This document shows, one piece after another, positions 1 to 64,000 of a stretch of 64,000 bases of DNA. How positions within the stretch are numbered: position 1 is the stretch's first letter; each line of letters begins with the position of its first letter. The notes below the pieces were generated by a model. The model was not told the DNA's origin. It did no database searches and saw nothing but the letters and a program-made list of their open reading frames with translations. Both the position numbers and the translations under genes were made by a program. The stretch is from Limonium bicolor (Eukaryota > Streptophyta > Magnoliopsida > Caryophyllales > Plumbaginaceae), in contig CM041779.1 in NCBI GenBank assembly GCA_023374045.1, positions 146,879,485 to 146,943,484 on the forward strand, read 5' to 3'.

Positions 1-2018
1 CTTTCTTGGTTTAGCCGGTTATTACCGGAGGTTTGTAAAGGACTTCTCGAAAGTCGCTAAGCCCATGACGGCATTGATGAAGAAAGATGCACCCTTTGTA
101 TGGACAGAGGAGTGCGAGCTATCATTTCAGAAATTGAAAGACTCATTGACCTCAGCGCCAATTCTCACACTTCCAGAGGGCACAGAGGGATTTGAGGTGT
201 ATTGTGATGCATCGGGCAAGGGCATGGGATGCGTACTCATGCAGCATGGCAAGGTAGCCTATGCTTCTCGCCAGCTGAAAAAGCATGAGGAGAATTACCC
301 GACACATGATCTAGAGTTAGGAGCCATTGTCTTCGCCTTGAAGATATGGCGACACTATCTCTATGGGGTAAGCATCACCATCTATTCCGACCACAAAAGT
401 CTACAGTACGTATTCACCCAGAAAGAATTGAACCTAAGGCAGAGGAGGTGGATGGAGTTCCTCTCGGATTACGACATCAACCTCCAGTATAAAGAAGGGA
501 AGGCAAACGTAGTAGCCGACGCCCTGAGTCGTCGAGCACACTCGCTCCATTCGCTACTCGCTTCTTCTAGCTTGGTTGACGAGGTGCGAGACGCTCAGTT
601 GAGCGACCCTTACTTCACAGAGATCAGACAGAAAATCACAGATGGTACCTTCGAGCGCCGAAAGTACGACTTCAAACTGCATGAAGATGGTCTGATCCGT
701 TTGAATGGCAGATTATGCGTTCCCCGAAGCAATGCTGAGCTAAGGGATCGCATTCTGCGATAGTCACATTGTTCGACATTGCATGTCCATCCGGAGCCTC
801 TAAAATGTACAAAGACATGAAGAGGTACTTCTGGTGGTCAGGGATGAAGTCAGACGTGACTGAGTATGTTCTGAGGTGTCTCACATGCCAGAAGGTGAAG
901 TTTGAGCACCGAAGACCGGGAGGAATGGTGCAATCCATGCCCATTCCGGAGTGGAAATTCCACGACATCTCCATGGATTTTGTTGTTGGACTCCCACCTG
1001 CTAGGGGAGGACTCAACATGATCTGGGTAGTAGTCGATCGCCTCACCACCAAGGTTGCCCGATTCATACCGATGAAGGACACCTGGAAGGTGGCGAAGCT
1101 CGCAGAGCTATTCGACAAGGAGATCATCCGACACCACGGAGTCCCAAAAACCATTGTATCTGACCGCGACACCAGATTTCTTTCGAGATACTGGAGAGCG
1201 ACACGGGAAGCGCTTGGTACTGAGTTGAAGCTTAGCACCGCCTTCCATCCACAGACCGACGGTCAGACAGAAAGGACCATCCAAACACTAGAGGATATGC
1301 TAAGGGCATGTGCCTAGACTTCCAGGGGCTGGATTGAGAAGCTTCATCTTATCGATGTTTTCGTATAACAATAGCTACCATGCTTCGATTAAGATGTCGC
1401 CATTCCAAGCTTTGTATGGTAGACCTTGCCGTACCCCGTTGTGTTGGGATGAGTCAAGCGAAGCGGTCATCATAGGACCGGAGTATTTGGAACAAGTACA
1501 AGCTGAGGTACAACAAATCCGAGCCAATATGAAGGCAGCCCAAGATAGACAGAAATCCTATGCGGATGTGCGACGACGCGACCTTGAGTTCGCCGTGGGC
1601 GACCAAGTGTCTTGCGCGTGTCTCACCTATGAAGGGTGTCTTTCGATTTGGCCAGAAGGGCAAACTGAGCCCGAAATTTGTAGGCCCGTATGCCATTACC
1701 GAGAGGATTGGAGCCGTAGCTTATAGGCTAGCATTGCCTGAAGAATTGGGGCGTGTTCATGATGTCTTTCATGTATCACAACTCAAGAAATACATAGCCG
1801 ATCCCTCTCATGTATTAGAACCCGAACATCTATCCCTAGAGCCGACGATGAGATATGTCGAGACTCCACTGCGAATCCTTGATACCAAGACAAGAGACAC
1901 TCGCCATAAATCTGTACGAATGGTGAAGGTCTTGTGGTCTAACCACGATGTCGAGGAAGCGACTTGGGAATTAGAGAACGCCATGAAGGCGAAGTACCCG
2001 AATCTATTTGTAGACTAG
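1..2018 (+). pseudogene. Ty3/gypsy Tekay-type chromovirus pol, 3' part (RT end, RNase H, integrase, chromodomain)
   Basis: The window opens inside the reverse transcriptase C-terminus ([18 protein letters not shown]). RNase H follows (about 65-540) with its four acidic positions visible in [28 protein letters not shown] and NVVADALSR. Integrase follows (about 770-1600) with a CX2C zinc pair (LTCQKVK), the catalytic aspartates in ISMDFVVG and VSDRDTRF, and glutamate in DGQTERTIQTLEDM. The C-terminal segment (about 1640-2018) has VHDVFHVSQLKKY and the chromodomain-like end VKVLWSNHDVEEATWE, which marks the Tekay clade. The frame breaks near 760, at a TAG at 1315-1317 and near 1600, so it is a pseudogene or indel-damaged. 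Gag and protease lie outside the window, so I cannot tell whether this copy carried an AlkB module like the minus-strand relative at 24379-25114. Confidence 0.93.
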
Positions 2019-2061
2019 ATGTCTAGTATCCGTATAGCACGGAGGGTACGGGGCGTACCCC

Positions 2062-2077
2062 TTTTAAGGGGGGTAGA
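2062..2077 (+). promoter_or_regulatory. Upstream polypurine tract copy
   Basis: The sequence TTTTAAGGGGGGTAGA is nearly identical to the LTR-adjacent polypurine tract at 2548-2562 but lies close behind the pol stop codon. The minus-strand relative has the same second copy at 20801-20816, so the duplication predates both insertions. Confidence 0.6.
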
Positions 2078-2547
2078 GCCTTTTTGCTTTTGCATTGCTT
2101 CGGGTTAGCATTGCGTAGTATGTATGTATGTAATTGTATTTTGGTTGGCACATGTAGTGCTAAGTGTATTGTATTGGCACAAAGTAGTGCTAGTAGTATT
2201 TGGTATGTAGTACAATGTACGGTATGTATGGTATGTATGTAATGAGTAATGCATTGTGTTGTACGGTATATGACACGAATGACATTGTGAAGTATTGCGA
2301 ATGTATTGTGAATTGTATGAATGGATGGAGCATTGTGTATGGTATTTGAATGAAGTATTGTGTATGGATTGAGTATTGCGTATGGTATTTGAACTAAGTA
2401 TGTGGCATGGTATTTGAATTGCGTATGCTGGTAGTGTAAGAATTGTGAACACCTTGTACGGTGGTAGTAGAATGTATTGTGGCAATTGGCTTGCCAAATG
2501 AGTAGAACGGTAAACTGTAACCTTGAGCAACTTTGGGGGCAAAGTTT

Positions 2548-2562
2548 CTTAAGGGGGGTAGA
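2548..2562 (+). promoter_or_regulatory. Polypurine tract
   Basis: CTTAAGGGGGGTAGA directly precedes the TGAAATACCCC start of the LTR. This is the expected primer site for plus-strand DNA synthesis in an LTR retrotransposon. Confidence 0.85.
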
Positions 2563-2563
2563 T

Positions 2564-5500
2564 TGAAATACCCCGTAATTAAAAACAGTGATTAATTAGG
2601 CTAATTATATTTTTAAGGCTTAATTACACTTAAATAAATACGAGGGAACAAATCCCGAAGAAAACGGACCTTTAAAATGGGTTAAAAGCATAAACGAACC
2701 TTAAAGCGCGTTTTTCGAGGAAACCGGGAAAACGTGACTTAAGCGGGTCAAATAGACTCGTAATAATTTTGGTCAACTAAATAGTCACTAATAAATATTA
2801 GTGAAGCTTTAGAACCAATAAAATTATTAAACGAGAAATTCCGGAAACGGGTACCGGTTAGTAAAACTGTAACAACCGGTAAGTTGTGGGGTAAGAGTGC
2901 AAATAAAGAAACTTAGTGTGTCCACTTTTGCAAATAAAAGTTAAAAATCTGTGTGTGGGCATGTGGGGGCCGATTTATGAGTCTCTCCCTCCCTTTATTT
3001 GTCTTAGTAACAAAAGGACAAGAAATAAATAAAAAGCAAAATTTTATTCTCTCTCTCCTCACTCCCTCTTTCCCCCACGTTTCCCCTCTTTCCTCTATTC
3101 TCTCTATTCTCTCTTCTTCCTCTTGCACTGCGACAGCCATGGAGAATGGGAAGAACTCACCACAACTCCTCCCTTCTCTCCTCTTGTTAACCCACTAATC
3201 TTGCTCCAAAAATTACAAAATCGTACCATTGTAATCCCCTTGCAAAGAGAACACTTCCCTCCTTTCAAAAATCCGAAACTCCACTTTCTTTTTATGGGTG
3301 TTCACCATTTGGAGATTTGAAGCCACCATTAGAAGCACCTTCACCTCCTTAACATCTTGAGGTAAAAAGAAGTTCGAAAATCCATGGTTTCTAGCCCTTG
3401 TTTGCATTTAAGAATTCTCAGTTTTGAACTCTTGGTTCCTTGTTTGCTTCAGCCGATTTTGGCTTCCTCTTGGGCTAGGAATATTGTTCTCTTGCTAGTC
3501 AAGAACTTCATCTACTCATTGAAGGGTAACACCTCTTTCTAAACCCTAAAACTTAAATTCTAAGGTTAGTATAAAATGAAGCTAAATGGTATGTGTATGT
3601 GTAGTGCTGTAGCACTTGTGTGTGTTTGAGTCTCATTGGGACCGAGAACAAAGGAAGAGGAAAGGAAGATAAGGAAAAAGGAAGAAAAGAAAACTAACAA
3701 GACAAGGTAATTGTGCTTACCTTGAACTAGTTGTGTATGTGGTATTGTAACAGTTTTGGAGTAGTAGAAATGATAATGTATTGAGTATGAGTAGTAGTAA
3801 TGTAGTAATGCATTGGAAAAGAATGTAACAGTTTTTGGAGTTTAAAATGAAGTTTAAAGCTTGGGAAAACATTGGGTAACATGTGTATAGTGCAGGAATT
3901 TTAATGTGTGTAGTAGTGTTTGAATGGTGAGTATAGTGTATTGTATAAACAAAACAGGTTGTGAGAATGTGAATTGTGAGCTGAAATAATGTGTGGAGAA
4001 GTAGAATTATAGGGGAGACCATGTCAAAATTTGTGTAGAAAGGAGAGGACTTAAGATGTTTAAGAAGAGGAAGTATTTGGAGAGTTAGAGGAGGTTTTGT
4101 ATTTAAAACAGATTGGAAAAGAGTAGGTTAAGGGAATGGAACTAGGATGTGAGTAATGAATTTGAGATGCCAAGAGTAGCATTAGTTGAGAGAGTAATGA
4201 AGGTTAGAAGTTTGAATGAAAATCTGTAGCAATGAAGAAAGAAAATAGGTATAGTGCTGGAATGAAGGGAGGAAAATGGTGTAAGTGGGTTGATGGATTT
4301 AGCAATGAGTTTGATGGATGAACGAAGGCGAATTAGAGGATTTAAATGGTGTTTAAACATGTAGGAAACATGTGGAAATGAGTAGGAAAGATTGGGTGTG
4401 ATTGAGTAGAGTTTGGGATTCAAAATAAGTAATTAAAATGAGTACTGGGCTGGACCGACCCTAGGACCTCCTAGCAGGGTCGGTCGACCCGAAAATCAGT
4501 AATCCAGGAAGCTTCTGCATCCGACCGACCCAGAGGACCGACTCTGTCTGGGTCGGTCGAGTGGGAATCTTTGGTGGAAATGTCTCTGCAGCCGACCGAC
4601 CCAGGGGACCGACCCTGCCTGGGTCGGTCGAGAAGAAAATTTTGAGTCGGATTCTTTCTGTAACCGACCGACCAGTGGACCGACCCTGGCTGGGTTCGGT
4701 CGGTCTGAAATTTCCTGTAATCGAGTCTTTTCTGCACCCGACCGACCCAAGGGACCGACTAGGGTGGGTCGGTCGGGTCAAACAAAAAAAAATGTTTTAA
4801 TTATATGACTATAGCAATCATATATACATATATATATGCCTATATACCCGTATGCATATATATGTAGTAATACACCATTGATGGAGTAATAATGGTAAGG
4901 GAGTAAGTAATTTTGTAAGAAAACACGTTTGTGAGGTAGTAAAGAAAAGAATGGTTTTATAACCAAGTATGAATGTAAAGAAGTAGTAAGTATACATTGA
5001 AAGTATTAATGAGGGAGTGAGTTAGATCAATAATAGATCATTGATCATACTACTTCATGTATGTATAGGAATCAAATAGTTGATCCCCAAAGGAACCGTA
5101 AGTATTCGACGGTGAACGGTATGATTTCCTCATGCCCTGTATCCTAACTTGGTTACCCCGATTTGTGTGCTTATGTGATCACCAACAAGATAAATGCATG
5201 AATCGGATTTATATTGCACTTATATGTGTTTGAACTATATTGTTCTTGTCTATGCACTTGAACATTTAGTTTGTATAATTCATGAAATGTATGAATGGAA
5301 ATGAAGTGTATGTGTAAGTATGAGTACTGTGAATGTATGTACGTAAGGAAGTAAGTATGGACTTCTACTAATTCCTAACAACCTAACTCCTAACTTGAGT
5401 AATGAGTAAAATGGAATGAGTAGAAGCCCGATATAGATTCGGCCACGCGTGATGATAAGGAACCACAAGAGGTTGGAACCGAATCCTGGCTATGATCTTT

Positions 5501-6463
5501 TCCTTGGACCAATTCCCTTCGTATGGGTAGCATCCTGGATTAGTGGGCCACCCTAAAGCCCGGTGGTGGGAAGTAGTATTCCCTGCCCGGAGGTCATACC
5601 GACTTAACTGGAAGTAAAGTATGTAAAAAGTATGTATTGTATTTGTATTGGTCTTGACTATTGTAAGTCATTGACCCGGAGTAAAAGTATTGCACACCCG
5701 ATTAACCCGGTGTGTAATAAGGCTAACAAGACCTTGTATGTATTGGAGAATTGTATCTCCGTGATGCGGTGAGTATGGTAAGTACGAATGAATGACTTGT
5801 ATTGTATTCCTTGTATGCATTGTATGTATGTATGCTTGGTAATGAATGTATTGTATTGTATTGTATAAAGCATGTATGTATGTATGATGAAACGAACCGC
5901 ATGTACTCGACCAAATAGTTGGCGTACCCTCGCTAGTACGCGGGGTATGCGGTTATCATATGCAGCGTAAGCTGACCCCTAGGGGGAATGTTTTACTCCA
6001 CAGGTACCCGCGAGGCGTGAAGGTAGAGTAAGGGCAGCATGTGATTCTTTTTGGAGTAGTTAGTAGGAATTGGAATAGTGTACCAGTTGTACACGGCTAG
6101 AGCCTTTTGAGTAGCCTGTGTACCATGTGGTACCCTTTGGACATTGAACTCTTAATTGGATAGTAAGGAGAGGGTACAAACTCTTCATTTTTGGGAAGTG
6201 GTCATGGAATGTAATTTGCCTAACTTGGATACTCGGTAATCATTTGTAAGTAAGTATTTGGCATTGTAAAGTATGTAGTATGTATTTGGTTTATTCTAAT
6301 CGTCAGACCGATACAGTAAGTAGTAGTAGCCTTGTTGGCCTTGGATGGCTAACGGCGTTGTATCACCCGCCGGGAGTAGTAAGTAGTAGCAAGTATTCGC
6401 TGCGAGTAAGGTAAGTATGGGAACGATTAAAGGATTATGAAAGGATTAGCGGTTGGTGTTACA
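2564..6463 (+). mobile_element. 3' LTR of the plus-strand Tekay-like element (3.9 kb)
   Basis: The LTR begins TGAAATACCCC right after the polypurine tract and ends TGTTACA. Its last 200 bases have the same layout as the end of the minus-strand LTR at 17775: a CAGACCGATAC-like block, then GGCGTTGTA, a CGCTGCGA core and a terminal TGTTACA. A pyrimidine-rich segment near 3040-3180 is shared with the LTR that starts at 63139. Short open frames here are not convincing. The flanking target duplication cannot be checked because the 5' end lies outside the window. Confidence 0.82.
4452..4781. repeat. Array of five GACCGACCC/GGGTCGGTC palindromes
   Basis: CCGACCGACCC pairs with GGGTCGGTCG within each unit, so each unit can fold into a hairpin. 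Units start near 4453, 4522, 4592, 4664 and 4739, a spacing of about 69-75 bases. Most inter-unit spacers end in a TCTGCA- or TCTGTA-like string before the next unit. The same core recurs in the Athila element (41559-41740, 45494-45715, 52634-52805). Confidence 0.9.
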
Positions 6464-9400
6464 ACTTCTAAACATATATTCTCTTCATTATTTCATGAAG
6501 GAAACTTGGATCTACAATCATCACAAGGTGTATCAAAAATACCTTGATAAATTCCTAAGGTAAACTCTTGTAAAATTACTACAAATAATATTCATAAACT
6601 CTTGTTAGAAGTCTAACAAATAGATCTCCTACATATGTACGAGGAGTACGAAATATCTTCATCAAATAACATTTGCAGAGCTTGGAATTCAAGGAAAAAT
6701 CAAGTACAATAATTGTCTTGATTTAAGGGGTAAGTTTATATAATTAAGTTTATTAAGTTTAAGCTTAAATTAAGCTTCAAACTTTGGTATAAAAATTATG
6801 TTTAGGCCATGCTAATATTAAGGCCGAAAATTATTGAGTTAAGATATCAAAGAAAATAATGTATAACATATAAGGTAAGATTATTACCTTAAGGTATAAA
6901 TATGTGTCACAAAAATTAATTATGATACATAGGTGGTCAAACCGAATTATCTAAGGATTATTTTGTTTTATTTTGAGATTATAATCATTCTAAGTCATTA
7001 GCATAATTTTTAGAAATGTTATATGGCTTATATACATTTATATGTATTTATTATAAGGTTTAAATCAAGTTTAAAACTATATGGTAAAATAAAATTGGGG
7101 CCGAGAGCAATATATGATATTTGGTGATTTTTGATATATATAAATGTGTATTAACTTATTATAAAATTTTGGGGATATTAAAAATAGCTACAAGTATTTA
7201 AATGGCTAGCTTAATAAGTTATGTGGCTAAAATGTAAATTTTGAAAAGTTTGGTTTATGAATAATAATTGCCGAGAGTATAAGGAGTGATTTGGTATATT
7301 TATGTTATAATATAAGGTAGGAATTAATATTATGGATTTTGGTGAATTTAAATAAGTGGTTAAGTGTTAAAATAACATCTTATAAAGTTTTGGGACTATT
7401 TTGTAATTATTGGGAAATATGGTGTATGGCCGAGAATTACTTATGATTTTATGGGTTTATTAAAGTATTAATTATGAAATTAAGTCTTGGTCAAAGTGTT
7501 GACCAAAAACTTTGGGTTAAAATGATTTATGACATAAAATATTAAGTTTATAAAGGTTTTGGGGTGAATATGTAATTTATGGAAGTATATATGAAAAATA
7601 GAATTTAATATGGGGCGGAAATGTAAATTGAAGAAAGTTGTGGATTGTTTTGGTTATTTTAGTGAATTAAATATTAAAACTATAGTTTATAAGTTAATAT
7701 GTAACTTATATAAAGTTTTGGAGTTAAAAGTGTAAATATAGGAAACTATATGTTGAAACCGAAAAGCTTATGGGCTTAATTAGTGATTTATAAAAATTGG
7801 TGAGCTTAATTGCAATTACCGAAAGTTGGTAAGAGTATTTGGTAAATTGTAAAAGTAAGATGGTTAATTAATAGTTACAAAGGATAATGTGGGTAATAAG
7901 TGAATTATAAAAGTTATAGGTTATTGGCAATTTATAGAAGTTAATATAATTGTTTTACAATTTCCGAAATTGATATGGGTATTTAGTAAATTATAAAAGT
8001 ATATGGTTATTTGGTAAGTTGTAAAAGTTAATGGTTCAAATTATGATTACCGGAAACTATATGTGGTTATTATTAATTTATTAAGTTGTTGGATATAATG
8101 TATAAATACCGAATTAATAAGGTTGGTTTTGTAATTTAATAAGGAAAGGAAGTAAAACTAGATAATGTAGTATGTTATGGTATATTAAGGAGTATAATAT
8201 AAAGTTTATAAAATAATTTGGTTATAATAAAAATGACCAAGGGATATGATATAAAGAATAAGTAAAAGTAATTATGGGTGTATGATTAAGGAAATAAGGA
8301 TATACAGTACAGTGGGAATTCATTATCACATGTGAATACCACATAAAATAACGAACTGTTAAACTACCTAGAGTCACTGTAAAATAACAGGGGGAAATAA
8401 AGGAACGTACAAAGTTATTATACAACGAGTAGAAACATTACAGTGACAGTAATGTAATATTTAATGAATAGTTATATTAATATTACCCGTATTGCATGCA
8501 TGTTTAAATAACAGCGTACGGGGAGGGACTACTGAACAGGAGTTTGTCAAGCTAGCAGTTACTTGGTGAACAGTATGTTAATTGTGTGGTCTGAATGTCC
8601 TAAGGATTGTCCTAAGGTCCAGACATTATGTGTTAATTGTTAAGAGCGATATCTGTGATTTTATGTGGATGATATTGTATACTGTATTGCTCGACTTTGT
8701 TGCGTTTTATTTATACGCGAACGTCTTATGACTGGAAGTTTATACATCTAAACTGGAACAAGACTGACTGACCTAAAGGTATTATTGAACCTAACTGATG
8801 GTCAACTATTATAGTCTTTACTCAAGGGTTGGTTATTATGTCACTGACAAAAGGGCTAACTTATAAAGAGAGGAATCCAGATCGTTTCGACATTCTGGTT
8901 GCGCATTGTGATCACTACGAGAGACTTCAAAGGAGAGTCACTCAAGGAAATCCATCAGCCACATTCGGGGATGGCGGAGGGCACTGCCGTTGGTGCACAG
9001 GTTCAACCGAATCGGTCAATTAACCAGGGCCTAGGGTCGTCTGGTAACAGTTCCAATGGAACAACAGGGGACATTCGTCCATTAATAAGTTATTAAGGTT
9101 TGACTTAACATGACACTTGAGGTGGAGATTAATTGGGAAAGGTTAAATGGTTGGTTTACAGGATAAGGGTCAGGTGGCTAACTATCAAGTACAGTTTAAC
9201 ACGCGTATCTGGTTTGGTGATCGTTATGGATTATTAATATGTGATTATTGGTTTTTGTTAGGGATTAATAATGTGTGACTGTTGGTTATTTCTATGGATT
9301 ATTGTTGTGTGGTTATTGGTATTGTGTACTATTGTACACTGATATTTACAGGTGAACTGTTATGTGATTGTTAATTGTTTACAGTCATTACTATTATCAT

Positions 9401-9843
9401 TGTAAACCGGTATTTTATGTAATGAACCTAATATCAAGATGGCTAAAATGACTTAAGGAATCCAAATGATTTAAGACTACATTTAGCAAACCAGCATTTC
9501 GATTGCTGAGCCCTTTATTGGGCAAACATTCCAGGTATTGAAGGAGACTCAAGCCGGAGTGCGGGACACGGGGGTAGCTGTTGTGTTTCAGCAAACACCA
9601 TTGGTTTTATTTTGTATTATATTAAGGAGTTTGTTGTATTCGGTTAGTTGCTCATTTAGTTGGTTTTGGGTTGTAATAATTAGAGTACTCAGTATCTGTT
9701 CATCACAGCGTGAGGAGTTAGGGTTGTTGGATGGATGCCTTGTTACTCACAAGGATGAGTAACGCGTGTAACACCAAGGTAGTTAGTTTTATTTTCTGCT
9801 GCGAATTATTATTTATTATGCTACGAATTGCGACGTCGTTACA
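6464..9843 (+). mobile_element. Older LTR, 3' part, probably related to the solo LTR at 54376-59688
   Basis: This AT-rich stretch has no credible gene. Scattered blocks such as GGCCGAGA and a TTGGTCAAA...TTGACCAAA pair resemble the reverse complement of 57500-58100. The terminal part (GTTACTC, GAGTAACG, GTAACACCA, GCTGCGA, ending GTTACA) matches in order the reverse complement of 54376-54490. I read it as the 3' portion of an older, diverged LTR whose 5' part was removed or displaced by the Tekay-like insertion ending at 6463. Short frames at 8829-9096 and 9538-9762 have no recognisable motif. Confidence 0.5.
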
Positions 9844-11486
9844 GGTTTAGGATTAGGGGTGATACATTGTGGTAGCGGTTTAGGGTCTAACACTACAATC
9901 CCTAAAAATACCTTTGATGTTTTTTAGCTTTCCTAGGGTGGGTTTTAGGGTGTGTGGGGTTAGGATAATCTATTTGAAAGCCATTCTATACTTTACATTG
10001 TAGCAATTAACTAGATAGGTTTTTGGTTTGCGGTAGCGGGTCTAATGACCCTAAACCCGTCACTGCAAACCCTAAAAAATGCCTTTGACATTTTTAGCTT
10101 TCCTAGGGTGGGTTTTAGGGTGTGTGGGTTTAGGGTAATCTATTTGGAAGCCGTTTTATACTTTACATTGTAGCAACTAACTCAACAGATTTGTAGGGTT
10201 GGTGCTAGCGGGCTTAGGGTCGTTAGCCCCTAAACCCACCATTGCAAACACTAAAAATGCCTTCGATGTTTTTTAGCTTTCTTAGGGTGGGTTTTGTGTG
10301 GGGTTAGGGTAATCTATTTCAAATTCGTTTTATACTTTACATTATAGCAACTAACTTGACATATTTTAGGGTTTGTGGTAGCGGGTTTAGGGTCTAACAC
10401 TACAAACTCTAAAAATTCCTTCGACATTTTTTAGCTTTCCTAGGGTGGGCTTTAGGGTGTGTAGGGTTAGGGTAATCTATTTGGAAGACGTTATATACTT
10501 TACATTGTAGCAACTAACTCGACATGTTTTGAGGGTTGTGTGGTAGGGGTTAGGGTCCACTGCAAACCCTAAAAATGCCTTCGATGTTTTTTTAGCTTTC
10601 CTAGGATGGGTTATAGGATGTGGGGGGTTAGGGTAATCTATTTAAAGTCGTTCTAAACCCGCCACTGCAAACCCTAAAAATGCTTTCGATATTTTTTAAC
10701 TTTCCTAGGGTCGGTTTTAGGGTGTGTGGGGTTAGGGTAATCTATTTGAAATTCATTCTATACTTTACATTGTAGCAACTAACTCGACAGGTTTTTAGGG
10801 TGTTGTAGTGGGTTTAGGGTCGTTAGACCCTAAACCCGCTCATTACAAATTCTAGAAACACCTTAGATGTTTTAGCTTTCTTAGAGTGAGTTTTAGGGTG
10901 TGTGGGGTTAGATTTGGAAGTCGTTCTATACTTTACATTGTAGCAACTAACTCGACAGGTTTTTAGGATTTGTGGTTACAGGTTGAGGGTCACCCTAAAC
11001 CCGCCACTGCAAACCTTAAAAATGTCTTTGACGTTTTTTAGCTTTCCTAGAGTGGGTTTTAGGGGTGTGTGTGTTAGGGCAATCTATTTGGAAGCCGTTT
11101 TATACTTTAGAGTCGCCTACGACATTTTTTTCTTTCCTAGGGTGGTTTTGGGGTGGGTTGTGTTGTAGGGTAATCTTTTTTAACTAAGGTATACTTTATA
11201 ATGTCACAATTGACTCGGCAAGAAGCCTTCGACGTTTTAAGATTTCCTAGGGTGGTTTTGGGGTGGGTTTGTGGTGTAGGGTAATCTTTTTTTATCATTC
11301 TATTCTTTATAATGTCGACACTAACTCTACAGGTTTTTAGGGTTTGTGGTTCAGGGATTAGGGTTGTTAGCCTAATCCCTTCACTATAAACCCTAAAAAG
11401 GCCTTCGATTTTAATATTTTCTAGGATGGATTTTGGGTGGGTTTGTGGCGTAGGATAATCTTTTTTAACTAAGTCTATACTTTATA
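9844..11486. repeat. Telomere-like satellite array
   Basis: Tandem monomers contain GGGTTTAGGGT, CCTAAACCCGCC, TGCAAACCCTAAAAATG, TTTAGCTTTCCTAGGGTG and ACTTTACATTGTAGCAAC in that order. The TCCTAGGG block recurs near 9931, 10101, 10280, 10438, 10599, 10703, 10879, 11045, 11135, 11245 and 11420. Full units are therefore about 158-179 bases, with shortened ones of 90-110. Monomers are diverged. Many positions carry the plant telomere motif TTTAGGG in either orientation, but it is never a simple 7-base tandem run. Confidence 0.9.
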
Positions 11487-12086
11487 TATCTAATGGTGGC
11501 CATGTCGGTTCTAGGAAGGCGGTTCTGAACCGATTCGGATTCTGTACTAAGCGGTTCCGAATACGCTACATGTTTTTTTTGAACAACCGGAACCGCTTGG
11601 AACCGTCGTCGGATTGGAACCGGAGCAATTTTCGGTTTTGAATCGGGAACGACGTATTTTGGTCTGCGCTTTTAGAGATTAGTCCCAAGCACGCGCATGT
11701 ATATGGGTGTGATTGGTTAGAGGAATGGGGTAACACCATTAGGGTCTTGTAATATTTTTGTTTAGTAATTAGTATTACTTTCTTCCATGTAATTTTTTTT
11801 AGACTTGCAATTGAACATGTAATTAGTACTGTACATTCTTATTAAGGATTTAGGGGTTCTAATAATTTAATGAGGCAGGAATCATATTAAAATTCTCTGT
11901 TCCTATTTTTTGTAATTCATAAAAATTCTGCTCTTCATGAAGATTACAACTTGAAGAATTACCTAGGAGTTATGACAGCATTTAACGGATATTGTAGCCG
12001 ATAATTTTTACAGCGGAAACACTTTGACCGAATAAGATCCTTTAACATACAGGTTAACCATTTAGGTACCAGAAGATGATCATTAA
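11487..12086. other. Non-coding insertion splitting the satellite
   Basis: Satellite sequence stops after ACTTTATA near 11486 and resumes at CAACTGACTC near 12087. The 600 bases between begin with GC-rich GGTTCCGAA/GGAACCG-type short repeats (11510-11660) and continue as AT-rich unique DNA. I see no coding region and cannot define terminal repeats, so the element type is unknown. Confidence 0.4.
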
Positions 12087-12236
12087 TATCCCAACTGACT
12101 CTACAATGGGCCTTCGATGTTTTAAGATTTCTATGTGGTTTTTGAGTAGGGTAATCTCTTTTTGTCATCTACTTTATAATGTCACTGACTCGGCAAGTTT
12201 TTAGGGTTTGTGGGTCAAGGATTAGGGTCGTTATTT
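12087..12236. repeat. Remnant of the telomere-like satellite
   Basis: The blocks GCCTTCGATGTTTTAAGATTTC, ACTTTATAATGTCACTGACTC and AGGGTTTGTGGGTC continue the 9844-11486 satellite beyond the insertion. About 120 bases of AT-rich unique sequence follow it. Confidence 0.75.
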
Positions 12237-12360
12237 ATTAGTTCAGAATTATATGCCATCATACGGTTCAAATACCATATTTACATAATATAGCCATGAT
12301 TTCATATTATTAATATGACTACTTAATTCATTTTTAACTTTCCAATAATAGGTTACATTT

Positions 12361-12652
12361 ACGATTGACAGGTTAACCTACATGCGACAAGTTAACCATT
12401 ACATGTGACAGGTTAACCATTTCATGTGACAGGTTAACCATTTACATATGACAGGTTAACCTTTACATGAGATAGGTTAACCATTTATGATTGATGTATA
12501 ACCATTTAATACGACAGTTAACCATTTACATGTGAGGTTAACCATTTATATGTGACGGGTTAACCATTACATGCGATAGGTTAACCATTTATGATTGACA
12601 AGGTAAACATTTACATGACAGGTTAACGATTTTATGTTACAGGTAACGATTT
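12361..12652. repeat. Minisatellite with a GACAGGTTAACCATTTACAT-like unit
   Basis: About 13 imperfect copies of a 20-23 base unit centred on AGGTTAACC, itself a near-palindrome with GTTAAC at its core. A decayed patch with the same GTTAAC core and similar spacing lies at 13786-13916. Unit length and sequence vary, and nothing suggests coding. Confidence 0.9.
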
Positions 12653-12839
12653 TCAGCAACATTTACCACATTAAGATTGATAGAAAAATTTCTTCTTTTA
12701 AATTTACATATTGGATTTCATATACAACTTAAAATGTATTAGCAAAACACCACAAACTGGCCTTGTTAATTCAACAAATTGGTGAAGGACTGGGTGAGAT
12801 TAGTGCTGACTCGAATAAGGAATCGACTGTGGTTTCACA

Positions 12840-12962
12840 AATTTTGGGTAAGGAGGAAGTGAGAGCATGAATCGGGAATGAGGAGGAGGAAGTGAGATCA
12901 GCATGAATTAGGAATGAGGAAGAGGAAGCGAGAGCATGAATCGGGACGAGGAAGAAGAAGAC
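12840..12962. repeat. Purine-rich tandem repeat, three units
   Basis: The string GAGGAAG-GAGAGCATGAAT, with a following GGGAATGAGGA, occurs three times in succession with small differences at roughly 40-45 base spacing. No coding potential is apparent. Confidence 0.6.
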
Positions 12963-14257
12963 GACCTAAAAGTAAATCATATTTTTTGGCCTATCAAAGG
13001 TAGTATTTTTTTATTTCTCAACAAAGCATTTAGTTTATTGTAGTAGTCTTGTGTATTCTCTGTGCAGCATATGAGCCGCGCTATATGCAATAAGAATATG
13101 TTTTTTATAATAGAACTAGTTGTTGTTTTGTTTTTCACCAAAAAATATAGCAATAAACAGTGTTTTCCCCAATTCGGCTACGGTGAAGACGGGGCTGGGG
13201 ACGGGGCCTAGAGGTGAAATTCGGGCATGTTTTAAAATTTCGTCCAAGTCTGAATTGGAGTCTCGCTTCAGTCGATATTTCCTGGGACAGCCGTCCCGGG
13301 ACTCAATCTTCCACATATTCTCTTCTTTAGCTTTTGGAAGTCTTTCCTCTTGATATTTTCTAAACCATGCATTCTTCTGATCAGATTTTTCACCATGTGC
13401 TTCTTCTGATCTATATTTTTCTCTTCTCTGACCTCCCTTTTCTTCATTTTTATTTTTCTAAATGTAACTCAATTCATTTGTTGTCATTTTTCTGTCAACT
13501 TGATAAGAACACCGTCTTGATACAACAAGCATGCAATAATGCGCTTTCTATAGAGCTCCCAAAATTACTTGTTGTTAAGATTCTTATTCATTGCATCTTA
13601 CAAGCCAACAATCCATGAACACACATAACAAAAGTCTGGTAAGCCGTTGGTACATAATCAAATGCCCAACTGAATTGCTTAACGCTTACATTACCTTCGA
13701 ACTCTGAATCATATCAGCTTGTATAAGTCAAATTTATAAGATATATCTATTATTTAGATGCAAAAATTTAAAATGGTAATGAAATACCAGTAACAAGTTA
13801 ATAAAATAAAGTGATAAGTTAACGAAATATAAGTGACATGTTAACAGAAAACAAGAGACAAGTTAACGAAGTACAAGTGATAGAGTAACCAAATAACCAG
13901 TAGGTTAACCAAATAATTTATTTGATTATTTAATTTTCATATAATTTCACAATTATTTTAGTGTTACATTTTTTAATGTAATTTTAATTATTATCATAAA
14001 TAAATAATCACAATTTCAACATTTTTGAAAAGATTATTTTGTATTTGGATAAATATGTATGCTTTTGATACATAAATGGTTTTATATACAAAATGCATAT
14101 TCTTTTAGTATAAATTCAAATTATCATGCTATAGAAATGTTTTTAAACATTTAGAGCTTACAAAATGTTCAAATCATACTACTACTTTAGTAAAACATAT
14201 TTTAATTTTAAATTATCTAATAAAACTTATGAGGTATTTCCATGTTAATTAATTATA
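12963..14257. other. AT-rich intergenic sequence, no gene seen
   Basis: The only compositional features are a GC-richer patch at about 13180-13290 (GGGGCTGGGGACGGGGCC and CCGTCCCGGGAC), which may be a fragment of a hAT-type element, and the decayed GTTAAC repeats at 13786-13916. Open frames up to 83 codons have no recognisable domain. Confidence 0.5.
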
Positions 14258-14671
14258 GGGAATTTTCACCAAATACCACTCAGTTTTGCTTAATTCACGA
14301 TATACCACTGTGTTTTAAAATTATAACATGATAACACTAAGTTTTTACTTATTTCACCAGATAACACTTTGTCTCATTTTTTAAAATGTTCCATTAATAT
14401 CCCTATAAAAAAGACTAAACTACCCATAAATAGTTAAATAAAAGTGTGTCTTATGAAATTTATCAGTATGGCAAATTACTTTCAAGTTGTTAATTAATAA
14501 TAGGGGTAGTTTAGTCATTTTCCTGGAATATTAACTAGACATTTAAAAAATATGAGACATAGTGTTATCTGATGAATAAGTAAAAACTTAGTGTTATCCT
14601 GTGTAATTTTAGAAAACAAAGTGGTATATCGTGATTAAGTAAAAACTTAGTGGTATTTGGTGAAATTTTTC
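14258..14671. mobile_element. Palindromic MITE with long terminal inverted repeats, 414 bp
   Basis: The left end GGAATTTTCACCAAATACC and the right end GGTATTTGGTGAAATTTTTC are inverted repeats. The inversion extends over about 110-130 bases each side: AACACTAAGTTTTTACTTA on the left pairs with TAAAAACTTAGTGTTATC on the right. The 8-base TAATTATA flanks both ends (14250-14257 and 14672-14679) as a target duplication. An 8-base duplication fits hAT, while long inverted repeats also occur in MULE-type MITEs, so the superfamily is open. There is no coding capacity. Confidence 0.85.
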
Positions 14672-15147
14672 TAATTATAATTTAACTAAACAGTATTTTC
14701 AAAATTACAGTCTTTATTGTTAAAACAATAATAATAAAACAAACAAATGCAATTTACCATCTATACAATGAAAATAAAAAAATAGAAGAAAAAAATAGAA
14801 CGGGGAATGTTATAATAAGAAATTAATCTAAAAAAAAAGTCACGCATGTAAAATTGAAAAAATGATTAATTTGGGATCGTTTATTGAAAACTATGCACTA
14901 ATAAACGTAACTATTTGATTGTAAAAAAAATTTAAAACTACATATATCGATCTCCTGACCTGATTTTGTAAAGATTTTTTTGTCTTTTACTAGGAGCAGT
15001 GATGCGTGAACGTCTACAGCATATTAGTTTCACTCAATTTATCTCGAATATCACCAGAAACATACTAATAGACAAAATTCCGACGCTCCATGGGTAAGGC
15101 GAATTGGAACCAGGCGAACAAGGTGGCACCTATTTTATTTTTATTTT
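14672..15147. other. AT-rich sequence, nothing recognised
   Basis: Non-coding sequence between the MITE and the next inverted-repeat element. No repeats, genes or RNA genes were recognised. Confidence 0.5.
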
Positions 15148-15202
15148 GTAAAACTTTTAAATGTTGTGGTTTATTAGATATAAGTCTAAATAATATACAT
15201 TG

Positions 15203-15702
15203 NNNNNNNNNNNNNNNNNNNNNNNNNNNNNNNNNNNNNNNNNNNNNNNNNNNNNNNNNNNNNNNNNNNNNNNNNNNNNNNNNNNNNNNNNNNNNNNNNN
15301 NNNNNNNNNNNNNNNNNNNNNNNNNNNNNNNNNNNNNNNNNNNNNNNNNNNNNNNNNNNNNNNNNNNNNNNNNNNNNNNNNNNNNNNNNNNNNNNNNNNN
15401 NNNNNNNNNNNNNNNNNNNNNNNNNNNNNNNNNNNNNNNNNNNNNNNNNNNNNNNNNNNNNNNNNNNNNNNNNNNNNNNNNNNNNNNNNNNNNNNNNNNN
15501 NNNNNNNNNNNNNNNNNNNNNNNNNNNNNNNNNNNNNNNNNNNNNNNNNNNNNNNNNNNNNNNNNNNNNNNNNNNNNNNNNNNNNNNNNNNNNNNNNNNN
15601 NNNNNNNNNNNNNNNNNNNNNNNNNNNNNNNNNNNNNNNNNNNNNNNNNNNNNNNNNNNNNNNNNNNNNNNNNNNNNNNNNNNNNNNNNNNNNNNNNNNN
15701 NN
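15203..15702. other. Assembly gap of exactly 500 N
   Basis: The round length suggests a placeholder of unknown true size. The gap falls inside the left arm of element A. Confidence 0.99.
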
Positions 15703-15849
15703 TATATCATTGTTCATCATAATTCGAGCTCTTCAAAATGAGACAAAACATGAATATATTTTGATAAATTTTGAATTTAAATTCATTGTGAATCTTAGTT
15801 AACAAAAGTGAATCAAAGGTTGCTAAAAAGTGAATCAAAGGTTGTTAAA

Positions 15850-16395
15850 CAGTGAATCAGAGGTCATTAGACCCTAAATTCTACACTACAAATCCTTCAA
15901 CGTTTTTAGCATTCCTAGGGTGGTTTTTAGGGTGTTTGGGGATAGGGTAATCTTTTTGGCATTAGTTCTACACTTTATATTGTCGTCACTGACTCGATAA
16001 TTTTTTAGGGTATGTGGCTTAAGGTTTAGGGTCGTTAGACCCTAAACGCTGCACTTCAAACCCTAAAAATACCTTCGATGTTTTTAGCATTCCTAGGGTT
16101 ATTTTTAGGGTGGTTTAGGGGGGAGGGGTGGTAGGATAATCTTTTTGGCATTAGATCTACACTTTATAGGTCGTGACTGATTTGACAGTTTTTTAGGGTT
16201 TGTGCTTCAGGGTCGTTAAACCCTGCACTACAAACCATAAAAATGTCTTCGACGGTTTACCATTCCCATATGGTTTTTAGGGTGTTTAGGGGGTAGGGTA
16301 ATCTTTTTAGTCATAGTTCTACACTTTTATTATTCTACACTTTATATCATCGTACTGACTCGACAGTTTTTTAGGGTTTGTGGTTAAAGGTTTTT
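15850..16395. repeat. Telomere-like satellite monomers inside element A
   Basis: About three monomers related to those at 9844-11486 are present: TAGACCCTAAA, CCTTCGATGTTTTTAGCATT, CCTAGGGTGGTTTTTAGGGT and TCTACACTTTATATTGTCGT. They use AGCATTCCTAGGG where the main array has AGCTTTCCTAGGG, so they form a separate subfamily. Confidence 0.8.
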
Positions 16396-16945
16396 TGAAA
16401 AGTGAATATTTCGTTTATAAAAAGTGAATCACATGTTTATCTTATGTTTAAGATAAATGAATCATGTCACAAACTTATGCGAGAACTATATAAATCCTTC
16501 GTTTAAGAAAAGTGAATCGTATCACAAATTTATACGAGAACAATATGAACCTTTCATTTATTTAAAAGTGAACATTTCGTTGAAGAAAAGTTAATCAAAT
16601 ATTCAAGAAAAATGAATCTTATATTTAAAAAAGTGAACCTTCACTTAAAATAATGTAAATCCTTTATTTTCTAAAAGTGAATTTTATTTTAAGAAAAGTA
16701 AATCTAAAGAAGATTCATTTATTAATGTTAAGGTTCATTTTATTATTAAAGAAGATTCATTTTGTTAATAAATAAGATTCACTTTAAAAATACATAATAT
16801 ATACTCATTATAAAAACATAAAATTTTAATTTTACCAAATATATCCATGATACATCTTGTTTTGAAGAGCATGAAAAATGCTGAATAATGGTATAATTGT
16901 TTTATTTTTTACCCTTATATTTTGTGAGTTATAACATTTTGAAAA

Positions 16946-17399
16946 AAAAAATTGTTCTCTCTTCTTACATTCAGCCTCATGTGCGCGTCTTTTTTATTTT
17001 CTATTTTTTTCTCTTAGTTTAATTGGGCCAATAATGTATTGGCATGTGACACTGAAGTCATGGAAGAAGGTGGAGCAAACTCCTGATCTCCGTTCTGATA
17101 GGTAAATACTATACAAAAGGCATAAGAGATTTGTGCCTGATGCTTCATATTTTACCGATGAAGTATTAACATTTGGAGGCTGAAGGTAACGAAACGGTTG
17201 AGATTCAAGATATTCCTATAGAACAATATGTTGGTATTCTGTTGACTAAGGTATGGCTTTTTACTAGTGGGAGTGATTTTGTCAGCAATATTCGAATACA
17301 CTGAGGTTGCACCATACCATGTATGGTGCATCCATTTGTCAGTCCAGTCAGCTGTTAATCGGGTTGTTTTGCTAATGGGCTGTCTTTTTACTATATTAA
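16946..17399. other. Unique sequence between elements A and B
   Basis: The stretch 17045-17270 (near TCATGGAAGAAGGTGGAGCA) has a composition closer to coding DNA, but its frames are broken and no domain is recognisable. A short palindrome TGCACCATACCATGTATGGTGCA lies near 17310. No intact gene is seen. Confidence 0.4.
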
Positions 17400-17774
17400 C
17401 TTTAAATGGTTGTAACTTTTAATATATAAGTCCAAAATAAAAAAAATATTATATCACTATTCACCTAAATTCAAGGTATTCAAAACAAGACCAGTCATGG
17501 ATATGTTTTGACAAGTTTGAAAAAAATCTATTTTTACACATGTATGATGATACACTAAAATGTAATATGATTCATTAATTTTAAATTATGATTCATTAAA
17601 ATTGATATTATCATTATTAACTAATAAGTGGTTGAATTAGATTATAATTTTGGAACTGATAAAAATCATTATTGTTTTGTAGTGTATTATTATTGTTGTA
17701 TGGTGTATTTAAACCTTATATGGTTGAATCAAGTATTTTTCATACATACCAAATATTGTTTTGTGTTATATTAT

Positions 17775-20567
17775 TGTAACACCCCTACAACGCACTTACC
17801 AACTACCGAAATTCGCAGCGGAATTAAACATCTAAATAACAATAACACTATGGTGCTACAACGCCGTTAACCACCCACGTGGTTAACTAGGCAGAATAAA
17901 TACAAGAGTACCGGTCTGATGATCAGACTCCCGAGCATAGGTCCTAACATCCATACATAAACATAACCAAACCATACCGAGTATTTATTTTACATACCAA
18001 CTGTAACCTTAAACACCTGTCACTGTAAACAACAGTACCAACATAAACAACACTACGGGAGCACAGGCGCATCCCGGGTTTATCTTACAAGATCCAAAAG
18101 TATTCCAACAACCTAGGATCTAGAGCCACTCCGCTTCTTCGATCCTCATCCTGCAATAAAATATGGAGCCCCCAGAGGGGGTCAGCAACCTTTTGCTGGT
18201 ATGGTTAACGCGCAGCCCATCGGCTACCGGGATACGCGCAACCAATTGTCATGATAACATGGCATTCATTTTAAACATCCAACATATATATAACATAGCT
18301 TAGCAAGGGAAATTGCGTAGCACAACAATAATACATAACACCATAAATCGGTTCACACAAGGAACCTTCCACCATAATTAGTACACATAGTGAGCCTAGA
18401 GATTAATGCCAATCTCATGCTAAGCTCGTTACCAACCTCGTTACCGTCCAGTTATATCGAACGGTTAACTTAAACCCAAGGCGTGTCGGATATAGTAATC
18501 CCAAGCACACCGAAAACAACATTCGTATGCCCCTGTGGCCCGACGTGAGTCAGTAAACTAGCTTTGGATAAGCTAAGGGAAAGTTGAAACCAAATTGGAA
18601 TACAACCTATACATACACCAAGAGAGTCGAACCGGATAGACATCGACTCCCATCCATCACACACGCGTGGCCGGAACATGACCGGACTCCTCACTTCCCC
18701 GGTTAGCACTTGTTAGTGATCATACAAATAAACTTGTTAAGTCACACACAACAAGTGTTTAGGTCTTGTTAGACACACCAAGGAAAGGAGTCACAACAAT
18801 ACAACATCATAATATATAACAACTGTAAACTCTTTTCATGCCTTAGTCTTATAAGGTCGTAACACACAGAAAAGCAAACAACACCCAAGCCGGTGTAAAC
18901 CGGTAGGCAACAGACTGCAAGAAAACCATACCTTGGTCCTTGCTTCACTGTTCCCACCTTGAGAGAATCCTAAACACATTTAGTAACGTCGGTCAATTAA
19001 CGTACTAGTTCACCGTTAACATTAACTACTTCACATTTCTAGTTATTTCTTTCCACATTTTGTTTTAACTTCCACCTTTTAAAATGTCATATAACTCTCC
19101 TAACATGTCTTATATAACCTATAACATCACCTCTACTTATCCCCATCTTTAGACATCGTTTATAACTAGAACCAAATTTATAGTGGTCCGGGACTTGGTC
19201 CCTTACTTAGGTCCCGGACCTATACTAAACAATCCCCTCGGTTACTTTTAATGGGGTGGTCCGGGACTTCACCCAGGTCCTAAGTCCCGGACCATTCTAA
19301 GCAAATTCTCTCGGACAGTTTTAAGGGATTGGTCCGGGTCCTTGGACAAGAACCAAGTCCCGGACCTACGACCACGTACAACTCTCGTAATTTTTCACTC
19401 ATGGTCCGGGACTTGTCCCATGACTTAGGTCCCGGACCCAAATACAAAGCGACGTACTGGAATTTTTCATGTCTGCTGCGCAAGTTCTCTACACCTATCA
19501 GATATATAAACTTCCCAGTACACTTTATACTCAAAACTTCACCCAAATATACACCACATAACAACGTAGTGCACAATTTAAATTGCATAAATCTTAAACA
19601 CTGAATTTCCACAATATATTTGCCTTTCACCTGCAAATACAAACAGCAGTACGTATGTCCCTTACTAGTCTCTTTGAGAACATTTTCTAAGTCATTTACC
19701 TTTGGCTCTTTAGGTAGTTTCAACAGACAACGTAAGTTTATTTCCAAAGGAATTTTAAGCTACCTTTGGTTAACATAAAACATGGAGGAAACACCATTTT
19801 CTTTGAGTTTCCATACCTTGAAGCAAAGGAGAATAATAATACGTGAAAAGATGAACTCAAGCTCCTTCCCATGGAGATTCCTCTTGGCACCAAATGGAGC
19901 TCTTGAAGATTTGAAGGGACTAAGTCGAAGAGCTTGATGAAACTAAGAGATCGGTGGTCTCGGTTTTAGATTTGGACAAGTGAGCAAGAAGTTACAAGGA
20001 TTTGAAGTTGTATGTTGGTGGTGGTGCTGTTCGATCGTGAAGAGAGCAGCGAAGGGATGGCTACGTGAGATAGTAAGGAAATGAGAGAATGAATGATTGT
20101 AGTTGCTTTTAGAGATATTTAATTATGTAAAGCAAATAGTGCTTTTTCAATTACACTTATCTACTCAATTAGCTAGTACGGGTGGTGATTCACCACATGC
20201 AAACCGACCCCATTTAATAAAAGGGGTTAATTAGTCTTTATTGCTCAATTAATTTACATATTAACATATATTACAAACTAGCTTATTTTAGTTACTATTC
20301 ATAATAACAAGGCACTTTGAAGCGAAATTCTTGATTTCTTATTAATTTAAACTTCCAAATGTGATACTAAATAGTACACATATTAATTAAAGAGTAATGA
20401 TGGACATTTAGCCATTCAAAACTCATTTATAAGACAATTTTCCATTTTTGGCAATTAATTGTATTTACTATTTATTAAATTGTTTACTAATGTTTCTAAG
20501 ACTCTTTTTAGTCTTATTAATTTATTATTTAATATTTAAACCACTTATTAAGGTTTGGGGTATTTCA
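17775..20567 (-). mobile_element. 3' LTR of the minus-strand Tekay-like element
   Basis: On the minus strand the LTR begins TGAAATACCCCAAACC at 20567 and ends GGGGTGTTACA at 17775. It matches the copy at 26912-29695 throughout. Differences are mainly short indels, for example ACACATAGTG here versus ACATAGTG there, and AATTCGCAG versus AATCGCAG. Confidence 0.95.
19184..19439. repeat. Array of four GGTCCGGGAC/GTCCCGGACC palindromes
   Basis: Each unit opens with GGTCCGGGAC or GGTCCGGGTC and closes with GTCCCGGACC, so each can form a hairpin with a stem of at least 10 bases. Units start near 19184, 19258, 19331 and 19403, a spacing of 72-74 bases. The array is repeated at 28311-28566 in the other LTR. 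Confidence 0.92.
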
Positions 20568-20568
20568 A

Positions 20569-20584
20569 TCTACCCCCCTTAAAA
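20569..20584 (-). promoter_or_regulatory. Polypurine tract next to the 3' LTR
   Basis: The plus strand reads TCTACCCCCCTTAAAA, so the transcript reads TTTTAAGGGGGGTAGA, one base from the LTR start at 20567. Confidence 0.88.
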
Positions 20585-20800
20585 GAACTTTGTCCCCAAA
20601 GTTCATACTTCCCACATATCTTATATTCTAAAACATGGGAATCACTTATGAAACAATACTTCCATAACAACATCAACCACATACCTACACAACATGGAAC
20701 TCAAGGTCCAAACACATAATACCATTCAGACTCTAAGGTCTGTAACATAACATAGACGATGTATATAATACATGTCGAATACATCCATAACCGAAACGGC

Positions 20801-20816
20801 TCTACCCCCCTTAAAA
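20801..20816 (-). promoter_or_regulatory. Second polypurine tract, identical 16-mer
   Basis: The same 16 bases as at 20569-20584 occur 232 bases upstream in the transcript, just behind the pol stop codon, beside a GGGTACGGGGCGTACCCC palindrome. The plus-strand relative has the same arrangement. Confidence 0.7.
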
Positions 20817-20849
20817 AGGGGTACGCCCCGTACCCTATACATATAAACA

Positions 20850-23800
20850 CTAAGAAGTAAACAGTGATGGGTACTTCGCCTTCATCTTATCTTCCAGCTC
20901 CCAAGTGGCCTCCTCAACGTCCTGGTTAGACCAGAGGACCTTCACCAGTCTCACGACTTATGGCGAGTGTCTCGAGTCTTAGTATCCAGAATCCGTACGG
21001 GAGTCTCCACTGATCGCATGGTCGGCTCTAAGGTTAGCCTCTCAGGCTGAAGTACATGAGACGGATGAGACATATATTTCTTCAACTGGGACACATGAAA
21101 CATCATGTACCTTGCCCAGCTCAGCAGGTAAATCAAGTCTATAAGCTACTGGTCCTATCCGCTCCGTCACAACATAAGGCCCCACATATTTTGGGCTCAA
21201 CTTGCCTTTCTGGCCAAAACGAAACACTCCCTTCATGGGGGATACCCTAAGAAATACCTGATCGCCTACAGCGAACTCCAGGTCACGTCTGCGTACATCA
21301 GCGTACGACTTCTGTCTATCCTGAGCTGCTTCATGTTAGCCCGGATCTGGCGAACTTCTGCCTGAACCTGTTCCAGATACTCTGGTCCTATAATGACCGT
21401 CTCACTCGACTCATCCCAGCATAAAGGCGTGCGGCATGGTCTACCGTACAATGCCTGGAAGGGAGACATCTTGATCGAAGCATGGTAACTGTTGTTGTAA
21501 CTAAACTCGATCAGATGTAACTTATCAATCCAGCTGGTCTGAAAGTCAAGTGCACATGCACGTAACATATCCTCAAGTGTCTGGATGGTGCGCTCACTCT
21601 GACCATCTGTCTGTGGGTGAAACGCCGTACTCAATTTCAGTTCTGTACCCAGTGCTTCTCGTGTGGACCTCCAATACCTCGATAAGAATCTGGTATCTCT
21701 GTCCGATACAATCGTCTTTGGTACACCATGATGTCTAACAATCTCTCTGTCAAAGAGCTCTGCAAGCTTAGCCACTTTCCAGGTGTCCTTCATCGGTATG
21801 AATCGAGCCACCTTGGTCAGTCGGTCTCAACAACACCCAAATCATATTCAGACCTCCCCTTGTAGGCGGAAGCCCTACTACAAAGTCCATAGAAATGTCA
21901 TGGAACTTCCACTCAGGCACTGGCATTGGCTGCACCATACCACCAGGCCTCGGTGCTCAAACTTGACCTTCTGACAAGTGAGACACCTCAACACATAATC
22001 ATTTACATCCTTTTTCATTCCAGCCCACCAAAAATAACGTTTCATACCCTTATACATCTTTGAAGCTCCAGGGTGAATCGAAGTCGTAGAACTATGGGAT
22101 TCACTGAGTATGCGCTCCTTCAGCTCAGCGCTACTCCTCGGTATACACAGTCGGCCATTAAGCCTAATCAGGTCATCATCGTGGAGTCTGAAGTCGTACT
22201 TCTGACCCTCGAATGTGCCATCAATAAGCTTCTGTCTAATCTCCACCATATACTGATCCGTCATCTGAGCACTCCACCTCTTCAACCAAGCTAGTATGAG
22301 AGACTAGCGAATGGAGAGAGTGTGCTCGGCGACTCAATGCGTCAGCTACCACATTCGCCTTACCCTCCTTATACTGTAAATTGATGTCATAGTCATTTAA
22401 GAATCACCCACCTTCTTTGCCTCATGTTCAACTCTTTCTGAGTGAACAAGTATTTCAAACTCTTGTGGTCAGAATAAATTGTCACGCTTACCCCATACAA
22501 ATGATGTCGCCATATCTTCAATGCGAAGACATGGCACCCAATTCTAAATCGTGGGTAGGGTAGTTCTCTTCATGCTTCTTCAGCTGTCGGGAGGCGTACG
22601 CTACGACCTTCCCGTGTTGCATCAACACACAACCCATACCCTGCCTGATGCGTCGCAATAAACCTCAAAACCATCTGGACCGTCTGGTATAGTCAGGACT
22701 GGTGCAGATGTCAGAGCATCCTTGAGCTTCTGAAAGGAAATCTCACAGTCGGCTGTCCACTCGAATGGTGCATCCTTTTTCATCAAGGAAGTCATCGGTT
22801 CGAGACACTGGAGAAGTCCCTCACAAATCTCCTATAATAACCTGCCAGACCGAGGAAGCTCCTATATCGGTAACTGTCTTCGGCCTAGGCCAGGTGCGCA
22901 CTGCATCTATCTTTGCCGGATCCACAGCGATCCCGCCTCAGAAATCACATGGCCAAGAAAGAAACTTGGTCCAACCAAAATTCACACTTAGAAAATTTTG
23001 CATACAACTGATTCTTCCTCAGTTTGTAACACATTTCTCAGGTGGCTTTCATGCTCACCTCTCGATTTCGAATACACAAGTATGTCATCAATGAAGACTA
23101 CCACTGATTTGTCCAACTGATCTTGGAACAAACGGTTCATCAGGTCCATAACTTAGCTGGTGCATTGGATAAACCAAACGGCATAACCGTAAACTCATAA
23201 TGTCCATATCTGGTTCTGAACGCTGTTTTCTCAATATCACTGTCCTTAACTGCAATCTGATGATAACCGGATCGTAAATCTATCTTGGAGAACACTGATG
23301 CTCCTCTCAACTGATCAAATAAGTCGTCGATGCGTGGTAAAGGATAACGGTTCTTCACCGTAACTGCATTCAGCTCTCGATAGTCAATACAAAGGCGGAG
23401 GCTACCGTCCTTCTTCTTCACGAAGAGGACCGGCGCTCCCCATGGTGAAACACTAGGGCGGATAAAGCCCTTGTCGTAGGTCTCTCAGCTGCTCCTTGAG
23501 CTCTGTCATCTCTGCTGGAGCCATACGATAAGGTGCCTTCGCAATAGGTCCGGTGCCTGGAATCAAATCAATCTCAAACTCAACCTCCCGTGCTGGCGGC
23601 ATGCCCGGCAGTTCCTTAGGAAATACATCAGGAAACTCCGAGACTACCGGCACATCTGGGCTAAACTCAGGGTCTCTCTCTATGTCCTGGACATAGCAGA
23701 GGTATACATCATTCCCTCGTCGTAACTCACGATACATGGCCATGGCGGTGATGATCTGTGTCGAAGGCTCCCTGGGCCTCTGGCGGTATGATATAGTAAC

Positions 23801-24203
23801 CCCAGATGGACTCCGAAGAAGCAGTCGATGCTCGGCACATAGGATTCCCTTGTACCGCTCCAACCAGTTCATCCCGATAATCACATCAAAACCAAGTCCG
23901 TCGAACTCTATCAAGTCGATCGGAAACTCTTCCTCCCTGATACGTATAACAACATCTCGGTAGTAGCGGGTACACCTGATCCGCTCTTTCGACGGGAGAG
24001 TGACCACAAAGTCTGGCATCTCTTCACCGTCTAACCCCAGCCTCTTCGCAAACGATAGCGAAATAATGTTGTGAGGCTCCAGAGTCGAACAAGACGATGC
24101 ATCCACGCCATTCACTGGAAAGGTACCGGTGAGGATTGTGCCGCTCTTGCTGGCTTCTGCCTTATTGCAGACACTCAGCATACCTCCCGTTCCGTGTGCA
24201 CAG
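20850..24203 (-). pseudogene. Tekay-type pol: protease, RT, RNase H, integrase, chromodomain
   Basis: The protease lies around 24160-23850. Its DSGAS active site is visible across a one-base shift just before HNIISLSFAKRLGL. Reverse transcriptase (about 23600-22850) shows [40 protein letters not shown] and the catalytic FIDD near 23080. RNase H (about 22750-22330) has EVYCDAS and IYSDHKSL. Integrase (about 22285-21266) keeps the CX2C pair, VSDRDTRF and DGQSERTIQTLEDM. The C-terminus ends in a chromodomain-like segment and stops at TAG 20850-20852. A possible 3' splice site, TGCAAATGAATTAG, lies just upstream at about 24204. At least eight one- or two-base frame changes break the frame. Amino-acid identity to the plus-strand pol at 1-2018 is visibly high. 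Confidence 0.93.
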
Positions 24204-24378
24204 CCTAATTCATTTGCAAACTCATAAGTATACAGTAGTAACACGTTGACATACTCAAAACAACATCTCTTATTCATAACACACTCCTTACACCATAAGT
24301 TGGTTTACATTGTAGACATGGTTAAACATAGCTTCCTTAGCATACAACTGGCTTAATACGTTACATGATTACACAAGG
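24204..24378 (-). other. Non-coding spacer between the AlkB module and protease
   Basis: This stretch has stops in every plausible continuation and ends at the candidate acceptor AATTAG near 24204. It may be an intron or a translational break between ORF1 and pol. I could not find a consensus GT donor before the AlkB stop codon. Confidence 0.4.
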
Positions 24379-25114
24379 CTAAAACTGCCTGAAAGTCAAA
24401 TTCAAACGTCCGGGTTTCAGATGTGTGGCATTTACCACTGCTGATGGTGCGGTATTCAGTTTGATCTTCTTGATACCGTGGTATAACATCCTTGATTGTC
24501 CACCCATAATTAACACATCACCTGATTTCAACACTAACTTCCTTGCGAGGTCACCACGCTTCTGCTCGCCATATATAAACACTGCGGTATCACCAATGGA
24601 CCAAGACACCACGGGTACTCCCTTACTAGAGACTCGGGTGACTCGTCCTTATCTTGGTGTAATCCCAACCGTCCACCCTTCTGGTAGAAGTTCACAATAC
24701 AAAGATCTGCCTTAACGTTCGGAATCGGTTCCGATTCAACTTGCTGAGCAATTCCCACGGCGTGGTTAACGACCGCAAGGAACTCCTCAGGTATACCTGG
24801 TACAGTTGCTTCATCTCAGCTCGCACTTCTTGATATGACTTGGTGTAAGGATTCCAGTCCTTACCCATGCACATCATCTTCAGCTTCATCTTCGAACCAC
24901 TCGGGTACGGGTGTGTAGAAACCTCCTGGTGCTGCTCCAAGTTCGTTGCATCGCCTGATGATGTGGATTTGTGCTTCCGGTGTCAGGTATCCATTTAAGA
25001 GTATCATACCTGGCTGGATAACCTGACATTGCTCCAGTGGGAATTCGGTGATGCTGATGGCTGTCTCTTCAGGGTTCGGTGTGGGCGGGATTGGATAACA
25101 GATATTGAAGGTTC
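24379..25114 (-). CDS. AlkB-type 2-oxoglutarate/Fe(II) dioxygenase domain inside the retrotransposon
   Basis: AlkB enzymes oxidatively remove alkyl or methyl groups from nucleic acids. About 245 residues match the family in order: IQPGMILLNGYLTPEAQ, ELGAAPGGFYTP, KMKLKMMCMGKDWNP, IVNFYQKGGRLGLHQDKDES with the HxD metal ligands (His 24657-24659, Asp 24651-24653), SIGDTAVFIYG, LKSGDVLIMGGQSRMLYHGI with the second metal His (24478-24480), and GRLNLTFRQF with the Arg residues that bind 2-oxoglutarate. A TAG at 24379-24381 ends it at the usual family C-terminus. By eye the closest relatives are plant ALKBH1-like proteins. Frame shifts of one or two bases lie near 24905, 24790 and 24620; all catalytic residues survive. 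It is preceded by a candidate intron that joins it in frame to gag. Length and content are those of a complete catalytic domain. Confidence 0.9.
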
Positions 25115-25238
25115 CTAAGTTTTCATTTCACATTATTCTTTAATTCACTACTTAGGTGATACATTAGACTCACTAATACAACACTCATGCATGAAATGCG
25201 GTAAGCAATCACTTTTCACTTAACAGTTTAGGTGGTAC
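25115..25238 (-). other. Candidate spliceosomal intron 3 (between zinc knuckles and AlkB)
   Basis: On the minus strand the donor is GACCAG|GTACC and the acceptor is GAAAACTTAG|GAACC, 124 bases. The sequence between has in-frame stops. Removal gives CCA-G/GA-ACC, a phase-1 junction that fuses the Gag tail PSSRP to GTFNICYPIPP at the head of the AlkB module. Confidence 0.75.
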
Positions 25239-25582
25239 CTGGTCTAGAAGAGGGTCCTGGTGCCTCAGACCGGTCCACTACATTCAGGGCGGCCTTGCCG
25301 GTCCCTGTTCCCTTCCCCTTCTGGGATTCAGTGTACTTCTTGTCAGAGGGCTGCTGCATGATCGCCTTTGGGTTCTCGTGGTCGCGGTAGTCTTACCCTT
25401 CCACTGCCCCTTTGGCTTATAGTTCCTACCATTGGGGTTCTGCCAGCACTCAAACTCGCGGTGCCCCATCTTCTGGCAGTAACGACACTGCACGTCGTTC
25501 CCCTTGCAGTCTTTGCCGGGGTGGTCTCCGTTACACCACTTACAGTAAAAGTGGCGCTCCGGTCCAGAGCCCGCGCTATCTG

Positions 25583-25661
25583 CTATAACAATACACAATC
25601 AATACTCACTTCACATCTTAACAACATATATTTCAACTTGACACATGGTTAATCAATTACC
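25583..25661 (-). other. Candidate spliceosomal intron 2 in gag
   Basis: The donor is CCTAAGG|GTAATTG and the acceptor is TTGTTATAG|CAGATAG on the minus strand, 79 bases. Splicing gives AAG-G/CA-GAT, phase 1, joining the linker SYPPK to ADSAGSGPERHFYCKWC just before the first zinc knuckle. Confidence 0.7.
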
Positions 25662-25918
25662 CTTAGGCGGGTAGGAGCGTAGAGGCTTTGCTGCATACGC
25701 ATATGTGAGCTTCAGTGGCTCATCGCTGTGGTGGTCTGGGCTTGGCCCTTGTCACCCTGGTACTGACTCTTCTGGGGCTGAGGGTAGTGTTTCTTTTTCT
25801 TTCCTCCCCCATACCCTTGCTGACTCTGGCCCTCATTCGTGACCTTGCGCTTGTGCGCATTCTCCTCGTCCCTCAGACGGACGGTAATCTCAACCTTAGC
25901 AGCGGCATGATAGCACTC

Positions 25919-26018
25919 CTGAATTTAGGATCAGCCATGCCCCGCAAAACAAAACTCACCAACTCACATCAACATTCACTTAAAGTATAACTGATTCACA
26001 ACACGGTATTTTAATTAC
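25919..26018 (-). other. Candidate spliceosomal intron 1 in gag
   Basis: The donor is CCTTGCAG|GTAATT and the acceptor is CTAAATTCAG|GAGTGC on the minus strand, exactly 100 bases. The unspliced frame stops soon after VIKIPCCESVIL. Splicing restores TTLQ/ECYHAAAKVEIT in phase 0. Confidence 0.75.
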
Positions 26019-26894
26019 CTGCAAGGTAGTATACTCAACTGGCCCCATCCCGTAGCGGAGACGGTGGCTAAGACCATTGTAGAACCGGTTCACCAGCACC
26101 CGGTTCGAGTATCCAAGGTCCGGTAACAGGTGGATAAGGTCGGTGAATGCGGTGTAGTAGTCATCAACCGACATCTTATCCCCCTGCCTCAGACTATCCA
26201 GCTCGAGGCGCTTAGCCTCTTGCACATGCACAGGGTAATACTTGCTCGCAGTAGAGCCGTGTACTCCCTCCAACCAAACGCAGGATCAGCCATCCTGTCC
26301 TCCTTCACAAGCTTCCACCAACTCTGTGCCGAACCCTTCAGGTAGTAAGCGGCAAGACGGACCTTAGCTTCAGCAGGTACTGCCAAGGTCTCGTAGGCGG
26401 TCTCCAGCCGGAGATGTACGCCTCCAGCTTACTAGGGTCGGTCTCCCCATTGAATGACGACGGTCTCAAATCAGCCAACGCCTTGACCCAATTGGTCTCT
26501 CGTGGCGGTGGTGGTGGTGGCTGAACACCGGGCTGTTGCCCCTGCTGCATCGCAGTAACCAACTGGGGTACCATCTGGGCACGGCGGCTGCTACTGCCTC
26601 AGCCCAGCCATGGTCTGTGCCGTAGTGTCGTCGCCCTGGTCACCCTCATCTCCAGTACCGCGCCCCGGCCTCTACCTCGTGGTCTACCTGACATCTGAAT
26701 TCACATGAACATTTCATTAGCATTATGCTTGCACACTTACCAATCCAACGATTGTAACATCTTCCCAGCAACAAGCTAATTCCACACTTAGTTAGTGGTT
26801 AACCTTCCCAATCTGTTCACCTAGGTAGCTAGGGTTGGGTTTTCTAACTCGGTATGTTTCTAGCTCGGTATTCTAGTCATCAGAGCGATACTTC

Positions 26895-26906
26895 GCTCTG
26901 ATACCA
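26895..26906 (-). promoter_or_regulatory. Primer binding site (initiator tRNA-Met)
   Basis: The minus strand reads TGGTATCAGAGC five bases inside the 5' LTR. This is the complement of the 3' end of plant initiator tRNA-Met, used to prime minus-strand DNA synthesis. Confidence 0.95.
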
Positions 26907-26911
26907 CTTTT

Positions 26912-29695
26912 TGTAACACCCCTACAACGCACTTACCAACTACCGAAATCGCAGCGGAATAAACATCTAAATAACAAAACTATGGTGCTACAACGCCGTT
27001 AACCACCCACGTGGTTAACTAGGCAGAATAAATACAAGAGTACCGGTCTGATGATCAGACTCCCGAGCATAGGTCCTAACATCCATACATAAACATAACC
27101 AAACCATACCGAGTATTTATTTTACATACCAACTGTAACCTTAAACACCTGTCACTGTAAACAACAGTACCAACATAAACAACACTACGGGAGCACAGGC
27201 GCATCCCGGGTTTATCTTACAAGATCCAAAAGTATTCCAACAACCTAGGATCTAGAGCCACTCCGCTTCTTCGATCCTCATCCTGCAGTAAAATATGGAG
27301 CCCCCAGAGGGGGTCAGCAACCTTTTGCTGGTATGGTTAACGCGCAGCCCATCGGCTACCGGGATACGCGCAACCAATTGTCATGATAACATGGCATTCA
27401 TTTTAAACATCCAACATATATAACATAGCTTAGCAAGGGAAATTGCGTAGCACAACAATAATACATAACACCATAAATCGGTTCACACAAGGAACCTTCC
27501 ACCATAATTAGTACATAGTGAGCCTAGAGATTAATGCCAATCTCATGCTAAGCTCGTTACCAACCTCGTTACCGTCCAGTTATATCGAACGGTTAACTTA
27601 AACCCAAGGCGTGTCGGATATAGTAATCCCAAGCACACCGAAAACAACATTCGTATGCCCCTGTGGCCCGACGTGAGTCAGTAAACTAGCTTTGGATAAG
27701 CTAAGGGAAAGTTGAAACCAAATTGGAATACAACCTATACATACACCAAGAGAGTCGAACCGGATAGACATCGACTCCCATCCATCACACGCGTGGCCGG
27801 AACATGACCGGACTCCTCACTTCCCCGGTTAGCACTTGTTAGTGATCATACAAATAAACTTGTTAAGTCACACACAACAAGTGTTTAGGTCTTGTTAGAC
27901 ACACCAAGGAAAGGAGTCACAACAATACAACATCATAATATATAACAACTGTAAACCTTTTCATGCCTTAGTCTTATAAGGTCGTAACACACAGAAAAGC
28001 AAACAACACCCAAGCCGGTGTAAACCGGTAGGCAACAGACTGCAAGAAAACCATACCTTGGTCCTTGCTTCGACTGTTCCCACCTTGAGAGAATCCTAAA
28101 CACATTTAGTAACGTCGGTCAATTAACGTACTAGTTCACCGTTAACATTAACTACTTCACATTTCTAGTTATTTTTTCCACATTTTGTTTTAACTTCCAC
28201 CTTTTAAAATGTCATAATAACTCTCCTAACATGTCTTATATAACTCTATAACATCCCTACTTATCCCCATCTTTAGACATCGTTTAATAACCTAGAACCA
28301 AATTTATAGTGGTCCGGGACTTGGTCCCTTACTTAGGTCCCGGACCTATACTAACAAATCCCCTCGGTTACTTTTAATGGGGTGGTCCGGGACTTCACCC
28401 AGGTCCTAAGTCCCGGACCATTCTAAGCAAATTCTCTCGGACAGTTTTAAGGGATTGGTCCGGGTCCTTGGACAAGAACCAAGTCCCGGACCTACGACCA
28501 CGTACAACTCTCGGTAATTTTTACACTCATGGTCCGGGACTTGTCCCATGACTTAGGTCCCGGACCCAATATACAGAACGACGTACTGGAATTTTTCATG
28601 CTCTGCTCGCAAGTTCTCTACACCTATCAGATATATAAACTTCCCAGTACACTTTATACTCAAAACTTCACCCAAATATACACCACATAACAACGTAGTG
28701 CACAATTTAAATTGCATAAATCTTAAACACTGAATTTCCACAATATATTTGCCTTTCACCTGCAAATACAAACAGCAGTACGTATGTCCCTTACTAGTCT
28801 CTTTGAGAACATTTTCTAAGTCATTTACCTTTGGCTCTTTAGGTAGTTTCAACAGACAACGTAAGTTTATTTTCCAAAGGAATTTTAAGCTACCTTTGGT
28901 TAACATAAAACATGGAGGAAACACCATTTTCTTTGAGTTTCCATACCTTGAAGCAAAGGAGAATAATAATACGTGAAAAGATGAACTCAAGCTCCTTCCA
29001 TGGAGATTCCTCTTGGCACCAAAGTGGAGCTCTTGAAGATTTGAAGGGACTAAGTCGAAGAGCTTGATGAAACTAAGAGATCGGTGGTCTCGGTTTTAGA
29101 TTTGGACAAGTGAGCAAGAAGTTACAAGGATTTGAAGTTGTATGTTGTGGTGGTGCTGTTCGATCGTGAAGGAGAGCAGCGAAGGGATGGCTACGTGAGA
29201 TAGTAAGGAAATGAGAGAATGAATGATTGTAGTTGCTTTTAGAGATATTTAATTATGTAAAGCAAATAGTGCTTTTTCAATTACACTTATCTACTCAATT
29301 AGCTAGTACGGGTGGTGATTCACCACATGCAAACCGACCCCATTTAATAAAAGGGGTTAATTAGTCTTTATTGCTCAATTAATTTACATATTAACATATA
29401 TTACAAACTAGCTTATTTTAGTTACTATTCATAAAACAAGGCACTTTGAAGCGAAATTCTGATTTCTTATTAATTTAAACTTCCAAATGTGATACTAAAT
29501 AGTACACATATTAATTAAAGAGTAATGATGGACATTTAGCCATTCAAAACTCATTTATAAGACAGTTTTCCATTTTTGGCAATTAATTGTATTTACTATT
29601 TATTAAATTGCTTACTAATGTTTCTAAGACTCTTTTTAGTCTTATTAATTTATTATTTAATATTTAAACCACTTATTAAGGTTTGGGGTATTTCA
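26912..29695 (-). mobile_element. 5' LTR of the minus-strand Tekay-like element
   Basis: This is the partner of 17775-20567, with the same termini and the same order of blocks. The outer end at 29695 abuts the ATTAT target duplication (29696-29700). It includes the second copy of the GGTCCGGGAC palindrome array. Confidence 0.95.
28311..28566. repeat. GGTCCGGGAC palindrome array, second LTR copy
   Basis: Same four-unit array as 19184-19439, in the other LTR. The palindrome arms are preserved while small indels occur in the spacers. Confidence 0.92.
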
Positions 29696-30412
29696 ATTAT
29701 TGTTTATTTTTTTATTTTTAGATGTTTATGTTAATGCATTAAAGGGATGATATGATTCACTAAATTTGATATTATGATTAATTTTAATTGATATTATGAC
29801 TCATCAATTAATAAGTGGTGAATTAGATAACAAACTTCATAACCGATAAAAAATCCTTATTGTTTTGTAGTGCATTATTATTGTTGTATGGTGTATTTTA
29901 AACCTTCTACGGTGAATCATTTATTTTTCATACATACAAAATATTATTTTGTGTTGTATTATTGTTTAATTTGTTTCTATTTTATATGTTTATAATGATA
30001 CACAAAAATGAAAATATGATTCATTAATTTTGATATTATGATTCATTAACTAATAAATAGTGTATTAAATAACAAACTACAGAACAAATACTGAATCATT
30101 ATTGTTTTGTGGTGTATTATTAATGTTATATGGTGTATTTTAAACTGTATGCGGTGAATCATAAGTGTCGTTAATATATGTTGATATGTACATATAACTA
30201 ACATAAATTTTTAAACTAGTCAAAACATATCCATGATTGATCTTGTTTTAAAGAGCTTGAATTTAGATAAACAATGGTGCAATTTTATTTATTTATTTTG
30301 GACTAGTAATTTAATAGTTACAATCATTTAGTGGCAATGAAATGTTTTTTGTTCTTTTGATTTGGGGAAATCAATGAGTATAGGTTTGTTCCGGCTCTCT
30401 GCTTCGATCTAA

Positions 30413-30745
30413 GGGCATCCACAATGATGGTGAGTGTCTTACCACATTTCTAGGGGCCACACCAACAAAATATATTATTTTACTTATTAAGAAACTTTCG
30501 TCTCACAATAGGGGAGTTCCTTAGCATTCTCCCTCCCCTTGCCAACTATTTTTACTTTAGCATTCTATTAAGAGTTTTTATTTGTTTTATTATCATTACA
30601 GTGTTATAGCCAATAATATTGATTTACAGAGCGTTCCTTAAATAAGGAACGATGAGAGAGAAATAAGAGGGAATCAACCACTATGGTAGTTTTTTAGGTT
30701 TCTTAGTGACACATAAGGGTGGAATCCACACCATTGTGGATACCC
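30413..30745. mobile_element. PIF/Harbinger (Tourist-type) MITE, 333 bp
   Basis: The ends GGGCATCCACAATG and CATTGTGGATACCC are terminal inverted repeats with one mismatch. TAA flanks both sides (30410-30412 and 30746-30748), the three-base duplication typical of PIF/Harbinger elements. There is no coding capacity. Confidence 0.88.
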
Positions 30746-30939
30746 TAAGATTTAAAATACTCAAAAAATACTAACATGTATTTTTTTCCAGCGTGGCATG
30801 TGGCTGCACCAAGTAAGGTGTGACCGTCCCGTACAATCGCTAGATTGTATTTTAGTAAGTCATCAGACACAATGCAATTGAAGTTTCAGTTGGATTAAAA
30901 AAGTTTTACACATTTTTATTTACTGAAACACGCTGTTTC

Positions 30940-31976
30940 ATGCGTTTGTCAAGATTCATGATTCAGAAAAACAAATGAATAAGTGGCTTAGCACGCAAGG
31001 TTGCAAGCGCGCTCAATCCACGACATGTGCCCTACCAGTCGGGCACCTGTCTGCGAGAGCTCCGTAGAACTTCTAGCACAGACAACCAGTCAGACACCAC
31101 ACAAAGATATCTCTTATGCTTAAAGATGAAAATCAAAGACAGAAGACTGCAAAGGATCGACACATTCAGTTAAGACACATACATCCACATCAGCAACTTG
31201 TTCAAGACAAGCTTGCGACAAAAGAAGAAGTTCATTAATGCACAAGATAACATAGCTATAAAAGAACATCATTACATAGCCATAATGAATTCAGAAGAGG
31301 ACATTTATGAGCATTTAATGAGCCAAACAAAATCATGCAAGTGGGGCACACAAGTGGTGATCGACCTATCAAGAAGGCTGCTGCCAACTTGACCAACCAT
31401 GAGGCGACACGTAGTTCAAGCCTCCAGATCAAGTTGAAGACTCTCTGCAAGTCTAGTGTGGTTGTTATGTGAATAATTGAAGTAGTAGTCGACTCCTAGA
31501 AGTCTAGGGATTAATAGGACGGTAGTTACATCCTAACAACCGTGTATATATACTTGCATTTATTCCATATGTAAGTAAGCCCTGTACGAGAGAAAAGATA
31601 GAGATAATCTGGACAAGTGTGGATCAGACTTAGGAGTGTGTGTAAGTTCTAGAGAGTTGGTGAGCTAGAGAGGACTGGGTAAGAGTATCAATACATTGGG
31701 TATTTGATAGGACGACAGGTCGGGGAACGGTCGGTGAACCGTAGGCCGATAGTCAGGAGAGGGTTGACGACTTTAGGGGTAAAGTCGAAACTGTCCTGGG
31801 AGTCCGTGTGTGGGGCAAGGGAGGTTGAGTGAATTTCATGTGTGTAAATTCTCAATCAAAATTTGTTTTCCAGTTTAAGTTTATCTCTCGTTCCTTCCCA
31901 AACTATCAAGGTTTATTATAGTCCACGATACGTCCACGACACATCGGGGACGCATCAGGAGCGCTTGCTGGTTTCA
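30940..31976 (+). mobile_element. 5' LTR of the Copia element, 5'-truncated
   Basis: Homology to the 3' LTR begins at ATGCGTTTGTCAAGATTC and continues to the shared end GCTTGCTGGTTTCA. The first 70 or so bases seen at 53839 (starting TGTTAAGACAAGATCC) are missing and replaced by unrelated sequence. Confidence 0.85.
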
Positions 31977-31978
31977 AT

Positions 31979-31990
31979 TGGTATCAGAGC
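31979..31990 (+). promoter_or_regulatory. Primer binding site (initiator tRNA-Met)
   Basis: TGGTATCAGAGC lies two bases after the LTR end. Confidence 0.95.
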
Positions 31991-32032
31991 GGGTCTCTTC
32001 TAGAAAGCTAACTGCTTTGGAAGACGATCAAG

Positions 32033-33546
32033 ATGTCTCATGCAAGCATTCTAGTAGTAGAAGAAGGTTCTGCACCAAATCGACCACCACTCTTCAATGG
32101 AGACAACTACACTCACTGGAAGAACAAGCTGGAGTTTCATATCAAGTCTGACGATCCAAGAATGTGGAGGGTGATAACACATGGAGAGTACACCTTCCAG
32201 AATCCTCAAGGACATGACATATCTATCGACATCATGACGGATGATCAAATCAAGAAGCTGGTATTCAACGCTCGAGCTGTAAGAATACTTCACTGTGCAC
32301 TACTACCTGAGCAATACTCCAAGATTGCTTCAGCTAAAACAGCCCAAGAGATTTGGAAAACTCTTGAGGTCACCTATGAAGGGAATGATGAGATAAAAAA
32401 GACTTGCATTGAGTTGCTACTCACTCACTGGGAGCTATTCAAGAAGGAAGAAAAGGAGAGCATTTCTGAAATGCATACAAGTTTCACTAAGCTGATCAAC
32501 GAAATGTTGGTGCTTGGAAGAACTATCTCTAACGAGGATCAAATTCGGAAGTTCCTCGGATCTCTTCATGTAACCTTTGAAAGCAAAGTCAATGCCATGC
32601 AAGAAGTGCATGATCTCTCCAAAATGTCTCTGACAGACATGCTAGGATCTCTAATGGCTTTCGAGTTAAAACTATAACACAGGAACTCAGGAAGCACGTC
32701 AAGAGATAGAGGGAAAGGCATAGCCCTTCAAGTAGCTGAAAATGAAAGGTCCGAGTTAGGAGACGACAATGATGAAATGGTCCTCTATGCTAAGAGGTAC
32801 ATTCAAAAGTTCATAAGAAATAAAATGGGGAAAGGCAAGGAGTCGGATGATCAGAGGAAGAGCAATGACAAGTGTTTTGAGTGTTCAAAACGCGGACATC
32901 ATATCAAAGACTGCCCTCAGCCATCGCGAGAGGACAACGACAGGGTCAAGAAGCCTGTCTGATGATCATTTAACAAAGGACCAAGGAAGGAAGCCTTCGT
33001 TGCCGCATGGGGAGATTCTGAACGGAGTGATGACAATCAAACCTCAGACAGCGACATTTCAGAAGATGAGAAGGCTCACCTATGCCCTGAAGAAGTGTGC
33101 TTGACGGCACAAGGCAATGATGTCTCAGAATCAAAAGAAGAAGAACAACAACAACATAAGGTGAACTATTCTAAACTTAGAAGGAGAATTCAAAAGGTTG
33201 AACTTCTAGGACTTAGAAAGTTTTCTCTTATATTAGTTGATCACCCAAAGGCATTAGAAACTGAAAACGATGAACTTTGAAAGAAAATGAAAAATTGAGA
33301 AAAACCTTGGATAAAAGCAAGGTAGATAATCTCATGAGGGCACTCATGAAATTACAAAGAGATTATAGTGAAATTCTCTCCGTTCATAAAAAATTGATGC
33401 ATGAAAAACAACCTGAAATCGATGAATTGATTGTTGCTCTTAACGCTAAAGAAAAGGAACTAGCTACCATCAAAGAAAAATATTCTAAGATAGGAGCTGT
33501 TTCCAAGACACCCATGAGGAGAAGCAAACGACAGGTCGGATACCGG
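32033..33546 (+). pseudogene. Copia gag (UBN2-type) with a CCHC zinc knuckle, interrupted
   Basis: The start is ATG at 32033 after a short leader. The first 214 residues are a typical Copia Gag: PPLFNGDNYTHWKNKLEF, KTAQEIWKTLEVTYEG, FTKLINEMLVLGRTISNED. A TAA at 32675 ends the frame. The continuation encodes the zinc knuckle CFECSKRGHHIKDC (about 32874-32915), an acidic segment, and a coiled-coil-like stretch (EKLRKTLDKSKVDNLMRALM) through 33546. There a hAT MITE splits the frame after RSKRQVG. Capsid and nucleocapsid functions are inferred from the family. Frame breaks near 32960 and 33280 show the copy is dead. Confidence 0.88.
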
Positions 33547-34410
33547 TAGGGGTGGCAATTCGGGTTAATGGGTCGGGTTGAAGCTCACCCATACCCAACC
33601 CGATTAAAATTGTATTGACCCATACCCGACCCAATAATATTCGGGTTACAAATTATCAACCCATACCCAACCCATATAAAATGATTAAACCCATACCCGA
33701 CCCGTTTAACCCAACATAATTAGGCTATGTAAAATTTAAAAGACCTGGAATTAATTTTTTTTATGATTGCTCAAACGGAATTACTAATGAATGAAATCAT
33801 ACATTCAATATGGTAGATATTCCAGAGTTTTCATTATCCTCCGTCTTTTTTCTTTTTCCACATACATGTCATGCTTAGTGGCACTTAACAGAAGAAGGTG
33901 ATGTGTACGCGTCTGGGCCAAATATAACTGTATTTTCTCCTTCAGAATGTAGAATCAAAACATAGACAAAAATCTTCAGAGTACAGAAGAGATAGGACCA
34001 CAGTGGGAGCTGTGGAGGACAGAGCAACACACTGTCTTTTGACAATCCACATAACGAATACTCTTGTTTTTACTTTATAAAGAAATACAATAAAGTAGTA
34101 TTATCAAATAAACAACCTCTCATCAAAAAGATACTACATAATCTGTATTATACTAATAGTAGGTTAGCACTTATTTAGTAATATATTTATATTTTTATCT
34201 AATTATTTATTTATTATTATTAATAAAATAAAATAAACGGGTCGGGTTGACTACGGGTTAGGACTTTAAACCCATACCCAACCCACAAATTTAATAGAAA
34301 ACCCATACCCGACCCAATAATTAAATGGGTCAATAATCGTGACCCAAGCCCGCTATTTTCGGGTTGGGTATGGGTCGGGTTATCGGGTTGGGTAAAAATT
34401 GCCACCCCTA
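33547..34410. mobile_element. hAT non-autonomous element (864 bp)
   Basis: TAGGGGTGGCAATT at the left and AATTGCCACCCCTA at the right are perfect 14-base terminal inverted repeats. The 8-base target duplication GATACCGG flanks it (33539-33546 and 34411-34418), as expected for hAT. Subterminal regions are packed with GGGTCGGGTT and ACCCGACCC repeats. There is no transposase. Confidence 0.95.
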
Positions 34411-37400
34411 GATACCGGTCAAAGACCAGACGTAGAGATGTCTGCAGCTTATGTAGACAACTTGGTCATCATGAATCCAATTGCTATAAAACGAGTTTTA
34501 TGAGGCATTGGCAACTCAAGAAACTAGGACTAAAATGGGTAGTAAAAAATGATCTTAGAACATTAAATGGTGGAAATGGGTCCAACCTTTATATGGACCC
34601 TAACCCCACACCATTAACGTGTTAAGTGTAGAATCGAGTGAGAATGGACCCCTGCTGGTACATCGACAGTGGGTGCTCTAAACACATGACAGGAGACAAA
34701 AAGAAGTTCTTCTCACTCGAACCAGGAAGCCAAGGAACTGTTTCCTTTGGCGACAACAAGAAAGGAAAAGTCATCGGTGTAGGTAAGGTTGGTATTACGT
34801 CTGATTATGTCATAGATAGTGTAAATCTAGTTCATGGTTTAAAATTCAACTTGCTTAGTATTTCTCAAATTTGTGACAAAGGCAATTCAGTTCACTTATG
34901 TCCTACACATTGTAGTATAGTAAGTTAGAACAATGGCAAAGAGTTGTTAAAGGGAAAAAGGTGGAAAAATGTTTACGTAACAAGCTTAGAGGATATTGAC
35001 GTTCCAAATCTTCCATGCTTGACTACTTCAATAGATGACTCTACACTATGACACAAAAGACTAGGGCATGTTAGCACTTCTTTACTAAGAAAACTTGTCA
35101 AGAAAAAGTTGGTAAGAGGTTTTCCTGAGATTAAAGAATCTGAGACCAATCTTTGTGATTCTTGTGTTAGAAGCAAACAGAATAAGACTTCTTTTAAATC
35201 AAAGAACTTAGTTAGTACATCCAAGCCACTTGAATTACTTCACATGGACTTATGTGGACCTATGAGAGTCAAAAATTTTGGAGGAAATTGGTATGTGTTT
35301 GTAATTGTTGATGATTACTCACGGTTTATTTGGACACTCTTTATTGCTTCCAAAGACGAAGTCTTTGAGAAATTTCAAGCCTTTACAGGAAAATTCCAAG
35401 TACAACTCAATCTCAAGATCAAAACTCTTCAGTCTGATCATGGGTCAGAGTTTGAGAATCAACAATTCATGGATATGTGTAAACAACATGGGATTAGTCA
35501 CACATATTCAGCACCAAGAACACCCCAACAGAATGGGGTAGTTGAGCGAAAGAACAGAACACTACAAGAGGTAGCCAGGGTCATGCTATTGGGGAGCAGT
35601 CTTCCTCAGGTCTTCTGGACAGAAGCAGTGGCAACTGCATGCTACATCACAAATAGAACGCTCATACGACCTATCCTCAACAAAACTCCCTATGAGTTAA
35701 TCAAGGGAAGAAAACCAAACATAAGTCACTTTAGAACTTTCGGATGCAAATGCTTTGTCCACAACAATGAAAAGAGGCCCCTTGGAAAGTTTGATGCCAG
35801 AAGTGATGTGGCCATCTTCCTTGGATACTCTGAAAGAAGCCGGGCATACAAAATATACAACACAAGGACATTGAAGGTGGAGGAAAGTGTGCACGTAGTC
35901 TTTGATGAGGCTGACATACACAAGGTCAAGGAATATGATGAAGATAAAGAACTTGGATTCAATCTAGCTGATCAGGATTACATAGATACTCCCAAAGATG
36001 AATCACCGACTGAAGAAAACTTGCCCGACAGGTTAGCGACAGGTCAACAACAGGTCGACGAAGGAAATAATGATGTCGAGGATCATCTCTCTCCATCTAC
36101 CATTCATCAATCTCGTGCTTTGTACAAAAATCATCCATTGGAGAATATCATATCAGACATATCCAAAGGAACTCAGACAAGAGCACAAACTCGAGATCTT
36201 CGAGCCTTCTCAACGATAGTCTCACCCATTGAGCCCAAGAACGTCAAAGCTCTTCGAGACTCAGACTGGATCAATGCAATGCAAGAAAAAATAAACCAGT
36301 TTAAAAGATGCAAAGTCTGGCATCTTGTGCCTCGTCCTACTCATCAAGGAGTACTTGGCACAAAATGGGTCTTTAGAAATAAGCTGAATGAAATGGGAGA
36401 AGTTGTCAGGAACAAAGCTCGTCTGGTAGCACAAGGATATCGTCAACAAGAAGGAATAGACTTCCAAGAAACCTTCGCTCTAGTAGTAAAGATGGAATCT
36501 ATCAGATTACTAATTGCATTTGCTGCACACAAAGGAATCAAACTCTTCCAACTTAACATCAAAAGTGCCCTCCTAAATGGGTACGTCAAAGAGGAAGTGT
36601 ATGTTGAGCAACCTCCAGGTTTTGAGACACAAGAAGGAAAAGACATAGTACTCAAACTTGACAAAGCTCTTTACGGGCTCAAACAAGCACCAAGATCATG
36701 GTATGATCGTCTGTCCTCCTATCTATTGGAAAACCACTTTAAAAGAGGTAAAGTAGACAAAACTCTATTTGTTTAAAACAATAAAAGAGATTTCCTAATT
36801 GTGCAAGTATATGTTGATGATATAATTTTCTAAGCCTCTGATGAGAAATATTGCAAAAAGTTTGAAGCATTGATGAAAAAGGAATTTGAGATGAGTGATC
36901 TAGGAGAATTGAAGTTCTTCCTAGGACTTCTAGTCATGGAGAATAATGAAGGGACCATCATATCCCAAGAGAAGTATGTAAAAGATTTGCTGAAGAGATT
37001 TGGAATGGAGGAATGTAAGACGTTTGACACACCAATGGCAGTTGGCACTAAGATGAGCATCATGACTGGTGACCGACCGGTCGACCAGCGATCTTACAGA
37101 GAGATGATTGGTTCTCTACTATATTTAACTGCTAGTAGGCCTGACATCATGTATAGCATTTGCTTATGTGCTAGGTTTCAAGCAGATCCAAGAGAAAGTC
37201 ACCTCACAGCTGTAAAAAGAATCATACGTTACTTAAAAGGAACCATGAATCTTGGTCTCTTTTATCCTAAGTTCAATAACTGTTACGTTGTAGGATTTTC
37301 AGATGCAGACTATGGAGGATCTATCACCGATAGAAAAAGCACTTCAAGGACAGCATTCTTTAATGGGTCTTGCCTGAATGCATGGGGATTAAAGAAACAA

Positions 37401-37760
37401 CAAAGTGTTGCAATCTCAACAGCTGAATCTGAATACATTGCTGCGGCAAGCTGCTGTGCTCAAGTCTTATGGCTTAAACAACAAATTGGTGACTATGGCG
37501 TCAAAACATGTACTTTACCAATTATGTGTGATAATACAAGTGCCATCTCTATTTCCGAAAATCCTGTGCATCATTCTCGTACCAAACATATTGACATTAG
37601 ACATCACTTTCTTAGAGATTGTTGTGAAAAAGAATTAGTTGGTTTAAAGTATATTTCTACTGAAAACCAACTAGCTGACATCTTTACTAAGCCATTAAGT
37701 AGGGAAAGGTTTACTATGATTGTTCATGATCTTGGAATGATATTCATTAATCACAGTTAA
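34411..37760 (+). pseudogene. Copia pol: protease, integrase, RT, RNase H
   Basis: After a second knuckle-like CSLCRQLGHHESNC (about 34437) comes the protease with WYIDSGCSKHMTGDKKKF (about 34660). GAG-pre-integrase and integrase (35040-36000) show LGHVSTS, CDSCVRSKQ, LLHMDLCGPM, SDHGSEF and QNGVVERKNRTL, the DDE core. RT (36240-36850) shows ARLVAQGYRQQEGIDFQETF and the catalytic YVDD near 36812. The first catalytic aspartate, usually in a VDVKSAFLNG-type motif, is asparagine here (QLNIKSALLNG). RNase H (37000-37760) shows VVGFSDADYGG and STAESEYIAA. Stops at 34927, 35050, 36774 and 36832 break the frame. This is Copia order, with integrase before RT. Confidence 0.93.
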
Positions 37761-38254
37761 ACTAACTATTATTTCCCACGATTGGTCACCGAGATGTGAG
37801 CAACACCTGTTATATTGTCGTTCAGTAGTCAACGATCAGTTTAATGCATAGAAATCATGTCAAACGACTACTTGAAGCAAATATGTCATTTTCCACAAAG
37901 TGAGATTAGGTTAGAGATAGTCCAACGGATAGAAACGGGAAAAATTCTCAACGGATCGCTGACAACCGTCACGACCGCTGCCCGTTATGAATAGTACTGT
38001 TAGGACATGTCAGCGAGCGGACGAGGAGCGGTCGCCGACCGTTACTCGATATCTATAAAAGGACGATGAGAGTTTTAATCTTGTCACACTATTGCCCTCT
38101 ATCTCTCTAATCTCTCTAAGCACTCAGAGCATCTTTTCTTCTCCCTCACAAAACTTCCTGCGAGATTTAGAGCAAAAATCCCTTGCCTCACAGCCATTAA
38201 AGAACACCCGAGCAAAAAGTTCTAAATTCTAGTACAAAATCCTCTACACTGAAA
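37761..38254 (+). other. Spacer between pol and the third ORF, with promoter-like sequence
   Basis: Non-coding sequence with a GC-rich core (AACGGATCGCTGAC, GAGCGGTCGCCGACCG), then TATAAAA at 38054, then a pyrimidine-rich leader (TCTATCTCTCTAATCTCTC near 38100) leading to an ATG at 38255. Confidence 0.55.
38054..38060 (+). promoter_or_regulatory. Candidate TATA box for the Copia third ORF
   Basis: TATAAAA in the context GATATCTATAAAAGGACG is followed within 30-50 bases by a pyrimidine-rich leader. The first ATG with a long frame is 200 bases downstream. A plant pol II promoter is inferred from position and sequence only. Confidence 0.55.
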
Positions 38255-40147
38255 ATGGCACCCAAGACTGCTCTACGATCAAAAGCTAAAGACATCCCTA
38301 TAGAAGTTTCCACATAACAAGTGACTGACATCCAGCAGACAGAATCTCCAACTCGACTGACAAGGGAGGAGGAAAATGAGCTTACGGTTAAAGTAGTACA
38401 GGAAGGGAACCTTCTCACCAGTGAGGTAGAGTATATAAAATCCCACATTCCCAAAACCTATCACCTCATCGAATTCGGCACTTTCAAGCCCACTATCATT
38501 TCTGATCCTACTCCCACAAAAGAACCAAAAATGTCTTTTCCTACGCCCTCACCTAAAACCACCAAAATCACCACAAAGCAATCCAAAAACAAATTTAAGA
38601 GCCAGTCCACCACTATAACTGGTCGCGTGACACGCGCATCAAAACGTACTCAAAAGCCAACAACACCACAAAAATCTCACTCTACCCCAGAAAAGACCAC
38701 ACGACGACTGCACTTCTCTGATGAAGAAGAAGCAACTATCTCAGCTGAAATCGAGGCAGCTATACAACAACTGGAAGAAGAAGAGGTTCAACACAATGAA
38801 CTAGCGCAAAAGAACGCTTCAGTAGAGGAGATACACCAAGAGACAGCAGCTGACTCCGAGGAAGAGGCGAATCTCATCACCGAGTCTGGGGAACCACTCA
38901 TCGACAGATCCCTGACACCTCAAAGACAGCTTCAGGTTGAAGACAACGACACAGAGCCGCCATCACATGTCATACTCACGCATAAGGAGCGTGAGCAACT
39001 AAAGAAGGAAAAGGGCAAAAAGATGGTCCTTTCGCCACATACTAAAGAGCTCGAGGAGCTTCTTCAAGCCAAGAAGGCCGTTGCCAGGCCTCAACCACCT
39101 CAATCTCTAAAGTGCCACAAGAAACTCAAGGAGCTTGAGCCAGCCTTGATCAAGGCTGAGAATGTCAACGACAGATCTTGTCCCGTCTTACCTAAGACGT
39201 TGGACATAGAGTGGATGAACAAGATGGGCCTAGGAGAGATCGTCGAGCTATTGGAGTTCCATGGATGGGTAGAATTCTTCCAAAAGCCTATCACTGTCTA
39301 CATAGAGCTGCTCAAAGAACATATGAGACATCTTGGACCACTCCAGAATGATGAAGATGACGACTACCTCCTCTCAACGGTCCAAAATGCTCAAATTACT
39401 ATCTCCAAGTCTTGGATTTGCAAGACTTTCAATCTAGAGCCAAAAGGTCTGGTCATTTCCAAGGAAACGACTTGGAATGACCTAGGGTACCAAGGAGGAA
39501 AGATGGTCAACCTGCTCAACAAAGAAGCAACGATGAAAAACTTCAATGTCGTGGACATGTCCATCACCGACAGAGTTCTCTTCAACTTAGTCACCCACAA
39601 CATCACCCCAAGGAACCAGCGCACCCACATTGTCAATGCCCGGGATGTGAGGCTGTTGTTCGCACTCAAGACCAAGGAGAAAATCAATCTGCCAGCCATG
39701 ATTCTCCTCACTCTAGATGAGAGTCGTCAAGTAAACCAAGGTCTGGTACATGGGGGAGTGGTCACCGTGGCACTTCTGGAGAGTGGCGTGGACACCGACA
39801 GGTTCCACGAGTGCGTGCGCACCGCTCAGGACTATATCTGCTCCGAGATGCTATCCAAAATGGGGATAAAGACTAAAGGATATAAGCTCGTTGCCATCCA
39901 AAAGCCCATAAAGAGTAAGGAAGCACGATTAGAACCGCGACCAACAGCAAGAGCTTCAGGACTCAAGAGGAAGAGAAGTCTATCACCGGTCCACGACAGG
40001 TTGGGGACCAGTCTGGATACTTCAACTCGGGACGTTCTTCAGCGAGTAAGAGTCACTCTTACCGCTGTGCAGGCTGTCTCCACTGAACCAAGTGTTCATC
40101 ATATGGTTCAAGGAGCAATAAATTTTATAGACTCCCACATAGCCTGA
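38255..40147 (+). CDS. Third ORF of the Copia element (env-like position), about 630 aa, one early stop
   Basis: The ATG at 38255 begins MAPKTALRSKAKDIP. An in-frame TAA at 38315-38317 (codon 21) is followed by 608 uninterrupted codons. The N-terminal third is basic and low-complexity (TTGRVTRASKRTQKP-like), followed by a strongly acidic, probably coiled-coil block (EEEATISAEIEAAIQQLEEE). The middle of the protein is globular (WMNKMGLGEIVELLEFHGW, QITISKSWICKTFNLEP, RVLFNLVTHNITPRN, LLFALKTKEKINLPAM). The C-terminus has a nuclear-localisation-like LKRKRSLSP. I see no signal peptide or membrane segment, so an envelope function is not supported. The central part resembles Athila-type and putative plant transposon proteins and the ORF at 43424-44391. 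It is remarkably intact beside a broken pol. Confidence 0.75.
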
Positions 40148-40559
40148 GCGTTCTTTGTCTTCTAGAGACTCGAGTGAAACCGTGAGAGTTAGATTTAGGA
40201 TTAGATTTTTCTTTTCCATCAAAAGCTTTACTTGCCTTTGACTATCTGTTTCAAAGTACCTTTTGATATCAATGAAAATGCAACTGGTTTTTGTATACTT
40301 GAATGCTTATGATGCGTACAAAATAATTTATTGTACTGGCTGCTTCTTCCTTGATTAAAAATTTCAAAAATGATCTGAGATATTTAGTCCCATCCATTCC
40401 ACTAACCCAATCTCGGACCTTGACACCTAAAAAGCCTACAAACGTAGCCCACAAGACGTAGCACCTCATTTAATACCTCTCACCGATCAGTCGTTGAGCA
40501 TATCCAAAGTGTGTATAAAACTTGCTTACTCCTTTCGCCACTCACAATCATCTCACGAA
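40148..40559 (+). other. Spacer between the third and fourth ORFs of the Copia element
   Basis: AT-rich and non-coding. AATGAAAATGCAACTGG with TTTTTGTATAC near 40270-40300 could serve as 3'-end signals for the preceding ORF. The downstream end carries a TATA box at 40514. Confidence 0.45.
40514..40520 (+). promoter_or_regulatory. Candidate TATA box for the small fourth ORF
   Basis: TATAAAA in GTGTGTATAAAACTTGC lies 40 bases upstream of the ATG at 40560. CTCACAATCA at about 40541 is at the distance expected for transcription start. Confidence 0.5.
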
Positions 40560-40571
40560 ATGGCTCAATAC
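40560..40571 (+). pseudogene. First four codons of the small fourth ORF, cut by the Athila insertion
   Basis: ATG GCT CAA TAC encodes MAQY. The last five bases, AATAC, are the Athila target duplication. The frame continues exactly after the second copy of the duplication, at 53106. Confidence 0.6.
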
Positions 40572-41271
40572 TGTTAGGTGAATTATGTGCAAGTCAATAT
40601 CACAAAATATGGGCAAGTGGACCCAATAAAAGTAGTAGTAAAGAGTGTCGTTCCACTAGGAAATTGACTATCTATCTCCCTAGCTTTGGTATTCTGTAAC
40701 GGAACAATAAATAAGGGAAAAGGGGTTTAGCTGATGGCAAGCTTAATGGTTTGGTTCAATAAAAATTACAACTTAAATATGGAAACTAAAATCAGTTGTT
40801 AAAGGATTTGGATGGAAAGCACCCTAGGATGGTTATTATCACATAAATTCACCCCAACTTCACTTCTAAACCCATTTCACTCAAATTGTCTATTTGGACT
40901 ATTGTAATGACCTTCCAAGTCATGGAAGAGCCAACTCTTACCTAGATACTCCAACTCTCAAATCAAGAGGAGTTCAAATCACTAGATAGCATTAATTGCA
41001 AGTCCACATTAATAGCCCCAAATTTCACCAACTAATAAAGCTAGAACAATCTAGGGTTTCTCTCTCCTTTAGGTCACAACCCACAACTCAAAGTCTTGTG
41101 TTGTTGGGAGTCACCATAAATGCCATAAATGATCAAGTGAAAGCATTAAATGAACAAGAGAGAGAAAATAATCATAATTAATGTAGTAAGGGTTTACAAG
41201 CTAGTTGGGGGATTCAAGTTCAAATCCCCATCCCAAAGTGCTAAATAGAACTACTCAACCATAGAGATACA

Positions 41272-41277
<6 letters not shown>

Positions 41278-41316
<39 letters not shown>

Positions 41317-41470
41317 TTGTTGAAGGTGGTTGAGCTTGGAGAAGGTGAGCTTTCTTCCTCTTCTTCTTCTTCTTCTTCTTCTTCTTCTTCTTCTTCTTCT
41401 TCTTCTTCTTCTTCTTCTTCTTCTTCTTCTTCTTCTTCTCTCTCTCTCTTCTCTCTCTCTCTCTCTCTTC
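41278..41470. repeat. (GA)n and (TTC)n microsatellites in the Athila-like LTR
   Basis: About 16 GA repeats are followed 40 bases later by about 28 TTC repeats and a CT-rich tail. Matching but shorter tracts lie at 52375-52395 and 52448-52522 in the other LTR. They give rise to false poly-serine, poly-arginine and poly-leucine frames. Confidence 0.97.
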
Positions 41471-41558
41471 TAAGTCTTCGTGTTTCAGTCTCTAAGTGTG
41501 TAGAAGTGGAAGTGTGTGAATCAGCCTCAAAACTGGCATATTTAGAGAAATTTCCGCG

Positions 41559-41740
41559 TCCGACCGACCCACAGTGGGTCGGTCCCGTGGGTCGGTCGGC
41601 CTCTAGAGACAGGGCACGTGATCTTTTTTAAGTTCTGACCGACCCAGTGTAGGTTGGTCCAATGCAGAGACGAATTTCTGCTCCAGGAGCTTCCGACCGA
41701 CCCAGTGTGGGTCGGTCCATGGGTCGGTCAACTGCAGAAA
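41559..41740. repeat. GACCGACCC palindromes in the Athila-like LTR
   Basis: Three units, near 41560, 41637 and 41694, combine CCGACCGACCCA with GTGGGTCGGTC. They are separated by spacers carrying TGCAGA or CTAGAGAC strings. The partner array is at 52634-52805. The core is the same as in the Tekay-like LTR at 4452-4781. Confidence 0.88.
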
Positions 41741-42026
41741 CATATTTCTTTAACTTGCGCGGGGCCTAGAATCTTCGTTATCGCTCTGAATTGCTCCCCG
41801 TTTGCGGCGTTGGAAAGCTTGAAGGATGGGGAATCTGTTGGCGCATGCCACTAGATCTAAAAGGGTCCAAATGTATGCTCAAGGTGAGCTTTTACCTATC
41901 AAAAGATCAAACTATATAAGTTCACTATTAATCACAAAAACACTCTATTAAGTGGTGAAATGAGCTATGCACCAAGTAAAATGAAGGAAAAAAAACATTA
42001 AAACATCATTATTTCACCACTTATCA

Positions 42027-43423
42027 ACTCCCTCACACTTATCTATTTGCTTGTCCTCAAGCAAAAATTGCTAGGAACCCACAATAAGAAGGAACATTTA
42101 AAGCAAGCAAGTGTTTAGATGAATTCTTGAATTCAAGTGAGCAAAATTTGTGAAACATCTCAAGAGGAGTGCAACCAACCTTCTCATGGTGACATGGATG
42201 TGCTTAGGGCAAATAAAAATATAGAGTTTTGGGGTATGATCTAGAGTGCTTCCAAGTTATTAGAGATTTTTGGAACTTGGAGAACTTTTACCATGGCCAA
42301 CTTCTCTCAAGAATGGGCAGTGAGGAAAAAACAAAAGGAATAATAGAGATTTGCATTTGATTCACTTTTGCAACAAGAGATGAGAAGAGATAATTAGACA
42401 TTTTGCCTTTCTTTAATGAACACTCAACTCTCATTTGTTGGTTACCTATGGTGTCTCTCAAGTTCCTTTATAAACATTTTTTCACAAGGAAGCACCCCTT
42501 ATCAATCCCTAGATGAGAAGGTAGAAAGAACCCCTAAGCAATGAAAATTCACCAAGAAAGGGATTTATGGATGCACCGCAAATAATTGCTCCTCAAGAGA
42601 GATCTTTTTGAAAAAAATTGGTGAAAAATTCTAAGAATTCATGGAGACATTTGCTTACTATAAATGTAACTTATACATGGAAGCTATAGATATACATAAA
42701 GAAATTGAGTAGTGCACCCAAAAAAATGTCGTTTCCCCCACACTTGAATGGGACATGTCCTCATTGTTCAAAGCAAAACTCAAGGGAAAACAAACAGAAG
42801 ACCTTTTCGAAGCCTTTAACATAGAGTACAAAAGTTTAACGCATTGCATAAGTGTTTAGGAGTGAGAGAACGAGGACTCCCCTTAGAAGGTGTGAGTGGT
42901 TGACCGAATTCCCCCACACTTGTGAGTGTCTGGGGCGTTGAAGCGCTAGCTCCGACGTTTGGAAGTCGGAGGCCGTAGGAAAAATTTGCAAGAGTTCCTC
43001 TTGCATGTGTCCTAACTCACCCTTGAGGAGTTCTTGAGTTCAAAGTATATATCTACAATGCAAGGCAAAAAGAAAACTAGGCGCACTCGTAATTCCGAAG
43101 AATTCGCAAAAGGCCATAATTAGTAAGCAAAAGGGACTCATATATGTGTCCTGAATCATATTATCCGAAAGTGCATTAAAGAAAATAGTAAAGTAGAAAG
43201 TAAAGTATTACAAAACTAGAGTGCGAAATGTAAATGTCAGGAAACGAAACAGCAATCAAAAGAAGTCTAAAGAGTGCAAGAACAATGACAATCCATATTT
43301 TTCCATAAAGAACTACTGGGGAGGGGGGTGGCCACGTGTCATCTGCTCCTGAAGGACTCGGATCTGCTCTGCCATCAGGCGCTGCTACTCTACAACCAGA
43401 TGCTGGTGCTCAGCCACCTGGCG
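42027..43423 (-). other. 3' untranslated region of the Athila-like element
   Basis: No coding region is seen. The end next to the LTR reads GTGAGGGAGT on the minus strand and serves as the polypurine tract. The rest is AT-rich single-copy-looking sequence. Confidence 0.6.
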
Positions 43424-44391
43424 CTAGTATTCTTGAAAGCGCTCCTCAGATACAACGCCGGTCGGTGGTGGAGGAGGGAGGAGTAGTAGCGGAGCAGCAC
43501 TAGCGGAGGCACCCGAGGAGGACGCCCCGCCAGTCTGAGCGTCACCCTTGTGCCAACCATCCACGGTCTGAGTGAACCCCATCCTCTTCATCGTGTAATA
43601 TCCGATCATCTCCATGGGAGGGCTGGCCAGGAGTCCATCAGCCGGCACCCTCAGCCGGGCAATCTGCCTCTGGAGGAAGAAGGGGAAACCCAAGTGCTGG
43701 GTGTCCTTCTTCTTGACAATCTGCACCAGATGTCTGTACATCAGGCCAGAGAGGGACATCGGCTTATCGATATCTGGCACTTCAAAGTAATCCATGAGGA
43801 AGCAGTCGGTAGCGTTGAGGTCTTTGTTGTCCCAAGGGAGGAGGTTGTGTCGGACAAGCGCCAGCAGGACCCTCTTGATCGGATCCGTCACCATGTTCAG
43901 AGTCATCATGACTTGAACATCGGTCCCTGATTGGTTCTTCTTGTGGCGCTGGACCGGTGTGATGGATAAGTAATGCCTTCGGTGATCGTCCAGCTCACCC
44001 GACATAACCCAGCGACGGTATGTCACGTCCTCCCATGGGAGCCCAAGAAAGGACTGGAAGGACTCCGTGTTGATGGTGATCGGTCGCCCTCCAACGTAGG
44101 AAGAGACCTCTCGCTCATGGCGATCTATAGTAGCATTAGCGTAAAACTCGTAGATCTGGCTGGGGTAATATTGGCCACCCATACTCAGGAGGCAGCTCCA
44201 ATTAATAGTGTCGAGGATGGGGCGGAGCTGGAGTGTCTCGATAAGGGCGGGGTCGACCATCCTCTCCCGCACGATTTCCTTGCGGTGGGGGCATTATACC
44301 ACGCATGGGCGGCTTCGTTTACGAACTTGCCATCAAGGAGACCGGCATTGGCTTCCGCCCTCCGAGTTGTACGTCGGTTGCGGTAGGCCAT
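43424..44391 (-). CDS. Athila-like 3' ORF (env-like position), about 320 aa with one frame shift
   Basis: The ATG at 44391 begins MAYRNRRTTRRAEANAGLLD. A one-base shift near 44270-44285 leads into MVDPALIETLQLRPILDTINW and a 280-codon frame. The globular core includes YPSQIYEFYANATI, RPITINTESFQSFLGLPWED, DPIKRVLLALVRHNLLPW and HLGFPFFLQRQIARLRVPADG. The tail is alanine/serine/proline-rich. No signal peptide or membrane helix is visible. By family knowledge it resembles Athila-type/putative plant transposon proteins of unknown function. It also shares layout with the Copia third ORF at 38255-40147. The AACAATGG start context sits directly after a strong candidate 3' splice site. Confidence 0.8.
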
Positions 44392-44395
44392 TGTT

Positions 44396-45095
44396 CTGTA
44401 AAAAGAATAAAGAAAAAAAGAAACAAAGAAGAAGAAACAAATAACAAACAATGTGAAGTTAGAATAAAAAGAGGAAAAGATAAAAGCATTTTGGGCCAAG
44501 AGTAAACATTAAGCACATTTGAAAGCAAAAGAAACAACGTTTTCTTTGGAAAATTTTTGGCATAGTCTCCCCTATTTTTCTTCCTTTCCCCGGTTCTAAG
44601 AACCTCCATAAAGCAACCAAAAGGTTGTCATTTCAATAGTTAAGCACCCCAATAGCACAAACCCATCACAGATTCACAATTTACCTAGCCAATGAATAAG
44701 GTATCTATGTTAGGCACATTGTCAGTTACCTCAATTCTCAACCAGAAAAGTCCACTACCCTAGCCAATTAATCAATATTGTGCACGCACTACACCTAGCA
44801 AAGCCCACAAAGCCATAGCATTAATGAAATACCCTTAATTAAAGCTAAACATAGCCCGATTTCAAATTAAGCTATCAATCACAAAATTCGAGCCAACACC
44901 ACCACATTATCAAGTTTTTCATGAAATTTACACACGCACCCTCTATTTACAATTAGAAGCAGCCCACGTCACAAGTTATTGCAAACATCAGAATTTTTTC
45001 ACTTAAGGCCATGTTAGGGTCGACCTCAATTTTATCCCAAAAGAGAGTTTGTTCAAAAACTTCAAAATTGACAAATTAGGGCTAGATTAACGTAC
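44396..45095 (-). other. Candidate 700-base leader intron before the Athila-like 3' ORF
   Basis: The donor is ACTAAG|GTACGT and the acceptor is TTCTTTATTCTTTTTACAG|AACAATGG, preceded by a long pyrimidine tract. The ATG is four bases into the downstream exon. Spliced env-like transcripts are known from the barley element Bagy-2, so this is a plausible way to express the ORF. Confidence 0.65.
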
Positions 45096-45460
45096 CTTAG
45101 TGTTTCCTAGATGATTTGAAGCCAAAAATTTGATAAGAAGGGGCTAAAATCGGACAGAACAAGCTTTGGGAAAAAATTATGGGTTTTGGGGATTTGGGGG
45201 TTGAGTATGGCTGGGGCAGGGCGTTGGCGTCGGAGGTGATGCGCGCGGCTGGTGGGACTCGGGGCAGACGGCGGCGCTAGAGTGGAGGCGTGGTCGCGGC
45301 GGTAGTGGTGCAGAGCTAGTGTGGAAGTCTGGTGCGGTGCGGCTGGGACAGGGCGGTCGCGAGGGAAGGGGGCTGGGGACTGGGTTCTAGTATCGGGGAA
45401 GTGGAAACGGGGAATGGAAAGAAAGGAGAAAGGGGGAGACATATTTTAATTAAAACGACG
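45096..45460 (-). promoter_or_regulatory. Candidate promoter and leader exon of the Athila-like 3' ORF
   Basis: Minus-strand sequence changes to a pyrimidine- and GC-rich composition (TCTCCCCCTTTCTCCTTTC at about 45440). It contains a 111-codon Pro/Ala/Arg-rich frame (45442-45107) ending just before the donor at 45096. It may be an untranslated leader with an upstream ORF. No TATA box is obvious. Confidence 0.4.
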
Positions 45461-45493
45461 CATTTTCGGTCCTTTTTTTCAAAATTTTCGAAC

Positions 45494-45715
45494 TGACCGA
45501 TCCACCCCTAGGTCGGTCGGAGGGTTGGTCCGTTACAGAGAGCAAATTTTCTGAAATTCGACTCGATCGACCCACCCTAGGGTTGGTCGGTGGGTCGGTC
45601 CGTTACAGAAAACTTTTTTCGAAAACCTAGGGCCGACCGATGGGTCGGTCCATTGCAGAGACCAATTTTTTTCACAAACTGGAGCCGACCGACCCACCTA
45701 GGGTCGGTCTTAGAC
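45494..45715. repeat. GACCGACCC palindromes in the Athila-like internal region
   Basis: Four units near 45495, 45563, 45632 and 45686 combine CGACCGACCCA, CCTAGGGT and GGTCGGTC cores. They are separated by spacers ending in TTACAGA or TGCAGAGA, with a spacing of about 55-70 bases. They are homologous in design to the LTR arrays but are not in an LTR. Confidence 0.85.
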
Positions 45716-45978
45716 AGAGGCTCCGCAAAATGGGTGTTTTCTTGCCCAAAACACTTGTTTTCATCCACAACCAGATTAAACACACAAAAACAGTTAGAAA
45801 CACACAATACAATAGCAAGAAACAAGCAAACCAATCAACCAAAGCTAAACTACCAAAACAAAGCTAAATCAACAAACAAAGTTAACATAAAAACAATAGC
45901 ATGAAAGTAGTCCGGGTTGCCTCCCGGAAAGCTGCCCGTCTTTTTACGGTCTTTGGCTAGGCGATGGTGAGGGTTAGA

Positions 45979-48900
45979 TCAAACCTGGGGTTCTTGTAAG
46001 TAGAGAGGACGTGCCTCCACCTTCTCAACGTCGCCTCCTAGGTAATGCTTCAACCTAGACCCGTTGACCATGAATGTCTCACCTTTCACGTTCTTGAGCT
46101 CGATCGCACCATATGGGGTTACCTTGGTGATGGTGAATGGTCCGGACCAATGTGACTGGAGCTTACCCAGAAAAAGATTCAATCTCGAATTGTAGAGCAA
46201 TACTCAGTCTCCCTCATGGAACTCCCACCTTAGGATCATTTTTTCATGCCACGTCTTGGCCTTCTCCTTGTAAATGCAGTTGTTCTCATAGGCTTCTTCC
46301 CGGAATTCCTTTAGTTCGGTGAGTTGAAATTTTCTTTTGTCGGTGGCACTCTTGAGGTCAAAGTTTAAGGCTTTCACAGCCCAATAGGATTTGTGCTCCA
46401 ACTCGACGGGTAAGTGGCAAGCCTTGCCGAAGACTAGACGATATGGAGACATCCCGATGGGAGTCTTGTATGCTGTCTGGTAAGCCCATAATGCATCGTC
46501 TAGTCTTAAGGACCAATCCTTCCTTGAGGAGTGTACCGTCTTTTGCAATATCCATTTCAACTCCCTATTGGTCACCTCGGCTTGCCCATTGGTTTGAGGG
46601 TGGTAAGGCAAGGATACCTTGTGTCTCACTCCGTATTTTTCCATCAAAGCCTCGAACTGTTTGTTACAGAAGTGAGATCCCCCATCACTGAGAATCGCTC
46701 TAGGCGCCCCAAACCTTGTGAAGATGTTTTTCTTTAGGAATTTGGTCACCACCTTGGCATCATTGGTGGGGGATGCAATGGCTTCCACCCATTTTGTGAC
46801 ATAGTCTACCGCCACCATGATGAAGAGATTTGAGTGGGAGGAGGGGAAGGGGCCCATGAAATCATTGCCCCATAGATCGAAGGGTTCAACCTTGATCATC
46901 ACATTTAGTGGCATCTCGTGCTTCCTGGATATGTTCCCTAACATTTGGCAACGGTCGCAAGTGGCTACAAAGGAGTGACAGTCCATGTGAAGCGTTTTCC
47001 AGAAAAATTTGGATTGCAATACCTTGGCCGCTGTCCTTGCTGGTCCGTGGTGCCCTCCTACCTCAAGTGAGTGGTAGTGGGTGAGGATGCTCTGAAATTC
47101 ATTCATCGGTATGCACCTTCTAATCATTCCATCGGCACAGACTCGGAAGAGGTAGGGGTCATCCCAAAAATAGTGCTTGATGTCGGCGAATAATTTCTTC
47201 CTCTACTAGTATGTCATCTCGTATGGCACTACTCCCCTTACCAAGTAGTTTGCGATGTCGGCAAACCAAGGGTCACCGGTTTCTCCTATTGTGAACACGG
47301 TTTTGTCCGGGAAAAGTTCATTGATCAGAGTACCATCATTCGGTGTCTCCATACGAGACAAGTGATCAGCAACAACATTTTGGGTGCCCAGTTTATCCCT
47401 AACCTCAATCTCAAATTCCTACAGCAAAAGGATCCATCTCAAAAGCCTCGGTTTGGCGTCCTTCTTAGTGAAGAGATATTTGAGAGTTGAGTGGTCGGTA
47501 TGCACAATCACCCTACTACCCAAGAGATAAGAACGGAACTTATCTAATGCAAAGACAACCGCTAGAAGCTCCTTCTCGTTTGTGGCCATAGTTTTCTAGC
47601 ATCGTTTAGTGTCTTGCTTGCATAATGATAAGTCCCAGAATTATCTCCTCTTCTGACCTAGGCCTGCTCCCACGGCATAGTCATTGCAGCATCACCATTA
47701 TTTCAAAAGGGAGGCTCCAATCCAGTGATACAACTATCGGGCTGAGACAAGGCACTCCTTGAGTTTGAAGGCCTTTAGACATTCTTCAGTGAATTCGAAT
47801 TTTGCATATTTGGCTAAGAGGTCCACAGAGGTTTAGAAATTTTGGAGAAGTCCTTGATGAACCTTCTGTAGAACCCGGCATGGCCAAGAAAGCTTCTAAT
47901 GTCTTTAACCGAAGTGTGGTGGTAGCTTCTCTAGGACTTTCGACCTTGGCCCCGGTCAACTTCAATCCCATTCGAGGAGATCTTGTGCCCGAGGACAATC
48001 CCTTCTCTCACCATGAAGTGACATTTCTCTCCCAATTGAGTACTAAATTGGTTTTCCTCACATCTAGAGAATGGCGTCCAAGTTCTTTAGAGAGGCAAGA
48101 GTCGAAGTTGAGCCCAAATACCAAGAATTCATCCATGAAAACTTCCATGTTTTTTTTTCAATAAGTCGGAGAAGATGGCCATCATACACCTTTGGAAAGT
48201 TGCGGGAGCATGCATAATCCAAAAGGCATTCTTCTATATGCGAATGTTCCGTAAGGGCATGTGAATTGGTCTTCTCTTGATCTTCCGGGGCTATGGGGAT
48301 TCAGAAGTACCCTGAGTAGCCATCAAGAAAGCAATAAAAGTCTTGCCCGACTAACCTCTCTAACATTTGGTCGATGAAGGGCAAGGGGAAGTGATCTTTC
48401 CTTGTAGCCGTGTTCAACTTCCGGTAGTCGATGCACACTCTCCAACCGGTTGTTGTTCTTTGGGGGACCAGCTCACCCTTGTCATTCGACACCACCCGTG
48501 ATCCCTCCTTTCTTTGTACCACTTGAGTCGAACTCACCCATGACTATCGGATATGGGGTAGATGATTCCAGAGTCGAGTAGTTTTAGGACCTCCTTTTTA
48601 ACTACCTCCTTCATGTTCGGGTTAGCCACCTTTGAGGTTGAACAAGTGGTATGTGTAGTTGTCCTCCATGAAGATCCAGTGAGTGCACAAATGTGGAGCA
48701 ATACCCCTTATATCGGAAATGGACCACCCATTAGCTCTCTTGTGGTCTCGAAGCACCCTCAGCACAACTGTCCTCTTGTGCTCCTGTGAGAGAGGAAGAA
48801 ATAATAACAGGAAGATCACACGGTTCAGTTAGATAAGCTTATTTTAAATGAGAGGGTAGGGGTTTCAACTCCACGGTGGGAGGTTTCTCAACCGAGGTTG

Positions 48901-49700
48901 AGAGCTTTTGTGTTGTCCGCTCCAAGGGCTCCGGTGGTAGGTAATGTGTCCGATATGGCATTGACCTCCTGTCTAAAGCAGCTACCATCTCTCTCACCTC
49001 CGGTTCATCGCGGTCTCCACAAGTGTCAGTCAAAGCAATGGGAGAGCATCATAATCAAAACAAGAAGAGCAATTATCTTGTAAAATAAAGTCAACAACAT
49101 CTATGGCAAAAACAGCTTCCGCATGTGCGGGTTTCTTCACTACCTTAGACATGTCAAACTCAAGCTTTTCATCATGAAATCTCAAGATAATTTTTCCATT
49201 TTCTACATCTACATCTAAGGTCCTAAAAGTTTGCAAGAAAGGGCGACCTAATATCAGTGGTACTCTAGCATCCTCCTCATATATCAATAACGATGAAATC
49301 AGCTGGGAAAACAAAAGTCCCTACAGTTACTACTAGATCCTCAACTTTCCCTTTCGGGAAGACCAGTGACCTATCAGCAAGTTGCAATTGCATAGCAGTG
49401 GGTGCACACTCGCCAATCCCAATTTATTAAAATTGAAAGCGGCATGAGATTTATGCTTGCACCTAAATCACATAATCCACTTCCACAATTTATATCACCA
49501 ATAGAGCAAGGGATTTAGGCAAACCGGGGTCTCCAAGTTTTGAAGGGGGGTTTCATAGTAGGACCGCCGAGATCTCCTCGGTGAGCTGCATGCCCCGTCT
49601 CCGCCAAGTGTTGCTCTCTTGTTAGCAAGAATGTCTTTCATAAACTTGGCGTTGATAGGCATTTGTTTCACTCTACAAAAGGAACATTAATTGTTAACTT
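45979..49700 (-). pseudogene. Athila-like pol: protease, RT, RNase H, integrase
   Basis: The protease remnant ends at 49030-49314 (VPLILGRPFLQTFRTLDVDV). RT (about 48560-47800) has TTTGWRVCIDYRKLNTATRK and MEVFMDEFLVFG near 48150; the usual second aspartate of the FMDD box is glutamate. RNase H (about 47700-47130) has [14 protein letters not shown] and QNVVADHLSR. Integrase (47127-46204, then 46200-45979) has the HH-CC zinc site ([15 protein letters not shown]), [18 protein letters not shown] and [13 protein letters not shown]-terminal WSGPFTITKV / VNGSRLKHYLGG segment follows an in-frame TGA at about 46201. Many stops and shifts make it non-functional. Domain order and the IN C-terminus fit the Athila/Tat branch, which lacks a chromodomain. 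Confidence 0.92.
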
Positions 49701-49729
49701 GTTAAAAATGCTTAAAATTTTCCCAAATT

Positions 49730-51499
49730 GTTCATCTAGATTTTTCTTTTTTGAGTCTATTTAGGAATGGAAGAGGCAGTAAAGGTTTAGCAAGAGTAGA
49801 AGGGGAAGATGATTTAGGAGACTCCTCTCCTTGGAAGTATTTTTTCGGTTGAGAAGGAACTTCCTCAATAATCTCTTGTTCTTCCTCTTTGTAATCTTGA
49901 ATTTCTTCATTTTGATCCTCTTGGTTCTCATGATCAGCTTGTGGAGATGAGGTTTGAAGGGGTCGACCACTTTTCAATGTTACCGCTTTGGCCTCTTCCC
50001 TCGGGTTGGGCTTTGTTTGACTTGGAAAGGTGCCCGGTGGCCTTTGAGAGAGTTGTTGAGATATTTGACAAAGTTGGGTTTCAATGTTTTTTTTAATGTC
50101 GTTTGATTAGCATTGAAAGCCTCTTGTTCCGAGAACTTGGTCTTTGCAGTGACAATGAAATCCGTCATGAGGTTCTCCAACCTTCAAGTCCCACTTGAAG
50201 AAGAAGAAAGGGACTCTTGTAGTTGTTGTTGTTGTTGGAAACCCGGAGGAGTTCCTTGTGGTCTATACCCGGATTGAAATTTTGATGGTTGGCTTTGAGC
50301 TTGAGGTCTATAACCTTGGGAGTTGTTGAAATTTTTCTTTGGTACTCCTTGGCCTTGGTCATTTCTCCATGAAAAATTCGAATGGTTCCTCCATGGTGCA
50401 TTGTTGTTGTTGTATGCTTGGTTGCCTATGAAGTTCACATCCTCTTGTTGGTTCATGTTCATCTCCCCTTCACAACATCGAGTGTCGTGGGGACCCGCAC
50501 AATGGCACATCCCTCTGAGGCTTGACCGAAAGATGAAGAAGCTATGGACTTGGCAATTTCAGTTTGAGCGGTAGCTAGCTTCTCTGCCATCTTCGTGAGA
50601 GATGAAATTTGAGCTGAGAGATGATCGATGGGTTGCACATTGAGGAGGCCAGCTGCTCTTGGTACTCTTCCCTTGGCTCTAGACCATTGTCTTGTGTCAT
50701 TGGTCATTGTCTCTAGGAGTTCTATTCCTTCCTCGGGAGACTTTGTCATGAAGCTCCCTCCCGCGGAGGAATTAACAAGGAGGCGGTTGGATTCGTCCAG
50801 CCCATTGAAGAACGAGAGACACAAGGATTGGTCATCTAGACCATGATGGGAGCAATTCATGAGCAGCTCCTTGAACCGGTCCCAAGCATCATATAAAGTC
50901 TCACCCCGGCTCTTGGTAGAATGTGTTGATTTCGCCAATTAATTGACTTGTCCTACTTGTGGGGTAGTACTTGGCGAGAAATTTGATAGCCATTTGCTCC
51001 CACGTGTGGATAGAATTTGATGGGAGGCTACGGTACCACCTCAAAGCTGAGTCGAACAATGAGTGGGGAAAGAGTTGTAGCCGGATCCTCTCTCTGTTTA
51101 TATTGCCCATTTTACCGAAGGAGTTGCAAAAATCCAAGAAGAGGCTCAAGTGGTTTGGAGCATCATCCGGATTTGCCCTACTGAATTTTCCTTCCTTGGT
51201 CCTGGATGGCGGTGATGAAGTGGGTTTTGAAAGCCCATTGAGCCGCTTCAGCTTGCGTCAAGGTGGGAAGAACTATTGCTGAGGCTCTTCCTTCGGTGTT
51301 TGGTCGGTGGTAGTCTTTGAGAGGTTTGGTGTTGGCCTTGTGGTTGTTCATCCCCATGACTATCGTCCTCAATTACTGGCTCAATGTGAATGTCAGCCAT
51401 GGTGCGGTTGTTCAAATCCTTTCTAATTCTTCTTAGAGATCGTTCGAGCTCGGACCTCGGACTAGCAAGAGGAGAGTCGCTAGACCGGGTACTTGGCAT
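49730..51499 (-). pseudogene. Athila-like gag
   Basis: The start at 51499 (MPSTRSSDSPLASPRSELER) is the first methionine of the conserved frame. The Retrotrans_gag core lies at 51149-50460: NRERIRLQLFPHSLFDSALR, WEQMAIKFLAKYYPTSRTSQ, LYDAWDRFKELLMNCSHHGL. A zinc-knuckle-like CHCAGPHDTRCC follows at about 50507, then an Asn/Gln-rich tail (PPGFQQQQQL) and an acidic region (KEEEQEIIEEVPSQP). Frame shifts near 51195, 50920 and 50470 break it. Confidence 0.88.
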
Positions 51500-51647
51500 A
51501 CACAAGAAGAGCAGAAAGTACCTGAATAAGCTCACCACAAGCAATACTAAATATTAGAAGTAAGAAAAATAAACAAGAACTAAAGGAAACTAAAATAAAT
51601 AAAACCGGAAATACCGAAACTGGGGAAATGATAGAGACTATCAATTT

Positions 51648-51664
51648 CCCCGGCGGCAGCGCCA
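51648..51664 (-). promoter_or_regulatory. Primer binding site (tRNA-Asp type)
   Basis: The minus strand reads TGGCGCTGCCGCCGGGG close to the 5' LTR end. It differs at a few positions from the usual Athila tRNA-Asp site TGGCGCCGTTGCCGGGG. Confidence 0.75.
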
Positions 51665-51670
51665 AAAACT

Positions 51671-53100
51671 TGTTAGGTGAATTATGTGCAGGTCAATATC
51701 ACAAAATATGGGCAAGTGGACCCAATCGAAGTAGTAGTAAAGAGTGTCGTTCCACTAGGAAATTGACTATCTATCTCCCTAGCTTCGGTATTCAGTAACG
51801 GAACAATAAATAAGAAAAAGGGGGTTTAGCCAGTGGCAAGCTTAATTGTTTGGTTCAAGAAAAACTACAACTTAAATATGGAAACTAAAATCGATTGTTA
51901 AAGGATTTGGATGGAAAGCACCCTAGGATGATTATTATCACCTAAATTCACCCCAACTTCACTTCTAAACCCATTTCACTCAAATTGTCTATTTGGACTA
52001 TTGTAATGACCTTCCAAGTCATGGAAGAGCCAACTCTTACCTAGATACTTCCAACTCTCAAATCAAGAGGAGTTCAAATAACTAGATAACATTAATTGCA
52101 AGTCCATATTAATAGCCCCAAATTTCACCAACTAATCAAGCTAGCACAATCTAGGGTTTCTCTCTCCTTTAGGTCACAACCCCCAACTCAAAGTCTTGTG
52201 TTGTTGGGAGTTACCATAAATGCCATAAATGATCAAGTTAAAGCATTAAATGAACAAGAGAGAGAAAACAATCATAATTAATGAAGTAAGGGTTTACAAG
52301 CTAGTTGGGGATTCAAGTTCAAATCCTCATCCCCAAAGTGCTAAATAGAACTACTCAGCCATAGAGATACATAAGAGAGAGAGAGAGAGAGTGAGAGAAA
52401 AAAAAGCCATTGTTGAAGGTGGTTGAGCTTGGAGAAGGTGAGCTTTCTTCCTCTTCTTCTTTTTCTTCTTCTTCTTCTTCTTCTTCTTCTTCTTCTTCTT
52501 CTTCTTCTTCTTCTTCTTCTTCTCTCCCTCAAAATCGCCTCTCTCTCTCTCTTTGTTTCGGTCTCTAAGTGTGTAGAAGTGGAAGTGTGTGAATCAGCCT
52601 CAAACTGGCATATTTAGAGAAATTTCTGCGTCCTAACCGACCCACAGTAGGTCAGTCCCGAGGGTCGGTCAGCCTCTGGAGACAGGACACGTGACCTTTT
52701 TTAAGTTCCGACCGACCCAGTGTGGGTCGGTGCTATGGGTCGGTCCAATGTAGAGACGAATTTTTGCTCCAGGAGCTTCCGACCGACCCAGTGTGGTCGG
52801 TCGATTGCAAAAACATATTTCTCTAACTTGCGCGGGGCCTAGAATCTTCGTTATGGCTCGGAATTGCTCCCCGTTTGCGGGGGTTGGAAAGCTTGAAGAT
52901 GGGGAATCTGTTGGTGCATGCCACTAGCTCTAAAAGGGTCCAAATGTATGCTCAAGGTAAGCTTTTACCTATCAAAGATCAAACTATATAAGTTCACTAT
53001 TAATCACAAAAACACTCTATTAAGTGGTGAAATGAGCTATGCACCAAGTAAAATGAAGGTGTATAAAGACATTAAAACATCATTATTTCACCACTTATCA
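51671..53100 (-). mobile_element. Athila-like 5' LTR
   Basis: This is the partner of 40572-42026, with TGTTAGGTGA...CACTTATCA on the plus strand. It has a shorter (TTC)n tract and a set of GACCGACCC palindromes at 52634-52805. Confidence 0.93.
52634..52805. repeat. GACCGACCC palindromes, second Athila-like LTR copy
   Basis: Three units, near 52636, 52709 and 52779, match 41559-41740 with point differences. The third unit is shortened. Confidence 0.85.
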
Positions 53101-53105
53101 AATAC

Positions 53106-53456
53106 TCACAAAGCTTATCCAGCTCAAATGAGCGAACCATTCACTCCACCATTCGCAAGTTTATGACCACCAAACACCCAAAGAAATATGTCGCCCAAAG
53201 CTATGTTCAAACAGTCTCCGACTCACTCACAGCTTGGTCTATCACATCAAGTGTCACTCTATCACATACACGTTCTCCACACTGCATGGAGGTCACAGTA
53301 GATTCTGATTAGTCCGATCTTTCCACCACAGCTGAATCACCTTTGATCGATCTTACCACAGCCAAACCCTCTTGGATCAAAGATTCTTTCTCAGAGGATG
53401 AACCTTTTGGCCCAGAAGATTATGAATGGGTTACCCAACTACGTCACTCCATCTAG
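53106..53456 (+). pseudogene. Remainder of the small fourth ORF of the Copia element
   Basis: Together with 40560-40571 this gives 120 codons ending at TAG 53454-53456, with one internal TAG at 53310-53312. The part before the stop includes TIRKFMTTKHPKKYVAQSYV. The part after it is acidic (WIKDSFSEDEPFGPEDYEWV). I do not recognise the family. The frame stays open across 117 codons except for one stop, and the own TATA box at 40514 argues for a real gene before the Athila insertion. Confidence 0.55.
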
Positions 53457-53838
53457 AATATCTTGATCACGTTTTGTAGTTTATACTCTATGAAATGTCA
53501 TGACCTTTACAACATCTTACGTCGTGTAGTTGCTCCCTATTTTGCTGTATGGCAAAGGGGGAAAGTAAAAGTATATGTACTTGTGAGACTATGTTTATCA
53601 TCCTTGTATTATGTATCATCTGAATGAAAACATCTGAATGAAAATTTATCTACCTATATACATAAAGTTATGTCACTTATTGTGCATAAAACTGTCACTT
53701 ACTTATTGACTAAAACTCTTCATTTCTTTTAAAACCCTGAACAAACTCAGGGGGATCCTTCTTAGGGGGAATCTCTCAATTTTTGAATTGTCAGGTACAT
53801 ATAAGTGTATAGGTTTCCATCATCAAAAGGGGGGAAAT
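53457..53838 (+). other. 3' untranslated region and polypurine tracts of the Copia element
   Basis: GCAAAGGGGGAAAGTAAA at about 53552-53569 is a first polypurine tract. TCAAAAGGGGGGAAAT, ending at 53838, is the LTR-adjacent one. The purine-rich motif within TTTGCTGTATGGCAAAGGGG is typical of SIRE/Maximus elements. Confidence 0.7.
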
Positions 53839-54375
53839 TGTTAAGACAAGATCCTTTAGTTTTGATGATAGCAAACCTTGTATTGTCTATCTAATGCGTT
53901 TGTCAAGATTCATGATTCAGATAGACAGGTGAATAAGTGGCTTAGCACGCAAGGTTGCAAGCACACTTAAGTCATGAGTGGCTTAGCACGCAAGGTTGCA
54001 AGCGCGCTCAATCCACGACATGTGCCCTACCAGTCGGGCCTGTCTGCGCGAGAGCTCCGTAGAACTTCTAGCACAGACAACCAGTCAGACACCGCACAAA
54101 GATATCTCTTATGCTTAAGATGAAAATCAAAGACAGAAGACTGTAAAGGATCGACACATTCAGTTAAGACACATACATTCACATGAGCAACTTGTTCAAG
54201 ACAAGCTTGCGACAAAAGAAGTTCATTAATGCACAAGATAACTAAGCTATAAAAGAACATCATTACATAGCCGTAATGAATTCAGAAGAGGGCATTTATG
54301 AGCATGTAATGAGCCAAACAGAATCAGGCAAGTGGGGCACACAAGTGGTGATCGACCTATCAAGAAGGCTGCCGC

Positions 54376-55663
54376 TGTAACACCCCTACTCTAATCGGCT
54401 CCTAATCATCTTAATTAACATTATAATCGCAGCGGTAATCTTAACAATTGAACTACTGGTGTCACCGTTCTTACTCGCCCATGCGAGTAATAACGTGCTT
54501 ACTGATATATTCCTAAATACGAAACAATTTCCCACTGTGACAACAAGAGATAGATCTAACCTTCCCAAACCAATATAAAATACATTCACAGTGAGCATTC
54601 TAAGTATCCCAATCCTATACACGTTTCTAAGTTCGTACTCAAATGCAACAGTGCATATTTAAACAACTGTAATTAAACTACCCAGCGCGTCCCTCTCTTT
54701 ACCGACACTGGAGCTGCATACCTACAAAAATGGTTGTTTGTGGTATGGAATCAGCCCCTGCTGAGTATGTTACTACATGACTGTCATGCCCCCTCGGACC
54801 CTCAGTTATTTGGTCGAGAGCATGCAATTCATTTTCATGCAAGTAGTTTAATGTTAAAACTGTAAAGCAACAATATATATTGCAGTAAACTCAAATAACA
54901 AACAAGCCCCCGGCTTCACACATCGCATCGTAATAAACCACTGAAAGCGTTACAACGCTTATATGAGTACAGAGACTCCATTCCAACAAACACTTAATAG
55001 TTCATAATTGAGTTCGGCGACTCACCCGACCAAACAATCCACCATAATCCACACCTGAGTACTGCGACTCGACACAACCAGTTCACACACAAATTGAGCA
55101 CAATGGCTCGTTCAAACAAATCCACCAACATACCACACATATCCACAAAGCACAACCAATGAACAACAAGGCGAAACAACGAGAATTATAAACGAGTATA
55201 AACTCTCGTCTTTGGCATGCAAGCCCAAATAATGTTCGCCTAATGTACGAGTTAGCATAGTCGTTTTAATGTTCATTGTCATCATGTCTAATGACAACGT
55301 CTCGTTAGAACGACGTGTCTCTAAGTTACCCATCTCTTATGGCGGGTCACCCACGGCAGTAGCCACTCCAGCGGTAGGGAGTCTCCGACCTACGAACGTT
55401 CTGTATTTCGTTGGAAATTTGTCCTGATACTTACGGTTACCACACGGTATCCTAGTATCGTTAATGGATCACAGTTCACAGCAAGAGCCACATCCTCTTG
55501 ATAAACCTATCTATACCATCACATCGTTTTATTTTTTTCCTAACACAACAGACTAAGGTCGTTAGTCCAATCCTGAGTATTTCGACTCGGGATCCAGTGT
55601 TAGATACGGAGGCGGGATTAAAGAGGCCAATGTATCCAAGTCTCATATATATATATATATATC

Positions 55664-55713
<50 letters not shown>

Positions 55714-58700
55714 TATTATCCTGATGCTACAACGTTTACTTACGTTCCTTATATTACACATATAAGATAGCATCATTGCCGCTAGTTCGTTTTTTTATAA
55801 TATGTTCATATATACGAACGGTACTGTTATCGTGTAACAGTAATATTAAAGCAGCATTAATACACAACTCAAGCATATTAATTCACACAAGCAGACATTC
55901 AATCTTATCACAGATTTTCACACAATGTCTGAACTGAGGAAATCCTCAGAGACAATCAAGCCACATAAAAATACATACCGTTCACCCTGAAAGTATTACG
56001 GTGGAGTATGATTCAGCTAGATCCGATGCTCCTCGTGTCGTCTCCAACAATCTATCAATATGCATCACACTATGCATCAGCATCTCATACTAACAACACA
56101 CTACGGCACCTCGTACCGTTACTAATCCATCTCGGTTTATTCCTCGTTACTAACTGATAACTTTTGTCGGGTTTTCGGTTTAACTCGGGATTAGGAGAGA
56201 CGTTATACTTCATGCGTAGTTACGTCGGGTATATTAATATACTTATCTTTAAACGTTTGTTACCACATGTAATTTAATACACATTTGTATATTATATAGC
56301 TTGTCACTATATTGCATGTATAATCTTAATCATTTATTATACACCTCACCTTTGTATTTATTTTCCTAAGGTTTGTTTTTCCACCATCCATTTTAATACA
56401 TGGTTTCTAACCATAATATATATTCATCCTTATATACATTTTCTTGTATATGTATATATTTACCACATAGGTAATTCCATGAGTTATAAACTCTTATATT
56501 ATATGTTACATTTTTATCATCTTTTATTAGATGACTTTTCCCTTTAGTTGTACTATATTGTACAACTTATATTAAGATTATTATCCTAATATTATATAAC
56601 ATTTTATGTTGTATCTTAACAACTCCCAAGGTTTAATTAACAAATTCCTTGGTTTATGATCCTATTATAGTTTGTCACATTACTTAATGTGAATATTCTT
56701 GCTTTTATTAATTCCATCTAAACATATAATTGTTACAACATTTATAACATTATAGACCTTAGTCTAGAATTCATTTTCCAACCTTTAATATTTCGGTACA
56801 GCCCTTGAATTTACTTAAATTCTATTTTGACCACCACTAACATTTTGTAATGTTATACCATATACTAATATCATATATTATGATATTTTTATTCCCTTAA
56901 ATTTATAACCTATAGTTTTTATACAAAACTATTATATATTGCCGCATAGGCACATATATTAAACCTTATTCTTTTCCATAAACCATAGTTTCCTTTATTT
57001 ACAAAACCACCCCACCCGTTATTTATACCTTGTTATATATACCATTTACTATAACATTTCTAACTTATAAAAAAAAAGGTATAACCTATGGTTATATTTT
57101 GTAAAATTCCGAACAGACCCATATATGTTCTATAATTGCCATTTGGCCCAATTTATAACATATAGTTTAATAATTCATTAAAACTATATATTATACATAT
57201 ATCTTAATGAATACTCTTATATAATTTTAAAAATCACCAAATTTCACCAAAGGGTTATAATTACCTTATTAACCTATATACTTTCGGTATTCACTATACC
57301 ACCACATACATTTCTCCAAAGTGTCATAATGACATAATAACTATATATTATGTATATATAGCTTATTTTAATTCCAAAAATCAACCCAATAAATTCCTAA
57401 AAATTCCTAATAGCCCATGGGTGTTTATAATACCATTATACACCCTCTATTTTTGGTAATAACATATATACCACATATGTTATAAAGTTGTTACAATTAA
57501 GTACATAACTTATTATAAAACCTTAAATAAGTTATCTAACTTATTTAATTTGGTCAAAACCTACCATATGGTCAAGGTTGACCACCTTAATATTTCCTTG
57601 ACCATTAATTCCTATATATTACGGTTTACACCCATAACCTTCATAAATTACCATTTAACCCCAAAACTTTATATAATCTTATAATTTTTATATAAACTCC
57701 TTTAAACCTCCAATTTTCGGTTATATCCTTTTATAGCCCCCAAATTTTAATTTAATTATACTATAACCCCAATAATATGCGGTAATGCATATTTAGCACC
57801 TAAACTTAATTAAAAGCTTATAAATGCATAAATAAAATGGCCTAAAGTACATGGCCTTATTACAAACATTGGCTTATAAAATAAATTACACATAAATGCC
57901 CAAAAATGCTGTAAACTCTCGGCCCTTACCATATATTTCATTAATTACCAATTTTCCACATAATGTCTTAAATTTGACAATTATGCTAATTAATTAGTTA
58001 TAAAATTTATTAAATCATTCCTTAATCACCTAAGGTCAAAATAAGACCTTAATAAACTTGTTCACTCACGGCATTTATGTATACATAGGTATAAACACAT
58101 ATTAATATACCAAGTGTAAGTTTAAGTGATTTATACCTTGTTCTTGCCTAGATAAGGCCTTGTTTGGCCACGGCCTACTTAGGGTATAGTTTCCACAGCA
58201 TCATTTACATGTTTTTACACAGCAATTAAGGCATGGTTAGTCTCCAAGCAAGATCTAACCATAAGAAGTGTTTAATGTAATTTTCAAGGTATAATTTACC
58301 TTGGAATACCAAGGCAAGCAAGGATACTCCACGGCCTGTTTTTTACAGTAGATAAAGAGTGTCAAAAGAGCTACTAAAACCAAACTTTAAACTGGTATAA
58401 CTCAGATTAGAAGATGGCTAATCTTTACCTTGTTTAAAATGCCTAAGATGGTGTTTTTGGCTTGGATCTGGTTATATTTCAAAGATCTTGATGTACCAAA
58501 TGGATAAGTATGTTAAGATGAAGATTAAGCTTAGAAACAAAGTTTTACAGCCGAATTTGAGGGGAATCAAAGATATGTGCTTAAAGCACATTTTTATACC
58601 TTAAGATCAAGATCAGCTTTCTCCACCTTCTTCCCTTGTTAATGCCGAGATACACCCTCCATTTAACCTCCATAACAACCTAAGAACATTGATGGAAGTG

Positions 58701-59688
58701 GTTGATGCTTTGCTCCATGGAAAGAGGAAGAAATTGTGAAGAAAATGGACATTTAAGAGCTTAATAAGCTTACCAATGGTGATTGCTGTTCTCCTCTGAG
58801 TTTGGCTGTGTTCTTACGTAAATGTAGAAGCAAAGAGAGGTTGAAGGAGCTGGGTTTCGGCTGGAATAGAAGGCAAGAGGAGAAATAAGTGAGTTTTGTC
58901 TTTAATGACATTATTTGCTACTTTTGTAATAGTAAACTTGATGGCCCACCTAATTAGCTGTATAATTGATTGAAGATTGATAATTGAATGGGTATTACAG
59001 CTGTATGAAATCGGATGCCTTTGGTCAAGGCAATAGGTGAGCTTTGACCATGATTTAAGTTAAGTTAAGTAATTAGTTGTTATTTTTTGTACTATTCATA
59101 CTAAATTGCCAATTTTTTATTTTATTTTTAAACTTTGATTTATACTTTATAATATAGTCTATCATGTCACATTAATGTTATAAAGAACTTATTATAGTCT
59201 TTACAGTGACAAAAGTCATCATCTTAGAGCTCATAGACGAAAAACGTGCTTTAAGGAATTTTAGTGCACATTTTGAGTCACAGGGAGTTTCTGAGCTCTG
59301 TTTTCTTTGAGAACAGTTTTGTTGTGTTCCTTACATGATATTTGATCATGGTATCCAATTTTATATCATTTAGAGGTCATTAGACCTTTAAGGTACTCTT
59401 AGAGCACATTTTTGCCCTACTTGACCTTGAAGCATGTAAATGCCTGTTCTTTGTGTTGGAGTGTTTTCCACAATTTTAACATGTTTAGTAATGTGTTAAT
59501 AAGCTTAGGACAAAATCTTAGGTCCTAATAAGTTCATTTGGGTATTTATTTACCCTAAACAGTCAAAGGGTGCAACACTTTGCTTTGTGTTGACCACTGT
59601 TGTTCTCAGTTGACTTTTAAGGCATGTTTAGGCCTTAATCAATGTGATTAAATATTTAATCCATATTTTATTAGTTTGGGGTATTTCA
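54376..59688 (-). mobile_element. Solo LTR, 5313 bp, of a third Tekay-like family
   Basis: It runs from TGTAACACCCC to GGGGTATTTCA on the plus strand, the same termini as the Tekay-like LTRs. It is flanked by GCCGC (54371-54375) and GCCCGC (59689-59694), a 5-base duplication with one extra C. No internal region, primer site or polypurine tract is present, so it is the product of LTR-LTR recombination. It contains no coding region. A (TA)n tract lies at 55644-55709. Its 3'-end blocks match 9734-9843. Confidence 0.85.
55644..55709. repeat. (TA)n microsatellite
   Basis: About 30 TA units interrupted once by CAGG near 55662. Confidence 0.97.
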
Positions 59689-60496
59689 GCCCGCCAACTT
59701 GACCAACCATGAGGCGACACGTAGCTCAAGCCTCCAGATCAAGTTGAAGACTCTCTACAAGTCTAGTATGGTTGTTATGTGAATAATCGAAGTAGTAGTC
59801 GACTCCTAGAAGTCTAGGGATTAATAGGACGATAGTTACATCCTAACAACCGTGTATATATACTTGCATTTATTCCATATGTAAGTAAGCTCTGTACGAG
59901 AGAAAAGATAGAGATAATCTAGGCAAGTGTGGATCAGACTTAGGAGTGTGTGTAAGTGCTAGAGAGTTGGTGAGCTAGAGAGGACTGGGTAAGAGTATCA
60001 ATACATTGGATATTTGACAGGATGACAGGTCGGGGAACGGTCGGTGAACCGTAGGTCGATAGTCAGGAGAGGGTTGACGACTTTAGGGGTAAAGTCAAAA
60101 CTGTCCCGGGAGTCCGTGTGTGGGGCAAGGGAGGTTGAGTGAATTTCGTGTGTGTAAATTCTCAATCGAAATGTGTTTTCCAGTTTAAGTTTATCTCTCG
60201 TCCCTTCCCAAACTATCAAGGTTTATTAGAGTTCATGATACGTCCACGACACGTCGGGGACGCATCAGGAGCGCTTGCTGGTTTCAAAACCCTTGGTGAT
60301 CGGTAATCTTTTCTAATATCATGACGAGGTACCTATAATTTTTTTTCTCTTTATATTCTTTCCTCTCAAACAATAAAAGAACTCCAATGAACAATAATAT
60401 CAAAATGGAGCTTATTCTATATTCAAATTCATTAAATAAGGACCCATTTTATTATGTTTTGAGAGCTAATATCTGATACAGGCTGATATGGACTAA

Positions 60497-63037
60497 CAGG
60501 GGTGGAGCTAGGATTTGAAGTATATGGGGTCACTATTACTATTGAAAAAATAATCTTGTATTCATAAATATAATTCAAATTTAAAGATAATATCATCCTC
60601 TAGTACAATTGTACTCTACGGGGCTTCATTTCCTGAAAATATTTTATAATAGTTTCATCACTAATGGTCTTAAAAATATCTTTCTCTACGTAAGTAACTA
60701 AACAATCATTAAGTAATTCATCTTCCATCTTGTTGCGCAGATCAGTCTTCACATATTTCATTGTAGAGAATGCCCGTTCAACAGTTGTTGTAGCAACTAG
60801 TAGAATTAAAGCAAGCTTAACTAGCAAGAAGACTCGAGAAAAGTTCAAATGTTGCTTTGTTTCAACCATCTTTCTTGCAAGCTCACTAATTCCTTTCAAG
60901 TTAGAAGATCTTGCATCCTCTCGCATATTGGCAATGAAATTATCAAGTTGATTACTTAGCTCTTGGATCTTGTTTTCACCATCATATAGACGTGTCATAC
61001 ACAACAACTTGGTCTTGTTAAAACTAGAAAATGATTTAACTGGATTCAAGCAACTCATACCAACTAACAATTTTGTGTTCACCTCTGTGAAACGACTATT
61101 AAGCTCTTCAATCTGCATATCAACAATTGTGTATAAAACACTCACATGAAAGTAATGCATATTTGTCACGTCATCAACTCTACGCACTGATTTTATTCCC
61201 CAACTCCAATGTGTATGCATAGCATCCATATCAAGCACATCAATATCATGTGGGCAACAAAGGATGTGACATTCGACATAAGCTCTTCCCAACCATCATC
61301 TCTCATTTTCTACAACTTCTTTTTAGCTGTATCGAGTAGTATCACAACATTAACAATATCTTGTTCTCTTTTTTGCAAAACAATATTCAACTCATCGGTG
61401 ATTGCTAAAACCTTATTCATCAAATGCAACCCGGAAAGAATGCAAAGATCTTAGAAGTCCTTGTGCCCTCAGTCAATCACTTGATTGCAAGCCTTTCATT
61501 GGAATATCACTTATCACCTCAATTATAAATGGAAACAAAGTAATCATATTCACTAGAGACTTGTAGTGAGAAACCCAACGAGTACCACCTGGTCTGTTAA
61601 GCCCGAGTTCTTTATTCAAACCTTGACCTGTTTCAAGTTCACCCAAGCGACGAGGGTCTTCTTTTTGTGATGCTTGTTTCTCTCGAAGCATATCTATATT
61701 TTTAAAGGAAGGTCCAATCACATTCAAGACAACATCAATTCTATCAAAAAAGCCATTCCACATCATCATGAGTCCTAGCAGCTGCTACAAGGGTTAATTG
61801 AAGTTGATGAACAAGCAATGAACGTTATGGGAAGATCTGGAATCACTCATAATTAGGTTCCTTAACCCATTCAAATGTCCTTACATATTACTAGCCCCAT
61901 TGTAACATTGACCATGAATTTTGCAAGGGCTAAGAGAATGCTGAGCAAGCAAGGAATAAACTGTCTCTTTCAATGCCATTGCACTTGTCTGACTAACATG
62001 AACAAGGCCGACTAATCTCTCCATCACAAATCCTCTTTTATCAACATATCTTAACACAAGAGCCATTTGCTCCTTGTGAGATACGTCTCGAGATTCATCA
62101 ACTAAAATTGTAAAATAATCATCATCAATATCCTTTATGATAGCCTTGACTGTTTCAGTAGCACATGCCTTCACAATATCTTTCTGAATCATGGGAGAAT
62201 TCATTTGTAAATTTTGTGGGGCATTCCTCAAAACTACATCTCCCACTGCTTCAACACACTCAACATACCAATTCAAGAAAGTCAAAAAGTTACCTTTCCT
62301 AATAGAAGATGCACTTTCATCATGACCTCGAAAGGCAACCGAGACATCAAAAGTAATCTTACAATATCAATTGAAGCATTTAAGCGAGTCCGATACTCAA
62401 TCTGGTTATGCTTCATCTGCTTTCCGAATGATGCTCGGATAGAGTGTTTTTTATTCATAAGGTTATTGCACATCCTGTAACACTGATTATGAACACTAGA
62501 AGGTTTGCCAATGTGTACATCAAATCTATTCTTTTTGTTCCAATCATTAAAACCTTTGCTTTTGCTTGAAAATGTATCTCCCTCCTTGATGTGGAAATTC
62601 ATCAGAAAATAAGTAACATGGAAGACCAAACATGGCATCCTTCTTGATACTATACTCCATCCAACTAGAGTACTTATCAAACCATGAACCAACAAATGAA
62701 CGTTGTTTACTAGAAAAAGGACTTTGAGGATATTTTGTAAGTCGAGGTTGATACGAACCTTTTTCAATATAATGTATTCTCACTTCATCCCAAATATTAG
62801 GATGATAAAGCTTAATAGGTTGTCTATCCCTGGATCATCAGGCAAGGAAGAAACATCGACTTCTTTTATTAATGAAGAATGTGTTCCTTGAGCAATTCCT
62901 TCTAACAAATTGGTTTGTGACAGGATTTGGAACATCGTTTCTAATACTTGAGGTGTTGACTTCAATATGATTTGCTTGTTCTATAATAGGCTGAGGTGTG
63001 GATATTCAGGGTTTAACTTCTTAAAGTATTTGCACAT
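60497..63037 (-). pseudogene. hAT transposase of the TTF/ZMYM1-like group, degenerate
   Basis: The first ATG is at about 63037 (MCKYFKKLNPEYP). A TTF-type segment follows at about 62760-62600 (WMEYSIKKDAMFGLPCYLF), then FNDWNKKNRFDVHIGKPSS, then a DUF4371-like block at 62285-61881 (DDDYFTILVDESRDVSHKEQ, CYNGASNM) and the hAT C-terminal dimerisation region at 60600-60900 (ATTTVERAFSTMKYVKTDLR). The usual first cysteine of the FCFPCYLF box is replaced by glycine-leucine context. Several stops and shifts, such as at 62770, 62285, 61800, 61470 and 61310, inactivate it. CAGGGGTGGAGCTAGG at 60497 may be one terminal inverted repeat. The other end is not visible. Confidence 0.85.
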
Positions 63038-63138
63038 TTTTGAAGCTGCTAAAAATACTAGTAATAATTAGCACAAACTCTGAAATTTGTATTTATATAT
63101 AAAGAAAAACACATAATATAATTAGTTCACACGATATT

Positions 63139-64000
63139 TGAAATACACCGTAATTAAAAATAGTGATTAATTAGGCTAATAAGTAATTTAGAAGCTTAAT
63201 TATGTCTAAATAATCATGAGGGAACAAATCCCGAAGAAAACGGATCCTTAAAACGGATTAAAACATAAACGAACCTTAAAGCACGTTTTTCGAGGAAACC
63301 GGGAAAACGTGACTTTAAGCGGGTCAAATAGACTCGTAATAATTTTGGTCAACCAAATAGTCATTAATAAACATTAGTGAAGGTCTAGAGTCAATAAAAT
63401 CAATAAAACGAGAAAATAGTAAAAACTGTCAAAAACGGGAAGTTGCGGGGTGAGAGCGTAAATAAGCCAAACTAGTGTCTCCACTATTGAAAATAAAAAT
63501 GTAAATCTGATTGTGTGTGCTGTGTGGGCCGATTTTACTGCCCTCTCTCACACTCTCTTAATTCTCTCCTTGTATGTAAAAGACAAACAAATAAAAGCAA
63601 AAAGCAACTCATTACTTTACCACTCTCTCTCCTACTCTCTCATTTCCTCACCTCACTCACGTACTGCACCTCTTCTTCCTCTCTATTTCTTTTCTTCCTC
63701 CTTGGGCGACATCAATGGGGATTTTAAGAAACCAACACAAACCCCCACTTCTCTCCTGTAGTTAACCACTCAAACCCTCTCCGAAAATTGTACCGTTGTG
63801 TTCCTCTCATCAAGGAGAACACTACTCTCTTTTCCAAATCCAAAAACAAGCAACTTCATCTCCATGGGTGTTCTTGGTTTGGAGAACAAAGACCACCAAT
63901 AGAAGCTCCTTCTTCACCTCATTGGTTTAAGGTAAAAAGAAATTAAAAATACTACCCTTCTTGCTCTAATTTACAAATAAAGATTTCTAAGTTGGAAGTT
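63139..64000 (+). mobile_element. Start of an LTR of the same family as 2564-6463
   Basis: TGAAATACACCGTAATTAAAAA opens the LTR. Blocks GGGAACAAATCCCGAAG, AAACATAAACGAACCTTAAA, TTTCGAGGAAACCGGG and the pyrimidine-rich stretch near 63600-63700 follow in the same order as at 2564-3450. No polypurine tract precedes it, so it is a 5' LTR or a solo LTR inserted into or next to the hAT remnant. It runs off the window. Confidence 0.88.

Follow-up and report, generated by a model that had tools for sequence, protein, structure and literature searches.

The window, i.e. the whole stretch of 64,000 nucleotides of Limonium bicolor DNA that was analysed (contig CM041779.1), harbours a Ty3-type LTR retrotransposon of 11,921 bp on the minus strand (17775-29695), with an apparent exon for an AlkB-type dioxygenase between the regions encoding the zinc knuckles of Gag and the protease (Table 1). 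The two LTRs differ by 27 substitutions over 2774 aligned sites (K2P 0.0098) plus 21 small indels, and the element is flanked by the ATTAT duplication that had been described in the initial annotation together with near-identical LTRs. A primer binding site, which we take to be of the initiator Met tRNA type, and a polypurine tract were found by eye. With near-identical LTRs, target duplication, primer binding site and polypurine tract, the window element belongs to the LTR retrotransposons, and with RVP_2, RVT_1, Integrase_H2C2 and SH3_Tf2-1 in that order it belongs to the Ty3 superfamily. The Pfam matches were obtained with separate open pieces: PF03732 (E 3.5e-9), RVP_2 (2.4e-17), RVT_1 (1e-17), Integrase_H2C2 (3e-19) and SH3_Tf2-1 (6.5e-20). 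The integrase core of the window copy gave a weak match (E 0.012), and the knuckles matched PF00098 only with E 0.0084, which is under its cutoff. At the left end of the window, a distantly related sister element is present with its pol part, which matches RNase H, integrase and SH3; Pfam recognised RNase H in this sister copy only, not in the window copy. A chromodomain (PF00385) was matched in the sister copy with E 9.3e-4 and 19.5 bits, under the cutoff of 25.1, and the end of the window copy, VKVLWSNQDVEEATWELED, looks alike. The lineage presumably resembles the Tekay (Del) clade of chromoviruses. Tekay is described in PMC6317226 as known from seed plants only.

Table 1 Features of the AlkB-bearing element and of the neighbouring sister element, in window coordinates.
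Feature	Position	Strand	Remarks
pol part of distant sister element	1..2084	+	75% nucleotide identity to window element
Target site duplication ATTAT, left	17770..17774		read from sequence
3' LTR	17775..20567	-	2793 nt
Polypurine tract AAGGGGGGTAGAT	20568..20580	-	by eye; adjoins 3' LTR
pol: protease (RVP_2), RT (RVT_1), RNase H region, integrase (Integrase_H2C2), SH3_Tf2-1, chromodomain-like end	20850..24204	-	several frame breaks
Remaining predicted intron, AlkB stop to protease acceptor	24205..24378	-	66% AT
Predicted AlkB exon (ALKBH1-type 2OG-Fe(II) dioxygenase)	24379..25114	-	ends in TAG; frame-broken in window copy
Predicted intron 3a, shared donor GTACC to AlkB acceptor	25115..25238	-	124 nt
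gag exon 3, two CCHC zinc knuckles, end = CTAGACCAG	25239..25582	-	knuckles seen in translation
Predicted gag intron 2, GT..AG	25583..25660	-	78 nt, 72% AT
gag exon 2	25661..25918	-	
gag intron 1, GT..AG	25919..26018	-	100 nt, 63% AT
gag exon 1, capsid domain PF03732 in piece 25980-26285	26019..26694	-	frame-broken in window copy
Primer binding site TGGTATCAGAGC	26895..26906	-	by eye; 5 nt off 5' LTR
5' LTR	26912..29695	-	2784 nt
Target site duplication ATTAT, right	29696..29700		read from sequence

The surroundings of the element contain further repeats. A Ty1/copia element (32012-37757) has a gag piece with a PF14223 match and frames of 574 and 308 amino acids that resemble its pol by eye, Transposase_32 ('putative plant transposon protein') was found in two long open frames (38318-40144, plus strand; 43427-44293, minus strand), and a remnant of a hAT-type transposase (PF05699) adjoins a DUF4371 frame (60603-62366, minus strand). 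Further, a diverged tandem array with a unit of 170 nt spans 9867-11109, with related copies about 5 kb off at 15883-16331, and an assembly gap of 500 N is located at 15203-15702. Rfam gave no match anywhere in the window at gathering score.

The AlkB module corresponds to the base to one apparent exon, which begins at 25114 (AG/GAACC) and closes with the TAG of 24379-24381. In the window copy it is split into at least four frame pieces (24861-25127, 24692-24982, 24534-24815 and 24379-24648), which were analysed separately and unjoined. PF13532 (2OG-FeII_Oxy_2) was matched by the piece 24534-24815 (E 1.4e-9), which contains HQD, and by the piece 24379-24648 (E 7.8e-23), which contains YHG and PGRLNLTFRQF; the two N-terminal pieces were without a PF13532 match, yet are similar to the same relatives as the C-terminal pieces. 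Since the module is frame-broken, the window copy as it stands cannot produce an AlkB enzyme. The open module of another copy in the genome, L111, matched PF13532 with E 1.6e-47, and its closest solved structure was 5xeg/5xoi (E 5e-69), which we take to be a rice protein, followed by E. coli AlkB with the catalytic residues aligned. The HxD motif, the distal His and both Arg residues, which had been read from the window module before, are indeed present there, and the same residues of L111 are those that align with E. coli AlkB. Judged by domain and motifs, the module belongs to the AlkB/ALKBH1 family and encodes a predicted dioxygenase domain with HxD..H and R..R.

A protein search with the C-terminal AlkB piece returned 224 proteins from 256 candidates, and the 120 listed ones were evaluated. 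Every AlkB piece of the window scored highest with P0002 or P0003 among these 120. Four proteins (P0002-P0005, source 'ena') were 65-72% identical, above the other listed proteins (120 of 224), which are nearly all plant ALKBH1-type proteins with 53-62% identity and NCBI names including ALKBH1C/1D. In a tree of 121 rows, the window piece and P0002-P0005 formed one clade with a support of 100/98; the clade with P0002-P0005 was recovered with 97/89 when whole modules of five copies from the same genome were used and with 99/93 when the window piece was used. Rooted with eight bacterial AlkB proteins from GTDB contigs as outgroup, the element clade was placed next to the sampled land plant genes rather than within them. 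A tree that joins the element clade to angiosperm genes, with the fern outside, was not rejected (AU p 0.24), which leaves more than one possible donor lineage for the module. By tree and relatives the module is ALKBH1-type, and the initial annotation had likewise called it ALKBH1-like. HQD, H and R..R are complete in P0002-P0004; P0005 has them too, save for the last Arg, as its sequence ends short of it. The start of P0002, LG-[PT]-F-[DN]-I-C, sits like that of the element modules. Among the 120 listed of the 224 proteins, none with an NCBI name fell into the element clade. From the clade, the lack of NCBI-named members among those listed and the start of P0002, we infer that P0002-P0005 lie in elements as well. 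Viral contigs gave no relative of P0002 or P0003, and the 80 loci kept from GTDB contigs were bacterial AlkB with at most 47% identity to P0003.

The assembly of L. bicolor (2,924,550,425 bases in 2686 contigs, eight main contigs of 136-540 Mb) was then searched for further copies; a loose first look gave 36,142 candidates, a number which is not a copy count. The C-terminal AlkB piece was matched at 150 of 150 scored places, and open frames of at least 245 amino acids were present at 50 of them. For twenty places whose open frame measures 230-270 amino acids (L111-L130), the flanks were read as well, and all had the order gag, zinc knuckles, AlkB, protease. HQD was conserved in 19 of these fully read copies (absent in L130), YHG and R..R in all 20, although L115, L127 and L130 contain locally shifted stretches despite their open frame. 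The 30 best matches, read as stretches of 3.3 kb, likewise followed the order zinc knuckles, AlkB, protease (30/30), with a capsid piece in 28; one of them (L085) is the window copy itself and another (L106) is without the N-terminal AlkB part. All 50 copies read across the region (20 + 30) were chosen by their AlkB match. The neighbouring sister element, L132, was chosen by position (its pol is that at 1-2084), and its order of zinc knuckles, AlkB and protease is identical. Over the last 80 residues, its AlkB (PF13532, E 4.9e-20) has an identity of 79%; HQD, YHG and PGRLNLTFRK are retained, but this module is frame-broken as well. The initial annotation had placed AlkB between the Gag zinc knuckles and the protease, which agrees with the PF13532, gag and RVP_2 matches and with the order in the 50 copies and L132; it had also stated that the absence of the module from every other copy, or the loss of the HxD/H/R residues from all of them, would speak for a single passive transduction, and the genome copies revealed the opposite on both counts. 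The break ahead of the piece 24379-24648 is common to the window copy and six other places (L081-L084, L086 and L087); therefore, copies without a working AlkB also spread, perhaps aided by intact ones.

Selection on the module was analysed with eight pairs drawn from seven of the 20 copies (L111, L118, L120, L122, L123, L126 and L128). Over 246 codons, dN/dS amounted to 0.06-0.12 (dN 0.018-0.039, dS 0.25-0.38) with upper bootstrap limits of at most 0.20; the choice of copies by open frame and by similarity of the C-terminal part depresses dN there. Against L132, dN/dS was 0.09-0.14 with a dS of 0.9-1.3 (80 codons). In a comparison that covered 12 of the 20 copies, dN/dS of the N-terminal part was 0.05-0.24 as long as neither L127 nor L130 was involved; the close pair L120-L126, which has a low dS, gave 0.44, and values of up to 0.70 were found in pairs containing L127 or L130 because these two hold shifted stretches. 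The introns differed at about 9-33% of sites in four of the eight pairs and, therefore, silent and noncoding sites evolve at a like pace. In sum, the check across copies that had been suggested for this element shows purifying selection on the AlkB module, with dN/dS at 0.06-0.14. Together, these data speak for an ALKBH1-like coding sequence that has become a stable part of a chromovirus-like family and is maintained by selection, as opposed to a single passive capture.

How could the module be expressed? Three stretches of 100, 78 and 124 nt in the gag region start with GT, end with AG and have an AT content of 63-72%, compared to 42-52% in coding stretches, and the exon ends flanking each of them fit a single frame. 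Joining donor 3 (25238) to the AlkB exon, which starts at 25114, preserves the frame, and so does joining it to the protease exon (24204); with its sequence GTACC, donor 3 is a weak site by plant splice rules. In the alignment of the 20 copies, the acceptors of AlkB and protease were AG in all of them, donors 2 and 3 were GT in all of them, and donor 1 was GT in all 18 copies that bear the intron. The AG of the intron 2 acceptor (25582 in the window) is absent in four of the 20 (L120, L125, L126 and L127), which have an alternative, frame-preserving AG 3 nt on. In L132, splice sites are found at equal exon places and in equal phase, with introns of 86, 90 and 187 nt and 65-69% AT; compared to shuffles, intron 2 showed no likeness and introns 1 and 3a slight likeness. 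Site conservation, composition and frame thus indicate that gag has introns and that AlkB is an exon within a gag-protease intron, a feature that the initial annotation had overlooked.

Fossils of splicing were found among the genomic copies. Intron 1 is precisely missing in L104, L115 and L118 (3 of 49 measured) and in L154 and L165 (2 of 38 measured), and L143 comes close to such a loss. At least two events of intron 1 loss are likely, given that the identity of L104 to the other copies is only about 92%. Intron 2 is missing in L140 (1 of 37) with a junction that is off by 2 nt, and in none of 46 copies of the other set. Intron 3a is precisely missing in L096 (1 of 48; 0 of 38 in the second set), the sole Gag-AlkB fossil observed. 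Here a stop-free frame leads from the zinc knuckles via SSRPGTFNICYP about 55 residues into AlkB and then meets a stop; this junction had been predicted from the frames alone before it was discovered in L096. Exact loss of an intron in a retroelement copy is as expected from reverse transcription of spliced RNA, and the fossils show that intron 1 is spliced and that Gag was spliced to AlkB at least once. The survey comprised copies selected by AlkB, and such copies cannot reveal a Gag-Pol junction.

From these data we propose the following model. Long ago, a Tekay-like chromovirus lineage would have acquired an ALKBH1-type dioxygenase of plants and retained it as an exon in an intron between Gag and Pol. 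Gag would end after the zinc knuckles, with the intron then separating Pol, and one 5' splice site would be used with two in-frame 3' splice sites. Use of the near acceptor (25114) would give Gag-AlkB, terminating at the AlkB stop; use of the far acceptor (24204) would skip AlkB and give Gag-Pol; and retention of the intron would give Gag alone, as a stop occurs a few codons past the donor. The Gag part could then carry AlkB into the virus-like particle, beside the RNA and cDNA of the element, where the packaged enzyme may strip nucleic acid of methyl or alkyl groups; the initial annotation had suggested that AlkB may demethylate the element's own RNA or cDNA or affect chromatin marks. Since NCBI lists several of the plant relatives under the name DNA N(6)-methyladenine demethylase, DNA or cDNA may be the substrate just as well as RNA with m6A. 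A Gag-AlkB fusion via splicing is likely because copies with exact intron loss show splicing and L096 joins the knuckle-bearing Gag to AlkB in frame; packaging of the enzyme is possible. The Gag-Pol splice, production of the proteins, packaging, enzyme activity and substrate are inferred from sequence. For the scheme as a whole, that is ancient capture of an ALKBH1-type gene, alternative 3' splicing to Gag-AlkB or Gag-Pol and a particle-borne enzyme, we estimate a probability of roughly 0.7.

The strongest competitor, which we regard as less likely, is that AlkB is selected as a free or cleaved cytoplasmic enzyme that acts on host or element RNA, for example by removal of m6A as proposed for an orchid element, with the Gag fusion being just its route of expression. 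The module contains a Met (PGMILL or PGMVLL), the open frame of L111-L130 often begins a few codons ahead of the acceptor, and the protein of the orchid element, encoded in a separate ORF and not fused to Gag, is reported in PMC9289625 to remove m6A in vitro. However, acceptor and Gag frame are retained throughout the 20 copies as well as in L132, the codons upstream of the acceptor vary freely, as in an intron, and L096 displays the Gag-AlkB fusion itself. Considerably less probable is that the region mainly sets the ratio of Gag to Gag-Pol, the AlkB stop merely ending the Gag product in a manner comparable to EVADE splicing or the Ogre intron: the outline is similar, with an intron between gag and the rest and a stop past the donor, but a mere stop requires no dioxygenase, and the amino acid constraint over the whole module shows that the enzyme is selected. 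Both roles can coexist.

Two further explanations concern the broken state of the window copy and the origin of the module. The frame breaks could be assembly errors in a copy that is truly intact, and 21 small indels to 27 substitutions between the LTRs is an odd ratio for neutral plant DNA; we consider this improbable, since at least one break is common to six other places, and open frames of 574 and 609 amino acids elsewhere in the window argue against general noise. The shared break and the long frames thus leave general sequencing noise unsupported as the only source of frame breaks. It is very improbable that a single element acquired the coding sequence of a host ALKBH1 by accident and carries it without function: the window copy is frame-broken and one break recurs at six further places, so that broken copies spread too, but open frames of at least 245 amino acids at 50 of 150 scored places, dN/dS values of 0.06-0.14 across subfamilies at a dS of up to about 1, AlkB at the same place in the distant subfamily of L132 and the catalytic residues retained by the clade-mates P0002-P0005 (P0005 save its cut end) speak against it, and a single passive transduction was rejected on the genome copies, the placement in L132 and dN/dS.

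Comparison with known systems puts the model of a spliced, Gag-linked AlkB into context. The AlkB domain of plant RNA viruses lies in the replicase. AlkB is borne by Alpha- and Betaflexiviridae and Closteroviridae, with a proposed role in RNA repair or demethylation (cited in PMC9289625); the likeness to the Limonium element, in both cases a mobile or viral genome of plants that encodes an AlkB, is drawn from descriptions. Ty3 elements with AlkB are already known: PMC9289625 describes Ty3/gypsy elements of Phalaenopsis (Gypsy_Pa_2799) that carry a 2-ODD (AlkB) domain, an m6A demethylase in vitro. According to this account they are Tat/Ogre-like, 25.5 kb in size with LTRs of 6.4 kb and an ALKBH5-like protein in ORF2 beside a single gag-pol ORF, and are called recent, occurring in two Phalaenopsis species and in no other of 121 plant genomes. 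Like these, the Limonium element is a Ty3 LTR retrotransposon of an abundant family that retained an AlkB dioxygenase with its catalytic residues. Unlike them, it is 11.9 kb in size, chromovirus-like and old, and its ALKBH1-type exon between zinc knuckles and protease appears to be spliceable to Gag. With its ALKBH1-type relatives and the placement between Gag and protease it falls outside the Phalaenopsis 2-ODD kind, the orchid element having been compared by description. Thus lineage, AlkB type, place and spliced expression differ. The main text of PMC6317226 does not use the words 'AlkB' and 'dioxygenase'. The initial annotation knew of no described LTR retrotransposon with this layout; this part may hold, as the gag-AlkB-protease layout may be new, judged against a limited literature search on AlkB in LTR retrotransposons, whereas AlkB in an LTR retrotransposon as such had been described in PMC9289625.

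With plant ALKBH1-type genes the modules share the family, the catalytic residues and the F-[DN]-I-C motif near the start, and the L111 module is 48% identical to the ALKBH1-type protein of Elaeis guineensis. Unlike these genes, the element modules are without about 11 residues ahead of the IVNFY motif and form a clade of their own with P0002-P0005. As to splicing, plant LTR elements are generally without introns, with Ogre and EVADE as exceptions named in a 2025 review (PMC12786077); the intron of Ogre separates gag-prot from RT (PMC6317226, Neumann 2019), and splicing of EVADE skips the protease (PMC12786077). As in Ogre and EVADE, partial splicing of the transcript would decide which coding parts join gag; unlike in these, three introns are predicted, the third of which encloses an enzyme exon.

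Taken further, an old chromovirus lineage would build AlkB into its particles by a choice between 3' splice sites and thereby clean the RNA or cDNA of the element, and this would be the second independent capture of AlkB by Ty3 elements, of another type; this extended reading is tentative, and we give it somewhat less than even odds. If the second independent capture is true, it suggests that methylation of nucleic acids is a general barrier for plant retrotransposons. Two Ty3 lineages appear to hold two AlkB types, ALKBH5-like in orchids and ALKBH1-type here, and AlkB is strongly constrained between subfamilies with about one silent change per site; therefore, two captures and strong constraint would indicate that retrotransposons are truly hindered by methylated or alkylated RNA or cDNA. 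With several introns in gag, the chromovirus-like family may also be a further exception in a group described as generally without introns (PMC12786077), and the splice anatomy offers a direct route to asking if the enzyme travels within the particle.
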